Shown one piece after another: positions 1 through 64,000 of a stretch of DNA of 64,000 bases. How positions within the stretch are numbered: position 1 is the stretch's first letter; each line of letters begins with the position of its first letter. Source of the DNA: Nocardioides marmorisolisilvae (GTDB taxonomy: Bacteria > Actinomycetota > Actinomycetes > Propionibacteriales > Nocardioidaceae); assembly GCF_031656915.1 (NCBI RefSeq), contig NZ_CP134227.1, positions 868,001 through 932,000 of the forward strand. The letters run 5' to 3'. The notes under the pieces are model-generated. The model was not told the origin of the DNA. It did not search any database and worked only from the letters and a program-made list of their open reading frames with translations. Position numbers and translations under genes: made by a program.

Positions 1-206
1 GGGGTGCCGGGACCGCCGAGGTGCACCGGGAGGATGTCGTCGGTCACCGCGCGCGCCTCCCGGTCGTAGCGGACCTCCCCGTGCAGGTCGCACCAGTGGC
101 ACGCAAGCGTCAGCGTGTCCGCCTGCGCGGCCATCTCCCGCTGCCGCACCTCTTCGACGAGCAGCAAAACCTGCCGCTGCGGGAGCTCGTCGAGGTCGGT
201 GATCAT
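1..206 (-). CDS. DUF222-type HNH endonuclease family protein, N-terminal part (cut by window edge)
   Basis: The minus-strand frame opens with ATG at 206 and stays open to base 1, so only about 68 N-terminal residues are visible. They include a leucine-rich helix (ELPQRQVLLLVEEVRQRE), then LACHWCDLHGE and a segment ending in HLGGPGT. This arrangement resembles the start of the DUF222/HNH proteins that are abundant in Nocardioides and relatives, where a Leu-rich helix precedes a GG-x-GT segment. The HNH nuclease domain would lie outside the window, so nuclease function is family inference only. It is divergent from the DinB-like gene at 296. Confidence 0.5.
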   Translation of the reverse strand, partial: MITDLDELPQRQVLLLVEEVRQREMAAQADTLTLACHWCDLHGEVRYDREARAVTDDILPVHLGGPGT

Positions 207-295
207 GGTTGAAGTCTATCGCTCATATGTTCGATAGACAAGGCATTGATGGATCTCTCACGGTCGGCGACGCTCGATCTGGCAGAGTGCAGCAC

Positions 296-868
296 ATGAG
301 CGATCGCGCTGCCGACGGAACCGAGTCGGGCCTCTCCGACGACGCCTTCTCACCCGTCTGGACAGACGACGACCGCCCGCGCATCCCGCGAGTGGCCGCG
401 GAGCGCGAGGCGCTCACGGCATATCTCGAGTACTACCGGGCGACGGTGGAGATGAAGTGTCGCGGCCTGACACCCGAGCAGGCCCGCGCTCGGCCCATGC
501 CGCCGTCCACACTGTCACCCCATGGCCTGGTCCGGCACCTGGCCGGCGTCGAGCGCTGGTGGTTCCAGCAGAACTTCGAACGCCGCGAGGTGCCCTTCCT
601 GTTCTTCACTGCCGACAACCCCGACCTGGACTTCGAACCGCCCCCGGACGCCGACTTCGCCGCCGACCTGGAGACCTGGCGTGCCGAGTGCGCGGCCTCG
701 CGCGAGATCGTCGCCGCACACGGTCTCGACGACATCGCCCGGCCCCTCGACTGGCATGAGGACGTCGACCTGCGCTGGCTGGTGCTCCGGATGGTCACCG
801 AGTACGCCCAGCACTGCGGGCACCTCGACCTGCTTCGCGAGGGCATCGACGGTAGGACCGGCAGCTGA
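296..868 (+). CDS. DinB/DUF664-like protein
   Basis: This 190-aa soluble protein matches the DUF664 branch of the DinB superfamily (four-helix bundles, often metal-binding thiol-dependent enzymes or stress proteins). Visible landmarks are LSPHGLVRHLAGVERWWFQ around residues 80-98 and TEYAQHCGHLDLLREGIDG near the C-terminus. The histidines in these two helices are those expected to form a metal site in the family. The frame is open further upstream, but the ATG at 296 is the first start giving the normal family length, and the upstream extension has no family character. The substrate is unknown. Mycothiol-dependent chemistry would fit an actinobacterium but is not shown. Confidence 0.8.
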   Translation: MSDRAADGTESGLSDDAFSPVWTDDDRPRIPRVAAEREALTAYLEYYRATVEMKCRGLTPEQARARPMPPSTLSPHGLVRHLAGVERWWFQQNFERREVPFLFFTADNPDLDFEPPPDADFAADLETWRAECAASREIVAAHGLDDIARPLDWHEDVDLRWLVLRMVTEYAQHCGHLDLLREGIDGRTGS

Positions 869-911
869 GCCGGCGGCCGGGAGACGCACCGCTCTGTCGC
901 CGGATCCGCTA

Positions 912-928
912 TTGCGTATGATTTGCAA
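912..928. promoter_or_regulatory. Fur-family (Nur/Zur-like) operator candidate upstream of the nickel/cobalt permease
   Basis: TTGCGT-ATGAT-TTGCAA is an imperfect inverted repeat with 6-bp half-sites and a 5-bp spacer, 66 bp upstream of the permease start. This half-site and spacer layout matches, as I recall it, the box of the actinobacterial nickel regulator Nur. A Zur or Fur box cannot be excluded. The position fits repression of metal uptake when metal is plentiful. Confidence 0.45.
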
Positions 929-993
929 CAGCGCGCTGCTGGCCGTCCAGGTCGCCGGCGCCGGCCAGCCGACGTGAACCAGGAGATCCGCTC

Positions 994-2142
994 GTGACCG
1001 AGGTCGTCTCGCCCCCCGCCAGGTCGCGCGGCACCCAGTTCCGCGAGAGCCTGACCGTCGGCGACTGGCGTTCCCTGACCGCGATGGGCGCGTTCATCGT
1101 CCTGCTGCACGTCGTCGGCTTCGTGGTGCTCGTGGGTCTCGTCGCGCCGGAGCACTACCAGCTCGGCGGCGACCACCCCGTCTTCACCATCGGCGTCGGC
1201 GTGCTCGCCTACACCTTCGGCCTGCGACACGCCTTCGACGCCGACCACATCGCGGCGGTCGACAACACCACCCGCAAGCTGATCGCGGAGAACCTGGCCC
1301 TCGAGGGAGCGGGGCGCGAGCCGCGGCGCAAGCCCCTGTCGGTCGGGTTCTGGTTCTCGTTGGGCCACTCCACGATCGTCTTCGCGCTGTCGTTCCTGCT
1401 CGCGATCGGCGTCCGGTCGTTGGTGGATCCGGTCGAGAACGACAGCTCCCGACTGCACACGATCACCGGGGTCATCGGCCCGTCCGTCTCCGGCATCTTC
1501 TTGTGGATCCTGGGCATCCTCAACCTGGCCGCCCTGATCGGGATCCTCCGGGTCTTCCGCGCGATGCGCCACGGCAAGTACGACGAGGCCGAGCTGGAGA
1601 AGCAGCTGGACTCCCGTGGGTTCATGAACCGCTTCCTCGGCGGGCTGACCAAGTCGGTCACCAAGCCGTGGCACATCTACCCGGTCGGCGTCCTCTTCGG
1701 CCTCGGCTTCGACACCGCGACCGAGGTCGGGCTCCTGGTCGTCGCCGGCGGCGCGGCGGCGCTGCATCTGCCCTTCTACTCCATCCTCGTGCTGCCGGTC
1801 CTCTTCGCCGCCGGCATGTGCCTGATGGACACCATCGACGGCGTCTTCATGAACGCCGCCTACGGATGGGCCTTCGCGCGCCCGGTGCGCAAGGTCTTCT
1901 ACAACCTGACCATCACCACGATCTCGGTGCTCGTTGCCTTGGTGATCGGCACCGTCGAGCTCCTCGGCGTGCTCGCCGACCGACTGTCGATCGAGCACGG
2001 TCCGCTGGCGGCGATCGGCAGCGTCAACCTCGACTACGCCGGCTACGCGATCGTCGGGCTCTTCTTCGTCTCCTGGGCGGTGGCGCTCGGGATCTGGTAC
2101 TTCGGCCGCATCGAGGAGCGCTGGTCGGCCGACCTCTCCTGA
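994..2142 (+). CDS. HoxN/HupN/NixA family nickel/cobalt permease
   Basis: This 382-aa integral membrane protein imports Ni2+ or Co2+ across the cytoplasmic membrane. The signature H-x4-D-H sits in helix II (LRHAFDADHIAAVDN, about residue 75), and a second family motif, LFGLGFDTATEV, lies near residue 235. About eight hydrophobic segments are visible. The start is GTG at 994, with AGGAG at 981-985 as ribosome-binding site. The gene is monocistronic, and its stop lies 9 bp from the stop of the convergent ribonuclease gene. The upstream inverted repeat (912-928) suggests metal-dependent control. Whether nickel or cobalt is preferred cannot be read from the sequence. Confidence 0.9.
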   Translation: MTEVVSPPARSRGTQFRESLTVGDWRSLTAMGAFIVLLHVVGFVVLVGLVAPEHYQLGGDHPVFTIGVGVLAYTFGLRHAFDADHIAAVDNTTRKLIAENLALEGAGREPRRKPLSVGFWFSLGHSTIVFALSFLLAIGVRSLVDPVENDSSRLHTITGVIGPSVSGIFLWILGILNLAALIGILRVFRAMRHGKYDEAELEKQLDSRGFMNRFLGGLTKSVTKPWHIYPVGVLFGLGFDTATEVGLLVVAGGAAALHLPFYSILVLPVLFAAGMCLMDTIDGVFMNAAYGWAFARPVRKVFYNLTITTISVLVALVIGTVELLGVLADRLSIEHGPLAAIGSVNLDYAGYAIVGLFFVSWAVALGIWYFGRIEERWSADLS

Positions 2143-2151
2143 CGCCCCGCG

Positions 2152-3582
2152 CTAGAGCTGGAAGCGCACGGTCCGGGTGGCCGGGTCGGCCTCGGCCAAG
2201 GTCACGGTCACCGCTTCGCCGACCGGCAATGCCTCGCGGCCGACCACGCGCGCCTCGACGGCGGGGTCGCGAACCATCAGGTCGCCCTTCGTGAGCTCGT
2301 CGTGCTCCACCTCGAGTACGACGCCCTCGAACGGCTCCCCGACCCGGCCCTTGAGCGTCTCGGCCTCGACCAGGTCCAGCACCGCTGCCTCGTACTGGTG
2401 GGCCCGTCGGCCAGACTCCTGCATCGTCGCGGGCAGGTCGTGCAGCCGGTCGAGGACCCATTGCGGGACCTGCTCCCCCGCGGTCAGTGCGGCGCACACC
2501 TCGAGGGCGTAGCGGTCCACCAGACGACGCAGCGGCGCGGTCACATGAGCGTATTCGGAGGCCAGCGCAGCGTGCTCGGGCTGTGCGGGCAGCTCGCCGT
2601 CGAAGCCGACGTACCCGGCGCCGCGGAGCAGCGCGGTGCAGGCCACGACCATCGCCGCCTCGTTGGGTCGGGATGAGTCCAGCCCGCGGATGAAGTCGGG
2701 GTAGTGCTGCTCGGCCGGCCAGTCGATCTTGAGCGCCTTGGCCGTACGGTGCAGGCGCTTGACGGCGTCGTGCTCCGGCGGCGGCAGGGTGCGCAGCACG
2801 CCGACCCGCCCGTTGATCATCATCGAGGCAGCGGCGAACCCGGTGAGCAGCGAGATCTGCGCGTTCCAGCTCTCGACGGGGAGCACGGTCCGGAACTCGA
2901 GCTTCCAGACGTCGCCCTCGATGTCGACCTCCTGCTCGGGCATCGGCAGGTTCACGCCACCACGATCGATCTCCTGGGCGACCCGCAGCTGACCGACCTC
3001 GCGGAGCAGTTGGAGCGTCTCGCCGGCGGACCCGTCGTCGAGTTGCTGCTGCACACCCTCATAGTCCAGTCGGGCCCGCGATGTCACCCGCGCCCGCTCC
3101 ACCCGGGCGTCGCCGAGCTCGCCGTGCCGGTCGACCTTCAGCGTCCACAGGAACGCCGGACGGACCTGTCCGGGCAGCAGCGAGGCTGCGCCCTCCGACA
3201 GCGCAGTGGGATGCAGCGGCACCGTGGTGTCGGCGCCGTACAGCGTCTCGCCGCGCCGGTTGGCCTCCACGTCGACGGGGTCGCCGGCCGTGATGAACGC
3301 GGCCAGGTCGGCGATCGCGTAGTGCACGACGTAGCCGTCGCCATCACGCTCCAGATGCATCGCCTGATCGAGGTCCATCGACCCGACCGGGTCGATGGTG
3401 ACGAGCTCCAGGTCCGTCCGGTCCAGCTCCGGCAGCCGCGGGGCCGCTGCGGCGGCCGTGGCCGCCTGCTCGACCTCGGGAGCGAACGCCGGGTCGACGT
3501 GCAGCTCCTCCTGGATCCGGGCGATCCCCTCCCGGAGGGCGCCCTCGGCGGAGTTGCGAACTCGTAGGACTCGACTGGCCAC
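2152..3582 (-). CDS. RNB-domain ribonuclease (RNase II/R-like)
   Basis: This 476-aa protein has one RNB catalytic domain and is expected to degrade RNA 3' to 5'. The metal-binding motif reads IDPVGSMDLDQAM (about residues 70-83). The fourth acidic position of classical RNase II/R is Gln here, which I believe is usual for the short actinobacterial subfamily. The C-terminus carries a small beta-rich segment in place of a full S1 domain, and no cold-shock domains precede the RNB domain. The frame is open upstream to 3948, but GTG at 3582 preceded by GAGGAG, with homology starting at ASRVLRVRNS, fixes the start. It is divergent from yaaA. Confidence 0.87.
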   Translation of the reverse strand: MASRVLRVRNSAEGALREGIARIQEELHVDPAFAPEVEQAATAAAAAPRLPELDRTDLELVTIDPVGSMDLDQAMHLERDGDGYVVHYAIADLAAFITAGDPVDVEANRRGETLYGADTTVPLHPTALSEGAASLLPGQVRPAFLWTLKVDRHGELGDARVERARVTSRARLDYEGVQQQLDDGSAGETLQLLREVGQLRVAQEIDRGGVNLPMPEQEVDIEGDVWKLEFRTVLPVESWNAQISLLTGFAAASMMINGRVGVLRTLPPPEHDAVKRLHRTAKALKIDWPAEQHYPDFIRGLDSSRPNEAAMVVACTALLRGAGYVGFDGELPAQPEHAALASEYAHVTAPLRRLVDRYALEVCAALTAGEQVPQWVLDRLHDLPATMQESGRRAHQYEAAVLDLVEAETLKGRVGEPFEGVVLEVEHDELTKGDLMVRDPAVEARVVGREALPVGEAVTVTLAEADPATRTVRFQL

Positions 3583-3679
3583 AGCTGCTCCTCGAGACGA
3601 CGTACGGCGCGGCGATGGCGCCATGACGTTCACCACCTTATTCAGACGCGGACCCGTCGGGCCCCCTAGGCTGCCTGCC

Positions 3680-4495
3680 GTGCTGATCCTGCTCCCGCCG
3701 TCCGAGGGCAAGTCCGCCCCGACGCGGGGCCGGCCCCTGGACCTGGCTCGGCTCGACCTCCCGGCCCTCACCGAGGCGCGGGACGAGGTGCTGACCGCGC
3801 TCGTGGAGATGTGCGCACCCCGCAGCGACTCGATGACGCCGCTGCACGACGAGGTTCTGGCAGAGCGTGCGGCGCAGATCCTGGGGCTGGGCAGCACCCA
3901 GATCGACCAGGTGGACGTCAACGCGCGGTTGCGGACCTCGCCGACCACCCGCGCCGACCGGCTCTACACGGGCGTCCTCTACGACGCGCTCGACCTCGCC
4001 AGCCTGGACGGGCCTGCACGACGACGTGCGACGCGCTGGCTGGCGATCACCTCGTCGCTGTTCGGGCTCCTTCGACCCCACGACCCGGTGCCCGCGTACC
4101 GTCTGGCCGGTGGGGTCGTGCTGCCCGGTCTCGGCGGCGTCGCCGCGCACTGGCGCCGGCACCTGGACCCGGTGGTCCGCGATGCCGCCGGTCGTGGCCT
4201 GGTGATCGACCTGAGGTCCTCGACGTACGCCGCGTTCTGGCGCCCCGCCCCCGACCTCGCCGACCGGGTGGCGACGGTCCGGGTGCTGCACCAGGTCGGC
4301 AGCACCCGCAAGGTGGTCAGCCATTTCAACAAGGCGACCAAGGGCCGGTTGGTGCGGGCCCTTCTCGAGGACGGTGGCGCGCCGTCGACCCCGGCGGGCC
4401 TCGCCGACCACCTCGAGGCACTCGGCTGGCACGTCGAGCAGCAGCCGCCGACCCGCACGGGGCAGCAGCTCGACATCGTGGTCGACGAGATCTAG
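3680..4495 (+). CDS. yaaA: YaaA/DUF328 family peroxide-stress protein
   Basis: This 271-aa cytosolic protein begins VLILLPPSEGKS, the hallmark N-terminus of the YaaA family. In E. coli YaaA limits free iron and DNA damage during peroxide stress. Further conserved stretches are VLYDALDL, ITSSLFGLLRP and the C-terminal SHFNKATKGRLVRAL. The start is GTG at 3680, because the longer open frame upstream overlaps the divergent promoter region and lacks family sequence. Its stop overlaps by 4 bp that of the convergent phosphatase. The role in this organism is inferred from the family. Confidence 0.87.
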   Translation: MLILLPPSEGKSAPTRGRPLDLARLDLPALTEARDEVLTALVEMCAPRSDSMTPLHDEVLAERAAQILGLGSTQIDQVDVNARLRTSPTTRADRLYTGVLYDALDLASLDGPARRRATRWLAITSSLFGLLRPHDPVPAYRLAGGVVLPGLGGVAAHWRRHLDPVVRDAAGRGLVIDLRSSTYAAFWRPAPDLADRVATVRVLHQVGSTRKVVSHFNKATKGRLVRALLEDGGAPSTPAGLADHLEALGWHVEQQPPTRTGQQLDIVVDEI

Positions 4496-5214
4496 AACGC
4501 CTGCAGCGGCGCGTCGGTCGGCCGGGCGTTGTAGAGCCGGAGGTTGGCCGTCGGCCGCTGGGCCTGTGCCTCGAAGTAGCTGATCACCGTGACCGACGCG
4601 GGCGCGAGCTCCATCCGGTGGATGGCGTCCAGAGGCGCACCGAGAGCGTCGGCGACGAGCGTCTTGATGGGTGTCACGTGGCTGACGACCACGACGGTGC
4701 ATCCGGCGTACGCCGCGACGATCCGGTCGCGTCCGGCCAGCACCCGCTTCTCCACGTCCCGGAAGGATTCCGCCCCGCCGGCGGGGTGCTCGAGGTCGCC
4801 CAGCCAGGCAGCGAGCTCGTCGGGGTGGTGCTCGTGCACCTCGCCGAACGTGAGGCCGTCCCAGATGCCGAACTCCATCTCGGCGAGGCCTGGCTCCTCG
4901 GACACGGCCTTCTCCAGGAAGCCGGCAAGGATCTCCGCGCTCTCCCGGGTCCGGCGCACCGGGCTTGTGATCAGCGCGTCCACGGTGGGGGCGATCGGCT
5001 CGAGCCACTTCCCGATGGTGCGCACCTGACCGCGGCCCTCCTCGTTCAGGCCGGGGTTCGCGCTGGCGAGGCCGCCGGAGAAGCGCTTATGGCGGGTGTG
5101 GTCGGTGACGCCGTGACGCACCAGGATCAGTGTCGTCGGCGTGCCGCCGACACCGGCCCAGCCACGCGCCGGCGCCGTCATGCCGCCGCCCGCACCGTCA
5201 GAGGCCGGACTCAC
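4492..5214 (-). CDS. Histidine phosphatase family protein (phosphoglycerate-mutase fold)
   Basis: This 240-aa protein has the RHG motif LVRHGVTDH (about residue 32) and the second catalytic histidine in VVVSHVTPIK (about residue 178), typical of acid or cofactor-type phosphatases. In mycobacteria and many actinobacteria this position is held by a two-domain RNase H/acid-phosphatase fusion. Here only the phosphatase half is present, after a short Gly/Ala-rich leader. The GTG start at 5214 overlaps the end of the zinc-ribbon gene by 17 bp, so translational coupling is likely. ATG at 5181 is an alternative start. The substrate is unknown. Confidence 0.82.
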   Translation of the reverse strand: MSPASDGAGGGMTAPARGWAGVGGTPTTLILVRHGVTDHTRHKRFSGGLASANPGLNEEGRGQVRTIGKWLEPIAPTVDALITSPVRRTRESAEILAGFLEKAVSEEPGLAEMEFGIWDGLTFGEVHEHHPDELAAWLGDLEHPAGGAESFRDVEKRVLAGRDRIVAAYAGCTVVVVSHVTPIKTLVADALGAPLDAIHRMELAPASVTVISYFEAQAQRPTANLRLYNARPTDAPLQAF

Positions 5215-5941
5215 CGGTACGCACCAGGATGCGGCCGCACTCCTCGCACCGGACGACGTCGTCGGTCGGCCGGGTCCGGATCTCGCCGAGGATCGAGTTG
5301 TCCAGCGTCAGCCGGCAGCCGCCGCACTGCCGCGCGCGCAGCGCCGCGGCACCGACCCCACCCTTCTGCTCGCGCAGCTTCTCGTAGAGCGCGAGCAGGT
5401 CGTCGGGGACACCGTCGGCCGTCACCTTCCGCTCGGCGACGGACTGGGCGAGCTCCCCGTCGAGCTCACCCGCGCGTGACGAGCGGGCGCCCTCCAGGCG
5501 CTCGCGCTCCTCCTCGATCCGGGCCAGCTCGTCGGTGCGGTCCCGGAGTGACTGCTGGGCAGCCTCGAGTCGCTCCATCACCTCCAGCTCGACGTCCTCG
5601 AGGTCGCTGATCCGGCGACTCAGGGACTGCAGCTCGTGCAGCATCCGCTCGATGTCCTTCGGGCTGCCGACGGCCCCCGAGTCGATGAGGCCCTGGTCCC
5701 GCTCGCGCCGGGCGCGCACCGACTCGACGTCGCGGTCAGCCTTCTTCTGCTCGGCGGTGAGATCGTCGACCTCGACGCGCAGGTCGCGAAGGGCGTTCGC
5801 CACGGCCGTACGGCGAGCGCCGAGCTCGGCGATCTGGGCGGCCTCCGGGATGGAGCCCAGCCGGTGCCGGATCGTGTCGATGCGGCTGTCGATCTCCTGC
5901 ACGTCGAGGAGCTTCAGTTGGGCGAACGGGTCGGCTTTCAG
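5198..5941 (-). CDS. C4-type zinc-ribbon coiled-coil protein (DUF164/CdsZ family), CTG start
   Basis: This protein of about 247 aa has a long charged coiled coil (about residues 30-185) followed by a C-terminal zinc ribbon with CGGC and CEEC pairs about 25 residues apart. Members of this family, conserved across actinobacteria, are thought to act in nucleic-acid or translation-related processes. The frame shows no ATG, GTG or TTG where homology begins. The sequence after the Nif3 stop is GAGGAG-TCACG-CTG-AAA-GCC, so CTG at 5941 is the best start, 7 nt after a strong ribosome-binding site. A GTG about 12 codons downstream is the fallback. It is coupled to Nif3 upstream and the phosphatase downstream. 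Confidence 0.82.
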   Translation of the reverse strand: MKADPFAQLKLLDVQEIDSRIDTIRHRLGSIPEAAQIAELGARRTAVANALRDLRVEVDDLTAEQKKADRDVESVRARRERDQGLIDSGAVGSPKDIERMLHELQSLSRRISDLEDVELEVMERLEAAQQSLRDRTDELARIEEERERLEGARSSRAGELDGELAQSVAERKVTADGVPDDLLALYEKLREQKGGVGAAALRARQCGGCRLTLDNSILGEIRTRPTDDVVRCEECGRILVRTGESGL

Positions 5942-5958
5942 CGTGACTCCTCGGGGGC

Positions 5959-7077
5959 TCAGACCCGGAAGGTCCAGGGATCTGTGTTGGTGGTGCTCAC
6001 GTGCAGCTCCACCGTATCGCCCAACGCCTCGGCCAGCCGACCGGCGAGCACCGGGAGCCAAGTCCACTCGGCCGCCCAGTGCGCGACGTCGACCAGCGCC
6101 GGACCGTCATGCTCACGAAACTCCGAGGCCGGGTGGTGCCGCAGGTCGGAGGTCAGGTAGACGTCCGCACCCGCCGCGCGGGCCCGGTCGAGCAGGAAGT
6201 CGCCGGCGCCGCCGCATAGGGCCACCGTGCGCACCGGCTGATCGGGGTCACCGGAGACCCGGACGCCGTGCGGGGTCTCCGGCAGCACCGTCGCCACCCT
6301 CTCGGCGAACCCGCGCAGCGTGGTGGGCTCGGCGAGCCTGCCCCACCGGCCGGCTCCCCGTGTCGAGTCGTCGAGGGCGGCCAGCTCGACCACGTCGTAC
6401 GCCGGCTCCTCGTAAGGATGAGCCGCGAGCATCGCCTCGACCGCAGCCGCACGCCGCGGACGCGGGCAGACCGACTCGATCCGCACCTCGTCGACGACCT
6501 CCGGTCGTCCCACCTCGCCGATCGCGGGCCGCGCGCCCGCCAACGGGCGGAACCGGCCCTCCCCCGACGTGGTGAACGTGCACGAGTCGTAGTCGCCGAT
6601 CGCACCCGCCCCGGCCCCGGTCAGTGCACTGCGGACCGCCTCGGCTGCATCGACGGGCACGAAGACGACGATCTTGTCGAGCGGCTCGGCCGGATCGGCG
6701 TCCAGCGGTCGCAGCTGCTCGAGCCCGAGCGCGCGAGCCAGCGCCTCCGAGACACCGCCCTCGGGCGCGTCGGCGTTGGTGTGCGCGGTGAACAGCGCAC
6801 ACCCGTTGCTGAGCAAGCGGTGCAGCACCCTGCCCTTGGGGTCGGTCGCTGCGACCGAGCTGGTGCCCCGGAGATAGAGCGGATGGTGACAGATGACCAG
6901 GTCCACGCCCAGGCTGACGGCCTCGTCGGCCACCGCCGCCACCGGGTCGACCGCCAGCAGGATCCGGCGTACCGGCGCGGCCGGGTCACCGCACACGAGT
7001 CCCACACGGTCCCAGTCGTCGGCGTACCGCGGCGGATACCAGCTGTCGAGCAGCGCGACGACCTCCTCGAGCTCCAT
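5959..7077 (-). CDS. Nif3-like dinuclear metal-centre protein (YbgI/NIF3)
   Basis: This 372-aa protein starts MELEEVVALLDSWYPP. It has the metal-binding histidines of the family in LVICHHPLYLRG (about residues 60-71) and a C-terminal DVAHWAAEW motif. A central insert with HPYEEPAYDVV is the PII-like domain found in the long (about 370 aa) bacterial version. The family is near-universal. GTP cyclohydrolase I type 2 or other hydrolase roles have been suggested, but no firm function is known. The start ATG at 7077 is divergent from an MFS gene, and the leftward neighbours (zinc-ribbon and phosphatase) form a conserved actinobacterial cluster. Confidence 0.87.
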   Translation of the reverse strand: MELEEVVALLDSWYPPRYADDWDRVGLVCGDPAAPVRRILLAVDPVAAVADEAVSLGVDLVICHHPLYLRGTSSVAATDPKGRVLHRLLSNGCALFTAHTNADAPEGGVSEALARALGLEQLRPLDADPAEPLDKIVVFVPVDAAEAVRSALTGAGAGAIGDYDSCTFTTSGEGRFRPLAGARPAIGEVGRPEVVDEVRIESVCPRPRRAAAVEAMLAAHPYEEPAYDVVELAALDDSTRGAGRWGRLAEPTTLRGFAERVATVLPETPHGVRVSGDPDQPVRTVALCGGAGDFLLDRARAAGADVYLTSDLRHHPASEFREHDGPALVDVAHWAAEWTWLPVLAGRLAEALGDTVELHVSTTNTDPWTFRV

Positions 7078-7135
7078 GGTGGGCAGGCTACCGAGCCCAC
7101 CGCCCGGCCGGGTGGCAGCATGTGACCTCGTGCGC

Positions 7136-8375
7136 ATGCCCACCTCTCCCACCCGGACTCTGGGCGCGACCGTGCGCCGGTCCGGGCTTCCCGAGGACGT
7201 GTGGGCGATGTCGGGCGTCGCCCTGTGCGTCGCGCTCGGCTTCGGGGTGGTGGCGCCGGCAATCCCTCTGTTCGCCACCCAGTTCGGTGTCGACGCGACC
7301 GCCGCGGGAGCGGTGGTCTCGGCGTTCGCGTTGCTGCGGCTGCTCTCGGGTCCGGTCGCGGGCCGACTGGTGGACCGGGTCGGTGAGCGTGTCGGGCTGA
7401 TGCTCGGTCTCGTCGTGGTCGCGGTCTCGAGCCTGCTGGCCGGGCTGTCCCAGACGTACCCGCAGCTGCTGGTGCTGCGCGGCGTCGGCGGTGTCGGGTC
7501 GGCCGTCTTCGGAGTCGCAGCGGTCAGTCTGGTCCTCAAGGTCGCGACCGCCAGCAACCGTGGCCAGGCGATGAGTGTCTACCGCTCCGGGTTCCTGGTC
7601 GGCGGCATCGTCGGTCCGGCCGTGGGCGGGGCTGCACTGGGCATCTCGCTGCGTGCCCCGTTCTTCCTCTACGCCGGGACCCTCGTGCTGGCCGCCGTGG
7701 TCGCGATGGTCTACGTCGGCCGCTCGGAGCGCGCCCGCGCGGTGCTGGCCGAGGACCCGGTGCCGGAGCCGGCCGCCACCGACCAGCAGGCGGACGAGGA
7801 TGGACCGGGCCTGCGCGCGCTGCTGGCCACCCGGGAGTACCAGGCCGCACTGGTCACCAACCTCGCGGTGGGTCTGGCGGTCTTCGGGGTGCGCAGCGCG
7901 GTGGTTCCGCTCTTCCTCGTTCACGGCCTGCACACGTCGACGTTCTGGGTGGCGATCGCCTTCCTGGTCTCGACCCTCGTGCAGACGGCGCTGATGTTGC
8001 CCGCCGGCCGCTGGTCCGACAGCGCCGGACGACGCCCCGCGCTGCTTGCGGGCGCGCTCGGCTCCGCCGTCGGAATGGCCCTGCTGGCGATCAGCGGCTC
8101 CCTCCTCGTGGCCATGCTCGCGATGGCCGTCTTCGGTGCCGGCTCCGCATTCCTCGGCAGCGTCCCAGCCGCGCTCGTCGGCGACGTCGCCGGCCGGCGA
8201 AGCGGCACCGTCGTGGCGGTGTTCAACATGGCCAGTGACCTGGGCGCGGTGGTGGGGCCGGTCCTGGCCGGCTGGCTGGTCGACCACGGCTCCTTCGCCA
8301 CCGCGTTCTGGCTCGGCGCCGGGGTGATCGCACTGGCCGGTGTGCTGGGCCTCCGCCTCCCGGGCCGATCCGTGG

Positions 8376-8383
<8 letters not shown>
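7136..8383 (+). CDS. MFS transporter (drug/metabolite efflux type)
   Basis: This protein of about 415 aa has twelve hydrophobic segments in two halves separated by a polar loop (about residues 195-225). The inter-helix motif GRLVDRVGERVG after TM2 is the MFS motif A, and AGRWSDSAGRRPALL is its counterpart in the second half. It is a proton-driven exporter by family. The cargo is unknown. ATG at 7136 was chosen. GTG at 7130 is equally possible, and little leader exists. The stop overlaps by 8 bp the end of the convergent acyl-CoA synthetase gene. Confidence 0.85.
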
Positions 8384-9905
<1,522 letters not shown>

Positions 9906-9960
9906 GGGATGTGGCCTCTCTCACAGATCGGGTGGGACCAATCTAGCGAGCGCGCGGCGG

Positions 9961-10032
9961 TGGGTGCTGAGGGGATCGAACCCCCGACATCTTCCTTGTA
10001 AGGGAAGCGCTCTACCGCTGAGCTAAGCACCC
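9961..10032 (-). tRNA. tRNA-Val (anticodon TAC)
   Basis: A 72-nt cloverleaf on the minus strand has acceptor GGGTGCT pairing with AGCACCC, and a D-arm beginning TAGCTCAGCGGTAGAGC. The anticodon stem CTTCC/GGAAG encloses the loop CTTACAA, giving anticodon TAC. The T-arm GGGGG-TTCGATC-CCCTC follows. The discriminator is A, and CCA is not encoded. Confidence 0.93.
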
Positions 10033-10097
10033 GGGAGCCCGCTGCCGAGCGAGCCCGGCACAGACTACGCACGGACCCGCGCACGGGGCAAAGAGAA

Positions 10098-10137
10098 GTC
10101 GCGATCGCTGGCGTCTCGGGTCACCAGCGATCGCGAC
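10098..10137 (-). terminator. Perfect 14-bp hairpin, probable terminator of the peroxiredoxin operon
   Basis: GTCGCGATCGCTGG (10098-10111) is exactly inverted at 10124-10137, with a 12-nt loop. Read leftward on the minus strand the hairpin is followed by TTCTCTTT, a weak U-tract. It lies 65 bp past the peroxiredoxin stop codon and before tRNA-Val, so an intrinsic terminator is the simplest reading. Confidence 0.6.
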
Positions 10138-10201
10138 ATCAGAAGTGTGACCCATCGCCAGGGCGATTTCCACTCCCGGAGCCAAAAATGGCCCGAAGGG
10201 A

Positions 10202-10675
10202 CTATGCCTCGGGACTTTGTGCCCTACGGAGCTGCTCGGCTTGGACATCGAGGTCGCGAGCCTCTCCCGGCTCGTTGTGCAGCGCGAACGAGATCCGGCC
10301 GCTCCGGTCGACGACGTAGGACGACCGTCGCGGTCCCCCGGTGCGCTCGTCGAGCACGCCGTACGCCGAGGCCACTGCACCGTGCGGCCAGAAGTCCGAG
10401 AGCAGCGGGAAGAACAACGCGTCCCGGTCCGCGAACGCCCGCTGGCTGAACAGCGGGTCGCAGGAGATCGCGAGCACGGTCGAGGTGTCGGTCTCGAAGT
10501 CGCCGAGTCGATCCCGGAAGCCGGTCAGCTCGCCGGTGCACACGCCGCTGAACGCGAAGGGATAGAACACCAGCAGCACGGCCTTGCTCCCGGCGTACGA
10601 CGACAGGGTGACGGCCTGGCCGTGCTGGTCGCGCAGGGTGAAGTCGGGGGCTTCGGAGCCGATCTCGAGGAACAC
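10202..10675 (-). CDS. AhpE-like peroxiredoxin
   Basis: This 157-aa thioredoxin-fold peroxidase reduces hydroperoxides. The peroxidatic cysteine lies in YPFAFSGVCTGELTGF (about Cys46), with the family Arg further on. A second cysteine at ISCDPLF is not in the usual resolving position, as in one-Cys AhpE-type enzymes, which are recycled by mycothiol/mycoredoxin in actinobacteria. The GTG start at 10675 is the first in-frame start before the family N-terminus (FLEIGSEAPDFTL). It follows an acyl-CoA synthetase and a DUF3052 gene, all leftward. The ahpE/DUF3052/aceE neighbourhood is a known actinobacterial arrangement. Confidence 0.88.
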   Translation of the reverse strand: MFLEIGSEAPDFTLRDQHGQAVTLSSYAGSKAVLLVFYPFAFSGVCTGELTGFRDRLGDFETDTSTVLAISCDPLFSQRAFADRDALFFPLLSDFWPHGAVASAYGVLDERTGGPRRSSYVVDRSGRISFALHNEPGEARDLDVQAEQLRRAQSPEA

Positions 10676-10704
10676 GCGGCGAGCCTATCCGTGGGCGGGC
10701 AGAC

Positions 10705-12348
10705 TCAGTCCTCGGGCGACCAGTCGACGAGCTCGCGCTTGAGCACCTTGCCGGTCGCGTTGCGGGGCAGCTCGGGCAGGAAGACGAACTCGCGGGGCAC
10801 CTTGTAGCGGGCCAGGTTGTCCTTGATCCAGGTCTTCAGGGTGTCCTCGTCGGGCTCGGTGCCGTCGGCCAGCACCACGAACGCGCGCAGCCGCTTGCCG
10901 AAGTCGGGGTCGTCGACGCCGACCGCAGCCGCCTCCACCACGGCCTCGTGGCGGGTGAGGCAGTCCTCGACCTCCTTGGGGAAGACGTTCTCCCCGCCGG
11001 AGACGATCATCTCGTCGTCACGGCCCTCGACGAACAGCCGACCCTCCTCGTCCATCCGGCCGATGTCGCCGGTGGACATCAGACCGTCGATGAACTGCTT
11101 GTGGCCGCCTCCGGTGTAGCCGCCGAACAGCATGGAGTTGCCCACGAAGATCCGCCCCGGCGAGCCGACCGGCGCCTCCTGGTCGTGCTCGTCGTAGATC
11201 CGGACCACCGTGTTCGGCGGCGGCTTGCCGGCCGTGCCGGGGGCTGCGCGCATGTCCTGGGGCTGCGCGATCGTGGCCCACGCGACCTCGGTCGACCCAT
11301 AGGTGTTGTAGAGGTTGTCGCCGAAGGTGTCCATCCACTCGGTGGCCAGGTCGCCGGGCAGGGCCGAGCCGGACGCTGCCACCACCCGGAGCTGCGTGTA
11401 GTCGCCCGCACGCTGCTCCTCGGGGAGCCGGAGCATCCGCTGGAGCATGACGGGGATGACGACCAGGCCCTCGCAGTCGTGCTCGTCGAGGGTCGCGAGG
11501 CAGTCGGCCGGGTCGAAGCGACGGCGCAGCACGATGGTGCTGCCCAGCAGCATCGCAAGGTTCAGGTGCGCCCAGCCCCAGGTGTGGAAGACCGGCGCCG
11601 CGATGTGCACGGTGTCGCCGCTGCGGAACGGCATCCGCGACAGCAGCGCGACCGCGCCGTCGAGGCCGGCCTCGGACCGCGGCGCTCCCTTGGGGGTCCC
11701 GGTGGTGCCGGAGGTCAGGATCACCGGCCGGCTCAGCCGGCCGCTCGGTCGGCGGGGCGCGCCCGAACCGGAGGCGATCAGGGCCTCGACCTTGTCGCGG
11801 TCGACCTCGCCGTCGCTCCACGCGAGGATCCGGTGCATCTCGACGCCGGAACGGTCGATGAGCCCCTCGAACTCCTCGTCGTAGATGACCGCCGTTGGCT
11901 GCTCTCGTGCGCAGACCTCGCCGAGCTGCGGGGCGGCGAAGGAGGTGTTCAGGTAGAGGATGTCCGCCCCGAGCTTGGCCAGCGCCGTCGAGACCTCGAG
12001 GAAGTAGCGGTGGTTGCGACACAGGACCGCGACGCTGTCGCCCTCGGCGACACCGGAGCGGGACAGCGCGTCGGCCAGCGCGTTGGTACGGGCGTCGACC
12101 TCGGCCCACGTCAGGGTGCCGAGCTCGTCGATCAGGGCGGCCTGGTCGCCGTTGAGCAGCCGCATCGCGGTGATGCCACCGGCGAAGCCCATCCCCCAGT
12201 CCTTCAGCGCCTTGCCGACCTGGGCCAGCCGGACCGGGTTGTGGGGCCGGACCACACCTGCCCTGCTCATCGTCATCACCATGACCACCTGGCGCCGAGC
12301 CTGGGCGACGGCGAGCCGAGCAGTCCTCTGTGCGAGCTCGGTCAGCAT
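10705..12348 (-). CDS. Long-chain acyl-CoA synthetase (AMP-binding)
   Basis: This 547-aa adenylate-forming enzyme has VILTSGTTGTPKGAPR (about residue 205), NTYGSTEVAW, the hinge GRDDEMIVSGGENVFPKE and the catalytic lysine region PRNATGKVLKREL at the C-terminus. An N-terminal stretch of about 45 residues, rich in Met/Val/Arg, precedes the enzyme domain and may be a membrane-contact helix. It resembles mycobacterial FadD2/FadD12-type proteins. ATG at 12348 has AAGGAG at a good distance. The gene sits between the DUF3052 gene (15-bp gap) and the peroxiredoxin gene (30-bp gap). Its acyl substrate is not predictable. Confidence 0.88.
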   Translation of the reverse strand: MLTELAQRTARLAVAQARRQVVMVMTMSRAGVVRPHNPVRLAQVGKALKDWGMGFAGGITAMRLLNGDQAALIDELGTLTWAEVDARTNALADALSRSGVAEGDSVAVLCRNHRYFLEVSTALAKLGADILYLNTSFAAPQLGEVCAREQPTAVIYDEEFEGLIDRSGVEMHRILAWSDGEVDRDKVEALIASGSGAPRRPSGRLSRPVILTSGTTGTPKGAPRSEAGLDGAVALLSRMPFRSGDTVHIAAPVFHTWGWAHLNLAMLLGSTIVLRRRFDPADCLATLDEHDCEGLVVIPVMLQRMLRLPEEQRAGDYTQLRVVAASGSALPGDLATEWMDTFGDNLYNTYGSTEVAWATIAQPQDMRAAPGTAGKPPPNTVVRIYDEHDQEAPVGSPGRIFVGNSMLFGGYTGGGHKQFIDGLMSTGDIGRMDEEGRLFVEGRDDEMIVSGGENVFPKEVEDCLTRHEAVVEAAAVGVDDPDFGKRLRAFVVLADGTEPDEDTLKTWIKDNLARYKVPREFVFLPELPRNATGKVLKRELVDWSPED

Positions 12349-12362
12349 GCTGACTCCTTGCG

Positions 12363-12782
12363 CTAGCGGGTCTTGGGCGCGACGAGTCGCGTGGCCGTCC
12401 AGTCCTGGCACGCCGGGATCGTCGTGGTGGTGCTGAGGCCGGCCACCGGCGCCGCCTCGGTGATCTCGGCAGGATCGACCGCGCCCGGTCGTCCGATCTT
12501 CGGGGTCAGCAGCCATATCGCGCCGCCGCCGACGAGATCGGTCAGCGAGTCGACGAGCGCGTCGACCAGGTCTCCGTCAGCTTTGCGCCACCACAGCATC
12601 ACCGCGTCGACCACGTCACCGTGGTCCCCGTCGACAAGATCGGCGTCGATCGCGTCCTCGATCGCGACCCGCAGCTCGTCGTCGACGTCCTCATCCCAGC
12701 CCAGCTCCTGGACGGTCATCCCGGGCCTGAGCCCCATCCGGTCACTGATCCGGACGTCCGCACCGCCTGCGGTCGCGTTCAC
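12363..12782 (-). CDS. DUF3052 family protein
   Basis: This 139-aa acidic protein begins VNATAGGADVRISDRMGLRP. Its core, GMTVQELGWDEDVDDELR and then VVDAVMLWWRKADGDLVD, is characteristic of DUF3052, an actinobacterial family of unknown function usually adjacent to aceE and a peroxiredoxin, as here. No catalytic motif or membrane segment is visible. The GTG start at 12782, preceded by GAGGAA, is chosen over a longer open frame that runs into the intergenic region. Confidence 0.82.
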   Translation of the reverse strand: MNATAGGADVRISDRMGLRPGMTVQELGWDEDVDDELRVAIEDAIDADLVDGDHGDVVDAVMLWWRKADGDLVDALVDSLTDLVGGGAIWLLTPKIGRPGAVDPAEITEAAPVAGLSTTTTIPACQDWTATRLVAPKTR

Positions 12783-12897
12783 GCCTGTTCCTCGCCTTCT
12801 GCTGGGACTGTGGTGACGCAAGTTCAGCGGAGTCGCAGGTCGAGCGCAACCCCGCTCCCCCGCCGTCCTCACTGCGAGACGCCCGTGCCACCCTGCT

Positions 12898-13437
12898 GTG
12901 GTGATCGTGCTCGCCGTCCACCGCGACGAACGGCACCGGTTCAGCAAGGCCCCGGCGGACCGGATCCGGCTGCTCGCCGGGCTCGGCGTGGAGGGCGACG
13001 CTCACCTCGGGACAACCGTGCAGCATCGATCCCGGGTCGCCCGTGACCCGTCGCAGCCCAACCTGCGTCAGGTCCACCTGCTGCACGGCGAACTGCTCGC
13101 CGAGCTTGCGGAGCAGGGGTACGACGTACCGCCGGGGGGACTCGGCGAGAACGTCACCACTCGGGGCGTGGACCTGCTCTCCCTGCCGACCGGTGCCCGG
13201 TTGCACCTCGGCGCGCAGGCGATCGTCGAGGTCACCGGCCTGCGCAATCCCTGTTGGCAGATCGACGCCTACCGCAAGGGAGTCCTGGCCCGGGTGGTCG
13301 GACGCGGTGCCGACGGCTCGGTGGTGCGTCGGGCAGGAGTGATGGGGGTCGTGATCGAGGGCGGCGTGGTGCATCCCGGCGACCCACTCGGGGTTGTGCT
13401 CCCGGACAGTCCCGCTGCACCGCTGGCCCCCGTCTGA
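12898..13437 (+). CDS. MOSC-domain protein
   Basis: This 179-aa protein has the MOSC (molybdenum cofactor sulfurase C-terminal) beta-barrel pattern. Key pieces are LGVEGDAHLG near residue 30, RQVHLLHGELL, PGGLGENVTTRG and VTGLRNPCWQID, which holds the conserved cysteine expected to bind or transfer sulfur to a molybdenum-type centre. Stand-alone MOSC proteins such as YiiM reduce N-hydroxylated compounds. It is divergent from the DUF3052 gene, and aceE follows 76 bp downstream. The specific substrate is unknown. Confidence 0.85.
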   Translation: MVIVLAVHRDERHRFSKAPADRIRLLAGLGVEGDAHLGTTVQHRSRVARDPSQPNLRQVHLLHGELLAELAEQGYDVPPGGLGENVTTRGVDLLSLPTGARLHLGAQAIVEVTGLRNPCWQIDAYRKGVLARVVGRGADGSVVRRAGVMGVVIEGGVVHPGDPLGVVLPDSPAAPLAPV

Positions 13438-13513
13438 CAGCCCGGTGCCGAGCAGGTCCGGACCTACTGGGCAGTAGATTCCGCAGGCTGGTTCCGCGTG
13501 GGACGATGCAGGA

Positions 13514-16309
13514 GTGACGACCTCGCAAGACGCAACCAACCACGAGCCGGCCCCGCAGATCCCACCCGTGATCCACGAAGGCCTGCCCACCCAGCTGCCG
13601 GACATCGATCCTGACGAGACCAACGACTGGATCGACTCCTTCGACGCCATGGTCGCCGACCGTGGCCGCGATCGAGCGCGCTATGTGATGCTGCGCCTGC
13701 TCGAGCGGGCGCGGGAGAAGCAGGTCGGCGTGCCCGCGCTGCGGAGCACCGACTACATCAACACCATCCCGCCCGAGCGCGAGCCCTGGTTCCCCGGCGA
13801 CGAGGACATCGAGCGCCGGATCCGGTCGTTCATCCGCTGGAACGCCGCGGTGATGGTCTCCGACGCCAACCGCAAGGGCCTGGAGGTCGGCGGTCACATC
13901 GCCACCTATCAGTCCAGCGCCAGCCTCTACGAGGTCGGCTTCAACCACTTCTTCCGCGGTCGGAGCCACCCCGGCGGCGGTGACCAGATCTACATCCAGG
14001 GCCACGCCTCCCCCGGCATCTACGCCCGCGCGTTCCTCGAGGGCCGGATGACCGAGGAGCAGCTCCTCTACTTCCGCCAAGAGGTGCAGCACGGGGTCGG
14101 ACGCGGGCTGTCGTCCTACCCCCACCCGCGGCTGATGCCGGACTTCTGGGAGTTCCCGACCGTCTCGATGGGCCTGACCGCGATGAACGCGATCTACCAG
14201 GCCCGGTTCAACCGCTATCTGCAGAACCGCGGCATCAAGGACACCAGCCAGCAGCGCGTGTGGGCGTTCCTGGGCGACGGCGAGATGGGCGAGCCGGAGA
14301 GCCTCGGCGCGATCGGCCTGCCCGCGCGCGAGGAGCTGGACAACCTCACGTTCGTCATCAACTGCAACCTCCAGCAGCTCGACGGGCCCGTGCGCGGCAG
14401 CGGCAAGATCATCCAGGAGCTGGAGTCGATCTTCCGCGGCGCCGGATGGAACGTCATCAAGGTGCTGTGGGGCCGCGAGTGGGACGAGCTGCTCGCCCGC
14501 GACGTCGACGGTGTCCTGGTCAACCAGATGAACAAGACACCGGATGGTGCGTTCCAGACCTTCTCGGTCGAGGACGGCGCCTACAACCGCGAGCACTTCT
14601 TCGGCCCCGACCCGAGGCTGCGGAAGATGGTCGAGCACATGAGCGATCGGCAGATCGAGAAGCTGCCGCGCGGCGGCCACGACTATCGCAAGGTCTACAC
14701 CGCCTTCGACGCGGCGACCAAGCACGTCGGGCAGCCGACGGTGATCCTCGCCCACACCATCAAGGGCTGGACGATCGACGCCCTCGAGGGCAAGAACGCC
14801 ACCCACCAGATGAAGAAGCTCAACAAGGACGACCTGAAGAAGTTCCGCGACCGGCTGTACCTCCCGATCAGCGACAAGGAGATCGAGTCGCGGTACGACG
14901 CCGACCACACCGCGCCGTTCTTCCACCCCGGGATGGACTCCCCCGAGATCGAGTACATGCTCGAGCGGCGCCGCCAGCTGGGCGGATTCATCCCCGAGCG
15001 CAAGGTCGACAGCAGGATCCTCAAGCTGCCCGGCGACGCGGTCTACTCCGAGCTCAAACAGGGCTCGGGCAAGAACAAGATCGCCACGACCATGGCGCTG
15101 GTCCGGCTGGTCAAGGACTGGATGAAGGACCCGGAGATCGGTCCGCGGATCGTGCCGATCGCCCCCGACGAGTTCCGAACCTTCGGGATGGACTCGATGT
15201 TCCCGAGCGCGAAGATCTACAACCCGCACGGTCAGACCTACGAGTCCGTCGACCGCAAGCTGCTGCTGAAGTGGCGGGAGGCCAAGGACGGCCAGATGCT
15301 GCACGAGGGCATCTCGGAGGCGGGTGCGATGTCGTCGGCGATCGCCGCGGGCTCGGCGTACTCGACCCACGGCGAGCCGATGATCCCGTTCTACATCTTC
15401 TACTCGATGTTCGGGTTCCAGCGCACCGGTGACTTCATCTGGGCGATGGCCGACCAGCTCGCGCGCGGCTTCCTGATCGGCGCCACCGCCGGGCGCACCA
15501 CCCTCACCGGCGAGGGCCTCCAGCACGCCGACGGCCACTCCCCGCTGCTCGCGGCCACCAACCCAGCGGTCGTGCACTACGACCCCGCACACGCCCACGA
15601 GATCTCGCACATCATGCAGGACGGGCTGCGCCGGATGTACGGCAGCAGCGAGGAGTTCCCACACGGCGAGGACGTCATCTACTACCTGACCGTCTACAAC
15701 GAGCCGGTCAGCCAGCCCAAGGAGCCCGACGACATCGACGTCGAGGGACTGCTCAAGGGCATCTACCGGTTCGCAGCGAGCGATCGGACGGAGGGCCCGC
15801 GGGTCCAGCTGCTCGCATCCGGAGTCGCCTTCCCTTGGATCGTCGAGGCCCAGCAGCTGCTCGCCGAGGACTGGGGAGTCGCTGCCGACCTATGGTCGGT
15901 GACGTCGTGGAACGAGCTCGCCCGCGACGCGGTCGACACCGAGCGGCTGGCGCTGCGCAATCCCGACGCGCCGGCGCGCCAGCCCTACGTGACCGGCAAG
16001 CTCGACGGCGTCGAGGGCCCGATCGTCGCGGTGACCGACTTCATGCGCGCCGTACCCCTGCAGATCGCACGCTGGGTGCCGGGTGACTTCCACGTGCTCG
16101 GAACCGACGGCTTCGGCTTCGCAGACACCCGGCCCGCCGCCCGACGGTTCTTCAACGTCGACGCCCAGAGCGTGGTCGTCCAGGTCCTCGCGGCACTCGC
16201 CGAACGTGGCGAGATCAAGCACGACAAGGTCATGGACGCGTTCACCAAGTATCGGATCGATGACCCGACCGCCGTCTCGGGCATCGCCCAGGAGGGTGGC
16301 GATGCCTGA
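13514..16309 (+). CDS. aceE: Pyruvate dehydrogenase E1 component, homodimeric type
   Basis: This 931-aa enzyme decarboxylates pyruvate with thiamine diphosphate and acetylates lipoyl-E2 in the pyruvate dehydrogenase complex. Length and sequence match the single-chain AceE of actinobacteria and gamma-proteobacteria. The ThDP/Mg motif begins at [10 protein letters not shown] (about residue 253) and ends at [11 protein letters not shown]. The glutamate-containing central domain has [22 protein letters not shown]. The C-terminal transketolase-like domain has [15 protein letters not shown]. The GTG start at 13514 follows a short leader containing GATGCAGGAG. The next gene overlaps its stop by 8 bp. 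No E2 or E3 gene is in the window. Confidence 0.96.
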
Positions 16310-16535
16310 TCGCTCCGATCAGCGGCCGTTGGCGCGCCGGAGCGACTGGATGCTCGGTGTGCGCCGGGGGGCGTGGGCCTACCTGCTGGGCGCGGTGCTG
16401 CTGCTGGTGATGATCCCGGCGGTCGACGATCTGCGGGCGCTGCTGCGCACCCTCGGCGTCGTGTCGCTGGCCCTCGGCGTGGTGATCACCCTGGCCACGG
16501 TGTTCCTGCGCGTCGGGCCCGAGCAGCGCAGCTAG
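16302..16535 (+). CDS. Small two-helix membrane protein
   Basis: This 77-aa protein has a basic N-terminal tail (about 20 residues), then two hydrophobic helices (about residues 26-42 and 50-68) separated by DDLRALLR. It starts ATG at 16302 inside the aceE stop region, where GGAGGGTGG provides a ribosome-binding site, so it is probably translated with aceE. I recognise no family. Orientation and hydrophobicity suggest a small inner-membrane protein. Confidence 0.7.
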
Positions 16536-16544
16536 GCGGACGGA

Positions 16545-17570
16545 TCACCGCTGCTGGGCGCGCCGCAGCGGACGGACCGCTGCGACCGGCCCATCACCGG
16601 CTGCAGCGCCGGCCAGGGGCGCGGTGGGGCCGTTGCGAAGCAACGTGCGCCAGCGTCCCCGGTGGTACGTCGCCGGCTCGGTGTGCCGAATGAACTCGCG
16701 CACGACCTTGACGAAGCGCTCGGGGTGGTCCTTGTGCGGGAAGTGGCCGGAGTTCGGGAAGATCTCGACCACGGCACCTGGCGCGATGGCCGCGACGTTC
16801 TCGGCGTGCCGGACAGGCAGCACCATGTCCTCGGTACCCCAGACGATCAGCATCGGCATCGCCTGGGTGAGGTAGGCCCGGTCGACCATGCTGACGATCT
16901 GACCCCGCAGGTCGATGACCGTGCGGACGACGTGCCTGATCGCGGCCCGCGCATGGGGGTCCTTGAACGACTCGTAGATGTCCGCGATCTCGGCGAGGTC
17001 CCGCGTCGCCGGGTTGCCGGTGCGGCTCAGCCCGTGCAGCACGGCCTTGCCGGCATGCCGCACACCGGGCAGCGTCACCAGGCCCAGCGCCTGGTGCGCG
17101 CCCGGGATCGTGAGAGCGCGAATCAGCGGGGTGACCTCCGGCCCGAGCCCACCGGGCGCGACCAGGATGAGCCGCTCGGTGCGCTCGGGGAACTGGTAGG
17201 CGAACTGCATCGCGACGCCGCCGCCGAGGCTGTGCCCGACGACGGTTACCTTGTCGACGCCCAGCACTGTGCACAGGTCCCGCATCCCGTTCGCGAAGGC
17301 GCCGATCGAGTAGTCGGCCCGGGGCTTGGCGCTCAGCCCGTGCCCGAGCATGTCCGGAGCGATCACGGTGTGCGTCCTGGCCAGATGGCGGATGACGGGG
17401 AGCCAGGTGGTGTGGTCGCAGCCCAGACCGTGCAGCAGCAGGATGACCGGAGCGGTTCCGCCCCGGTGGCCGCCCTTGCGCTCCGTCGGGCCGACCTTGA
17501 CGAAGGCCCGCGCATGACCGTGGATGGTGACCCGCTGCACCTCGATCGGTGCTCCCGCAGTGCTGGCCAT
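16545..17570 (-). CDS. Alpha/beta-fold hydrolase
   Basis: This 341-aa protein has the oxyanion stretch LLLHGLGCDHTTW (about residues 45-57) and the nucleophile elbow VVGHSLGGGVAMQF (Ser about residue 114). The acid lies around WGTEDMVLP, and the catalytic histidine is in NSGHFPHKDHPERF. These make a complete Ser-Asp-His triad. The C-terminal 40 residues are low-complexity and basic. Close relatives include putative esterases and the MhpC-like C-C hydrolases. No substrate can be assigned. It is convergent with the aceE-side genes and divergent from the PucR/FasR-type regulator. Confidence 0.85.
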   Translation of the reverse strand: MASTAGAPIEVQRVTIHGHARAFVKVGPTERKGGHRGGTAPVILLLHGLGCDHTTWLPVIRHLARTHTVIAPDMLGHGLSAKPRADYSIGAFANGMRDLCTVLGVDKVTVVGHSLGGGVAMQFAYQFPERTERLILVAPGGLGPEVTPLIRALTIPGAHQALGLVTLPGVRHAGKAVLHGLSRTGNPATRDLAEIADIYESFKDPHARAAIRHVVRTVIDLRGQIVSMVDRAYLTQAMPMLIVWGTEDMVLPVRHAENVAAIAPGAVVEIFPNSGHFPHKDHPERFVKVVREFIRHTEPATYHRGRWRTLLRNGPTAPLAGAAAGDGPVAAVRPLRRAQQR

Positions 17571-17760
17571 GGCCGCTCCCTCCGCACCTCAACCCCGAAC
17601 AGTCCTCGCAGATTCAAGCAGAACTCGTTCCAGATCGTCGCCCATGACCCTTGTTCTTCTGGGTTTTCTCGCGCCGAAAAGGGCGCCCGTGGTGCTGATG
17701 TTGCTGGTGTGACGAGTGGGCGTGTCGCCGACCATGCGCCGGACTCCGTACAGTCGCACC

Positions 17761-18933
17761 GTGGCCACCTCCGCCCGCAGCCGAGCACAGATCACCCAGC
17801 GGCTCACCCGCGCTGCCGGGTCGCTGAGCAGCGCGGCCCTGGCCCGGATGGAGCATGACCTGCCGTGGGTCCGTCAGCTGCCTGCCGAGGACCGGTCGTG
17901 GATCGGGCTGATCGTCCAGGCGGGCATCAAGTCGTTCATCGACTGGTACCGCAGCACCCTGGGCAACGCCCGGGTCAGCGCCGAGGTGTTCGGCGTCGCG
18001 CCCCGTGACCTTGCGACCGAGATCAGCTTCGAGCAGACCGTCGCGCTCGTGCGTCTCTCGATCAGCGTGGTCGACGAGCACCTCGACGACGTCCTGGGCG
18101 ATGCGGACGCCCACGAGGTGCGCGCAGTGCTCAACAGCTACGCGCGCGAGCTCGCCTTCGCCACCGCCGAGGTCTATGCCCGCGCCGCCGAGCAGCGCGG
18201 CGCCTGGGACGCCCGGCTCGAGGCCCTGGTGGTCGACGCCGTGCTGCGCGGGTCCGACAACGGCGACGACGACCTGGTCTCGCGGGCCAGCGCACTCGGC
18301 TGGCGTGGAGGCGGGCGGGTGGTCGTGACCGTCGGTGGTCTCGGATCGGAGTCAGCGATCGACAGCGTCCGCCGGTTCGCCCATGACCACAAGCTCGACT
18401 GCCTGTGCGCCGTCCAGGGCAAGCGCTTGGTCGTGGTCCTCGGCGGCGTCGGGCCCGACGGCCGTCCTGTGGCACGACTGGCCGACTCGTTCGCCCCTGG
18501 CCCGGTGGTGATCGGTCCGGTTGTGCCGGGTCTCGGTGACGCCCGTCGCTCGGCCGAGGCCGCCCTGTCCGGCCTGCGCGCCGTACCGGGCTGGGTGGAT
18601 GCGCCCCGACCGGTGGCCGCCGACGACCTCCTTGCCGAGCGCGCCCTGGACGGAGACGCCGAGGCGCGGGCCCAACTCGTCGAACAGGTGTACGCCGTCC
18701 TCGCGTCGGCGGGCGCCGTCATCCTCGACACCACGCGGGTCTACCTCGACAACGGCTCGTCGATCGAGGCGACGGCTCGCGCCTTGTTCGTGCACGCCAA
18801 CACGGTTCGTTACCGGCTGCGCCGCGCCACCGAGCTGACCGGCCTCAACCCGATCGATCCTCGCGACGCCTACACGGTGCGTACGGCGCTCGTGCTGGGG
18901 CGGCTGCAGCGCGGGTCCGACGGAGGCCCCTGA
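17761..18933 (+). CDS. fasR: PucR/CdaR-type regulator of the fatty-acid operon (FasR-like)
   Basis: This protein of about 390 aa has a GGDEF-like middle region and a C-terminal PucR helix-turn-helix, with SIEATARALFVHANTVRYRLRRA near residues 335-360. A gene of this type directly upstream of fabD is the arrangement of FasR, the activator of the fabDHPF operon in Streptomyces, and that is the basis for the symbol. The start is taken as GTG at 17761 (leaderless-like). The frame is open to GTG 17716 and includes ATG 17734, so the N-terminus may be up to 15 residues longer. fabD starts about 120 bp downstream, and an inverted repeat in that gap could be its operator. Confidence 0.78.
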   Translation: MATSARSRAQITQRLTRAAGSLSSAALARMEHDLPWVRQLPAEDRSWIGLIVQAGIKSFIDWYRSTLGNARVSAEVFGVAPRDLATEISFEQTVALVRLSISVVDEHLDDVLGDADAHEVRAVLNSYARELAFATAEVYARAAEQRGAWDARLEALVVDAVLRGSDNGDDDLVSRASALGWRGGGRVVVTVGGLGSESAIDSVRRFAHDHKLDCLCAVQGKRLVVVLGGVGPDGRPVARLADSFAPGPVVIGPVVPGLGDARRSAEAALSGLRAVPGWVDAPRPVAADDLLAERALDGDAEARAQLVEQVYAVLASAGAVILDTTRVYLDNGSSIEATARALFVHANTVRYRLRRATELTGLNPIDPRDAYTVRTALVLGRLQRGSDGGP

Positions 18934-18968
18934 CGGCGCGCGGCGGGTCGAGCTCGACCCGCCGGATG

Positions 18969-18985
18969 TTGTAGGAACCCTACAA
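18969..18985. promoter_or_regulatory. Perfect inverted repeat in the fabD leader, operator candidate
   Basis: TTGTAGG-AAC-CCTACAA is a perfect palindrome with 7-bp arms and a 3-bp spacer, about 70 bp before the fabD start and right after the regulator gene. Its A/T content stands out from the surroundings. Binding by the adjacent FasR-like regulator is inference. Confidence 0.5.
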
Positions 18986-19054
18986 ATTTTGCGGGGTGGT
19001 TTTCGTATGCGGTGGAGGAGCCTCCGCCGCCGTCCGACGGGCACAGTGGTGCAT

Positions 19055-20239
19055 GTGCTGATCATCGTCGCTCCCGGACAAGGCGCCCAGACTCCCGGCT
19101 TCCTGCAGCCGTGGCTCGAGGATCCCGAGTTCGCGGCGCGACTGGACTGGCTCTCCGCGGTCGCCGGGATCGACTTGGCCCACTACGGCACGCACGCCGA
19201 TGCCGAGGCCATCCGCGACACTGCCATCGCCCAGCCGTTGCTCGTCGGGGCCGGGCTCGTCGCAGCGCTGTCGCTGTTCCCGCACCCTGCCGACGCCTTC
19301 CGGCGCATCGGCGCGGTCGCTGGCCACAGCGTAGGTGAGATCACCGCGGCCGCGGGCGCGCGGGCCATCACCGCCGAGCAGGCGATGGTGCTGGTCCGCG
19401 AGCGGGGCAAGGCGATGGCTCACGCAGCCGCCGCCACCCCGACCGGCATGAGTGCGGTGCTGGGCGGTGACCGCGACGAGGTGATCGCGGCGATCGCCGC
19501 ACACGGTCTGACCGCCGCGAACGTCAACGCAGCCGGGCAGGTCGTCGCCGCCGGAACCCTCGAGCAGCTCGCGTCCTTCGCGGATCAGCCGCCGGCGCGC
19601 GCCCGGGTCCGCCCGCTGCAGGTGGCCGGGGCGTTCCACACCGAGCACATGGCGCCCGCCGTCGGCGTGCTCGGCACCCTGGCCCGCGCGGTGTCCACCC
19701 ACGACCCGCGCACCGCTCTCATCAGCAATGCCGACGGCCAGGTCGTCCACGACGGGCGCGAGGTCGTGCGCCGGATCGTCAGCCAGGTCAGCAACCCCGT
19801 CCGGTGGGACCTGTGCATGGAGACGATGCAGGACCTCGGGGTCACGGGTCTCCTGGAGATGCCGCCTGCCGGGACCCTGGTGGGGATCGCCAAGCGCGCG
19901 CTGCCCGGCGTTGAGACGTTCGCGCTGAGCACCCCGGACCAACTCGACGAGGCACGCATCTTCGTCGAGCGGCATGGCACACCATCGCCGATCGACACCT
20001 CGCCGACGTGGCGGATGCTGGTGGCGCCGGCGAAGGGCACGTTCGCGCGCAACGACGCCATGGAGGGCGACTCGCTGCAGCCCACCGCCGAGATCGGGAC
20101 GATCACCAGCCTCCGCGACCGTACGCCGGTCGTCGCGCCGTACGGCGGCGTGATCGTCGAGTGGCTCGTCGAGGACGGCGACCTGGTCTCTCCGGGCCAG
20201 CCGCTGATCAGACTGCACCCCAAGGCGGTGGTCTCGTGA
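19055..20239 (+). CDS. fabD: Malonyl-CoA:ACP transacylase with a C-terminal biotinyl/lipoyl-like domain
   Basis: This 394-aa protein transfers malonyl from CoA to ACP for fatty-acid elongation. The transacylase domain starts VLIIVAPGQGAQTPGF. It has the nucleophile in VAGHSVGEITAA (Ser about residue 91), the conserved Arg in MVLVRERGKAM, and the His in AGAFHTEHM (about 196). Its length exceeds the usual 300-320 aa by about 75 residues. The extra C-terminal part (from about residue 318) reads WRMLVAPAKGTF ... VVAPYGGVIVEWLVEDGDLV, which is the two-half fold of biotinyl/lipoyl carrier domains. Where BCCP has its biotinylated Met-Lys-Met, this protein has Leu-Arg-Asp, so no attachment lysine is seen. 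GTG at 19055 is chosen; GTGs at 19046/19049 are alternatives. Confidence 0.9.
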   Translation: MLIIVAPGQGAQTPGFLQPWLEDPEFAARLDWLSAVAGIDLAHYGTHADAEAIRDTAIAQPLLVGAGLVAALSLFPHPADAFRRIGAVAGHSVGEITAAAGARAITAEQAMVLVRERGKAMAHAAAATPTGMSAVLGGDRDEVIAAIAAHGLTAANVNAAGQVVAAGTLEQLASFADQPPARARVRPLQVAGAFHTEHMAPAVGVLGTLARAVSTHDPRTALISNADGQVVHDGREVVRRIVSQVSNPVRWDLCMETMQDLGVTGLLEMPPAGTLVGIAKRALPGVETFALSTPDQLDEARIFVERHGTPSPIDTSPTWRMLVAPAKGTFARNDAMEGDSLQPTAEIGTITSLRDRTPVVAPYGGVIVEWLVEDGDLVSPGQPLIRLHPKAVVS

Positions 20240-20282
20240 GCGGGCCTGTACCCGCCTTGGGCTTGCCCGAGGCGGTGAGCCT

Positions 20283-21287
20283 GTGAGCGCCCCCTCTCTG
20301 GACACCGTCCGGACGCTGCAGCCCAGCGCGGTGCTCGGTCTCGGTCTCTACCGCGCCAGCCGTGTCGTACCCAACGCCGATGTCGTCGAGGCGATCGACT
20401 CCAGCGACGAGTGGATCCAGCAGCGCTCCGGCATCGTCGAGCGTCGGTTCGCCACCCCGGAGGAGTCCGTGGTGGCGATGTCCGTGGGTGCTGCCCGCGA
20501 GGCCATCGACGACGCCGGCATCCAGCCCGGACAGATCGACGTGGTCATCGTCGCCACCGTCTCCCACCTGCTGCAGACCCCGTCCGCGGCAACGATGATC
20601 GCCCATGAGCTGGGCAGCACCGGCGCGGCCTTCGACATCTCGGCGGCCTGCGCCGGCTTCTGCCACGGCCTGGCGATCGCCTCGGACCTGGTCCGCGCCG
20701 GTTCGGCCCGGCACGTGCTGGTGATCGGTGTCGAGCGACTCTCCGACATCACCAGCCCGACCGACCGCGGCACCGCCTTCATCTTCAGCGACGGCGCCGG
20801 CGCGGCGGTGGTGGGACCTGCCGAGACCCAGGGCATCGGCCCGGTGGTCTGGGGCAGTGACGGCGGCAAGTACGACCTGATCCGACAGACCGAGGACTGG
20901 CGCGACGTGGTCGCCGTCGGCTCCACCACGATGCCGCACCTGGTGATGAAGGGTGCCGAGGTGTTCCGTTGGGCGGCCTTCGAGATGGCCAAGGTGGCCA
21001 CCGAGACCCTGGAGCGCAGCGGGGTCCGACCCGAGGATCTCGACCTGTTCGTGCCCCACCAAGCCAACATGCGGATCACCGACGCGATGGCGCGCTCGAT
21101 GAAGCTGCCGGACACGGTGCGGATCGCCCGCGACATCGCCCACCAGGGCAACGCCTCGGCCGCGTCGGTCCCGCTCGCGCTGCGTCAGCTCGTCCTGGAC
21201 GGTGAAGCGCGGTCCGGCGATACCGCCCTCCTGATCGCGTTCGGCGCCGGACTCTCCTTCGCCGCCCAGGTGATCCGGATCCCCTAG
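20283..21287 (+). CDS. fabH: Beta-ketoacyl-ACP synthase III
   Basis: This 334-aa condensing enzyme starts fatty-acid synthesis by joining acyl-CoA to malonyl-ACP. The catalytic triad is complete: Cys in DISAACAGFCHGL (about residue 122), His in PHQANMRITD (about 259) and Asn in HQGNASAASV (about 290). The start is GTG at 20283, 43 bp after fabD. acpP follows after about 90 bp. Actinobacterial FabH often uses branched starter units, but chain preference cannot be read here. Confidence 0.94.
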   Translation: MSAPSLDTVRTLQPSAVLGLGLYRASRVVPNADVVEAIDSSDEWIQQRSGIVERRFATPEESVVAMSVGAAREAIDDAGIQPGQIDVVIVATVSHLLQTPSAATMIAHELGSTGAAFDISAACAGFCHGLAIASDLVRAGSARHVLVIGVERLSDITSPTDRGTAFIFSDGAGAAVVGPAETQGIGPVVWGSDGGKYDLIRQTEDWRDVVAVGSTTMPHLVMKGAEVFRWAAFEMAKVATETLERSGVRPEDLDLFVPHQANMRITDAMARSMKLPDTVRIARDIAHQGNASAASVPLALRQLVLDGEARSGDTALLIAFGAGLSFAAQVIRIP

Positions 21288-21377
21288 ACCGCCCGTGCGA
21301 CCCGCACCGGGCACAGGCCATCCTGGCCACATCGCAGCACCATGAAACCGCCACCACCCACGAAGGGAACGCACCAG

Positions 21378-21623
21378 ATGAGCACCGAAGAGATCCGCTC
21401 CGAGCTCGCCGAGATCGTCAACGAGGTCACCGGCATCCCCGCCGACGACGTCCAGCTGGAGAAGTCGTTCTCTGACGACCTCGACGTGGACTCGCTGTCG
21501 ATGGTCGAGGTCGTGGTCGCCGCCGAGGAGAAGTTCTCGGTGACCATTCCCGACGACCAGGTCAAGAACCTGAAGACCGTCGGCGACGCGGTCAACTACA
21601 TCGAGAAGGCACAGGCCGCCTGA
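21378..21623 (+). CDS. acpP: Acyl carrier protein
   Basis: This 81-aa acidic protein carries growing acyl chains on a phosphopantetheine arm. The attachment serine is in DDLDVDSLSMVEVV (Ser about residue 40). The helical pattern and length are standard for ACP. ATG at 21378 is preceded by GAAGGGAA, and longer in-frame starts upstream lack family sequence. It lies between fabH and fabF in the FAS-II operon. Confidence 0.96.
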   Translation: MSTEEIRSELAEIVNEVTGIPADDVQLEKSFSDDLDVDSLSMVEVVVAAEEKFSVTIPDDQVKNLKTVGDAVNYIEKAQAA

Positions 21624-21657
21624 TCGTTCGTCCGACGATCCCGAGGGAGCGCACACC

Positions 21658-22914
21658 ATGAGCCGCAGAAGAGTCGTAGTCACCGGGCTGGGCACCACCA
21701 GCCCGGTGGGCGGTGACGTCGCCAGCACTTGGGAGGCGCTGGTCGCAGGCCGGTCCGGCGTACGCCGCCTGGAGCAGGACTGGGCCGAGGCCTTGCCGGT
21801 GAAGATCGCCGCCTCGGCCGCGGTCGACCCGACCGACGTCCTCGAGCGGGTGCGGGCCCGCCGGCTCGACCGCTCCGCCCAGCTGGCGATGGTCGCTGCG
21901 ATGGAGGCATGGGCCCACTCGGGACTGTCGGACGGTGGCGCTGATCCTGAGCGGCTCGGGGTTGCGGTCGCCTCAGGCATCGGCGGCGTGACCACGCTGC
22001 TGAGCAACTACGACGCGCTCAAGGAGAAGGGCCCGCGGCGGGTGTCCCCCCTGGCGGTCCCGATGCTGATGCCGAACGCCCCGGCGGCGAACATCAGCCT
22101 GTACGTCGGCGCCCGCGCCGGCGTCCACACGCCCGTCTCGGCCTGTGCCTCGGGCAACGAGGGGGTCGCCCTGGCGCTGGACCAGATCCGGCTCGGCCGG
22201 GCGGACGTGATGCTGGCAGGCGGCACCGAGGCGGCGATCCACCCGCTGCCGATGGCCGCGTTCGCCAACATGATGGCGCTGTCCAAGACCGCGAGCGGCG
22301 AGGACGGCGGCGACCCGACGACGGTCTCCCGCCCCTGGGACATCGGGCGGGACGGCTTCGTGCTGGGCGAGGGCGCCGGGGTGTTGGTTCTCGAGGAGCT
22401 CGAGCACGCGCAGGCCCGCGGCGCACGGATCTACGCCGAGGTGCTCGGCGCCGGGATCACGAACGACGCCCACGACATCGCTCAGCCCGACCCGGAGGGC
22501 CGCGGAGGCACGCGAGCCATCCAGCGCGCCCTCGAGGACGCCAGGATCGCCCCAGCGGACGTCGCTCACGTCAACGCGCACGCCACGTCGACACCCCAGG
22601 GGGACGTCGCCGAGGGCCTGATGATCCACGCCACGCTCGGCAAGCACGCCGACGAGGTCGTGGTCACCAGCACCAAGTCGATGACCGGGCACCTGCTCGG
22701 CGGCGCCGGCGCCCTGGAGTCGATCGCCACCGTGCTCGCGATCCATCACCGGATCTCGCCACCGACGATCAACCTCGACCACCTCGATCCTGCCGTCGAG
22801 CTGGACATCCCCACCACGGCACGCGAGCTGCGCAGCGGCGATATCGCGGCGCTGAACAACTCCTTCGGCTTCGGCGGCGCCAACGTCGCCGTCGCCTTCG
22901 GGAGCCCGTCATGA
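21658..22914 (+). CDS. fabF: Beta-ketoacyl-ACP synthase II
   Basis: This 418-aa condensing enzyme elongates acyl-ACP with malonyl-ACP. The catalytic Cys is in PVSACASGNEGVAL (about residue 163), and the two His in NAHATSTPQGD (about 303) and STKSMTGHLLGGAG (about 343). It starts SRRRVVVTGLGTTSPVG, as usual for FabF/KasA. ATG at 21658 has GAGGGAG upstream. The stop overlaps accD by 4 bp (ATGA). Confidence 0.95.
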   Translation: MSRRRVVVTGLGTTSPVGGDVASTWEALVAGRSGVRRLEQDWAEALPVKIAASAAVDPTDVLERVRARRLDRSAQLAMVAAMEAWAHSGLSDGGADPERLGVAVASGIGGVTTLLSNYDALKEKGPRRVSPLAVPMLMPNAPAANISLYVGARAGVHTPVSACASGNEGVALALDQIRLGRADVMLAGGTEAAIHPLPMAAFANMMALSKTASGEDGGDPTTVSRPWDIGRDGFVLGEGAGVLVLEELEHAQARGARIYAEVLGAGITNDAHDIAQPDPEGRGGTRAIQRALEDARIAPADVAHVNAHATSTPQGDVAEGLMIHATLGKHADEVVVTSTKSMTGHLLGGAGALESIATVLAIHHRISPPTINLDHLDPAVELDIPTTARELRSGDIAALNNSFGFGGANVAVAFGSPS

Positions 22915-24335
22915 CCCAGGCCCCCGAGAGGCCGGTCGCCAAGGCGCCCCGACTCGACGACCCCCGGCACCCGCTGAACCGGATGGGCGCCCTCTTCGAC
23001 GATGGCACCCTTCAGACGCTCACCCCGGTCGACGACTCGGGAATGCTCGCCGCGATCGGGCACATCGACGGCTCGCCCGCGGTGGCCTTCTGCTCCGACC
23101 CCACCGTGATGGGCGGCGCGATGGGCGACCTGGGCTGCCGCGTCGTCGTGGAGGCCTACCAGCGTGCCCTGAACGACCGGATCCCGATCATCGGGCTGTG
23201 GCACTCCGGCGGTGCCCGACTGGCCGAGGGCGTGTTGTCGTTGCACGCGGTGGGCCAGATCTTCCATGCGATGACACGCGCGTCGGGGACGATCCCGCAG
23301 ATCTCGGTCGTGCTCGGTCCGGCCGCCGGCGGCGCCGCCTACGGACCGGCGCTGACCGACGTGGTCATCCTCGGCCCCGAGGGCCGGATCTTCGTCACCG
23401 GCCCGGACGTGGTGCGCTCGGTCACCGGCGAGGACGTCGACATGCTCCGCCTCGGCGGACCCGAGCCGCACGGCCGGCGCTCCGGTGTCGTCCACGTGTT
23501 GACCGAGACCGAGGACGAGGCGATCCAGCGTGCGCGAGCGATCACGCACCTGCTCGGCACCCAGGGGACCTTGGACGTCGCAGCGGTCACGGACACCGAC
23601 CTGGGCGCCCTGCTCCCGGAGTCGCACAAGCGCGCCTACGACGTACACCCGCTGGTCGAGGCGGTGCTCGACGAAGGCAGCGTGCAGGAGCTGCACACTC
23701 GCTGGGCGCCGAACATCGTCACCGCGCTGGGCCGCTTCGGGGGACGCACCGCCGGCGTCATCGCCAACAACCCGCTTCGTCTGGGCGGCTGCCTGGACTC
23801 GCTCTCGGCGGAGAAGGCCTCCCGGTTCGTGCGGATGTGCGATGCGTTCGGCATCCCGTTGATCGTGCTGGTCGACGTGCCCGGCTACCTGCCCGGCGTC
23901 GGCCAGGAGTGGGACGGGGTGGTGCGTCGCGGCGCGAAGCTGCTGCACGCCTTCGGTGAAGCCGTCGTCCCCCGCGTCACGGTGATCACCCGCAAGACGT
24001 ACGGCGGCGCCTACATCGCGATGAACTCGCGCTCACTCGGGGCGACCCGGGTGTTCGCCTGGCCGGGCGCTGAGGTGGCGGTGATGGGCGCCGTGGCCGC
24101 GGTTCGGATCCTGCATCGGCGCAAGCTGGCCGAGGTCGCCCCGGAGATCCGCAGCCAGGTCGAGAACGAGCTGGCCGAGGAGCACACCCGCATCGCCGGT
24201 GGCATCGACAAGGCCCTCGAGATCGGCGTCGTCGACGAGGTCGTCGCGCCGGAGCACACCCGCTCGGTGATCGCAGCAGCCATCGCGGACTCGGGCCTGG
24301 TGACCCGCGGAGCGCACGGCAACATCCCGCTCTGA
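22911..24335 (+). CDS. Acyl-CoA carboxylase carboxyltransferase beta subunit (AccD6-like)
   Basis: This 474-aa carboxyltransferase contains both halves of the crotonase-like fold. The first has GLWHSGGARLAEGV and the oxyanion stretch GPAAGGAAYGPALTD; the second has DVPGYLPGVGQEWDGVVRRG and TRKTYGGAYIAMNSR. It supplies malonyl-CoA by moving carboxyl from the biotin carrier to acetyl-CoA. Placement as the last gene of a FAS-II operon mirrors accD6 of mycobacteria, supporting an acetyl-CoA rather than propionyl-CoA role. The alpha (biotinylated) subunit is not in the window. It overlaps fabF by 4 bp. Confidence 0.9.
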   Translation: MTQAPERPVAKAPRLDDPRHPLNRMGALFDDGTLQTLTPVDDSGMLAAIGHIDGSPAVAFCSDPTVMGGAMGDLGCRVVVEAYQRALNDRIPIIGLWHSGGARLAEGVLSLHAVGQIFHAMTRASGTIPQISVVLGPAAGGAAYGPALTDVVILGPEGRIFVTGPDVVRSVTGEDVDMLRLGGPEPHGRRSGVVHVLTETEDEAIQRARAITHLLGTQGTLDVAAVTDTDLGALLPESHKRAYDVHPLVEAVLDEGSVQELHTRWAPNIVTALGRFGGRTAGVIANNPLRLGGCLDSLSAEKASRFVRMCDAFGIPLIVLVDVPGYLPGVGQEWDGVVRRGAKLLHAFGEAVVPRVTVITRKTYGGAYIAMNSRSLGATRVFAWPGAEVAVMGAVAAVRILHRRKLAEVAPEIRSQVENELAEEHTRIAGGIDKALEIGVVDEVVAPEHTRSVIAAAIADSGLVTRGAHGNIPL

Positions 24336-24351
24336 CCCGCGGTCGGCTCGC

Positions 24352-24855
24352 TCAGACCACCTGGTGCAGCCAGCGCACGGGGGCGCCGTCGCCGGCATGC
24401 CGGAAGGCCTCGAGCTCGTCGTCCCAGGGCTTGCCCAGCAGCTTGTCGATCTCGACCGGGAGCGCGGCGTCGCCGAGCGAGGCCTTCAGCGCGGCCGCCT
24501 TGAGCCGGTCCTCGGGGATCATGATGTCTCCGTGCAGCCCGGTGACGGCGTGGAAGACACCGAGCTCGGGGGTGTAGGAGTAGCGAGCGCCCTCGCTGCT
24601 CGCGGTGGGCTCCTCGGTGATCTCGAAGCGCAGGTGGTTCCAGCCACGCAGCGCCGACGTCACGGCGGCGGCAGTGCCGGCCGGACCGGCCCAGAAGTAC
24701 TCCGCTCGGTAGGTGCCGGCCTGGGCGGGCTGGGGCGTCCAGTCGAGGTTCACACCCACGCCGAGCACACCACCGGCGGCCCACTCCACGTGCGGGCACA
24801 GCGCAGACGGCGCCGAGTGGACGTAGAGGACGCCACGGGTCGCGATGCTGGTCAT
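24352..24855 (-). CDS. DUF3145 family protein
   Basis: This 167-aa protein begins MTSIATRGVLYVHSAPSALC and contains CPHVEWAAGGVLG and PELGVFHAVTGLHGDIMI, the pattern of DUF3145. This actinobacterial family of unknown function sits next to the fatty-acid operon in many genomes. ATG at 24855 follows AAGGAGG. It is convergent with accD (16-bp gap). No transmembrane segment is visible. Confidence 0.85.
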   Translation of the reverse strand: MTSIATRGVLYVHSAPSALCPHVEWAAGGVLGVGVNLDWTPQPAQAGTYRAEYFWAGPAGTAAAVTSALRGWNHLRFEITEEPTASSEGARYSYTPELGVFHAVTGLHGDIMIPEDRLKAAALKASLGDAALPVEIDKLLGKPWDDELEAFRHAGDGAPVRWLHQVV

Positions 24856-25038
24856 TCCAACCTCCTTGGACTTCGGCGTCGAGGTACGCCTTCCCCAGCG
24901 GTCTCGGCCTCGCGAAGTGGAGGTTGGTGTGACAGATGTGAACTTGTGATCCCATTGTGTACCACCACGGCGGCCATTTCCACTCCCGAACACCGAGATT
25001 TGTCTGGTTCGCCGGCCCCGGTGTGGATCGGGAGAGGC

Positions 25039-25941
25039 TCAGTGGAGCCGGCCCAGCTCCATCAGCGAGCCCAACACCTCCTCGGCGACGCCGAGTCCGC
25101 CGAGGTGAGACTCCCCCGGGATCGTCGTCAAGGTGGCGTCCGGCAGTCGCTCGACCATGTGCTCGCCATGAGCGTGCGGGATGATGTGGTCGGCGTCGCC
25201 GTGCCACCAGTGCACCGGCACCCGCACGTCCGCCGCCTCGAAGCCCCACGGCCGGGTGAAGAGCACCACGTCGGCGAGCGGCGCGCTGACCTGGAAGCGG
25301 GCGCCGTTGAGCAGGTCGTCGAGGAACATCGCCCGGAACTCCGGACGTGCCAGCAGCTCCTTGTCGCCGCGCGGCTGCATCGCGGCGTAGCCATCGAGCG
25401 CAGGCCCGGCCAGGGGACGGATCAGCCGGATCACCTGGGCCATCGCCACGCCGAGCGGCAGCCGCATCAGCGACAGCAGCGGCGCGGCGTACGGCGCCAG
25501 CGCGACCATCCCGCCGCGGACGGCGTCGGGCCCCTTGGTCGGCGCCACCCCGCCGAGCACCGCGACGCCGTGCACCCGCTCGGGCAGGGCGGCGCCCGCG
25601 GCGAGCGCGTAGGGCCCGCCCCCGGACAGTCCGATCACCCGCATCGTGTCGATGCCCAGCACATCGCAGAGGATCTCGAGATCCCCGGTCCAGTCGAGCA
25701 CGTCGGGGTACAGGTGCGGCGTCGAGGACCCGATGCCGGGCCGGTCGACGCCGATGATGCGCAGGTCGTGGGCCTCGGCGTACGCACGGGCCTCGAGCGG
25801 AATCTGCCGGCGGGCACCGGGAGTGCCGTGCATCCAGATCACCGGGGCACCGTGCGGGGTGCCGAATTCTGCGAACGAGAGCCGCCGCTCGTCACGGACG
25901 GCGACGGAGCCCTCCAGCCTCGGCCGGGCCAGGTCGGTCAT
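25039..25941 (-). CDS. Alpha/beta-fold hydrolase
   Basis: This 300-aa protein has VIWMHGTPGARRQIPLEARA (oxyanion region), VDRPGIGSS, the nucleophile elbow VIGLSGGGPYALAAG (Ser about residue 107), the acid in WHGDADHIIP and the catalytic His in PGESHLGG. The elbow is G-L-S-G-G rather than G-H-S-G-G. The family includes esterases, epoxide hydrolases and haloperoxidase-like enzymes; the substrate is unknown. It is monocistronic, leftward, and about 180 bp from the DUF3145 start. Confidence 0.85.
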   Translation of the reverse strand: MTDLARPRLEGSVAVRDERRLSFAEFGTPHGAPVIWMHGTPGARRQIPLEARAYAEAHDLRIIGVDRPGIGSSTPHLYPDVLDWTGDLEILCDVLGIDTMRVIGLSGGGPYALAAGAALPERVHGVAVLGGVAPTKGPDAVRGGMVALAPYAAPLLSLMRLPLGVAMAQVIRLIRPLAGPALDGYAAMQPRGDKELLARPEFRAMFLDDLLNGARFQVSAPLADVVLFTRPWGFEAADVRVPVHWWHGDADHIIPHAHGEHMVERLPDATLTTIPGESHLGGLGVAEEVLGSLMELGRLH

Positions 25942-25990
25942 GGGCGGCAGTCTGACATAGAACGAGAACGTGTTTCAGTGCGGACCTGAC

Positions 25991-26800
25991 TCAGGCGGTG
26001 CGTGCGCCGCGGACAGCGGCGGCGTCCACGACGTTGTCCGGGTCGAGCACCGCACCGAGCAGGTGACCGTCAGCGCTCACCCGCGGCCCGACGATCACCG
26101 TGGCCAGCACGATGGTGACGTTGTCGCGGCCGCCCGCGGCCAGCGCCGCGTCGAGCAGCACCTCCACCGCGTCGTCGTCGCCGTGACGCTCCAGCACAGT
26201 GGCGATCTGGTCCTCGTCCACCAGGTCGGTCAGCCCGTCGCTGGCGAGCAGCACCCGATCGTCGACCCGCAACGCCAGCGGCAGCACGTCCGCGTGACGG
26301 TCCGGGTCACCGTTGACGCTCCGGGTCACCACATTGCGCCACGGGTGCTCGGGGACGTCCTGCTCGTCGAGACGACCCTCATCGACGAGCTGGGCGACGA
26401 GGGTGTGGTCCCGCGTGATCCGGATGAGCTCCCCGTCGCGGTGCACGTAGCCCCGGGAGTCGCCCAGGTGCGCCAGCGCGAACCGCTCCCCGTTGGTCAG
26501 CACGGCGGTCAGGGTGGTAGCCATCCCCTCGCGGTCGGGGTCGGAGAGGACTCCGGCCCGGACCTGCTCCTGAGCCCGTGAGACCGCGTCGGTGAGCACC
26601 AGCGTGGGGTCCTCCTCACGACGGGCCATCGCGGTCGCGGACACGACGTACGTCGTGGTCGCCGAGGCCACCTCGCCGGCAGCGCCGCCCCCGACACCGT
26701 CGGCGACCAGCAGCAGGTCGGGGCTGTAGAAGGCTGCATCCTCGTTGTGCGGCCGCACCAGGCCACTGTGGGTGACACCCGTGCCCGACAGCCGCAGCAT
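25991..26800 (-). CDS. PP2C-family Ser/Thr protein phosphatase
   Basis: This 269-aa phosphatase carries the full series of PP2C metal motifs: GLVRPHNEDAAF (residues about 13-24), LLLVADGVGGGAAGE, ALAHLGDSRGYVHRDGEL, RDHTLVAQLV, LLASDGLTDLVDE and GGRDNVTIVLA. No transmembrane helix is seen, so it is cytosolic, unlike PstP of mycobacteria. ATG at 26800 has AGGAGGAGT upstream, and the much longer open frame beyond it is a shadow of the divergent CNNM gene. It probably dephosphorylates targets of Hanks-type kinases. No kinase gene is in the window. Confidence 0.9.
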   Translation of the reverse strand: MLRLSGTGVTHSGLVRPHNEDAAFYSPDLLLVADGVGGGAAGEVASATTTYVVSATAMARREEDPTLVLTDAVSRAQEQVRAGVLSDPDREGMATTLTAVLTNGERFALAHLGDSRGYVHRDGELIRITRDHTLVAQLVDEGRLDEQDVPEHPWRNVVTRSVNGDPDRHADVLPLALRVDDRVLLASDGLTDLVDEDQIATVLERHGDDDAVEVLLDAALAAGGRDNVTIVLATVIVGPRVSADGHLLGAVLDPDNVVDAAAVRGARTA

Positions 26801-26891
26801 GACTCCTCCTGACCTGAGAACGCCCGGGCAGCCTCTCATGTTCCGCTGCGTGGGGCACCACATTGGGTCGAACGGCCGCCTGCACGGCAAG

Positions 26892-28259
26892 ATGAACGCC
26901 ATGGAGTGGGTGCTGCTCGCCGTCTCGGTCGGCCTGGTGCTGGCGTGCGGCGTGTTCGGGTCGGCGGAGTACTCCTTCGTCGCCGTCGACCGCTCCCAGG
27001 TCGATCGGCTCGCCGCCGAGGGCGATCGTCGGGCCAGCGGCGTCCAGCGGGCCCTCAGGCATCTGTCCACCCAGCTCTCCGGAGCCCAGGTGGGCATCAC
27101 GCTCACCAACCTGGTGCTCGGCTTCCTCGCCGAGCCCGCGATCGCCCGGATCATCGACGGGCCGCTCGGTGCCGCGGGGCTTCCGGCCGACGCGGTGCCC
27201 GGTGTCTCGGTGGCCGTGGGACTGGTCATCGCCACGGTGGCGACCATGCTGTTCGGCGAGCTGGTGCCGAAGAAGATCGCGATCGCGGTGCCGATGGAGA
27301 CCGCGTTGTGGACCCAGGGGCTGATGCGGGCGTTCACCACGATCATGGTCGGGCCCATCTGGCTGCTCAACGGCTCGGCCAACGCCGTCGTGCGGCTGTT
27401 CGGGATCGAGCCGCAGGAGGAGCTGCGCTCGGCCCGTTCCTCCGACGAGCTCGCCTCGCTGGCAGGTCGCTCGGCGGTCCAGGGCACGCTGGACACCGAA
27501 ACCGCAACCCTGGTCCAGCGGTCGGTGGCGTTCGGTCCACGCACGGCGGGCGAGATCATGACGCCGCGGGTGCGGATGGCGACCCTCGAAGCTGGTGATC
27601 CGGTCGCGGAGATCATCGAGCTGTCCGCGTCCACAGGATTCTCGAAGTTCCCCGTGATCAAGGGCAGCAGCGACAACGTGGTCGGCTCGGTGCACGTCAA
27701 GCAAGCGGTCGCGGTCCCTCGCTCCGAGCGAGCCGGCACCCAGATCCGGGAGATCATGGTGCCCGCGACCGTCGTACCGGAGTCGCTGCGGCTCGACCCC
27801 CTGCTCGCTCTGCTGCGCGGCGAGGGCTTCCAGATGGCCATCGTGTCCGACGAGTACGGCGGCACCGCCGGCGTGGTCACCCTCGAGGACGTCGTGGAGG
27901 AGATCGTCGGCGACATCTCCGACGAACACGACCGCTACCGGTCCCGGCTGCGCAAGCGGCCCGACGGCTCCTGGATCGTGTCCGGACTGCTGCGGCCCGA
28001 CGAGGTGCGCGATGCGACCGGCCTCGACCTGCCCGAGGACGAGTCCTACGACACGATCGCCGGGCTTCTGGTCAAGACCCTCGGCCGGGTCCCCGAGCGC
28101 GGCGATCAGGCCGTCGTCGAGCTCCCGGCGGAGCTGCCCGAGGACGATGACGAGGAACCGGTGGCCCGGTTCGCCCAACTCCGCGTCGAGCGGATGGACG
28201 GACTGCGCGTGGACCGGATCTCGCTTCATCTGCTCGAGCCCCCCGAGACCAGCGCATGA
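26892..28259 (+). CDS. CNNM/CorC-type membrane protein (DUF21-CBS-CorC)
   Basis: This protein of about 455 aa has an N-terminal DUF21 domain with four hydrophobic segments (to about residue 190), GEIMTPRVRM opening a CBS pair (about 220-335), and a C-terminal CorC_HlyC domain (GLRVDRISLHLL). The family takes part in Mg2+/Co2+ transport or homeostasis. Older annotations call it hemolysin, without evidence here. ATG at 26892 or 26901 may be the start. It overlaps a shorter paralogue by 4 bp, and paired genes of this kind are common in actinobacteria. Confidence 0.87.
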   Translation: MNAMEWVLLAVSVGLVLACGVFGSAEYSFVAVDRSQVDRLAAEGDRRASGVQRALRHLSTQLSGAQVGITLTNLVLGFLAEPAIARIIDGPLGAAGLPADAVPGVSVAVGLVIATVATMLFGELVPKKIAIAVPMETALWTQGLMRAFTTIMVGPIWLLNGSANAVVRLFGIEPQEELRSARSSDELASLAGRSAVQGTLDTETATLVQRSVAFGPRTAGEIMTPRVRMATLEAGDPVAEIIELSASTGFSKFPVIKGSSDNVVGSVHVKQAVAVPRSERAGTQIREIMVPATVVPESLRLDPLLALLRGEGFQMAIVSDEYGGTAGVVTLEDVVEEIVGDISDEHDRYRSRLRKRPDGSWIVSGLLRPDEVRDATGLDLPEDESYDTIAGLLVKTLGRVPERGDQAVVELPAELPEDDDEEPVARFAQLRVERMDGLRVDRISLHLLEPPETSA

Positions 28260-29296
28260 GCACCGGCAGCGCCCTGCTGGTGGCCGTCGTGCTGCTGCTG
28301 GGCAACTTCTACTTCGTGGCCTCGGAGTTCGCGTTGGTGTCCGCGCGCCGCACGAAGGTGGAGCCGCGCGCGGCAGCGGGCTCCCGGATGGCCCGGACGA
28401 CGCTGCGCGCCATGGAGGACCTGTCCCACCTCATCGCGGCCGCCCAGATCGGCATCACGGTCTGTTCGCTCGGACTCGGCGCGGTCGCCGAGCCGGCCGT
28501 GTCGCGGCTGCTCGAACCCTGGGCCCACGACCTCGGGATGAGCAGCGACTGGGTGCATCCGCTGGCGTTCGTGGTGGCCCTGGCCATGGTGATGTACTTC
28601 CACGTCGTCCTCGGCGAGATGGTCCCCAAGAACCTCGCCCTGGCCGGACCCGAGCGTGCTGCGATCCTGCTCGGTCCGCCGATGATGGCGCTGGTGACGG
28701 TGATCAGGCCGCTCGCCATCGCGCTGGACGCCGCGGCCAACGCCGTCGTACGCGCGCTGCACATCGAGCCGCGGACCGAGCTGGCCTCCACCTTCACCGC
28801 CGCCCAGGTCGAGGCGATGGTCGACGAGTCCCGCAGCGTCGGCCTGCTCGGACAGGGCGAGTACGAGCGACTCTCCGGGGCACTGGGGTTCAGCTCGCGG
28901 ACGGTGCGCGAGGTACTGCTGCCGCTCAGCCAGCTCCAGACGGTGCCGCAGGGAGCGCGGGTGACCGATGTGGAGCGGATCTGCGCAGAGACCGGCTTCT
29001 CCCGGTTCCCAGTCACCGGCGCCGACGGCACGTTGGTCGGCTACCTGCACATCAAGGACGTGCTGCAGCCCGACCCGCATGGCCGGGCCGGCACGGTGCA
29101 GGACAAGTGGATCCGGCCGTTCGCCTCCGTGGCGGCGGACGCGAACCTCGGTCAGGCGCTGACGGTCCTTCAGGCCAAGGGCGCCCACTTGGCGCTGGCG
29201 CTGGACGAGGACGGCAGCACCCTCGGCGTCGCCACCCTCGAGGACGTCATCGAGGAGCTCGTCGGGGAGATCCGCGACGCCTCCCACGCCGACTGA
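28256..29296 (+). CDS. CNNM/CorC-type membrane protein, short form (DUF21-CBS)
   Basis: This 346-aa paralogue of the preceding gene has DUF21 (about residues 5-195, with VVLLLGNFYFVASEFALVS at the start) and a CBS pair (about 205-340, with GATLEDVIEELVGEI-like ending LGVATLEDVIEEL). It lacks the C-terminal CorC_HlyC domain, so it ends shortly after the CBS pair. Overlap with the upstream stop (ATGA) implies translational coupling and a likely heteromeric partner. A hairpin about 115 bp downstream probably ends the transcript. Confidence 0.87.
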   Translation: MSTGSALLVAVVLLLGNFYFVASEFALVSARRTKVEPRAAAGSRMARTTLRAMEDLSHLIAAAQIGITVCSLGLGAVAEPAVSRLLEPWAHDLGMSSDWVHPLAFVVALAMVMYFHVVLGEMVPKNLALAGPERAAILLGPPMMALVTVIRPLAIALDAAANAVVRALHIEPRTELASTFTAAQVEAMVDESRSVGLLGQGEYERLSGALGFSSRTVREVLLPLSQLQTVPQGARVTDVERICAETGFSRFPVTGADGTLVGYLHIKDVLQPDPHGRAGTVQDKWIRPFASVAADANLGQALTVLQAKGAHLALALDEDGSTLGVATLEDVIEELVGEIRDASHAD

Positions 29297-29412
29297 GCAA
29301 CCCGCAAGATGTCAGGAAAAAAGCCGCACCCGGCCTGTTTGGTCCCCTTCCGGATGGGCACGTACCCGCCACAACTTCATACCTCTGCCCATGAGGAACT
29401 CACAACCCCTGA

Positions 29413-29452
29413 GGAAGCCCCCGACGCGTCACGCACCGTCGGGGGCCTTCCC
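29413..29452. terminator. GC-rich hairpin after the CNNM pair
   Basis: GGAAGCCCCCGACG at 29413-29426 pairs with CGTCGGGGGCCTTCC at 29438-29452 (one bulged C), with an 11-nt loop, followed rightward by CTTTCG. It lies between the CNNM operon and the oppositely oriented small gene at 29477, so it could stop transcription from both sides. Confidence 0.6.
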
Positions 29453-29476
29453 TTTCGCGGATGGAGGGGGCGCCCG

Positions 29477-29608
29477 TCAGGCGGGTGCGTAGTCGACCGC
29501 GCCGCACTCCGCGCACTCGAGCATGCTGACCTCGCCGCCCTCGTCGTACTCGACGGCACGGAGCTGCCAGGTGTGCGCGTGCAACGGTTCGGCGGGTGCC
29601 ACGCTCAT
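29477..29608 (-). CDS. 43-aa small protein with a CxxC pair
   Basis: A short minus-strand gene encodes MSVAPAEPLHAHTWQLR ... ending SMLECAECGAVDYAPA. The single CAEC pair suggests zinc binding as a dimer or with His residues of the N-terminal half (LHAHTW). GAGGTGG lies at the right distance from ATG 29608. The reading is short, but codon use is strongly G/C third-position biased, and the protein has an ordered composition. I know no function. Confidence 0.6.
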   Translation of the reverse strand: MSVAPAEPLHAHTWQLRAVEYDEGGEVSMLECAECGAVDYAPA

Positions 29609-30108
29609 CGGAACCACCTCTCAGCCGTGACGGGGGCGCGGCCAGTTCGTGCCCACCGACGGCCGACGCCAAACGCGCTCGGACGCATCGTTCAGTGGTC
29701 GAGACGATCGACGTGGTGGCTGACGTTCGCGGCATATCGCGAGCTGGCTGCTGAGCACGACTTGGCGTGCGGGCAGTTGACGCCGCGGGAGCAGGCGGGG
29801 GCTGCGGGGTCGACGAGTGCACTAGCATCCCGCAAAGCCGCGACAGCAACCGGACACGTCGCGAGCTGGACCGGGAAAGGCGCGAACACGAGGACCAACT
29901 GGCCCAACATGACCACTCGAGGGTCTCCGCCAAGCGATGCAGGACGACATCTCGCGCCGCCATTGACGGTTCCGGCCGGCTCACGGAGCGCGCCGCGGAT
30001 CAGTTGGCGACCAGGTTGCTGTGTCTGGTGCCGTGTGAGATCTGGGACGACTGGCTGACCCTCTGCCCGACTGGCTGACGAAGGGTTCGACGCTGGGGTG
30101 GCGCACGG
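29609..30108. other. About 500 bp without a recognisable gene
   Basis: Open frames cross this stretch on both strands, but none shows family motifs, a good ribosome-binding site or consistent codon bias. No tRNA or strong repeat is seen. It may be degraded sequence beside the nuclease/IS region. Confidence 0.5.
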
Positions 30109-31023
30109 TCAGCGGCGCTTCCATCGAGGGTGCGTACGGTCACCGGTGCACACGAGCATGTTGCCGCTCGCGTCGCGTCCGGTGTGCCCGTAGTCGGCTT
30201 GCTTGCAGAACTCGCCGGCGCGGATGCAGCTGCCCGAGCTGGTATGCGTGCAGCCACCGCCACCACCAGTAGCGCCACTGGTGCCGCCGGAGTGGTGCTT
30301 GTGCGGCGCTGCAGCGAACACCACGCGAGCCTTGTGCACGACGATCCGGCGCCTTCCACACCTTCGCGCGACATCCTGCACCGCTCTCTTCTCACCCTCA
30401 TTGGCCGAGAGACCCCAACGAATCTTCACCGCAGTCCATTGAGTGACGTAGGTGCACTTCGCGTGCGAGGGCAGCCAGAACGCGGGGTCACGGTCCCCCT
30501 TGGACCTGTTGTCGTGGGCCGAGACAGCGATCAGCGTGCGCGGGTCTGTTAGGTCATTGGCATAGGCCTCACGCTTCGCAGACGACCACCACCGTGCGCC
30601 CGACGCCCAGGCCTCCGCGAGCGGCACCAGGTGATCGATATCCAGGCTCGACGCTGAGTGATACGTGTGGGCGTCGTAGTACGGTCGCCAAGAGCCGCGC
30701 AGGATCGTGCATCCGCCCCTCACCTTGCCCTTGGACTCAGACTGGAGCACCTCAGCCCGCGTGTCCCGGCAATCGTGGTCCGCGTCGTCCCAGGTGCGGA
30801 ACTTCGACCGCACGTAGCCGGCCCGCCGAGGATAGGCCGTATGCAGGCTGCGAATACCGGCTCGAAGGGTCGTGACAACCTTCCTGCCGTTGACAGCCTC
30901 GGGCGTGCCTGAGGACGTCGACCTCGCCCGCTGCTGCGCTGGCGCCGCGTTGGCGGGGCCGGTGAGCGCGAGAGCACTCGCGACGAGGATCGCAGCGGCG
31001 AGGGCTGCGGGCAGGCGCTTCAT
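30109..31023 (-). CDS. Secreted HNH nuclease (GmrSD C-terminal/DUF1524-like)
   Basis: This 304-aa protein has a Sec signal peptide (MKRLPAALAAAILVASALAL, cleavage probably after ANA). It then has an HNH-type domain: DIDHLVPLAEAWASGA (the D-x-D-H of DUF1524 nucleases, about residue 135), TDPRTLIAVSAHDNRSKGDRD (the N-x2-K-x2-R-x-P variant) and FWLPSHAKCTYVTQW. A Gly/Thr linker leads to a C-terminal cysteine-rich tail with CIRAGEFCKQ and VCTGDRTHPRWKRR, often found at the end of exported actinobacterial proteins. It probably degrades extracellular DNA. ATG at 31023. Base composition is slightly lower in GC than the core genes. Confidence 0.85.
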   Translation of the reverse strand: MKRLPAALAAAILVASALALTGPANAAPAQQRARSTSSGTPEAVNGRKVVTTLRAGIRSLHTAYPRRAGYVRSKFRTWDDADHDCRDTRAEVLQSESKGKVRGGCTILRGSWRPYYDAHTYHSASSLDIDHLVPLAEAWASGARWWSSAKREAYANDLTDPRTLIAVSAHDNRSKGDRDPAFWLPSHAKCTYVTQWTAVKIRWGLSANEGEKRAVQDVARRCGRRRIVVHKARVVFAAAPHKHHSGGTSGATGGGGGCTHTSSGSCIRAGEFCKQADYGHTGRDASGNMLVCTGDRTHPRWKRR

Positions 31024-31210
31024 TGCGCCGTTGTACCTCACAACCAGCTGCGCCCGGGGCGCTTTCGACCAGAAGGCACCACGCACTCGGCAGCGTCTCG
31101 CCCGGTCGTACCGATAAGGCGCTGGATTGGCCCCGCTGTTCAATCTCGAAAAGGGGGGCTATGTGGTTGTGCGTCGATGGTGCCCGAGAGCGGCGGGCGT
31201 GAAACCGTGG

Positions 31211-31215
31211 GCTGG
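31211..31215. repeat. Target-site duplication of the IS21-type element, left copy
   Basis: GCTGG immediately precedes the left terminal repeat and recurs at 33387-33391 just after the right one, giving a 5-bp direct duplication. IS21-family elements make duplications of this size range. Confidence 0.7.
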
Positions 31216-31279
31216 TGTCGGCGGCGCTCGAAAATTGAACAGTTTCGGCGGTGAAAAGTGAACACTCAACGATTGGAGT

Positions 31280-33324
<2,045 letters not shown>

Positions 33325-33488
33325 ACTCACCCAAACCGTTCACTTTTCAGGCGCCGGAATCGACCAGTTTTGGAGCGCCGCCGACAGCTGGTCCGATGGT
33401 CGGTTACGCGCGCAGCCGGAGTCCCCCAGGGTGCCGGTGTCGCCGAACTCCTCGACGAAGGAGGCGCCGGGCGCGACCTGGATCGGCA

Positions 33489-33548
33489 TCAGGTGATCAC
33501 CGCCAGCACGGCCTGATACCTCTGCTCAGCCACACTCAACTCCCACAT
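33489..33548 (-). pseudogene. 19-codon remnant of an IS481-type transposase start
   Basis: On the minus strand, ATG at 33548 opens MWELSVAEQRYQAVLAVIT and then meets TGA at 33489-33491. The peptide resembles the first residues of IS481-family integrase-like transposases (WELSVxEQRYxAVLAV...), but the helix-turn-helix and catalytic core are absent. It looks like a leftover left end of an element beside tRNA-Met, partly displaced before or after the IS21 insertion. Confidence 0.5.
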
Positions 33549-33591
33549 ACCGGGAGTGTCACCAATCAGGCGAAGCACTACACGGACCTGG

Positions 33592-33665
33592 TGGGGCGGG
33601 TGGGGCTCGAACCCACGACCCAGGGATTATGAGTCCCCTGCTCTGACCGGCTGAGCTACCGCCCC
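33592..33665 (-). tRNA. tRNA with anticodon CAT (tRNA-Met, or tRNA-Ile2)
   Basis: The cloverleaf on the minus strand has acceptor GGGGCGG pairing with CCGCCCC, and D-arm TAGCTCAGCCGGTCAGAGC. The anticodon stem GGGGA/TCCCT encloses CTCATAA (anticodon CAT), and the T-arm is GTGGG-TTCGAGC-CCCAC. Discriminator A is followed by an encoded CCA (to 33589). It is not an initiator, because the acceptor is fully paired. Elongator Met and lysidine-modified Ile cannot be separated by eye. Confidence 0.9.
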
Positions 33666-33712
33666 GGCGGACAGGAGCCTAACGACAGCGCGCCCGGCCC
33701 TCGGCACCGCGG

Positions 33713-35437
33713 CTACGGACGGGACTTGTGCCGGGGCTTCTTGTGGGGCCGGTCCTCGCGGGGCGGCCCCTTGCGGTGCGGCCGCGGCTCGTGGCGGGCT
33801 CCGCCTGCGCGATCGGGCTGGAGGTCGATCAGCACCCCCGAGATCCGGGTCCCGCGCAGCGCGTCGAGGGTGCCGGCCGGTAGGTCGGCGGGAAGCTCGA
33901 CGAGGGAGAACTGCACCTTGATGTCGATCCGGCCGAAGTCCTCGCGGCTCAGGCCGCCCTCGTTGGCCAGCGCGCCGACGATCTGGCGGGGCTCGACGTG
34001 GTGGCGCTTCCCGACGGCGATCCGGTACATCGCCATCGGCTTGCCGCTGGACCGCCGCGGCCCACGATCGGCCGACCTGGACTCGGTACGACGTGCGGGC
34101 GGCTCCGGGATCTCCTCCACGAAGAGCGGCTCGCCGTCCTGCGCCAGTACGGCGATCGCGGCGGCGACGTCCGCCGCCGGCACGTCGTGCTCCTGCTCGT
34201 AGCTGAGCACCAGCTCCCGGAAGACGGGCAGCTGGGGATCGCCCAGAGCTTGGGTGATCGCCTCGGTGAACTTCGCGACCCGGTTGGCGTTCACGTCCTC
34301 CACGGTCGGCATCGCCATCGGCGTCAGCGGCTGCCTGGTCGCCTTCTCGATCGCGCGCAGCAGGTAGCTCTCCCGCGGAGTGACGAAGGAGATCGCGGCA
34401 CCCGCCGCACCGGCGCGGCCGGTGCGACCGATGCGGTGCACGTAGGACTCGGTGTCGGTGGGGATGTCGTGGTTGATCACGTGACTGATCCGGGGCACGT
34501 CGAGACCCCGGGCCGCCACGTCGGTCGCGACCAGGATGTCGAGCTTGCCCTTGCGCAGCTGGTCGATCGTGCGCTCACGCTGCACCTGGGCGACGTCGCC
34601 GTTGATCGCGGCGGCGGAGAAGCCTCGGGCCCGGAGCCGCTCGGCGAGCTCCTCGGTGGCCTGCTTGGTCCGGACGAAGATGATCATCGCGTCGAAGTTC
34701 TCGACTTCGAGGATCCTGGTCAGCGCGTCCAGCTTCTGCGGATGGGCGATCTTGAGGTAGCGCTGCGAGACGTTGGCCGCGGTCGTCGTCTTCGACTTGA
34801 CGGTGATCTCGACCGCGCCCGGAGCGTGCTTCCTGGTCATCCGGCGGATCTGCGCGGGCATCGTCGCCGAGAACAGTGCGACCTGCTTGTCCTCCGGGGT
34901 CCCGGTGAGGATCTGGTCGACGTCCTCTGCGAAGCCCATGTTGAGCATCTCGTCGGCCTCGTCGAGGACGACGAACCGCAACGCACTCAGGTCGAGGGTG
35001 CCCTTGTCGAGGTGGTCCATGATCCGGCCGGGGGTGCCGACCACGATGTGCACGCCCCGACGGAGCGCGGACAGCTGGACGCCGTACCCCTGGCCGCCGT
35101 ACACGGGTAGCACGTGCAGGCCCTTGATGTGCGCGGCGTACCGCTCGAAGGCCTCGGCCACCTGGAGCGCCAGCTCGCGGGTGGGCGCCAGCACGAGCGC
35201 CTGCGGTGTCTTCTGAGCGAGATCGACGTGCGACAGGATCGGCAATGCGAACGCCGCGGTCTTGCCGGTGCCGGTCTGGGCCAGGCCCACGACGTGCTTG
35301 CCCTCGAGCAGGGGCGGGATCGTCTCCGCCTGGATCGGCGACGGCGTCTCGTACCCGACGTCGCGCAGCGCCCGAAGGACCCGCTCGTCGAGGCCGAGGT
35401 CATCGAATCGGACAGTCGGCTCCTCGGCTTCGCTCAC
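33713..35437 (-). CDS. DEAD-box RNA helicase (DeaD/CsdA-like)
   Basis: This 574-aa helicase has the Q motif FDDLGLDERVLRALRDVGY, Walker A LAQTGTGKTAAF, motif Ib TPGRIMDHL, DEAD in VVLDEADEMLNMGF, SAT in LFSATMPAQI, and motif VI HRIGRTGRAGAAG. The C-terminus has a DbpA-type RNA-binding domain (about residues 455-535, with ALANEGGLSREDFGRIDI) and a basic tail rich in Arg/His/Lys. It remodels RNA, as in ribosome assembly or cold adaptation. The GTG start at 35437 overlaps the MFS stop by 4 bp (GTGA). Confidence 0.92.
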   Translation of the reverse strand: MSEAEEPTVRFDDLGLDERVLRALRDVGYETPSPIQAETIPPLLEGKHVVGLAQTGTGKTAAFALPILSHVDLAQKTPQALVLAPTRELALQVAEAFERYAAHIKGLHVLPVYGGQGYGVQLSALRRGVHIVVGTPGRIMDHLDKGTLDLSALRFVVLDEADEMLNMGFAEDVDQILTGTPEDKQVALFSATMPAQIRRMTRKHAPGAVEITVKSKTTTAANVSQRYLKIAHPQKLDALTRILEVENFDAMIIFVRTKQATEELAERLRARGFSAAAINGDVAQVQRERTIDQLRKGKLDILVATDVAARGLDVPRISHVINHDIPTDTESYVHRIGRTGRAGAAGAAISFVTPRESYLLRAIEKATRQPLTPMAMPTVEDVNANRVAKFTEAITQALGDPQLPVFRELVLSYEQEHDVPAADVAAAIAVLAQDGEPLFVEEIPEPPARRTESRSADRGPRRSSGKPMAMYRIAVGKRHHVEPRQIVGALANEGGLSREDFGRIDIKVQFSLVELPADLPAGTLDALRGTRISGVLIDLQPDRAGGARHEPRPHRKGPPREDRPHKKPRHKSRP

Positions 35438-36675
35438 CGCTCAAGGGTAGGGGCTGCGACGGCCACCGCCGAATCCACCGGAACGGGCTGCGGCGCCCAC
35501 AGCGACGAGCGCAGCGTCACCACGAGGTAGGCCGAGGCCAGCGCGGTGACACCCCCGATCACTCCGAAGATCACGTGGAAGTCGAGGACGGCGACCAGCC
35601 CGGCCCCGACCGCCAGTGAGATCGCCTGCGGCGTGCCCATCAGGGTCTCCGCAGCGGCCGAGACGCGGCCCATCAGCCGTTGCGGAGTACGCCGCTGCAG
35701 CAGCGTGGTGAAGGCCACGAAGAGCATCGGCAGGCTGTAGCCGCACAGCACCACCGCGACCAGCACCACCGCCAGTGTCGAGGTCAGCGCGATCGCGAGC
35801 ACCGAGGTCGCGAGCAGCGCCAGTCCGACAGCAACGGTGCCCGGCTCGCCGAGCCGACGTACCCATCGCGAGGTGGTCAGCCCGCCGGCGATCGCACCGA
35901 TCCCCTGCATGGTGACGATCACACCGGCGAACGTCACCGGCTTGTCGTAGAAGTCGAGCAGCGCATAGATGGACGCCTCGATGTAGCCGAGCACGAACAG
36001 CGTGATCGCGAACGCCGCCACCACGTGCTTGAGCACCGGCTCGTGCACGAGGTGGCGCACTCCCCCGGTCATCTCCGCCCACCAGTGTTCGGTCGACCGC
36101 TCCGGCCGCTCCTCGGGCACGCGGAGCGTCGCGATCACCGCCGCCGCGACCAGGAAGGACGCCGCATCGACGACCGCGACGGCGCCGCCGCCGATCCAGC
36201 CGAAGAGTCCGGCGCCGATCAGCGGACCGATGAGCCGGTAGCCCTCCTTGACGGTCTGCAGCGACGAGTTGGCCTCGACCAGGGTCTCGTCGGGAAGCAT
36301 CTCCTTGAGCAGGCCGTTGAGGGACGCCGGCACCACCACGAACGAGATGCCGTAGCAGAACGCGACCGCGTAGATGATCCACACGTCACCGGCGTCGCGC
36401 ACCAGCAGCAGAGGCAGCAGGACCAAGGCGGAGGCGAGTGTGCTCCACACCAGCATCGGCCGACGCCGGAACCGGTCGAGGAAGATGCCGTACGCCGGCG
36501 CGAACAGCGCCGGCAGCACCATCCAGAAGAACGTGAACCCGGCGCGTCCGTTGGAGCCCGTCAGCGACTTGACCCACATCGAGAGCACCAACAGCATCAC
36601 CGCGTCGCCGAACATCGACGTCGACATCGCTACGAAGAGGCGGCGGAAGCCCGGCAAGGCGAACGCCTGTCGCAT
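35434..36675 (-). CDS. MFS transporter (MFS_3/EntS-like)
   Basis: This 413-aa protein has twelve hydrophobic segments. It begins MRQAFALPGFRRLFVAMSTS, and GIFLDRFRRRPMLVW after TM2 is motif A; RRTPQRLMGRVSAAAETLMG precedes the last helices. It is an exporter by family; cargo unknown. Its ATG overlaps the stop of the ArsR-type regulator (ATGA), and its own stop overlaps the helicase start, so regulator, pump and helicase form one leftward unit. Local control by the ArsR-type protein is likely. Confidence 0.86.
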   Translation of the reverse strand: MRQAFALPGFRRLFVAMSTSMFGDAVMLLVLSMWVKSLTGSNGRAGFTFFWMVLPALFAPAYGIFLDRFRRRPMLVWSTLASALVLLPLLLVRDAGDVWIIYAVAFCYGISFVVVPASLNGLLKEMLPDETLVEANSSLQTVKEGYRLIGPLIGAGLFGWIGGGAVAVVDAASFLVAAAVIATLRVPEERPERSTEHWWAEMTGGVRHLVHEPVLKHVVAAFAITLFVLGYIEASIYALLDFYDKPVTFAGVIVTMQGIGAIAGGLTTSRWVRRLGEPGTVAVGLALLATSVLAIALTSTLAVVLVAVVLCGYSLPMLFVAFTTLLQRRTPQRLMGRVSAAAETLMGTPQAISLAVGAGLVAVLDFHVIFGVIGGVTALASAYLVVTLRSSLWAPQPVPVDSAVAVAAPTLER

Positions 36676-37298
36676 CAGTCCGCGCCCGGTTCGGCTCGCC
36701 GGCTCTCGGACCGTTCGTGCGTCGGGTCGGCGATCCCGTACGTCGGCACCCCCCACGACACCAGCGCGCACAGTCGGGACCCGGCCGGTCGCTTCGAGGC
36801 GTCCTCGAACCGGTCCGTCTTCTCCATCAGCAGCGTCCGGACCGCGTCGTTGAGCTCGCGCAGCTCGGCCGCGGTCAGCCAGGCGGCGCTCTGGGTGACG
36901 TCCGCGGACTGCTGCCAGTCAGCAGCGTCGTCGCGCAGTCGTCTCCGGGCGTCGTACAGCCGGTCGACCTCGCGCGCGACCAGGACCTGGCTCAGCGCCT
37001 CCCCGGCGACGGCCAGCTCGGCCGGACCGTCGAAGTCGTTCCAACTGACCCCCAGGTGGCTGACCTGCCAGGGGCGCTGCCGCCCGGTGCCACCGTGGGC
37101 CTCCTCGACGAAGCCGTGCTCGGCGAGCTTGCGCAGGTGCCACGAGCAGTTCGCTGGGGACTCCTCGATGCGCTCGGACACCTGGCTGGCGGTCAGCGCA
37201 CCGTGCACGGTGAGTTGCTCGATGATCGCGATCCGGACCGGATGGGCGAGCGCGCGGAGGGCACGCGGGTCGGTCAGGGTGCGCTGTCGTTCCGGCAT
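36675..37298 (-). CDS. ArsR-family winged-helix regulator
   Basis: This 207-aa protein has an N-terminal winged helix: DPRALRALAHPVRIAIIEQL, then TASQVSERIEESPANCSWHLRKLAEHGFVEEA (residues about 10-70). A longer C-terminal region of unknown function follows, as in the ArsR/helix_turn_helix_20 group. No metal-binding CxC motif is visible. It overlaps the downstream MFS gene and starts beside a cluster of CGAAAG/CTTTCG repeats, fitting a self-regulating repressor of the pump. Confidence 0.84.
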   Translation of the reverse strand: MPERQRTLTDPRALRALAHPVRIAIIEQLTVHGALTASQVSERIEESPANCSWHLRKLAEHGFVEEAHGGTGRQRPWQVSHLGVSWNDFDGPAELAVAGEALSQVLVAREVDRLYDARRRLRDDAADWQQSADVTQSAAWLTAAELRELNDAVRTLLMEKTDRFEDASKRPAGSRLCALVSWGVPTYGIADPTHERSESRRAEPGAD

Positions 37299-37302
37299 AG
37301 GT

Positions 37303-37322
37303 CGAAAGTACTCTTTCGAAAG
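37303..37322. promoter_or_regulatory. CGAAAG/CTTTCG inverted repeats, ArsR-type operator candidate
   Basis: CGAAAG-TACT-CTTTCG (37303-37318) overlaps a second palindrome CTTTCGAAAG (37313-37322), directly upstream of the ArsR-family ATG and within the divergent promoter region shared with the PIG-L gene. Overlapping dyads of this type suit a dimeric repressor. Confidence 0.5.
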
Positions 37323-37358
37323 ACTCCTTGCAATGGTTCTCGGTGGCATGCTGGGGCC

Positions 37359-38138
37359 ATGACCGAGCAACCCGCCCGTCCCGAGCCGCTCGAGCCGCTC
37401 CCCGAGGACTGGAGCTCCGCGCTGTGCATCGTGGCCCACCCCGACGACATGGAGTTCGGCACCGCCGCCGCTGTCGCCCGCTGGACCGGCCAGGGCAAGA
37501 GGATCGTCTACTGCATGGTCACCAGCGGCGAGGCGGGCATCGATGGGATCGCGCCAGACGAGTGCCGCGAGGTGCGTGAGGCCGAGCAGGTCGCGTCCGC
37601 CCGGGTCGTCGGCGTCGACGAGGTCGACTTCCTGCGCCGGCCCGACGGCATCGTCGAGTACGGCGTGGACCTGCGCCGGATCCTGGCCGAGGAGGTACGC
37701 CGGCACCGGCCCGAGATCGTCATCACCGGGAACTTCCGCGACACCTTCGGCGGCACCAATCTCAACCAGGCCGACCACATCGCGGTGGGTCGGGCGGTGC
37801 TCGACGCCGTCCGGGACGCCGCGAACCGGTGGATCTTCCACGAGCAGCTCGAACCGGTGGGGAGCACGCCCGGCGCGCTGGGCCTGGAGCCGTGGTCGGG
37901 CGTACGCGCGGTCTGGGCTGCCAGCTCACCGCTGTCCACCCACGGCGTCGACACGACGGAGACGTTCGACGCCGGGGTGGCATCGCTCGAGGCGCATCGG
38001 GCCTACATCGAGGGACTCGGCTGGGAGCAGTTCGACCCGCGGGAGTTCCTCGAGGGGATCTCGCGCGCCAACGGCCAGCGGATGGGGGTCGCCTTCGCGG
38101 CCCCGTTCGAGGTCTTCCCGATGGGCTGGGGCGGCTGA
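37359..38138 (+). CDS. PIG-L family deacetylase
   Basis: This 259-aa zinc hydrolase has the A-H-P-D-D motif in CIVAHPDDMEFGTAAAV (residues about 23-39) and the distal His in LNQADHIAVGRAVLDAVRD. The family removes acetyl groups from GlcNAc-type substrates, including MshB and Mca in mycothiol biology, and also acts in natural-product pathways. Sequence alone does not tell which. ATG at 37359. A crotonase gene follows after 2 bp. Confidence 0.87.
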   Translation: MTEQPARPEPLEPLPEDWSSALCIVAHPDDMEFGTAAAVARWTGQGKRIVYCMVTSGEAGIDGIAPDECREVREAEQVASARVVGVDEVDFLRRPDGIVEYGVDLRRILAEEVRRHRPEIVITGNFRDTFGGTNLNQADHIAVGRAVLDAVRDAANRWIFHEQLEPVGSTPGALGLEPWSGVRAVWAASSPLSTHGVDTTETFDAGVASLEAHRAYIEGLGWEQFDPREFLEGISRANGQRMGVAFAAPFEVFPMGWGG

Positions 38139-38140
38139 CC

Positions 38141-39142
38141 GTGGACGAGAGCCCCCGTTGGCGGCACGCGGTCCACGAGGGCGAGGACTCCCCCTTCGCC
38201 CACACCGACCCGCCTTCGGACGACGCCCCGACGTACCGCACGCTCACCTACGAGGTCGACGGTCGGGTCGCGCGGCTGACGTTCAACCGGCCCGAGCAGG
38301 GCAACTCGATCACCGCCGACACCCCTGTCGAGATCGCCGACGCCGTCGAGCGGGCCGACCTGGATCCGCGCGTCCACGTGATCGTCCTGTCCGGGCGCGG
38401 CAAGGGGTTCTGCGGCGGCTACGACCTCGCGGCGTCGGCCGAGCATCTCAGGGATGGCAGGGAGGTCACCCGTGGCGGCGCGGGCACCGTCCTCGACCCG
38501 GCGGTGCAGAGTGCCAACCATGATCCTGCGGGCACCTGGGACCCGATGGTCGATTACGCGATGATGAGCCGCTTCACCCGCGGCTTCGCCTCGCTGCTGC
38601 ACGCCGACAAGCCCACCGTGGCGAAGATCCACGGCTTCTGTGTCGCCGGCGGAACCGACATCGCACTGCACTGCGACCAGATCGTGATCGCCGCCGACGC
38701 CAAGATCGGGTACCCACCCACCCGGGTCTGGGGGGTGCCCAGCGCCGGGCTGTGGGCACACCGCCTCGGCGACCAGCGCGCGAAACGGCTGCTCCTCACC
38801 GGCGACTGCCTCAACGGGCGGGAGGCTGCCGAATGGGGCCTGGCCATCGAGGCGCCGGAGCCCGACGCACTCGATGAGCGCACCGAGATCCTCGTGCAGC
38901 GGATCGCCGCGATGCCGCTGAACCAGCTCGTCATGGTGAAGCTCGCCCTGAACTCGGCGCTGCTCGCGCAGGGCGTGGCGAACAGCCGGCTGATCTCCAC
39001 CGTGTTCGACGGGATCTCGCGGCACACCCGCGAGGGCTACGCCTTCCAGCAGCGAGCCGCCGAGGTCGGGTTCCGGCAGGCTGTCCGCGAGCGTGACGCC
39101 GCGCCGTACGACGATGCCGGGCCGTCGACCAACAAGGGTTGA
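38141..39142 (+). CDS. Crotonase/enoyl-CoA hydratase family protein
   Basis: This 333-aa protein has a crotonase core: VARLTFNRPEQGNSITAD, the oxyanion-hole segment IVLSGRGKGFCGGYDLAAS, then KIHGFCVAGGTDIALHCD and GYPPTRVWGVPSAGLWAHRL. It is longer than classical hydratases because of an N-terminal extension (about 40 residues) and an insert after the first oxyanion motif. The Glu pair of true enoyl-CoA hydratases is not evident (GTDIALH, PSAGLWA), so another crotonase-type reaction is possible. GTG at 38141, tightly spaced after PIG-L. Confidence 0.83.
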   Translation: MDESPRWRHAVHEGEDSPFAHTDPPSDDAPTYRTLTYEVDGRVARLTFNRPEQGNSITADTPVEIADAVERADLDPRVHVIVLSGRGKGFCGGYDLAASAEHLRDGREVTRGGAGTVLDPAVQSANHDPAGTWDPMVDYAMMSRFTRGFASLLHADKPTVAKIHGFCVAGGTDIALHCDQIVIAADAKIGYPPTRVWGVPSAGLWAHRLGDQRAKRLLLTGDCLNGREAAEWGLAIEAPEPDALDERTEILVQRIAAMPLNQLVMVKLALNSALLAQGVANSRLISTVFDGISRHTREGYAFQQRAAEVGFRQAVRERDAAPYDDAGPSTNKG

Positions 39143-39226
39143 CGCGCGTTCGCGATGTCCGAGCGCCCACCAGGGCCCGAGCCCCCTTCGGGGAATCGTC
39201 ATCGCCACGTCGTGGTTGGCTCAGGC

Positions 39227-40090
39227 ATGACCTCCACTACCGACGTTGCCCGCAAGTCCGGAACCTTCTCGATCGGCGGCGACCTTCCCGTCGTCCGTCT
39301 GGGCTACGGGACGATGCAGCTGACCGGCGAGGGGATCTGGGGTCCGCCCAAGGACCACGACGAGGCGATCGCGGTCCTGCGCCGCGCCGTCGAGCTCGGG
39401 ATCACCTTCTTCGACACTGCCGACTCCTACGGCCCCGTCGTTGCCGAGGAGCTCCTGGCCGAGGCACTGCACCCCTATCCAGACGAGGTCGTGATCGCGA
39501 CGAAGGCGGGACTGACCAGGCAGGGTCCGGGCATCTGGACCCCGGTGGGGGTGCCGGCGTACCTGCGCCAACAGGCCGAGTTGAGCCTGCGCCGCCTCAA
39601 GGTCGAGGCGATCGACCTGTTCCAGCTGCATCGCATCGATCCTGCGGTTCCCCTGGAGGACCAGGTTGGCGAGCTGGCCAAGCTCAAGGACGAGGGCAAG
39701 ATCAAGCACATCGGGCTCTCCGAGGTGACCGTCGACGAGCTGCAGGCCGCCCAGGCCGTCGCGCCGATCGCGACCGTGCAGAATCGCTTCAGCCTCGGCG
39801 CCCGCAACGCCGACGCACTCCTCGCCCACAGCGAGGCCCACGACATCGGCTTCATTCCGTGGCGTCCTGTGGCCGACCACACCGGCGACACCGGCCCGCT
39901 CGCCGAGATCGCCGCCGCGCATGACGTGACCACCACCCAGATCGCACTCGCCTGGTTGCTGGCCCTCTCGCCGGTGATGCTGCCGATCCCGGGCACCTCC
40001 AAGCTCGGGCATCTCGAGTCGAACACCGCCGCGGCCGGGATCGAGCTCGACCCCGACGAGATCGAGCAGCTCAACAACCTGGGCGGCTGA
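39227..40090 (+). CDS. Aldo/keto reductase
   Basis: This 287-aa TIM-barrel oxidoreductase has the catalytic tetrad in order: FFDTADSYGPVVAEELLAEA (Asp and Tyr), VVIATKAGL (Lys) and DLFQLHRIDPAVP (His). The C-terminal NADPH site has PIPGTSKLGHLESN. It reduces aldehydes or ketones with NADPH; substrate unknown. ATG at 39227 gives the family length. It is monocistronic and convergent with the sigma-factor gene. Confidence 0.9.
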   Translation: MTSTTDVARKSGTFSIGGDLPVVRLGYGTMQLTGEGIWGPPKDHDEAIAVLRRAVELGITFFDTADSYGPVVAEELLAEALHPYPDEVVIATKAGLTRQGPGIWTPVGVPAYLRQQAELSLRRLKVEAIDLFQLHRIDPAVPLEDQVGELAKLKDEGKIKHIGLSEVTVDELQAAQAVAPIATVQNRFSLGARNADALLAHSEAHDIGFIPWRPVADHTGDTGPLAEIAAAHDVTTTQIALAWLLALSPVMLPIPGTSKLGHLESNTAAAGIELDPDEIEQLNNLGG

Positions 40091-40119
40091 GGCTCACCCG
40101 CCCGGACCCGAGACCCGGC

Positions 40120-41412
40120 TCAGCCCGGCCGGGAGGCCTTGGTCAGGTTCTGTTCCGCCCGGCGGAGCAGCACGGCGCGCTCGCTCTGGTTCCTGGTGCG
40201 CGCGGCTGCCTCGGTGAACGCCGCACCCGCCTGAGCGTGGAGACCGGCCCGCTCGAGCAGGTCCCCGCGCACGCTCGACAAGAGCGGTGAATCGGTGAAC
40301 GCCGTCGCGTCCAGGTCCGTCAGGACGTCGAGCCCCGCCTCGGGGCCGAACGCCCGTCCGTGCGCGACCGCTCGGTTCACCTCGACGACCGGTCCGGGCG
40401 CCGCCTGCCCCAGGACGTCGTAGAGCGCGGCGATCCGGCGCCAGTCCGTGTCCTCGGCGTGCTCGGCGCGGGCATGCTGGGCGGCGATCGAGGCCTGCAG
40501 GAAGTACCGGCCGATCGGCTTCCCGCGGGCGGCGAGAGACTCGGCCCGCTCGAGGGCAGCCAACCCGCGCCGGATCAGCAATCGGTCCCATCGCGTCCGG
40601 TCCTGCGCCTCCAGCAGGACCGGCGCACCCGCCTCGTCGAGGCGGGCGGGCATCCGCGATCCCTGGATCTCCAGCAGCGCCTGCAGTCCGAGCACCTCCG
40701 GCTCGTCGGGCGCGAGGTCGGCCAGCATCCGTGCCAGACGCATCGCCTCGTTCGCCAGATCCGGCCGCATCCAGTCCTCGCCGGCGGTGGCGCTGTAGCC
40801 CTCGTTGAAGATCAGGTAGATCACGGCCATCGCGTCGTCGAGGCGCCTGGTCCGCTCGGGTCCGGCGGGCACCTCCAGCTCGGCATGCACCTGAGCCAGG
40901 GTCTTCTTGGCCCGAGAGATCCGCTGCCCCATGGTCGCTTCACCGACGAGGAACCCGCGCGCGATCTCGGCCGTGGTGAGACCTCCAACGAGCCGCAGCG
41001 TCAACGCCGCCCGGGACTCGGCGGTCAGAGAGGGGTGGCAGGTCAGGAAGACGAGCCGCAGGACGTCGTCCTCGATGTGGTCGACCTGTGCATCGAGGTC
41101 GGGCATGTCCTCCTCCTCACCCCGGCCTGCGTGCTCAAGCTCCGCGAGCTTGCGGCGCAGGATGTCGGCGCGCCGGAAGTGGTCGATGCCGCGTCGCTTG
41201 GCAGTCGTCATCAGCCAGCCGAGTGGGTTCTCCGGTACGCCGGATGCGGGCCACTGCTCGAGCGCGGCCACCAGCGCGTCCTGCGCGAGGTCCTCCGCGA
41301 GCTCCAGGTCACGGGTCATCCGGACCAGAGCGCCGACGAGGCGGGCCGACTCGGCCCGCCACGCGGCGACAACGACCTCGCGCGGGTCGTCCGAACTGGT
41401 CTCCGCCGGCAC
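40120..41412 (-). CDS. ECF sigma factor with C-terminal TPR-like extension (ECF42-type)
   Basis: This 430-aa protein has sigma region 2 (DLELAEDLAQDALVAALEQW, then NPLGWLMTTAKRRGIDHFRR) and region 4 with AEIARGFLVGEATMGQRISRAKKTL. A long helical C-terminal extension (DUF6596, about residues 190-420) follows, typical of the ECF42 group. Members lack an anti-sigma factor and pair with DGPF/YCII proteins, exactly as here, where the YCII gene lies upstream in the same direction (23-bp gap). The GTG start at 41412 is assumed. The regulon is unknown. Confidence 0.88.
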   Translation of the reverse strand: MPAETSSDDPREVVVAAWRAESARLVGALVRMTRDLELAEDLAQDALVAALEQWPASGVPENPLGWLMTTAKRRGIDHFRRADILRRKLAELEHAGRGEEEDMPDLDAQVDHIEDDVLRLVFLTCHPSLTAESRAALTLRLVGGLTTAEIARGFLVGEATMGQRISRAKKTLAQVHAELEVPAGPERTRRLDDAMAVIYLIFNEGYSATAGEDWMRPDLANEAMRLARMLADLAPDEPEVLGLQALLEIQGSRMPARLDEAGAPVLLEAQDRTRWDRLLIRRGLAALERAESLAARGKPIGRYFLQASIAAQHARAEHAEDTDWRRIAALYDVLGQAAPGPVVEVNRAVAHGRAFGPEAGLDVLTDLDATAFTDSPLLSSVRGDLLERAGLHAQAGAAFTEAAARTRNQSERAVLLRRAEQNLTKASRPG

Positions 41413-41435
41413 CGGACCAGCGTAGTGACTCCCGG

Positions 41436-41810
41436 TCAGTCGACGGGCGCCTCCGGACCCTCGGAGATCTGGCGAAGGGTCGCGACCACGGTCACCTCGG
41501 GCCAGTGCTTGGCGTGCAGCTCCGCGAACTCCCGCTGGTCGGCCACGGCCTCCTCGAGGGCGTCGTACTTCATCAGGGCCCAGCCGCCGACGATCTCCTT
41601 CGCCTCGGCGTACGGCCCGTCGACGCGGGTGACCTCGCCCTGGCGGACCACGAAGTTCACCGCGTCCTCGGTTCCGTACAGCCCGCCACCGTCCAGGAAC
41701 ACGCCCTTGGCGGCCCGCTCACTGATGTGGGCGTCCATCGCCTCGAAGAGCGACTGCGGCGGCGTGCCGATGCCCTCCTCCATCCTCACAAAGCCCATGA
41801 AACGCGGCAT
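41436..41810 (-). CDS. YCII/DGPF-domain protein, partner of the ECF sigma factor
   Basis: This 124-aa protein begins MPRFMGFVRMEEGIG and contains VDGPYAEAKEIVGGWALM, the DGPFAETKE signature of the group linked to ECF42 sigma factors. Ferredoxin-like YCII folds are small enzymes or ligand-binding proteins; the role here is unknown. ATG at 41810 has AAGGAG well placed. Confidence 0.86.
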   Translation of the reverse strand: MPRFMGFVRMEEGIGTPPQSLFEAMDAHISERAAKGVFLDGGGLYGTEDAVNFVVRQGEVTRVDGPYAEAKEIVGGWALMKYDALEEAVADQREFAELHAKHWPEVTVVATLRQISEGPEAPVD

Positions 41811-42026
41811 CCTGATCACTCCTTCTGGTTGCTGGGGTCTGTCCTCGCACGTACGTCGAACGGCGCCGCCGCTCTTCGACATCGAGCACGAAGTCAGTTC
41901 GAGACGACGTACACATCCTGCGTAGTGACTGCACCTGCGTAAAGGGCGCTCGCCCCAGGACTGGCCGCATCCGCAGGTGCGAAGCCGATCGCCCGACTGC
42001 GCCTCTCAGCGTGCGATACTCGCGCC

Positions 42027-42503
42027 GTGGCACGAGGCGAGCCGTCGAAGACATCGGCCGAAGAGCTGCGGGCCTTCGAGGTCGCCACCCGGGATCTCGT
42101 CGGGGTGGCCCTGCGCAGCGTCGAGGACGGGGAGGTGTCGCTGTCCCAGTATCGGCTACTGCTCGTGCTTCGGGCACTGGGGCGAGCAAGCTCTACCCAG
42201 TGCGCAGAGGCCCTGGGCGTGGTCGGCTCCTCGGTGACGCGGTTGGCCGATCGGTTGCATGCCTCGGGGCACCTGGTCCGCGGCGTGGATCCGGACAATC
42301 GGAGCGTCGTGACGCTCGAGCTGACCGACGCCGGCCGTCGGGTGGTCCGCCAGGTGACGAATCGCCGTCGTCGGCAGCTGAGCAAGGTGCTGGACCGACT
42401 CGATCCGGGCGAACGGGCCGCGTGCGCAGCGGTGCTGGAGGAGGTGCACCGGACCCTCGCCGCCACAGGTGCTGACTCACCGACCGGGCGGCTGCCGCTG
42501 TAG
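42027..42503 (+). CDS. MarR-family transcriptional regulator
   Basis: This 158-aa winged-helix protein has dimerisation helices at both ends and a central DNA-binding part: STQCAEALGVVGSSVTRLADRLHASGHLVR, followed by the wing VDPDNRSVVTLELTDAGRRVV. The GTG start at 42027 is followed by ARGEPSKTSAEEL. The nitrobindin-like gene begins about 97 bp downstream, and an inverted repeat lies between them, so it may control that gene. The ligand is unknown. Confidence 0.88.
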   Translation: MARGEPSKTSAEELRAFEVATRDLVGVALRSVEDGEVSLSQYRLLLVLRALGRASSTQCAEALGVVGSSVTRLADRLHASGHLVRGVDPDNRSVVTLELTDAGRRVVRQVTNRRRRQLSKVLDRLDPGERAACAAVLEEVHRTLAATGADSPTGRLPL

Positions 42504-42524
42504 GCGGAACCGGGTGGGTTCGAG

Positions 42525-42557
42525 TGTTGCATTGCGCAAGCCTTGCGTCACGCAACA
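42525..42557. promoter_or_regulatory. Inverted repeat between marR and the nitrobindin-like gene
   Basis: TGTTGCATTGCGCAAG (42525-42540) and CTTGCGTCACGCAACA (42542-42557) are inverted copies matching at 13 of 16 positions, and each contains TTGCG/CGCAA elements. Its location upstream of 42600 suits a MarR-type operator. Confidence 0.45.
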
Positions 42558-42599
42558 CTTGGGCGGAGAATGGGCCTATCGACCCAGTGGAGGAGAACC

Positions 42600-43244
42600 A
42601 TGAGCATCCTCGAACGGCACCCAGCCGTCGACCACGCCGATGTCGAGGTGCGCGGCCCCCAGAAGCTCGGGCCGCTGACCCCCTTCGTGGGCGAGTGGGA
42701 GGGCGACGTCGGCCTCGACCTCTCCTACCACAACCAGGACGACGTGACGGGTCAGACCAGGTACTTCGAGAAGGCGGCCTTCACACCGATCCCGGTCCAG
42801 GAGAACGGCCAGCAGACGCTCTGGGGCCTGAGCTACCACATGACGGCATGGCGCCACGGCGAGGAGGCCATGGATCCGTTTCACGACGAGATCGGCTTCC
42901 TGCTGTGGGACAAGGCCAACGGGCAGGTCATCCGCAACGTGGTGTTCGGCCGTGGGATCGCGATCCTGGCCGGGAGCGATGCTGGGCCTCACGACCGGAC
43001 CCTCCACTTCGACGCCAAGCCCGGCGACCCGTCGTACGGCATCCTGCAGAACCGCTACCTGATGGAGCGGGCGGAGATCAAGGACTTCACCAGCACCTTC
43101 GCGTTCAACGACGACGGCAGCTGCAGCTACACCTCGGACCTGTTGCTCCGGCTCGCGGCCACCGGCACCGAGATGCACCACACCGACCAGAACACGCTGC
43201 ATCGCGTCAAGCGCTACCACCCGAGTGTCGACATCGGTCGGTGA
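42600..43244 (+). CDS. Nitrobindin-like heme-binding beta-barrel protein (FABP-like)
   Basis: This 214-aa protein has the opening LTPFVGEWEGDVGLDLS, an extended form of the G-x-W-x-G motif of nitrobindins/THAP4-type barrels, followed by alternating beta-strands and a C-terminal histidine-rich pair (MHHTDQNTLHRVKRYHP). Family members bind heme and handle nitric oxide or peroxynitrite. The distal barrel sequence here is longer and has an insert, so heme binding is probable but not certain. ATG at 42600 has GGAGGAG. Confidence 0.75.
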   Translation: MSILERHPAVDHADVEVRGPQKLGPLTPFVGEWEGDVGLDLSYHNQDDVTGQTRYFEKAAFTPIPVQENGQQTLWGLSYHMTAWRHGEEAMDPFHDEIGFLLWDKANGQVIRNVVFGRGIAILAGSDAGPHDRTLHFDAKPGDPSYGILQNRYLMERAEIKDFTSTFAFNDDGSCSYTSDLLLRLAATGTEMHHTDQNTLHRVKRYHPSVDIGR

Positions 43245-43294
43245 CCGCGTCTGAGGTTCCGACCTGCGAGGACCTGGCCGTGGCCCCGGACGAG

Positions 43295-43900
43295 TCAGCC
43301 GACGCGGCGATAGCGGATGTGGGTGGCCAGCGGAGAGTGCAGCACCTCAGCAGGCTCGAAGCCGAAGGACTCGACCCCATCGAAGATGCGCTCGCCTGAA
43401 CCGAGCAGGACGGGCACGATGTCGAGGGTGAGCTCGTCGATCACCCCGGCGTCCAACGCCTGCCGCACGGTCGAGGCCCCACCCGCGATGTCCACCCCGT
43501 CGGCGCCCGCCGCCCGACACGCTGCGGCGTAGGCCACGTCGAACCCCTCGGTGATGAAGTGGAAGACCGTCCCCCCGTCCATCTGGATCGGATCATGGGG
43601 GTGATGGGTCAGCACGAACACCGGCGCGTGGTACGGCGGTTCGGGGCCCCACCAGCCCGACCAGTCCTCATCCCAGTCCCCTCGGACCGGGCCGAACATG
43701 TTCCGGCCCATCACATATGCACCGCGGGGTCGCATGAGCCACTCGGTGGCGAGCCCGTCAGCATCATTGGCCCGTGGGTCGCCGAGGTGCCAACGGTGTA
43801 GCTCCTGACCTCGCCTGCCCAGGGGAGCCTCCCGGCTCTGGCCCGACCCCGCGACGAACCCGTCCAACGAGATCGACATGTGACACGTCGTGTCCGACAC
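43295..43900 (-). CDS. Dihydrofolate reductase/RibD C-terminal domain family protein
   Basis: This 201-aa protein has the DHFR-like opening CHMSISLDGFVAGSGQS, then GAYVMGRNMFGPVRGDW, PVFVLTHHPHDP and GADGVDIAGGASTVRQALDAGVIDELTLDIVPVLLGSGERIF. This arrangement is the RibD_C fold, NADPH-binding and often a stand-alone reductase of unknown substrate. The GTG start at 43900 or the ATG five codons later are both possible. Confidence 0.87.
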   Translation of the reverse strand: MSDTTCHMSISLDGFVAGSGQSREAPLGRRGQELHRWHLGDPRANDADGLATEWLMRPRGAYVMGRNMFGPVRGDWDEDWSGWWGPEPPYHAPVFVLTHHPHDPIQMDGGTVFHFITEGFDVAYAAACRAAGADGVDIAGGASTVRQALDAGVIDELTLDIVPVLLGSGERIFDGVESFGFEPAEVLHSPLATHIRYRRVG

Positions 43901-43966
43901 CGCGAACCTCCTGGCCGGTTGCTACCTGCAGGCCGGCGTACGGACGATAGCGGGTCCGCCAGCACC

Positions 43967-44134
43967 TCAGCGCCGGTTGCCGAAGACCACATAGAGGACG
44001 GCGAAGACCCCGACGATCGCCACGTTTGTCACCAACCGCAGCGCGAAGTGATCGCGCAGGAAGGCCACATCGAGTCCGACGATCAACGCGACCATGAGGA
44101 CCAGGCCAATCACGACAACCGCAGCATGGCCCAT
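43967..44134 (-). CDS. 55-aa small membrane protein with two helices
   Basis: A minus-strand gene encodes MGHAAVVVIGLVLMVALIV, a short loop LDVAFLRDHFALR, then a second hydrophobic stretch LVTNVAIVGVFAVLYVVFG ending NRR. Two membrane helices with the basic end last suggest both termini lie on the same side. ATG at 44134. The protein pattern is clear, though I know no family. It follows the DHFR-like gene region in the same direction. Confidence 0.6.
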   Translation of the reverse strand: MGHAAVVVIGLVLMVALIVGLDVAFLRDHFALRLVTNVAIVGVFAVLYVVFGNRR

Positions 44135-44526
44135 GTGCTCGTTCTATCAGGACCTTGAGCAATGACAGTGCGTAGCCGGCGAGTGAGACCAGGGTGGCGA
44201 TGTCGAGTCCTTCCTCTGCCGGTTCATGGAGCACGGTGGCGACGTTGCCGATGCCGCCCCCGACCGCGAGTGTGAGGCGGGTATCTGAGCCTGGTGCGAC
44301 CTGGCGGTCGCGGACGTCGCGGGTGGTGCCGACCTGAAAGACCCAGGCACGTGGTGGCCTGCGCCGTGGAGCCAGGCGGCGCTGAGCCAACCCCACGCCA
44401 CCCGTAAACCAACTTCAGACGCGTGACACCAGACGTGCGCCAAGAAGGGGCACGCTGTTCTTGGTTGCGTCAAGTCGCTGTCCGTCCGTCTTGACGTGCG
44501 CTGGCCTGGCCGCGCAGACTGATCTG
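44135..44526. other. Junction region with no confirmed gene; possible promoter of the split PucR gene
   Basis: No convincing gene is seen. A minus-strand frame contains the orderly stretch DTRLTLAVGGGIGNVATVL and may be a decayed membrane-protein end. Just before the PucR start, TTGACG (44491-44496) and CAGACT (44515-44520) are spaced 18 bp and would place transcription at about GTG 44527, a leaderless arrangement. GTCAAG (44469) and CTTGAC (44490) form an inverted repeat overlapping the -35 box. Confidence 0.4.
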
Positions 44527-45127
44527 GTGCCGGTCACAGTGGCGGACCTCTTGGCATCGCCGCTCGGTCTGCTCGCTGTCTCCTCGACCTGTTCGGGCTG
44601 CGCGGCATCAATCAATTGGGTCTCCACGACGGAGCTCGAAGACCCAAGTCAGTTCCTCCGGCCCGGTGACCTTGTGCTGACCACGGGACTGAGCAACCGG
44701 ACCGCCGCGCAGCAATCGCGTTTCGTAGACAGCCTGGTTTCGGTGCCCGTCGCCGCCGTCGGTTACGGAATCGGGTTCATCGATGATCGTGTGCCCGCGC
44801 ACATGGTTGCGTTGGCCGAAGAGAAGGGCCTCGCACTGTTCGAAGTTCCAGTGACCAGTCCCTTCACCGCGGTTAGCCATTGGGTCGCTGAGGAACTCTA
44901 TTCACAGCGGTATGCGGCCGTGCAGCGCGCCACCGAGATTCAAGGCGAGTTGACCCGCGTTCTCTTGAGTGAGCTCGGTCTGGATCCGTTGCTGCTGAGA
45001 TTGAGCCAGATGACCAGGGCCGAATGCGCCGTCGTCGACCGGAGGGGGGCGATGCTCGCTGCGCAGCCACCAAGGTCTGAGTGGGAACCACTTGCGGAAC
45101 TGCGGGACATGGCCGTCGACGACTCAA

Positions 45128-46766
45128 CCCTGATCCACCGATGAGTGTCGGGTCGTGAGCGTGCCGTAACGCAGAGATGCCCTTGTGGGACGGGAGAATC
45201 GGGCTTGTCTAGGGTCCGAATCCGCCGCTCACGAAGGGCACCTCGTAAGTGAAACCTTCTCACACGATCCGCCCTGTCTTCGATGATCCCAACCTGGTGT
45301 CGGCGGCGGGCCTGGTTCCGGCTCTTCGGCTGGCTGAGTCCGCGGGTCTGTACGACCTGCTCGACGAGCTGAGCGTGTCCTCGGCCAACGCGGCCGCGAA
45401 GTCCGCGGCTGTGATTGGCGGGATGCTGGCCGGCGCGGACTCCATCGATGACCTCGACCTGCTGCGGCACGGCGGGATGAGCCGGTTGTTCGCCGGGGTG
45501 CGGGCGCCCTCGACGCTGGGCACGTTCCTGCGTTGCTTCACCCACGGCCACGTCCAACAGCTCGACAAGATCGGTGCCGACATCCTCGCCGGACTCGCCG
45601 TCCGGGTCCCCGACCTGATCGCCGGTTCCCACGGCCGCGAGGGGATCGCGTTCCTCGATGTCGACGACACCATCCGCGAGGTCCACGGGCACGCCAAGCA
45701 GGGCGCCGCGTTCGGCTACTCCGGGGTCCGCGGTCTGAACCTGCAACTGGCCACGATCAGCACCCCGCTGGCGGCGCCGATGATTGCCCGCGCCCGACTC
45801 CGCAAGGGCAACACCGCTTCCCACACCGGTGCCGGACGTCTGCTTGCCCAGGCGATCACCACTGCCCGTGCTGCCGGGGTGAAGGGCCAGGTGCTGTGCC
45901 GGGCGGACTCGGCCTACTACGGGTGGGCTTTCGTGGGCACCGCGATCCGCCACCGGGCCTGGTTCAGCGTGACCGCCCGGATGAACCCGGCCGTGGTGAA
46001 GGCGATCGCCAGCATCGAGGAGGACGCTTGGACGCCGATCGCCTACCCCAACGCCGTCTACGACGAGGCCGAGGACCGCTGGGTCAGCGACGCCGAGGTC
46101 GCCGAGATTCCGTTCACCGCCTTCACCGGCCGCCGCAAGGCCGAGCAGGTCGCGTGCCGGCTGGTCGTGCGCCGGGTCAAGCGACTGCAACCGCTGGCCG
46201 GCGACGGGACCGAGCAGGGCGAACTGTTCGCCGCCTACCGCCACCACGCGTTCATCACCAACAGCATCCTGTCGATGATCGAGGCCGATCAGCGTCATCG
46301 TGACCACGCCCTGGTCGAGCAAGTCATCGCCGAGCTCAAGGACGGGCCGCTCGCGCACTTGCCATCGGGCAAGTACGCAGCGAACGCCGCCTGGGTCGCG
46401 CACGCCGTGCTCGCGTTCAACATCGCCCGTGCCACCGGTGTCGCAGCCTCGCTGCGGACCGCACGCTGGGCCACCCTGCGCACCCGGATCATCAACATCC
46501 CCGCCCGGATCGCGTCCACCGGCAGGCGTCTGGTCGTGCACCTGCCACAACACTGGCCATGGGCCAGCAGTTGGGAGTTGTTGTGGTCGACCGCGACCGA
46601 CCCGCCAACCGCCGTCGCGACCTGACCACCCAGCCGGCGACGGCACTACCGAGGACCTCTACGTGGAAGAGCCGGCACCGGCCGGCGGGCCAGCCACGCC
46701 TCGCTCGCCGAAGCCGCCCCACCATCAGGAATTCAGAGATCCGAATTCACCGTCGGTGGATCCAGG
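45128..46766 (+). mobile_element. IS1380-type insertion sequence
   Basis: A 1,639-bp element has ends CCCTGATCCACCG (left, from 45128) and CCTGGATCCACCG (complement of the right end, finishing at 46766), matching 11 of 13. CTCAA is duplicated at 45123-45127 and 46767-46771. One transposase gene occupies 45249-46625. The clean duplication and intact gene point to a recent insertion. Confidence 0.88.
45249..46625 (+). CDS. IS1380-family transposase
   Basis: This 458-aa DDE transposase (DUF4277-like/IS4-group fold) has LDVDDTIREVHGHAKQG (first Asp, about residue 140), GQVLCRADSAYYGWAFV (second Asp, about 218), and a C-terminal half with TNSILSMIEADQRHRDHALV and EQVIAELKDG (catalytic Glu region, about 365). 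Length and order fit IS1380 members of actinobacteria. The GTG start at 45249 lies 121 bp inside the left end. Confidence 0.92.
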   Translation: MKPSHTIRPVFDDPNLVSAAGLVPALRLAESAGLYDLLDELSVSSANAAAKSAAVIGGMLAGADSIDDLDLLRHGGMSRLFAGVRAPSTLGTFLRCFTHGHVQQLDKIGADILAGLAVRVPDLIAGSHGREGIAFLDVDDTIREVHGHAKQGAAFGYSGVRGLNLQLATISTPLAAPMIARARLRKGNTASHTGAGRLLAQAITTARAAGVKGQVLCRADSAYYGWAFVGTAIRHRAWFSVTARMNPAVVKAIASIEEDAWTPIAYPNAVYDEAEDRWVSDAEVAEIPFTAFTGRRKAEQVACRLVVRRVKRLQPLAGDGTEQGELFAAYRHHAFITNSILSMIEADQRHRDHALVEQVIAELKDGPLAHLPSGKYAANAAWVAHAVLAFNIARATGVAASLRTARWATLRTRIINIPARIASTGRRLVVHLPQHWPWASSWELLWSTATDPPTAVAT

Positions 46767-47702
46767 CTCAAGCGGCATCACTGTTACCCCCATAGAGATC
46801 GAGCAGCTCGAGGTCGCCTATCTGTGCATGCGCCATTCAAGTGCACCCACGCCGGTTACGCCGTTCGTCGCCGGACTGATCGGGTTGGAGCTCGCGCGAC
46901 GCCAAGCGATCTTGACCGGGCGGCGCGAGCTTCTCGGCCAGGTGCTTGATGACGTCGTGCACGGTGTCATCGCAGGGCCGGAGGTCGGTCGCAAGCTGCG
47001 TGCTCACGGAATCGATGTCGCGGCGACGATCCGCGTCCTCGTGGGGAGCGTCGATGCTGACCCTCAGAAACTGCGCCGCGTGCCATGGAGTCTTGACGCC
47101 CTGCTCGATGAGGGAGATGACCAGATCCGGACAGGACTCGTGGACGACTGCGTCGTCGCGCTTGTCCCCGGCGACCGCGATGCCGCACCTCTCGCAGATC
47201 AACTTTGTCGTCAGCTGAACGGTCTCGGCGCGAACGCAAGCGTGGGCATCAGTCAGCCACACACGGGTGCCCGTGCAGTCAGGATCGGCTTCCACGAAGC
47301 ACGCAGCGCCCTTCAAGTCGGACGGGGCGTTCACGCCGCCGAAGGTCTCAGCGTTGCGAGCCTCCTCCTCAGCAGCGCCGACACTCCGGTTAAAGACGTG
47401 GCTCGCGCGACTCTCCAGCCGCTGCTGGACTATGACAAAGACCATGACGGAGCATTGATAAAGACGCTCTGTGCGTACTTTGCGTCTGGCTGCGCGCCGC
47501 AGTCGACAGCAGCCGAATTGGTAATTCACCGAAACGGTCTCCAATATCGCCTGCAGAAGATCGAGGCGCTCACGGGTCAGGATCTGTCCTCGTTTCACGA
47601 CCGCGTCCGGCTCTGGATGTCGCTCGCCGCCCTGGACCTGACTTGACGCCGTCATCTGGAGGCTCCACGACCATCTCGACGATCTAGGTCGCCTTCCACC
47701 GT

Positions 47703-49151
47703 TCAGCCTTCGAGCGCGTCCGCCAACGAAGACAACAGGTTGGTCGCGGCAGCTATGTCCTCCGTCAGGTCACGATCCGCGAGATCTGCAGGTAGATCGT
47801 CACAGATCGCGAGGGCGGCCGTGAGACGCGGACCGCATGGAGTGATCCGGGCAAGTCGAAGTGCGCGCACGGAGGTGACGAGCTCACAGGCAACGATGGA
47901 GGCATAGGACGAGCAAAGGTCGGCAAGCCGGTGGGCAGAAACACTCGCGAAGGAAGCGTTCTCCTCGACGTTGTGCGAGACGCTGACGACTTGGACACTC
48001 GCTGGATTCGCCGCAGCGCGCATCGACGCGACATGCCACGCTGCCAGGTATTCGAGCATCATCACCCCCGACGAACCCGGAGAGCCGTCGCCGAGATACT
48101 CCGGAACGCCTGTATTCGAGGTATTCGTCAGGAGACCGATCCGGCTCAATGCGAAGGTCGAGAGATGGGCCAACCCCATGGCAGCCGAGTCAAGCGCCAA
48201 CGCAAGATCAAGGTTGTAGAACCCACCGTGGTGGACGACAACCCCGGCTGACGCGTCGATCAGAGGATTCTCGACAGAGGCGTTGATCAGCTCCTCAGTG
48301 ATCCCGAGGACTTGTTGCCTGACGCCGAGGACGGCGCCGACGCTCGAGGGGAACACGCGCAGGGCGAAACTCTCCTGGACCCTTGGCGCGGCGTACACCT
48401 CGTCCCCAAGAAGGCTGGTCAACCAGCGGGCAACACGAATCGCGTCCGGCGTACGCAACGATGGGGTGGCCGCGTCGCTGAAGTGCTCCCGGTTTCCTCG
48501 AACGGCCAACCATGTCAAGGCCGCGACGACGGTGGACGCCTTGAGCATGCGCAGCATGCCGTGAATTGCCAGGGCGCTGTCGGCGAGAGTGAGGGCCGAA
48601 CTGCTTATCAGACCGATTGCATCACCTCGTGCCAAGGAACCCCGCCCCTGGGGCTCCGTACTCGACGACGGTGTCGCGAGCAGCAGCCCGACCGCCGCGA
48701 GTTGCGGCATATCCCCCGTTCCGAGTGCGCCACCCCAATAGATGCGCGGGTACTCGTTGCGATTGACGAGTTCGACCAACCGTCGACACGCATCCAGACT
48801 TACACCGGCTCCGCCCCTGGCCAGTTGGTTGATTCGGATGACCATCATGGCTCGGATCGTCTCCGCAGGCACCTCGCCGCCGCCCGACGTCGCGTGGCTG
48901 CGGAGCATGTTGAGGTCGAAAGACACGTCGTTGGGGACAGCCGTGCCTTTGAGCGCCCCAACTCCGGAGTTCCGTCCATAGATCACTCGTGCCCGTTGCT
49001 GGCTCAACAGCACCTCGCGGGAGTGCCGGATCCGCTCCTCGGCGGCTGCCGACAGGGTCACCTCGCGGGTCGAGCGAGCGAGGGCGACAAGTGTGTCCAC
49101 CGTCAACTGTGAGCCGGTGAGGGGCACGGCCCCATTCGGCCTGATGTCCAC
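47703..49151 (-). CDS. HAL/PAL-family amino-acid lyase with a non-canonical cofactor triad
   Basis: This 482-aa protein matches the histidine/phenylalanine ammonia-lyase fold throughout. It has the active-site Tyr in VIYGRNSGVGALKG (about residue 58), ENPLIDASAGVVVHHGGFYN (about 300), SRIGLLTN and PASVQVVSVSHNVEENAS (about 395). The position that forms the MIO cofactor in ammonia-lyases (Ala-Ser-Gly in G-A-S-G-D-L) reads ALGTGDMPQLA, i.e. Gly-Thr-Gly-Asp-Met (about residues 147-151), so standard MIO formation from Ser is not expected. Lyases of this fold that eliminate a better leaving group without MIO (ergothionase is the example I recall) are an alternative. It is last in a leftward transporter operon. 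GTG start at 49151. Confidence 0.82.
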   Translation of the reverse strand: MDIRPNGAVPLTGSQLTVDTLVALARSTREVTLSAAAEERIRHSREVLLSQQRARVIYGRNSGVGALKGTAVPNDVSFDLNMLRSHATSGGGEVPAETIRAMMVIRINQLARGGAGVSLDACRRLVELVNRNEYPRIYWGGALGTGDMPQLAAVGLLLATPSSSTEPQGRGSLARGDAIGLISSSALTLADSALAIHGMLRMLKASTVVAALTWLAVRGNREHFSDAATPSLRTPDAIRVARWLTSLLGDEVYAAPRVQESFALRVFPSSVGAVLGVRQQVLGITEELINASVENPLIDASAGVVVHHGGFYNLDLALALDSAAMGLAHLSTFALSRIGLLTNTSNTGVPEYLGDGSPGSSGVMMLEYLAAWHVASMRAAANPASVQVVSVSHNVEENASFASVSAHRLADLCSSYASIVACELVTSVRALRLARITPCGPRLTAALAICDDLPADLADRDLTEDIAAATNLLSSLADALEG

Positions 49152-49178
49152 AGCCCTGACCCTAACAGCGCCCGATCC

Positions 49179-50057
49179 CTACTTGCCCTGGTTCAGCCGA
49201 GGTGCGTCCAACTTCAGATCGCGAAGTCCGTACTTGTCCATGAGCCTGCCGTAGGTGCCGTTGGCCATGATCTTGGCAAGTGCACCCGCAAGAGCCTTTT
49301 GGAGCTGTACGTCGTCCTTCGGTGCCGCGATGCCGAGGAGTCCGCCGTATTCATATCGAAGCTTCGCGATTGTCAGCTTGGCGGCGGCTGATGTCTTCAT
49401 CGTGAAAGCTGCGGCAACGCTGTCGCTCATGAACCCGTCCACGCGATTGGTCGTAAGAGCCAGAAGTGCCGCCGGCGACCCTGGGAAGACTTTGACGGAG
49501 ATCGCCGGCTTCCCGTTGCTCACGCACTTCGCGGAAGCCGCTTGGAGCCAGCCGATCTCGAGGGTTCCAAGCTGCGCGGCGATGGAGTGCCCGCACAAGT
49601 CCGCCATCGATTCCGCAGCTACCAGTGAACTGCCTCGTGGGACCAACAAGACATCGAGTGTCTTCGCATAGTCAACGAAGTCGACCTTCTTGCGGCGGTC
49701 TGCCGAGTCACCCACGTCGGACATCGCAACGTCAAAGCGCCCAGCATCCAGGCCTGGGATCAGCGTATCGAATCCGATGACCTTGAAGTCGACCTTCACG
49801 CCGAGCTCCTTGCCGATGGCCCTGGCCAGCGAAGGATCTATTCCGATGATTTCGTTCGTGACCGAGTCTCGGTACTCGAACGGAGGATACGTCGGGTCGG
49901 TCGCGACCTGCAGCACGCCATCTGACAGCGATGCAGGTACCGCGACGTTCTTCGTGTTCGCCTTCGCACCCGCTGATTCAATGGCGCCACATCCGGTGGT
50001 CGCCATGATCGCGACCGCCGCCATCGCAGCAATCATGGCTCCTGAACTTCTTCTCAT
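49179..50057 (-). CDS. Polar amino-acid ABC transporter substrate-binding lipoprotein
   Basis: This 292-aa protein is a type-3 solute-binding protein. The signal peptide ends at a lipobox (ATTGC, Cys about residue 23), so it is lipid-anchored outside the membrane. The mature part has LQVATDPTYPPFEYRDS, IGIDPSLARAIGKELGVKVD, FDVAMSDVGDSADRRKKVDF and GFMSDSVAAAFTMK. These are the usual signatures of binding proteins for glutamate/histidine/arginine-like ligands. It lies 27 bp from the lyase gene and 103 bp from the ATPase gene, strongly suggesting that its ligand is the lyase substrate or a related compound. Confidence 0.9.
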   Translation of the reverse strand: MRRSSGAMIAAMAAVAIMATTGCGAIESAGAKANTKNVAVPASLSDGVLQVATDPTYPPFEYRDSVTNEIIGIDPSLARAIGKELGVKVDFKVIGFDTLIPGLDAGRFDVAMSDVGDSADRRKKVDFVDYAKTLDVLLVPRGSSLVAAESMADLCGHSIAAQLGTLEIGWLQAASAKCVSNGKPAISVKVFPGSPAALLALTTNRVDGFMSDSVAAAFTMKTSAAAKLTIAKLRYEYGGLLGIAAPKDDVQLQKALAGALAKIMANGTYGRLMDKYGLRDLKLDAPRLNQGK

Positions 50058-50159
50058 GGCTATTCCTTTTCCGTGACGTGGAGGATCCGCGCCCCTGCAA
50101 ATGTTGGGAGGAACGATCCCGTTTCGCTCCGTACATGGCGTTACTGAGAAACAACGTGT

Positions 50160-50966
50160 TCAGCTGAGCACCTGCGATAAGAACGCCCTCGTTCTCTCTT
50201 CTCGAGGCTGCGAGATGACGGTGCGCGGGTCCCCAGACTCGACGATCCTGCCGCGGTCCATGAAGACGAGGGTGTCTGCCACTTCGCCGGCAAAGCCGAT
50301 CTCGTGGGTAACCACGATCATCGTCATACCGGTACTAGCCAGCTCCTTCATCACCGCGAGTACCTCACCGACCAGTTCAGGGTCGAGGGCACTGGTTGGC
50401 TCGTCGAAGAGCATGAGCTTGGGTTCCATTGCCAACGCTCGGGCGATCGCGACTCGCTGCTGCTGCCCACCAGATAGCTGCACTGGATAGGCTTCGAGCT
50501 TGTCGGCCAGGCCGACCCGCTCCAGCAGGTCCACCGCAGCACCGCGCGCATCCGCCTTCGATTTCCGCTTGAGAAGCACAGGGGCAAGACAGACGTTCTC
50601 GGTGACGGACATGTGCGGGAACAGGTCGAAGTGCTGGAACACCATCCCGATATCCGCGCGTTGTCTCCGCAGGTCGCGTTCAGGCAGTTCGTGCAATTTG
50701 CCGCCGCGCTCGATATATCCGACGAGCTCTCCGTCAACCGACATTTGTCCGCCGTCGATCTTGTCGAGATGATTGACACAACGCAAGAACGTGGACTTGC
50801 CCGACCCGGATGGTCCGATGATGCAAACGACCTCACCCCGGGCCACCTCGAGAGAAACCGAGTCCAATACGTGCAGGGAACCAAAGAACTTGTGCACATC
50901 GTGTGCTCGCATCATGGGGTCGTGGCTGCGGGATTCGAACTTGTGAGCTACGACTTCCGGCGCCAT
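50160..50966 (-). CDS. Polar amino-acid ABC transporter ATP-binding protein
   Basis: This 268-aa ATPase of the GlnQ/HisP type has Walker [18 protein letters not shown] (about residue 50), Q-loop [14 protein letters not shown], signature [17 protein letters not shown], Walker [15 protein letters not shown] and switch His in [14 protein letters not shown]. Its ATG at 50966 overlaps the permease stop (ATGA). It powers import with the neighbouring permease and binding protein. The N-terminus could also be placed about 16 residues later. Confidence 0.93.
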
Positions 50967-51931
50967 CACTGGACCGCGACCTTCGGACGCCTGGTCGAGA
51001 ATACATTTCTCAGCACAGCCCACTTTCCAGTGGCCACCGTCCGAGAAGTTCCTCGCCCGAAGCGCCTTTCGAGGTACTGTTGTCCCAGCGTCAGGACCGA
51101 GGTGGCGACCAGGTACCAGATGCTCACCGCGATCAGAAGCGGAATAGTCTCATATGTCCTCGTGTAGATCGCCTGGGCCGAGTAGAGCAATTCCGAAAGT
51201 GCAATGATTGAAACGATCGAGGTCGTTTTCAACATGCTGATCACGTCATTCCCTGTTGGAGGCACGATGACCCGCATGGCTTGAGGTAGAACGATCCAGC
51301 GCATGGTTCGCAGTCTGCTAAGCCCCAACGACGTCGCGGCGTATGTCTGGCCCTCCGGGACCGAAAGGATCCCAGATCTCACGATCTCCGCCATGTATGC
51401 GCCCTCGTTGAGAACAAGCGTCAGAACCGCGGCCACAAAGGGCGTCACCAGGACATTAACATTTACCAGGAAGAACTCAGGCCCGAATGGAATTCCCACC
51501 GCTACCTTGGGATACAGCGCCGACAAGTTGAACCAGAAGATCAATTGAACCAGGACCGGAGTTCCTCGGAAGAATGCAATGTATGCGCCCGCCAGCCCGC
51601 TGGCCAATCTGCTGGGAGAAAGTCGGATCACCGCCAGCACAATCCCCAACGCGATGCCGATCGCCATGGAGACAACAGTCAGCACGATCGTCATCCGAAG
51701 ACCCCTCAAGATCTGCGGCGCGAACAAGTACTCGTTGACCGTCCCCCACTGATAGCGCGGATTCGTGACCAAGGTGGTGACCAGGCCAGCTGCCAGGACT
51801 GCACTCACCACCATGAGGACGCGACGCCCAGGATGTGGGGCCGGGACCACTGCGAATCTCTTCGCTTCGTTCCAACTTGTGGACGTTCCGCTCGCAACGC
51901 GAGCCCCACGTATCGGTTCAATCGTCGTCAT
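50966..51931 (-). CDS. Polar amino-acid ABC transporter permease
   Basis: This 321-aa membrane protein has a cytoplasmic N-terminal extension (about 35 residues), about six transmembrane segments and the EAA loop [20 protein letters not shown] (about residue 215), which docks on the ATPase. [14 protein letters not shown] is a HisM/GlnP-type motif. One permease gene is present, so it probably forms a homodimer. It is the first gene of the leftward transporter/lyase operon. ATG at 51931. Confidence 0.92.
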
Positions 51932-52137
51932 GTCTGCCTCGAACGGGTTCGGCGATCGCTCAGCGACCGGTGGCCATCTTTCATAGGCACCCCCGGAATT
52001 TGCGCCATGTGATATTGGCGACTGTAGTGCGAGACCGCGTCGACCGCTGTAGGCGCTTGTCAGGTGATGCCAGCAGCCAAGTGGTCATGTGCACATGCGA
52101 TGCCCTCGTGCATGCGCCCTGAAGACGTCCGGCCACG

Positions 52138-53073
52138 TCAGATGTCCAGCTCTAGCGTTTGGCCGGTGCATCGGGAGACGCAGATCATCATCGTGTTTTC
52201 TGCTGCCTGCTCGTCCTTGGTCAGCAGCGAGTCTCGGTGGTCGATTGACCCCGCCATCACCTTCGTCTCGCAGGTGCCGCAGATTCCCTCACGGCAGGAA
52301 CTGATTGTTTCGATTCCGGCTTGCTCGAGGGCCTCCAAGATGCTTTGGTCCGAGCGGACCTCCACCGTCGTTCCGCTCCTTCGCGCCACCACCTGGAAGG
52401 CGAAGCGCTCGACTTCCGGGGCGACGGCTGCAGAGAATCTCTCGACGTGCAGATTCGACATGCCGAGGTCAGCGCAGACGTCGGTAACGGCCCTGATGAG
52501 GGGCGGGGGCCCGCACACGTGAACGGACGTTTCCGGTTCGACCGCCGTCAGTCGCTCGCGCAGGGGGAGCAGACCGAACTCATCCTCCGGAAGCACCGTC
52601 GCGTGCTCTCCGTGGCGGGACAGCTCGTCGAGGAACGCCATTGAATCCCGCCGGCGACCGCCGTACAGGAGGTGCCAACGAGCGCCTCGCACACCAGCCG
52701 CTGCCAGCTTGGGCAGGATGGGGGTGATGCCGATTCCGCCGGCGACGAAGTAGTAGGACATCGCGTCATCGAGTCCGAAATGGTTCCGTGGCTCGGAAAG
52801 CCAGATCAAGTCACCGGGGCGCAACGACTCATGTATAAACGCCGAACCACCGCGACTGAGCGGTTCGCGAAGAACCGCAATACGCCAGTTCGTCTGGTCA
52901 CCGCAAAGCGAGTACTGACGGACGATCCCGCCGGGGAGATGGACGTCGACATGTGCTCCCGGCTCCCAGTGGGGAAAGACTGCTGGGGCGACTGGAGCGA
53001 ACTCGATGCTGAGGACGTCCACGCTCTCCAGTCGCATCTGGCGTACGACCGCCTTGATCGATGCGGTACTCAC
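52138..53073 (-). CDS. VanB-type oxygenase reductase (FMN/NAD with C-terminal 2Fe-2S)
   Basis: This 311-aa reductase of the phthalate dioxygenase reductase family passes electrons from NADH to a Rieske oxygenase. It has an FMN-binding barrel (GAHVDVHLPGGIVRQYSLCG, about residues 38-57), an NAD domain (YYFVAGGIGITPILPKL, then HVCGPPPLIRAV), and a C-terminal plant-type ferredoxin domain with ISSCREGICGTCETKVMAG (three cysteines) plus the fourth Cys in MICVSRC. The GTG start at 53073 overlaps the stop of the preceding small gene (GTGA). It probably serves one or both Rieske oxygenases encoded upstream. Confidence 0.93.
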   Translation of the reverse strand: MSTASIKAVVRQMRLESVDVLSIEFAPVAPAVFPHWEPGAHVDVHLPGGIVRQYSLCGDQTNWRIAVLREPLSRGGSAFIHESLRPGDLIWLSEPRNHFGLDDAMSYYFVAGGIGITPILPKLAAAGVRGARWHLLYGGRRRDSMAFLDELSRHGEHATVLPEDEFGLLPLRERLTAVEPETSVHVCGPPPLIRAVTDVCADLGMSNLHVERFSAAVAPEVERFAFQVVARRSGTTVEVRSDQSILEALEQAGIETISSCREGICGTCETKVMAGSIDHRDSLLTKDEQAAENTMMICVSRCTGQTLELDI

Positions 53074-53552
53074 GGCATCCACCGGACGGGCTTTCCGTCT
53101 CGACGACGGAGCCATCCGATCAGCATCGTGGCCGGAGTGTCGCCAGTCACGGCTAAGCGGATCTGGGCCGGGTCGGGGCCCTCGACCACGAGGGTGTCTC
53201 CAGCCTCGACCATCCTGGCGTCTTCGACGACGCCTCCGTCACGCGGAACGATGACGACCAGTTCACTGACTTGTCGGCGGAGAATCAGCGGCTCGTGCGG
53301 GGGTACACGCGTGGTGGCGAGTTCAGCCGTGAGCATGCGCTCGTTGAATCGGAGGCACACTCTCTCGGGTACATCATCGAAGTCGACCGTGAGCAGACCG
53401 ACTTCCGCAGCGTCACATGTTGTGGCTGGGGAGACGAACGACAAGTCCCAGAGCCAAGCCTCTCGGCCGGGCGTGTCCGGACCGCCTACCAGGAACTCAC
53501 GGGCAGGCCGACCGCCAACTTCGCGTGTGCCAGCGCGGACCAGGAGCCTCAT
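53070..53552 (-). CDS. 160-aa protein of unknown function, possibly cupin-like (HutD/Ves-like at best)
   Basis: The protein is beta-rich and has no membrane segment or cysteine cluster. Landmarks are AWLWDLSFVSPATTC (about residue 32), ERVCLRFNERMLTAEL and ELVVIVPRDGGVVEDARMV, then DTLVVEGPDPAQIRL. The W-x-W-x-x-S opening and the G-D-T-L-V-x-E-G end faintly recall HutD/Ves proteins that accompany histidine degradation, but the similarity is too weak to name it. It overlaps the Rieske stop by ATGA and the reductase start by GTGA, so all three are co-translated and it belongs to the pathway. Confidence 0.7.
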   Translation of the reverse strand: MRLLVRAGTREVGGRPAREFLVGGPDTPGREAWLWDLSFVSPATTCDAAEVGLLTVDFDDVPERVCLRFNERMLTAELATTRVPPHEPLILRRQVSELVVIVPRDGGVVEDARMVEAGDTLVVEGPDPAQIRLAVTGDTPATMLIGWLRRRDGKPVRWMP

Positions 53553-54565
53553 TGCCGCTCGCGATTCTCAGCCTCGATCATCTGACGAAGCATCCGTCGG
53601 GCCCTTGCGACGCCAGCATCCTGAGCGATCAGTCGATCGGGACCGCCGGCGTTTCCGGCATCCAGCACCGCTTGCTGCTTTTCGAGTGCGAATCTGTCCT
53701 CTTCGAGAACCTTCTCCAAAGACGCTCGCATGATGCCGTTGATCTGCTCGTCGCCGATCGCGAAGTCCCGAACGTTGGCGTAGAAGTAGTGGCAACTGGT
53801 TTCCGATTCCGGGGTGATCGCATTCAGCACCTCGAGGTGGTAGCCATCCTTCCGAGATGCACCGGGCTGACCGACACCACAGTGGATGACGTGCAGATTC
53901 GGAAGGTTGAACTCCGTGGTGTGCCACCGATCCACCGGCGGCTTGACCCCCATTGCTGTGACATACAGGTCCGAAGGATGGCACCGCGGCATGAAACGGT
54001 CGACGACGACGGCCGCCGCGGTCACCTCGACAGTGATGCCGTTTGTGAAGACAGCTTCGTCGCCGATGGAACTTTCGTGGAGAAAGGCCTCATGGGTCAG
54101 GTCGAGAAGATTGTCGTGCAGGAGTCCAGAACTGCATTCGTACCGGTTGGTGAAGCGCACCCCGTCCCACTCGGGATCAGATAGCCAGGTCGTCGCAGGA
54201 ATACTTTCGCGATCGGCGTTGTCCGGGTCACCCGGCCATATCCAGACCCATCCGTCTCGCTCCACCACCGGGTATGCACGCACGTGGGTGTTCCCCGGAA
54301 TGACGTCTTGTCCAGGCACACGCACGCACACTCCGTCGGCCCCGTACTCGAACCCGTGGTATCCACAGCGGAGGTGGCCGTCGATCACGGTGCCGGCCGA
54401 CAGCGGATATTGGCGATGCGCGCAGGCGTCGTGCAACGCGATGGCTTCGCCGTCAGACCGGAAGAGCACAACAGGCTTGCCGCAGATCGTCCGGGAAATC
54501 GGCTTGCCGGTGATCTCCTCCGACCAGGCTGCGACGTACCAGGTCTCGGTGATGTACTGCGACAT
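53549..54565 (-). CDS. Rieske non-heme iron oxygenase (VanA-like)
   Basis: This 338-aa oxygenase alpha subunit has the Rieske cluster in CAHRQYPLSAG and LRCGYHGFEYG (Cys-x-His and Cys-x2-His, about residues 46-69), and the mononuclear iron ligands in NLLDLTHEAFLHESS (two His, about 160-175). It is most like vanillate O-demethylase and related O-/N-demethylases rather than ring dioxygenases, because it lacks a beta subunit. ATG at 54565 follows GGAGGCC. It receives electrons from the VanB-type reductase encoded next to it. The substrate is probably a methylated compound handled by this cluster. Confidence 0.92.
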   Translation of the reverse strand: MSQYITETWYVAAWSEEITGKPISRTICGKPVVLFRSDGEAIALHDACAHRQYPLSAGTVIDGHLRCGYHGFEYGADGVCVRVPGQDVIPGNTHVRAYPVVERDGWVWIWPGDPDNADRESIPATTWLSDPEWDGVRFTNRYECSSGLLHDNLLDLTHEAFLHESSIGDEAVFTNGITVEVTAAAVVVDRFMPRCHPSDLYVTAMGVKPPVDRWHTTEFNLPNLHVIHCGVGQPGASRKDGYHLEVLNAITPESETSCHYFYANVRDFAIGDEQINGIMRASLEKVLEEDRFALEKQQAVLDAGNAGGPDRLIAQDAGVARARRMLRQMIEAENRERQ

Positions 54566-54811
54566 CAGGCCTCCACAGGATCTCTTCGACTTCTTCAGCC
54601 GTATGACACTCTCGAGCCGGTGGCACGGGGGTTGTGCTGGATCGAGCAGCGCACTCTCAGGCGCGCCGAGTGCGCCGAGTCTATGAACGGGACGACCGCC
54701 AATGGGATGGACGATCGGCCGGGGTGTAGCGCGAACGGTGTGCGACCGCACACCACCCTGCGGGTCCATGCCTGCGGCGCAGGGCGGCCGGGAGCGGCCG
54801 GCGCCCGAGCG

Positions 54812-56329
54812 CTACGTGATCCCAAGAGCCGTGAGGGCCAGCCAGAACCGCACCTGGTCTTCGAATGAAGTCAGGTCGTGCCGAGTGAGAGCCTCAATCT
54901 TGCGAAGGCGGTACTGGAGCCCGTTGCGGTGGACGTTGAGCCTTGTTGCGGCGACATGGGGGGTGCAGCCGGATCTGAGATACGTGGAGAGTGTCACGAC
55001 AAGGGAGCCTGCGTGCTTCTTGTCGTAGTCCAGCAACGGTTGCAGAGTGGCCTGTGCTACCTCTCTCACGGGCGTGTCCACACTGTTGAGCAAGAGGCTG
55101 GTGACGTCGAGGCCTTCAGCGATTCTGATGCCCGCGCCACGCGACATCGCATCGTGCGCCTCGTGGAAGCCGATCCGGATGGCACGCGTCCCGCTGTGTG
55201 GTTGACCTACCCCCACTGACGCCCCGCGGCCAACGCTGCTTAGTTGGCGGTGGAACTTGTGGGCAATCGTCGACGCGTCGTCTGTTGCGGGAATGAGGGC
55301 GATGATCATGTCGCCGATGAGGGCGGTGTGGATTCGGTCGCCTTCGTCCCTGAAAAGGTCGGAAAGGTTCCAAGGAATCGACCGAAGTTGCGTCGGGCCA
55401 GCATCTGCGGTCCCGACCAGGACGCGGTACGTCGAAGTCAGCCCAACACCGTGTGCCTGCAGCTTGCGTGCGATCTCAGGCCCCGCGAGAACCTCATGAA
55501 TGGCGTCGTCGAGCACCTCGCCGAGTAGTTCACGCCGCCCAGTGAGGATCGCCTGTCGCCGCGCGAGCTCGAGCCCGATAAGCCCCGCGACGAATGGTGC
55601 GACCGGGGTGGGCATCGCAAAATGCCGCAACGCCAGGTAGGCGACCACAACACGCTCGATCTCAATCGGCGTCAGGGTGACCTCACTGCCGATCACGCCA
55701 GCCCTCGCGCGCATATCCGACAACGGCTCCCACTCGACCGACGCCGGCTCGGAGGCAAGTAGGTCTCCACGCCGATCGATGACTGCGCATTCACTCCCCG
55801 TCAACTGGCTGAGGCGCAACAAGATCGGCTCCAGCCCTTGCTCCCCCAGAAGGGCACGCGTCAACTCAGCCTGAATCTCAGTTGCTCTTTGCACTGCGGC
55901 GTAACGGGATGCATAGAGTTCCTCGGCTACCCAGTGACTCACGGCGGTGAACGGTGTTGTTACCGGGACCTCGAAGAGTGCGAGTCCACCTCGCTCGGCC
56001 AGGTGCACCAAGTGTTCCGGAATGTGCTGGTCGATGAGTCCCACGCCGTACCCAAGGGCCACCACCGGCACTGAGAGCAAGCTGTCGACGAACGCGGCCT
56101 GCTGTTCGCCTGTTCTGTTGTTGATCCCCGTCGTCAGGACGAGGTCACCGGCTCGCAAGAACCGGCTGGGGTCGTGCAGCTCAGTCGTTGAGACCCAGTT
56201 GATTGGCATGTCGGTGTGCTGGCACCACGACGAGATTGGTTCCAGTGAGAGCGGAGCCCCGAGGAGGCTGCGGAGTGTTACGAACGCCAGCGAGTCCCTC
56301 TGGCCCATCCGAGCACGCCGCAAGGCCAC
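54812..56329 (-). CDS. PucR-family transcriptional regulator
   Basis: This 505-aa regulator has the N-terminal PucR ligand domain (INWVSTTELHDPSRFLRAGD, PFTAVSHWVAEELYASRYA) and a middle GGDEF-like region. The C-terminal helix-turn-helix contains ATRLNVHRNGLQYRLRKIEA. It is a close paralogue of the regulator split by the IS1380 element at 44527-47646. It lies 5 bp after the second Rieske gene and 246 bp before the first, in the same direction, so it probably senses the substrate and controls the cluster. GTG at 56329 or ATG at 56308 may be the start. Confidence 0.9.
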   Translation of the reverse strand: MALRRARMGQRDSLAFVTLRSLLGAPLSLEPISSWCQHTDMPINWVSTTELHDPSRFLRAGDLVLTTGINNRTGEQQAAFVDSLLSVPVVALGYGVGLIDQHIPEHLVHLAERGGLALFEVPVTTPFTAVSHWVAEELYASRYAAVQRATEIQAELTRALLGEQGLEPILLRLSQLTGSECAVIDRRGDLLASEPASVEWEPLSDMRARAGVIGSEVTLTPIEIERVVVAYLALRHFAMPTPVAPFVAGLIGLELARRQAILTGRRELLGEVLDDAIHEVLAGPEIARKLQAHGVGLTSTYRVLVGTADAGPTQLRSIPWNLSDLFRDEGDRIHTALIGDMIIALIPATDDASTIAHKFHRQLSSVGRGASVGVGQPHSGTRAIRIGFHEAHDAMSRGAGIRIAEGLDVTSLLLNSVDTPVREVAQATLQPLLDYDKKHAGSLVVTLSTYLRSGCTPHVAATRLNVHRNGLQYRLRKIEALTRHDLTSFEDQVRFWLALTALGIT

Positions 56330-56333
56330 AACG

Positions 56334-57383
56334 TCATGCTCGCAGCAGGGAGACGACGGGGAACCCGTGGTGGTTCAGAGATCGGCGCAGGTTGAGGCCG
56401 ATCGAGTCGAACCGCATGTGCAACTCGGCGGCCAGGTCCAACGGGAGCCACTCGGGACGCTGCCCCTCGACGATGAATCGGTCGGGGCTGAACACTGCGT
56501 TCTCGCGCCGTTCGATCTCGTCAGCGGAGACCTGGAGACTGTCTGGCACGCCAAAAGCCCAGAAGACGGTGGTCTCCGCGACCGTCCGTGGTGCCGCCGA
56601 TACAAAGAGAATGTACTCGTCACCCTTCGTGACCCCGCGAATCCAGGCCGTAAAGGGAACGTCGTAGTGGTAGTCGTACTCGACGTCGACGACCGCGAAA
56701 TCCTGGCCCTCAGGTGGCTTTCCCCAAGGGTCACGCGCCAGGTAGGGGACCTTTGCATCGATGTGGAGCATGTCCGGACTGGTTCTCACCGAGGTGGGCA
56801 CCACGCTCGAGACGTCGGGGTTTCCGAACGTGTCTGCGTGGATGTAACCGAAGTGGGCGACGTCCAAGAAGTTCTCGACCATGCGGGTCGCTTGACAGTG
56901 CCAATCGCTTGGGGTGCCCACATGGAAGGTCCAGGCCGCTTCGCCGAAGTTCGGACAGGGCGGCACGTCAGCTTCCGCCTCACCTGACGAGGCAAGGCGG
57001 GTCCAGATCAAACCGTTCTGCTCACGGACCGGGTGAGCGCCAACGCGCGCCTTCGACGGGATCTTGGTCTCTGGTGGAAGTTGCGGAATGCGAACACACG
57101 CTCCGTCAGATCCGTATTCCCAGCCGTGGTAGGGACATGCGAGGTTTCCAGAACCAGTGACCTCTCCATCGGAGAGCATCGTGCCGCGGTGCAGACACAA
57201 ATTATCCAGCACCGTCACCTGGCCGTGATAGTCGCGCCAGACCACGAGATCCTCGCCCAGAAGGCGACTCGCGAGTCTCCCCCCGATGGGGACGTCGACC
57301 GAGCGTGCGACGGGGAGCCAAAACCTGCCCGCAGCGTCGTAGAACTCATCATGCACCTCGGGCGGCGCCGGCTGGATACGCAC
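56334..57383 (-). CDS. Rieske non-heme iron oxygenase (second)
   Basis: This 349-aa Rieske oxygenase has CLHRGTMLSDGEV and LACPYHGWEYG (Cys-x-His, Cys-x2-His, about residues 66-90), and the iron ligands in NFLDVAHFGYIHADTFG (about 182-198). It is only distantly similar to the first Rieske protein (different spacing and core), and closer to the PaO/phenoxybenzoate-type oxygenases. GTG at 57383 follows GGAGAG. It has no reductase or ferredoxin gene of its own, so it likely shares the VanB-type reductase. Confidence 0.91.
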   Translation of the reverse strand: MRIQPAPPEVHDEFYDAAGRFWLPVARSVDVPIGGRLASRLLGEDLVVWRDYHGQVTVLDNLCLHRGTMLSDGEVTGSGNLACPYHGWEYGSDGACVRIPQLPPETKIPSKARVGAHPVREQNGLIWTRLASSGEAEADVPPCPNFGEAAWTFHVGTPSDWHCQATRMVENFLDVAHFGYIHADTFGNPDVSSVVPTSVRTSPDMLHIDAKVPYLARDPWGKPPEGQDFAVVDVEYDYHYDVPFTAWIRGVTKGDEYILFVSAAPRTVAETTVFWAFGVPDSLQVSADEIERRENAVFSPDRFIVEGQRPEWLPLDLAAELHMRFDSIGLNLRRSLNHHGFPVVSLLRA

Positions 57384-57836
57384 AATCTCTCCTACCAAGT
57401 TTGCGTTACATGGAGGTCTGGCTTCGATGCTAGGGCCATCCTTTCTCCAGACGTATGGGCATCTGCCCGGCTTCCGAGGCGCCAACTGTGCAGGGACCTA
57501 CTTCGGCTGGTCCGATGCGGCGAATCGTTCCAGCGACGCAGTGTCACAGCGGCAGACGTACACCGAGCTCCGGATGCGCCCAGCTCCTCGGTGAGCACTC
57601 TCGATACTCACGACGGCGACATGGCCCATGTCGCCGACCGCGGCGGTGCGCTCGGGTTGAGCCAGCGGCTCAAAGAGGTCATTGGAACGGAGCCAAGCGC
57701 ACCATGGATGGCTTCGAGGAACGTGGGGCGAGCATCCCGATCAGTCGTCAGCGGCTGGTGCAGACGAAGTTCAAGGCGCCCGCGCCGGCAAAAGTGGCAC
57801 AAAAGTGTCACTAGGATCGTTCGGACCCGGAACGGG
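57384..57836. other. Non-coding stretch left of the tRNA-Asn fragment
   Basis: About 450 bp are crossed by open frames on both strands, but none has a recognised motif or a good start. No repeat was found. It marks the boundary between the catabolic cluster and the probable integrated element. Confidence 0.5.
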
Positions 57837-57878
57837 CGAACCCCGCCCGACCTGTTCGTGCAGGTCAGACGGGGTTCG
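57837..57878. terminator. Long hairpin beside the tRNA-Asn fragment
   Basis: CGAACCCCGCCCGACCTG (57837-57854) pairs with CAGGTCAGACGGGGTTCG (57861-57878), 16 of 18 positions, with the tight loop TTCGTG. It directly abuts the 3' end of the tRNA fragment and was probably the tRNA gene's terminator. No clear T-tract follows. Confidence 0.55.
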
Positions 57879-57879
57879 G

Positions 57880-57912
57880 TGGCTCCCCCGGTTGGACTCG
57901 AACCAACAACCC
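57880..57912 (-). other. 3' fragment of tRNA-Asn (candidate attachment site)
   Basis: Read on the minus strand, the T-arm GTTGG-TTCGAGT-CCAAC is followed by CGGGGGA (3' acceptor strand), discriminator G and CCA. G73 and the TCCCCCG complement fit tRNA-Asn. The 5' half (D-arm, anticodon) is absent; sequence diverges near 57912. Such fragments arise when an element integrates into the 3' end of a tRNA gene. The element would extend rightward to an intact tRNA-Asn that is not in the window. Confidence 0.7.
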
Positions 57913-57917
57913 TCCGC

Positions 57918-58350
57918 TCCCCCGAGCACGTGCTGAGGCGCCGGCGCGAAGTGCGATGGCCGGGTCTGCGTGGAGTTGCGCGAGTATGCGGAAACGCGCG
58001 TTGACCTGCAGGAACGCGATCGAACCGGCGCCCCGCGGTCGTGCATCGGCGTCATCCCTCGCTTGCGTCTCATTGCCCTGGAGCGCGGGCTTCTGCGTCC
58101 AAAGTGGACACAATTGTGTGAACGCTCGAATCCCGACCGGGCCCTCGCCTCAGGCTACCTCGCCCGCATCGTTGCCATGGTGCACGAACGTGCCGGCTCC
58201 GTAGGCAGAGTGCGTCGTTCCGCCCAGATTGACGCACAAGGGTGGACCGACGCCCACCCAGGTTGGATGGCAAGGTCTCGCGGCAGCGAGACCCATGGGG
58301 GCGGCAATCTACTTCATCAGGTAGCTCACTCAGTCCGCGAAGAGAGCCCT
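57918..58350. other. About 430 bp without a recognisable gene
   Basis: Frames up to 140 codons cross it, but their composition looks random, without motifs or ribosome-binding sites. It lies between the tRNA-Asn fragment and the end of the E1/JAMM gene. Confidence 0.5.
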
Positions 58351-59832
58351 CTACCGAATACGGGTGGGCAACTCGGATGCGTCGCCGACTGACAACACGG
58401 AGTACGACCGAAGCCCGCAGACGTGGCACTCAGGGTCAATATGCGGTTGTTGAACGACGAGCTGTGGCTGACCAGCAGCTACAGGTTTGCTGCGGATAAT
58501 CCGGTACCCACTTGCCGGGCGACCGAGTCCGGTGGCAAATTGCATGAAGTCGTTGACAGCGATCCCGACTGCCATCGCGTTGAGGGTGATCACGCTGGGT
58601 GCGTCGATGCCCGGCTCATCGACGTATCGCTGGTTCTGTCGCTGCTCGACAGAGGCCACCGATTCTTCGGCGAGTTTGGACATGTTGATCAGGTCGTTGC
58701 AGCGCAGGCATCCCGGCGCGGTCCCGAGCGCACGAACTGCACCAAAGACATCCAGAACATCGCCGCTTGCGGAGTCGATCACGACCTTCGAGCCGACCTG
58801 CAGGGTGGGAACGAGGTATTGGTAGGCGATCTGGTTGACGACTTCTCGCGACAGCATTGTGTCGGCGGCGAGGAAAATAAAGTCGCACCCAATCAGCGAG
58901 CGAGCAATCGAATCGTCGGCGACATCGCCTCGGATTGCGGTTATGCGCGCGTCGGGATTGGCTCCGTGGATCACACGTGCGGCGAGGCGGACCTTTGACG
59001 TCGGCTGGTTGCGCCCGAAGCGCCGGGCAAGGCGCCCGAAAGGACCGTTCCCCCAATGACCAATGGCATCGCTGAGGCGCGCCTCAGGCAGGCGCGGGAG
59101 GTTGGTGACGCTGACATGATCCGGGTCAATCAGGACGAACTCACCAACACCAAGTCGGCTCAGTGCCTGCACCACCAACATCCCGACACCGCCTGCTCCG
59201 ACAACTCCGACGCGCAGGTTGCTGAGGATGCTTTGCCCGGCGGGACCGAAGATTAGTGCTTGGCGCTCGTATCGCTCGAGTATCTGCTCGGTTGCGGAGT
59301 CAGACTCGCGTGAGTCGCCGTCGGTGAGTCGCGTCAGGCCCTCGCCGACCACAGTAGTCACGTACAACGGTAGGCGCCGGCCGTCAGTCAGCCAGATGTC
59401 GCCTGCGATGGCATTCTTGGCAAGCACCAAGCCACCCACGGGAGAACCATTGATGGCGAGCAGCGTCGGGTAGCCACGCTCGTGAGACGCGAGGTCGGAA
59501 CCGGAGAATCCGACACGGTCAGATCCGCCGTGGTTGTGTGCCGCGAGGTAAACCAGGCCTGCATCGTGCGCCGCACGAAGTTGGCGGGTGACAAAAGCGC
59601 CGTCGAGGAGGCGGTAACCCCTTGTGCCAGGCAGATAGTCGCGGCCGTCTTGCGCCGGAACGACTTCGCGTACCACCAGTGTCAGACGAGTACCCACCTG
59701 CGCTTGCCCGCACAGCAAGGCAGCGCCGTGCTCGTCGCTATCGCCCGGGAACAGGTGACCGACGAGCCGGTCCCAGTCGGCGCCGCGAAACCGCAACTCG
59801 ACTGACTCCACTGGTGGCCGGATTCCGCTCAT
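58351..59832 (-). CDS. JAMM protease fused to an E1-like (ThiF) adenylyltransferase
   Basis: This 493-aa two-domain protein combines a deubiquitinase-like and an activating enzyme. Residues about 10-160 form a JAMM/MPN domain with Glu in EHGAALLCG and the metal motif AHNHGGSDRVGFSGSD (His-x-His-x8-Ser-x2-Asp). Residues about 190-490 form a ThiF/E1 domain with GVVGAGGVGMLVVQAL (nucleotide loop), LIDPDHVSVTNLPRLPEA, and zinc pairs CLRC (about 388) and CHVC (about 475). In MoeB-type E1 proteins the catalytic Cys lies between these pairs; here that stretch reads DAPSVITLNAMAVG, without Cys. Its ATG overlaps the E2-like gene stop (ATGA). It is predicted to adenylate and later cleave the ubiquitin-like protein encoded upstream. 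Confidence 0.9.
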   Translation of the reverse strand: MSGIRPPVESVELRFRGADWDRLVGHLFPGDSDEHGAALLCGQAQVGTRLTLVVREVVPAQDGRDYLPGTRGYRLLDGAFVTRQLRAAHDAGLVYLAAHNHGGSDRVGFSGSDLASHERGYPTLLAINGSPVGGLVLAKNAIAGDIWLTDGRRLPLYVTTVVGEGLTRLTDGDSRESDSATEQILERYERQALIFGPAGQSILSNLRVGVVGAGGVGMLVVQALSRLGVGEFVLIDPDHVSVTNLPRLPEARLSDAIGHWGNGPFGRLARRFGRNQPTSKVRLAARVIHGANPDARITAIRGDVADDSIARSLIGCDFIFLAADTMLSREVVNQIAYQYLVPTLQVGSKVVIDSASGDVLDVFGAVRALGTAPGCLRCNDLINMSKLAEESVASVEQRQNQRYVDEPGIDAPSVITLNAMAVGIAVNDFMQFATGLGRPASGYRIIRSKPVAAGQPQLVVQQPHIDPECHVCGLRSYSVLSVGDASELPTRIR

Positions 59833-60269
59833 CGGCTACGCATCCAATCGAGGACCTTCGCGACCTTCTGCGATGCAGTCTGGGCAGCGAAGGCGCCGCG
59901 AGTGCGACGAGAAACCTGGATGATGGGACGCGGTGCGGCTTCACCGGGCCACGACACCTCTGTCTGCTGAAAGCCATCCCCGAGAGGGCCACCGTCGATC
60001 CTCGCCAGATCCGCCCGCACGAACATTGGATAGATGTCACTGCCTGGAAGAGTGAAGGGCAGCAGGAAGATCAGAAACGACTCCCCCTGCACGTAGGGCG
60101 CTCCGAGCGGCACGCTCGCCACCTCGACCCACGCGCCGCCTTGCCCGTCGGGCAGCACGGTGAGCACCCAGTCGGGGAAGGCCGCCCGCAGGTTGTCCAG
60201 CGCTTGCTGAACCCCTGCCTTCACGACGAGATCAGGAATTGTCGTCACCGGGAATCGCCCAGAACTCAT
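59829..60269 (-). CDS. Prokaryotic E2-like protein without any cysteine
   Basis: This 146-aa protein of predicted ubiquitin-conjugating (E2/UBC) fold has the typical order: N-terminal helix, strands WVLTVLPDGQGGAWVEVASV and FLIFLLPFTLPGSDIYPMF (the Y-P segment of E2s, about residue 77), then EVSWPGEAAPRPIIQVSR. No cysteine occurs in the whole protein, so it cannot form the usual thioester. Resemblance is to the prokaryotic E2 family E type; the assignment rests on pattern and operon. ATG at 60269 overlaps the upstream gene by 38 bp; GTG at 60248 would overlap by 17 bp. Confidence 0.72.
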   Translation of the reverse strand: MSSGRFPVTTIPDLVVKAGVQQALDNLRAAFPDWVLTVLPDGQGGAWVEVASVPLGAPYVQGESFLIFLLPFTLPGSDIYPMFVRADLARIDGGPLGDGFQQTEVSWPGEAAPRPIIQVSRRTRGAFAAQTASQKVAKVLDWMRSR

Positions 60270-60492
60270 CGCCGTCCTTCAGGCTCACCTGATGGTCGTC
60301 GGGAACGATCTTCTGCTCCCCGCTCGGTCGCACCTCCGACAGCACAAAATCAGCCTGAATCGGAACGCCCACTGCGATCGCAGCAGCCTTGATCTCGGCG
60401 CCAGTCACATGCTTCGACGTCATGACGATGGCCTGACCGTTGACAATGATCCGGATGGCCGCCGTGGACGGGGACGCGTTGCTCTCAGTCAT
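60232..60492 (-). CDS. Ubiquitin-like protein (multiubiquitin-domain family)
   Basis: This 86-aa protein has one beta-grasp domain: TAAIRIIVNGQAIVMTSKHV (first hairpin), TGAEIKAAAIAVGVP (helix), ADFVLSEVRPSGEQKIV, then DDHQVSLKDGDEFWAIPG. Strand and helix order match the bacterial multiubiquitin domain, which occurs singly or as repeats next to E1, E2 and JAMM genes. The C-terminus is GDDNS, without Gly-Gly; processing by the JAMM domain after Gly82 of AIPG would expose a glycine. ATG at 60492 follows AAGGAGG. First gene of the operon. Confidence 0.85.
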   Translation of the reverse strand: MTESNASPSTAAIRIIVNGQAIVMTSKHVTGAEIKAAAIAVGVPIQADFVLSEVRPSGEQKIVPDDHQVSLKDGDEFWAIPGDDNS

Positions 60493-60524
60493 GTACTCAC
60501 CTCCTTGAGGACCTCAACCGCCGG

Positions 60525-60595
60525 TTGCGGTTTTCGCAACTCCATCATGATCGCGAGTTGCCGAAATCGCAAGTCCGGGGTTGCTGTTTTCGCAA
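60525..60595. promoter_or_regulatory. Three-copy operator between the Ubl operon and the XRE-ImmA gene
   Basis: TTGCGGTTTTCGCAA (60525-60539), TTGCCGAAATCGCAA (60558-60572) and TTGCTGTTTTCGCAA (60581-60595) share TTGC-N7-GCAA dyad symmetry; the first has perfect 5-bp arms. They fill the divergent promoter region, the usual location for an XRE-type autoregulator. Copy spacings are 33 and 23 bp. Confidence 0.75.
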
Positions 60596-60639
60596 GACGG
60601 TGCTTCACCCCGGCCGCCAGCGCGGGTATCGTGCGGTTG

Positions 60640-61866
60640 GTGGAACACGAACTGGGCGCGCGAATCCGTGAAATCCGTGAGGGCGCCAGGATTCTCGCTG
60701 GCGACCTCGCCGAGAGAGTCGGGCTCGATCCGACCACGATCTCCAAGATCGAGAACGGTCGGCGTGGCGTCAAGCCCGCGGAGCTCGCGAGGATCGCTCG
60801 AGCCTTAAAGGTGTCGCCACTGGCCTTGCTCGAACCCGACTCCCTGGTCGCGCAATTGCCGATCGCGTCACGGGCGGCAGGCGCGAGCGGGGTGATGGGT
60901 GCTGCCTACGATCGTCTAGTCGCGACCGCGGAATTGCACCAGGTCCTGGCGGACCATCACATCTACTCATCCCCGAAGCTCTCGGGCGTCCCATCCATCG
61001 AGGGACTTGGCTGGCTGGCTGCGGCAGATGCATTGGCGACCTGGGCGCGCGAGGCGCTTCAGTTGGACGCCGTGGAAGGCGACGAGCGCTTCTCCGAGCT
61101 GGCTGAACGCATTCAAACCCGCCTGGGCGTCGACGTCCTTGTCGCCACTCATGAGGGCGACTCGCTATCGGGTGCCGCGATCACGGACCGGCGATTTCCA
61201 CTGATCTTCGTCAACTCGGCGCATGCGCTCCCGCGTTCGCTCTTCACGCTTGCCCACGAACTCGGACACATCCTGGCCGGCCACAACGGCAACGCCATCA
61301 CCCTCGATCGCGAACTCTCTGGATCGACGACGGAGGAGCGCTTGGCGAATGCTTTCGCCGCAAGTTTCCTCATGCCCGAGGACGTCGTTCGAAAGATGGT
61401 CGAAGACAAGGGGCGCTCCGAAGTTGCGCTAATCAATCTGGCGTACGCGCTAGGCGTCAGCTTCGAAAGCCTTGTCTATCGCCTACACAACTTGAGTTTG
61501 ATCGACGCCGCAGGCCGCGACCAACTGCGCCGGGTCAACTGGCGACAGGTGCTCCTGCACCTGTCCGATGAACACATGCGAGGCGGACTTACGCGCGACC
61601 AAGCCGCCCAACTGCAGGCTCGCTCTCTTACCGCTCCCGCGGAACTGCCACCCGCGCTGCTCGTCTTCCGGGCGAGCGAAGGCTTCCGCAAGGGGGCCAT
61701 CAGCGCTCACGCATTTGCTGACCTCGTCGGCGAAGATCCCGACGGCGTGCTGGCGAACTACGAGATCGATCCGGATCTAAACGAAGCACGCAGCCTCATC
61801 GACGCCGACTACGCGCCCCGGGTGTCCGAGGCGGACGAGGATCGGTTCTCGGGTCTGCCCTTCTGA
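60640..61866 (+). CDS. XRE-family regulator fused to ImmA/IrrE metallopeptidase
   Basis: This protein of about 408 aa has an N-terminal helix-turn-helix (LAERVGLDPTTISKIENGRR, about residues 24-43) and a zinc peptidase domain with HExxH in FTLAHELGHILAGH (about 205-218). NAFAASFLMPEDVV is the third-ligand helix (Glu of EERLANAF). A C-terminal helical part follows. Proteins of this build repress mobile-element or defence genes and can be inactivated by self or partner cleavage on stress. GTG at 60640 is chosen; GTG 60631 and TTG 60637 are alternatives. It is divergent from the Ubl operon and 4 bp from the PIN-like gene. Confidence 0.88.
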   Translation: MEHELGARIREIREGARILAGDLAERVGLDPTTISKIENGRRGVKPAELARIARALKVSPLALLEPDSLVAQLPIASRAAGASGVMGAAYDRLVATAELHQVLADHHIYSSPKLSGVPSIEGLGWLAAADALATWAREALQLDAVEGDERFSELAERIQTRLGVDVLVATHEGDSLSGAAITDRRFPLIFVNSAHALPRSLFTLAHELGHILAGHNGNAITLDRELSGSTTEERLANAFAASFLMPEDVVRKMVEDKGRSEVALINLAYALGVSFESLVYRLHNLSLIDAAGRDQLRRVNWRQVLLHLSDEHMRGGLTRDQAAQLQARSLTAPAELPPALLVFRASEGFRKGAISAHAFADLVGEDPDGVLANYEIDPDLNEARSLIDADYAPRVSEADEDRFSGLPF

Positions 61867-61870
61867 ATCA

Positions 61871-62407
61871 ATGAGTGCATGGCTAGTTGACTCGGTAACG
61901 CTCCAGCATTTTGGTTCGGTCGACCAGATGAGTGTGCTGATCAAATTTCTCACTCGTGGCTCGCCGCCTCACTGGACCGACCAAGTGAAGAGCGAAGTTC
62001 TCGCGGGTATCGCCACCGAACGCTGTCGCCTCGTGCTCCAGTGCGCCGCGCTCGGCCAACCCGAACCACTTCCCGATCACCTCTTCACGGACGTGTTCAA
62101 GATGCAACGCGCGCTCGGCGGAGGCGGTGAGTCGGGGGAGGACCACCTCGGTGAGGCAGAATGCCTAGTGCTCGCCGAAGCCAACGGCTGGGGTGTGATC
62201 ACCGACGACAACGCTGCGTACGACCTGGCTAGCAAACGACTCGGATCGGCACGAACCCACGACACGATCGACATCCTGCATGCGCTCGTCGCCCACGGCG
62301 ACCTCGAAGCCATTGAAGCCAAGCAGCTCACCGACGCCATCAGAAACAACGGCCGGTACCTGCGCCGGGTTCACCCGACGACCCTCATCCCGGACTATTT
62401 CCGGTAG
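61871..62407 (+). CDS. PIN-like domain protein (possible toxin partner of XRE-ImmA)
   Basis: This 178-aa protein starts WLVDSVTLQHFGSVDQM (first acidic residue of a PIN core) and has GEAECLVLAEANGWGVITDDNAAYDLA (second cluster: Glu, then Asp-Asp) and RTHDTIDILHALV. These match the acidic positions and strand-helix order of PIN/VapC-type RNases. XRE-ImmA plus PIN-like pairs behave as toxin-antitoxin-like modules in some bacteria. ATG at 61871 is 4 bp after the XRE-ImmA stop, so coupling is likely. Nuclease activity is inferred. Confidence 0.72.
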   Translation: MSAWLVDSVTLQHFGSVDQMSVLIKFLTRGSPPHWTDQVKSEVLAGIATERCRLVLQCAALGQPEPLPDHLFTDVFKMQRALGGGGESGEDHLGEAECLVLAEANGWGVITDDNAAYDLASKRLGSARTHDTIDILHALVAHGDLEAIEAKQLTDAIRNNGRYLRRVHPTTLIPDYFR

Positions 62408-62688
62408 AGGGCGGCCTCTTTGCACCAAAACCAAAGTGCTCGAGCACACCCTTCGGACCGCGGTCTGTGGCGAACGTCGGGTCTCCCTGAGTGACCGCCG
62501 CGTCATACCGCCGCGTATGACGTGGCGAGCAGCTGCCAGGAGCGGCGAGTGTTCTGGTGGGACCGAATCCGGGCCTGCGGAGCAGGGCGGTGGGCACTCT
62601 CTGGGCCGGTGGAGCCTAGGGCGTCAACCGCGCGCAGAGTCACGTTTTGGATAGGCCGACGATATTCGCGGCCTCCTAGCATGTGCCT
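62408..62688. other. Intergenic region between the PIN-like gene and the two-component system
   Basis: No gene is seen. CGTCATA (62501-62507) and TATGACG (62516-62522) form a perfect 7-bp inverted repeat with an 8-bp centre; it could be an operator or small hairpin. Confidence 0.4.
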
Positions 62689-63360
62689 ATGCGTGTCTTG
62701 GTGGTGGAGGACGAGCCGCTGATGGCGGAGGCCATTCGCGATGGACTACGTCTGGAGGCGATCGCGGCCGACCTTGCCGGCGACGGCGACACGGCGTTGG
62801 AGCTGCTGGGCGTCAACGAGTACGACATCGCGGTACTCGACCGCGACATTCCCGGGCCGTCGGGAGACGAGATTGCGCAGCAGGTCGTGGCATCGGGGAG
62901 TGGGATGCCGATTCTGATGCTCACCGCGGCGGATCGGATCGACGACTTGGAGTCGGGGTTCGAGTTGGGTGCGGATGACTATTTGACCAAGCCGTTCGAG
63001 CTTCGCGAGTTGGTGCTGCGTCTGCGGGCGTTGGACCGTCGTCGTGGTCGCAACCGGCCACCGGTCCGCGAGATCGCGGGCCTGCGGCTCGATCCGTTCC
63101 GTCGGGAGGTCTTCCGCGATGGCCGTTATGTGGCGCTGACCCGGAAGCAGTTCGCGGTGCTTGAGGTGCTCGTTAACGCTGAGGGCGGCGTGGTGAGTGC
63201 CGAGGAGCTTCTGGAGCGAGCGTGGGACGAGAACGCCAATCCGTTCACGAACGCGGTGCGGATCACTGTTTCAGCGTTGCGCAAGCGGCTGGGTGAACCC
63301 TGGGTGATCGCCACCGTGCCGGGGGTCGGCTACCGCATCGACGACGGTGGGCATGACTAG
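62689..63360 (+). CDS. OmpR-family response regulator
   Basis: This 223-aa protein has a receiver domain (VLVVEDEPLMAEAI acidic pocket, phospho-acceptor Asp in DIAVLDRDIPGPSGDE about residue 51, Thr in ILMLTAADR, Lys in YLTKPFELREL). The C-terminal winged helix has LTRKQFAVLEVLVNAEGGVV and AVRITVSALRKRLG. ATG at 62689 (GTG 62683 possible). Its stop overlaps the histidine kinase start (ATGACTAG), so they form one operon. It is similar to MprA/CseB-type regulators; the signal is unknown. Confidence 0.92.
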   Translation: MRVLVVEDEPLMAEAIRDGLRLEAIAADLAGDGDTALELLGVNEYDIAVLDRDIPGPSGDEIAQQVVASGSGMPILMLTAADRIDDLESGFELGADDYLTKPFELRELVLRLRALDRRRGRNRPPVREIAGLRLDPFRREVFRDGRYVALTRKQFAVLEVLVNAEGGVVSAEELLERAWDENANPFTNAVRITVSALRKRLGEPWVIATVPGVGYRIDDGGHD

Positions 63361-64000
63361 GCAGCCGGGCCTGAGCGTTCGCCTCAAGCTCACCCTCAGC
63401 TACGCCGGCTTCCTGATGCTTGCCGGTGCGGTGCTTTTGGTGGCCGGCTACTTCTCGCTCTCGCGGGGATTCCACCCGGGCATCGTCTTCGTGGTCCGCA
63501 GCCATGCCGAGTTGGTGCGCTCGTTCGCCCCCACCGCGGTCGCGGTGATGGGATTCTTGTTGCTGTTCGGTCTGATGGGCGGCTGGATCCTCGCCGGGCA
63601 CATGCTCGCGCCGCTCCCGCGTATCACCGAGGCTACCCGGATGGCGGCGCGCGGCTCCCTGTCGCACCGGATCGAGTTGGAGGGCCGCAACGATGAGTTC
63701 CACGAGCTGGCGGACAGCTTCGATACGATGCTTGCCAAGCTCGAGTCCCACGTCGCCGAGCAACAGCGTTTCGCTGCCAACGCCTCCCACGAGCTGCGCA
63801 CTCCGCTGGCCATCACGCAGACGCTGCTCGACGTGGCACGCAAGGACCCGCCCGATCGCTCCGAGGAGCTCGTGGATCGTCTCCACTTGGTGAACGCCCG
63901 GGCGATCGACCTGACCGAGGCTCTGCTTCTGCTCAGCCGTGCCGATCAGCGAACGTTCGCCCGAGAGTACGTCGACCTGTCCCTGACTGCCGAGGACGCG
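63353..64000 (+). CDS. Sensor histidine kinase, N-terminal part (cut by window edge)
   Basis: The frame from ATG 63353 stays open to the window end (216 codons). It shows a transmembrane helix (LTLSYAGFLMLAGAVLLVAG), a short extracytoplasmic loop, a second helix (VAVMGFLLLFGLMGGWILAG) and a HAMP linker (MLAPLPRITEATRMAARGSL). The dimerisation domain has the phosphorylated His in FAANASHELRTPLA (about residue 146). The catalytic ATPase domain lies outside. It is paired with the response regulator upstream. Confidence 0.92.
   Translation, partial: MTRQPGLSVRLKLTLSYAGFLMLAGAVLLVAGYFSLSRGFHPGIVFVVRSHAELVRSFAPTAVAVMGFLLLFGLMGGWILAGHMLAPLPRITEATRMAARGSLSHRIELEGRNDEFHELADSFDTMLAKLESHVAEQQRFAANASHELRTPLAITQTLLDVARKDPPDRSEELVDRLHLVNARAIDLTEALLLLSRADQRTFAREYVDLSLTAEDA

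Follow-up and report, generated by a model that had tools for sequence, protein, structure and literature searches.

MIO-dependent enzymes of the HAL/PAL fold form their electrophilic cofactor from an Ala/Cys-Ser-Gly triad. Two papers report that a PAL variant in which MIO cannot form was left with practically no activity on L-Phe (PMC3903478) and that a MIO-less PAL variant lost all hydroamination activity on two aryl-acrylates (PMC12535398), the latter paper adding that a MIO-independent route had been suggested earlier. Ergothionase is reported in PMC13405746, which cites Maurer 2019, to be without MIO, and PMC11089744 describes how its activity can be assayed at 311 nm. The enzyme from T. 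denticola (PDB 6s7j/6s7q) has the HAL fold without the MIO triad; its loop, S-S-I-G-E-G-D, carries a one-residue deletion, Ser stands at the position of HAL Asn195, and the Tyr, Ser-His, Gln, Arg, Phe and Glu of HAL are kept. Maurer is said to have described, in 2019, four catalytic residues as essential in ergothionase.

The one-residue loop deletion, the Ser at the Asn195 position and the kept HAL residues recur in P0001, a protein encoded in a 64,000-nucleotide stretch of the Nocardioides marmorisolisilvae genome (the window). The two proteins are, on the other hand, only 20-21% identical, and they differ in that ergothionase has Glu where P0001 has Thr145, has no His at 307-308, and carries Asn at the position of HAL Thr197, as do 104 of 112 relatives of P0001, where P0001 itself has Ser; the P0001 locus, moreover, is without ergothioneine-degradation genes. 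Family models group P0001 and its relatives, called GT[GA]D proteins here after their loop, with histidine, phenylalanine and tyrosine ammonia-lyases despite the missing cofactor triad. What is new here is how widely the clade extends among actinobacteria, that it is linked to histidine degradation, and that the window holds a separate Rieske-linked cassette. Among the open-access papers searched, we recognized none that describes a hercynine lyase or the GT[GA]D proteins of actinobacteria as a group.

A shortened loop replaces the MIO triad

47703..49151, minus strand: P0001, predicted MIO-free HAL/PAL-family lyase of 482 aa (GTG start; Pfam; AlphaFold2 mean pLDDT 90.5; orthologue in the Nocardioides MAG L078, 70% identical)
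48717..48719, minus strand: codon ACG of Thr145, in the loop G144-T145-G146-D147 (sequence read)

The sequence-only reading had taken P0001 for an ammonia-lyase homologue with Gly-Thr-Gly in place of Ala-Ser-Gly. Its family assignment stands, since the Lyase_aromatic fold extends over the full length of the protein according to Pfam (279 bits, residues 16-447), the AlphaFold2 model and VIA-align. No NCBIfam model scored over its cut-off, HutH reaching 209.5 bits against 539.15 and the PAL, TAL and aminomutase models listed also remaining below theirs. The letters had likewise been read correctly, the Thr codon ACG being preceded by GGA for Gly144 (48720-48722, minus strand). As for the replacement itself, the triad is indeed missing, but by a deletion plus Thr and not by a one-for-one swap: the loop is one residue short, with Thr-Gly left and the Ser gone. 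The phmmer alignment with P. putida HAL leaves one position of the loop empty ('galg.tgd' versus 'gsvgasgd'), MAFFT, run on 29 and on 147 sequences, confirms this gap, and the first Gly of Gly-Thr-Gly is the conserved Gly that precedes the triad. The loop thus reads GSxG-[AC]SG-D in MIO-type enzymes (23 CSG relatives and one ASG relative) and GxxG-TG-D in P0001, and a residue-for-residue replacement of the triad is ruled out by these alignments.

The active-site Tyr, the NPL motif (as ENPL) and the late Glu are all present, as had been stated. By alignment, P0001 keeps the HAL positions Tyr58, Ser85-His86, Gln259, Arg265, Phe311 and Glu396, which we take to correspond to HAL Tyr53 (position counted in the phmmer alignment), Ser82-His83, Gln277, Arg283, Phe329 and Glu414, respectively; presumably, Ser183 and Phe262 of P0001 stand in for HAL Asn195 and Tyr280. 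The HAL numbers 280 and 329 match mutant names among the structures listed by Foldseek.

Conservation of the loop among relatives

Decay or a frameshift of P0001 is ruled out by its full-length open reading frame, by the orthologue in L078 with its equally short Thr loop, and by the relatives, throughout which that loop is found; the earlier judgment that this is no simple decay was therefore sound. Loci were fetched with peptide patterns lying outside the loop, and among the best 80 of 566 confirmed candidates, the best match carried the short Thr loop G..GT[GA]D in 80 of 80 loci, so that neither a chance event nor a sequencing error can account for it. When the fetched loci were searched with P0001 by phmmer (E<=1e-10), 146 rows were obtained; the motif was present in all 117 rows scoring at least 140 bits and in none of the 29 lower rows, which comprised 23 CSG, one ASG, four GSVG-Y and one GSMG-QSD sequence.

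Removal of near-duplicates left 112 distinct members of the GT[GA]D group. As the group was chosen by its loop, Thr145 and Asp147 occur in 112/112 by construction, the other positions being independent. Tyr58, His86, Gln259, Arg265 and Glu396 are each kept in all 112, as are Ser183, where MIO enzymes have Asn, and His307, where they have Ser; position 311 is Phe in 108 members and Trp in 4, and Thr145 is followed by Gly in 102 and by Ala in 10. P0001 and L078 carry Asn394, where 110/112 members have Gly, and Ser185, where 104/112 have Asn. The group thus resembles P0001 in the short Thr loop, Ser183, His307, Tyr58, Arg265 and Glu396, its aligned members being 33-41% identical to P0001, L078 apart. 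The hosts include Streptomyces, Lentzea, Kribbella, Actinoallomurus, Arthrobacter, Mycobacterium yunnanensis and Saccharopolyspora, and with a threshold of E<=1e-60, a match to P0001 is present in 15 of the 294 genomes sampled from the family and in 19 of the 394 sampled from the class, the own genome being counted among them. The GT[GA]D proteins form a genuine lineage that is well conserved and lacks the MIO triad.

Comparison with ergothionase and MIO enzymes

Ergothionase 6s7j ranked first with the AlphaFold2 model of P0001 both in Foldseek (E 2.9e-26) and in VIA-align (Z 43.1, rmsd 2.2, 471 aligned), where MIO enzymes followed in a near-tie (Z 42.0, 41.6 and 41.0), so that the fold alone is not decisive for P0001. 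In phmmer, ergothionase came tenth (9.5e-25), behind nine MIO-type chains, some of them mutants (7.7e-34 to 1.8e-29); HAL 7tqr scored 7.7e-34 and P. putida HAL 1.9e-32. HutH (L001 of the own genome; P. putida 1b8f/1gkj) shares with P0001 the fold and most substrate-binding positions and scores better with it than ergothionase does, but it has [AC]SG in the loop, and L001 is 25% identical to P0001.

A tree was built from 70 of the 147 rows, thinned by hand, Streptomyces most strongly. The GT[GA]D rows formed one group of 56 (SH-aLRT 100), which was joined at SH-aLRT 99 by ergothionase and by the GSMG-QSD protein L018, both on long branches; either of them was still sister to the GT[GA]D group at SH-aLRT 99 when the other long branch was removed, long-branch effects being possible. 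Within the clade, P0001 and L078 grouped together on a long branch whose inner placement was weak (SH-aLRT 22-66). The sequence-only reading had proposed alignment to ergothionases as a check and had named clustering with characterised His/Phe/Tyr ammonia-lyases sharing the same triad as an outcome that would speak against it. The alignment gave a mixed answer, the loop deletion and the change of Asn195 to Ser being common to both proteins while the identity is low and the phmmer rank tenth, whereas in the tree, the sister of the group is ergothionase and not the ammonia-lyases, long branches notwithstanding. Ergothionase may serve as a good guide to the mechanism of P0001, with P0001 itself only a candidate for membership.

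Gene neighborhoods of the relatives and the host genome

The context of the relatives was surveyed in 97 loci with up to 10 kb per side, 48 of them named Streptomyces; the set leaves out the window and L075 (GSMG-QSD type), several loci end at contig ends, and at least two contigs are counted twice (L060/L115 and L074/L087). A betaine-type (ProX/OpuC) ABC importer was found in 63/97 loci and urocanate hydratase HutU in 48/97, with one or the other in 74 and both in 37; HutI and/or HutF occurred in 29/97 and a canonical HutH in 6/97, while 23/97, some cut by contig ends, had neither importer nor HutU. Among the 49 loci not named Streptomyces (some may be), 26 had the importer, 12 HutU, 30 either and 8 both. 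Counted by group, 11 of the 37 genus-level labels, some of which are single genomes, include HutU and 20 include the importer permease. The sole contrast set for these counts consisted of the seven Rieske loci introduced below, where the betaine importer binding protein, permease and HutU were found in 0/7 (1e-6) and ATPase cross-matches in three.

HutU proteins scanned from 4 of the 48 loci (L057, L062, L063 and L068), like that of the own genome, exceeded the HutU cut-off but neither of the two thiourocanate-type ones, as canonical urocanate hydratases do, and the two importer binding proteins scanned matched ProX/OpuC-type betaine binders, with the ergothioneine binder EgtUC at a lower score; a description of EgtU is given in PMC9732360. 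Because betaine importers and HutU adjoin the lyase genes, the simplest reading suggested by the neighborhoods is that the GT[GA]D relatives convert histidine betaine (hercynine) to urocanate and trimethylamine. As a separate observation, the binding protein at L062 13554-14693 (plus strand) matches ProX-type chains with its C-terminal half first and its N-terminal half second, as if permuted or in two pieces.

The own genome is one contig of 4.23 Mb with a completeness of 100, and at E<=0.001 it holds two members of the family, P0001 and a canonical HutH (L001) at 3.11 Mb with the loop GSLGCSGD (610.7 bits), about 1.6 kb downstream of which, on the same strand, lies urocanate hydratase (889.6 bits as HutU). 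That P0001 might be the only HutH of the genome gone astray is ruled out by this separate gene. The only match to thiourocanate hydratase in the genome was the HutU protein, at 643.8 bits against a cut-off of 930. EgtD had no match there, and 0 of 14 control genomes passed the cut-off in the same search; going by the missing match, hercynine would not be made in this host by the EgtD route. No match to the dimethylamine monooxygenase heme subunit PF11927 was found in the own genome.

The Rieske-linked cassette of the window

44461..47646, plus strand: PucR-family regulator 1, split by an insertion sequence into the pieces 44461-45144 and about 46767-47646 (Pfam for both)
49179..50057, minus strand: substrate-binding protein of an ABC importer, family 3, amino-acid type (Pfam SBP_bac_3, 111.4 bits; L078 76%)
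50160..51023, minus strand: ATPase of the ABC importer, polar amino acid/ectoine type (NCBIfam EhuA with 333.5 bits, short of the cut-off of 345.4; L078 84%)
50966..51931, minus strand: ABC importer permease, amino-acid type (NCBIfam HEQRo_perm_3TM, 76.2 bits, cut-off 42.2; L078 81%)
52138..53115, minus strand: electron-transfer protein of the phthalate-dioxygenase-reductase type, NAD-binding plus 2Fe-2S (Pfam; L078 63%)
53070..53552, minus strand: conserved 160-aa protein (L078 counterpart ORF 11297-11779, minus strand, by tblastn)
53549..54769, minus strand: Rieske oxygenase A, VanA_C (Pfam; 3gb4, dicamba O-demethylase DdmC, 1.5e-60; L078 76%)
54812..56329, minus strand: PucR-family regulator 2 (Pfam PucR, GGDEF_2, HTH_30; L078 regulator 63%)
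56334..57485, minus strand: Rieske oxygenase B (Pfam; 6ick, methylxanthine N1-demethylase NdmA, 1.4e-27)

The importer, the reductase, the 160-aa protein, the two Rieske oxygenases and a PucR regulator accompany the lyase gene both in the window and in L078, and neither the window cassette nor L078 has a betaine-type importer or hut genes. The solved chains matched by the substrate-binding protein are amino-acid binders, for example of Gln, Arg and His. Through their likeness to DdmC and NdmA, Rieske A and B belong to the Rieske oxygenase family, and their partner is related to phthalate dioxygenase reductase (2pia, 1.7e-46), the P450-reductase fusions 6kbh and 6laa scoring better. The true start of Rieske A probably lies downstream, at MSQYITETWY, as judged from its L078 counterpart, and the counterpart of Rieske B in L078 is a 393-aa ORF (14531-15712, minus strand; compared by eye). 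The 160-aa protein has no Pfam or NCBIfam match, and among solved structures it matched antibody-type chains only (one at 1.5e-6), which we take as spurious. A scan for promoters and terminators gave 1 promoter-like site against 1.3 expected and 0 terminator-like sites against 2.8 expected.

Both fragments of PucR regulator 1 match a single regulator of L078 (73% and 77%), which is unsplit there and divided in the window by an insertion sequence at 45127-46766 with a transposase at 45249-46625 (Pfam DDE_Tnp_1_4). The ends of this element carry the 10-bp inverted GATCCACCGA (45132-45141 and 46753-46762), with CTCA on both sides, as read by eye. Outside the cassette, a ThiF/E1-like protein with a long N-terminal part is encoded at 58351-59832 (minus strand).

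The 97 loci were screened for the genes of the cassette with the proteins encoded in the window as queries. In the 96 loci other than L078, the Rieske oxygenases, the binding protein, the 160-aa protein, the reductase and the PucR regulators had no relatives (1e-10); permease relatives alone were present, in four Lentzea loci. Rieske A matched 18 other genomes, and of the seven neighborhoods fetched from these, two (L179 and L182, same genus) contained relatives of the same ABC importer and no lyase. In both, a protein with glyoxalase-family domains lies near Rieske A, and these two neighborhoods hint at an aromatic substrate for the cassette. Because Rieske A and the importer occur there without the lyase, the importer and the Rieske gene may be a unit devoted to methylated aromatic compounds, with the lyase as an addition. 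The Asn394, the Ser185 and the Rieske cassette of P0001 and L078 mean that the substrate of the relatives is not simply transferable to P0001.

Proposed chemistry and alternative explanations

We consider it somewhat probable that P0001 is a MIO-free lyase of the HAL/PAL fold, which would take a good amine leaving group, trimethylamine being the most likely one, off the alpha carbon of an amino-acid betaine with an imidazole-type or other aromatic ring and so yield the aryl-acrylate. Elimination without MIO is likely, as judged from the loop and its relatives: trimethylamine departs readily, for which reason the electrophilic MIO would be unneeded, and an ordinary ammonia substrate is unlikely for P0001, given the loss of activity in MIO-less PAL variants. 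In the proposed mechanism, Tyr58 would act as the base that takes the beta proton of the substrate, the substrate ring would be held and polarized on the His86/Glu396 side, Arg265 would bind the carboxylate, and the tertiary amine would leave without help from MIO. Thr145, sitting where ergothionase has Glu, plausibly has a catalytic role. The substrate of the relatives would be hercynine, while P0001 may, on weaker grounds, have shifted to another amino-acid-like and probably further methylated compound that could enter through the amino-acid-type importer and have its methyl groups handled by the two Rieske oxygenases. The idea of an ergothionase-like loss of a good leaving group had been voiced from the sequence alone, and it holds in part: the missing triad, the top structural match, the tree sister and the neighbors of the relatives favor it, whereas the tenth place of ergothionase in phmmer and the want, at the P0001 locus, of a betaine-type importer and, in the genome, of a thiourocanate hydratase over the cut-off do not.

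More tentatively, and with clearly lower confidence, the window cassette might represent an undescribed pathway in which a MIO-free lyase and two Rieske demethylases break down an N- or O-methylated aromatic or imidazole amino acid other than ergothioneine, while the clade at large would be a widespread, unrecognized histidine-betaine lyase feeding hercynine to histidine degradation, with Thr145 taking on some of the function of the lost MIO. If the MIO-free reading is true, several consequences follow: (i) actinobacteria have a broad, unassigned route releasing trimethylamine from amino-acid betaines; (ii) working without MIO, as ergothionase does, is a general solution reached with several loop designs, one residue being lost in some and three in GSVG-Y; and (iii) these designs provide a direct test of when the fold works without MIO.

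P0001 could instead be an ordinary member of the clade, a hercynine or ergothioneine trimethylamine-lyase with the Rieske cassette as a mere neighbor. The protein keeps the HAL-type Ser-His pair and the Glu, it is nested in a clade of hut- and betaine-importer-linked genes, and the host's own HutH and HutU could take up the urocanate; yet the importer, Rieske oxygenases, reductase, 160-aa protein and PucR regulator are kept alongside it in L078, its long separate branch is only weakly placed within the clade, residues 185 and 394 are altered, and the genome is without a thiourocanate hydratase over the cut-off, which together make this reading rather unlikely in our estimation. An atypical cofactor, also raised from the sequence alone, would require the loop G-T-G to cyclize to a Thr-derived (ethylidene) imidazolone resembling MIO. 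X-Thr-Gly is formally a tripeptide of the cyclizing kind, and the retention of the short Thr loop in 80/80 of the best 80 loci out of 566 indicates that the loop matters. The one-residue shortening, on the other hand, implies another geometry, ergothionase has Glu at the Thr position and reportedly no MIO (PMC13405746), and in 10/112 distinct relatives, the Gly needed for cyclization is replaced by Ala, which would hinder it and because of which we disfavor such a cofactor as highly improbable.

The loss of the triad would also be compatible with a protein that has given up lyase activity for another role, which might lie in binding or regulation or in a different reaction carried out by this fold. 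We regard this as improbable, since Tyr58, Arg265, Gln259, His86 and Glu396 are invariant among the distinct relatives, P0001 is full length with a confidently predicted fold, and a cassette of catabolic type is conserved with it. MIO-free elimination by P0001 thus remains the reading that we prefer.

Other loops without the triad

Further HAL-family proteins without the triad were noticed in the searches. L018 (G013, 1501-2820), from a genome of the same genus, has the GSMG-QSD loop, a third type; its best solved match is T. denticola ergothionase (3.5e-41), and Met is aligned at the position of HAL Glu414. The GSVG-Y loop, in which three residues are lost, was read in L056 (7986-9518 of Klebsiella pneumoniae plasmid CP110561.1) and also in L059; on the Klebsiella plasmid, the lyase lies in a hut cluster with hutU, hutI, hutC, hutD, a deiminase and an ABC importer. 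Altogether, 193 Klebsiella plasmid records match P0001, the loop having been read in one of them (CP110561.1). A relative on a Rhizobium plasmid adjoins a betaine-type importer, a CoA-transferase and an enoyl-CoA hydratase. In Saccharopolyspora shandongensis (L111) and Sciscionella sediminilitoris (L130), a GSVG-Y lyase and a GTGD lyase are encoded within one 21-kb stretch.
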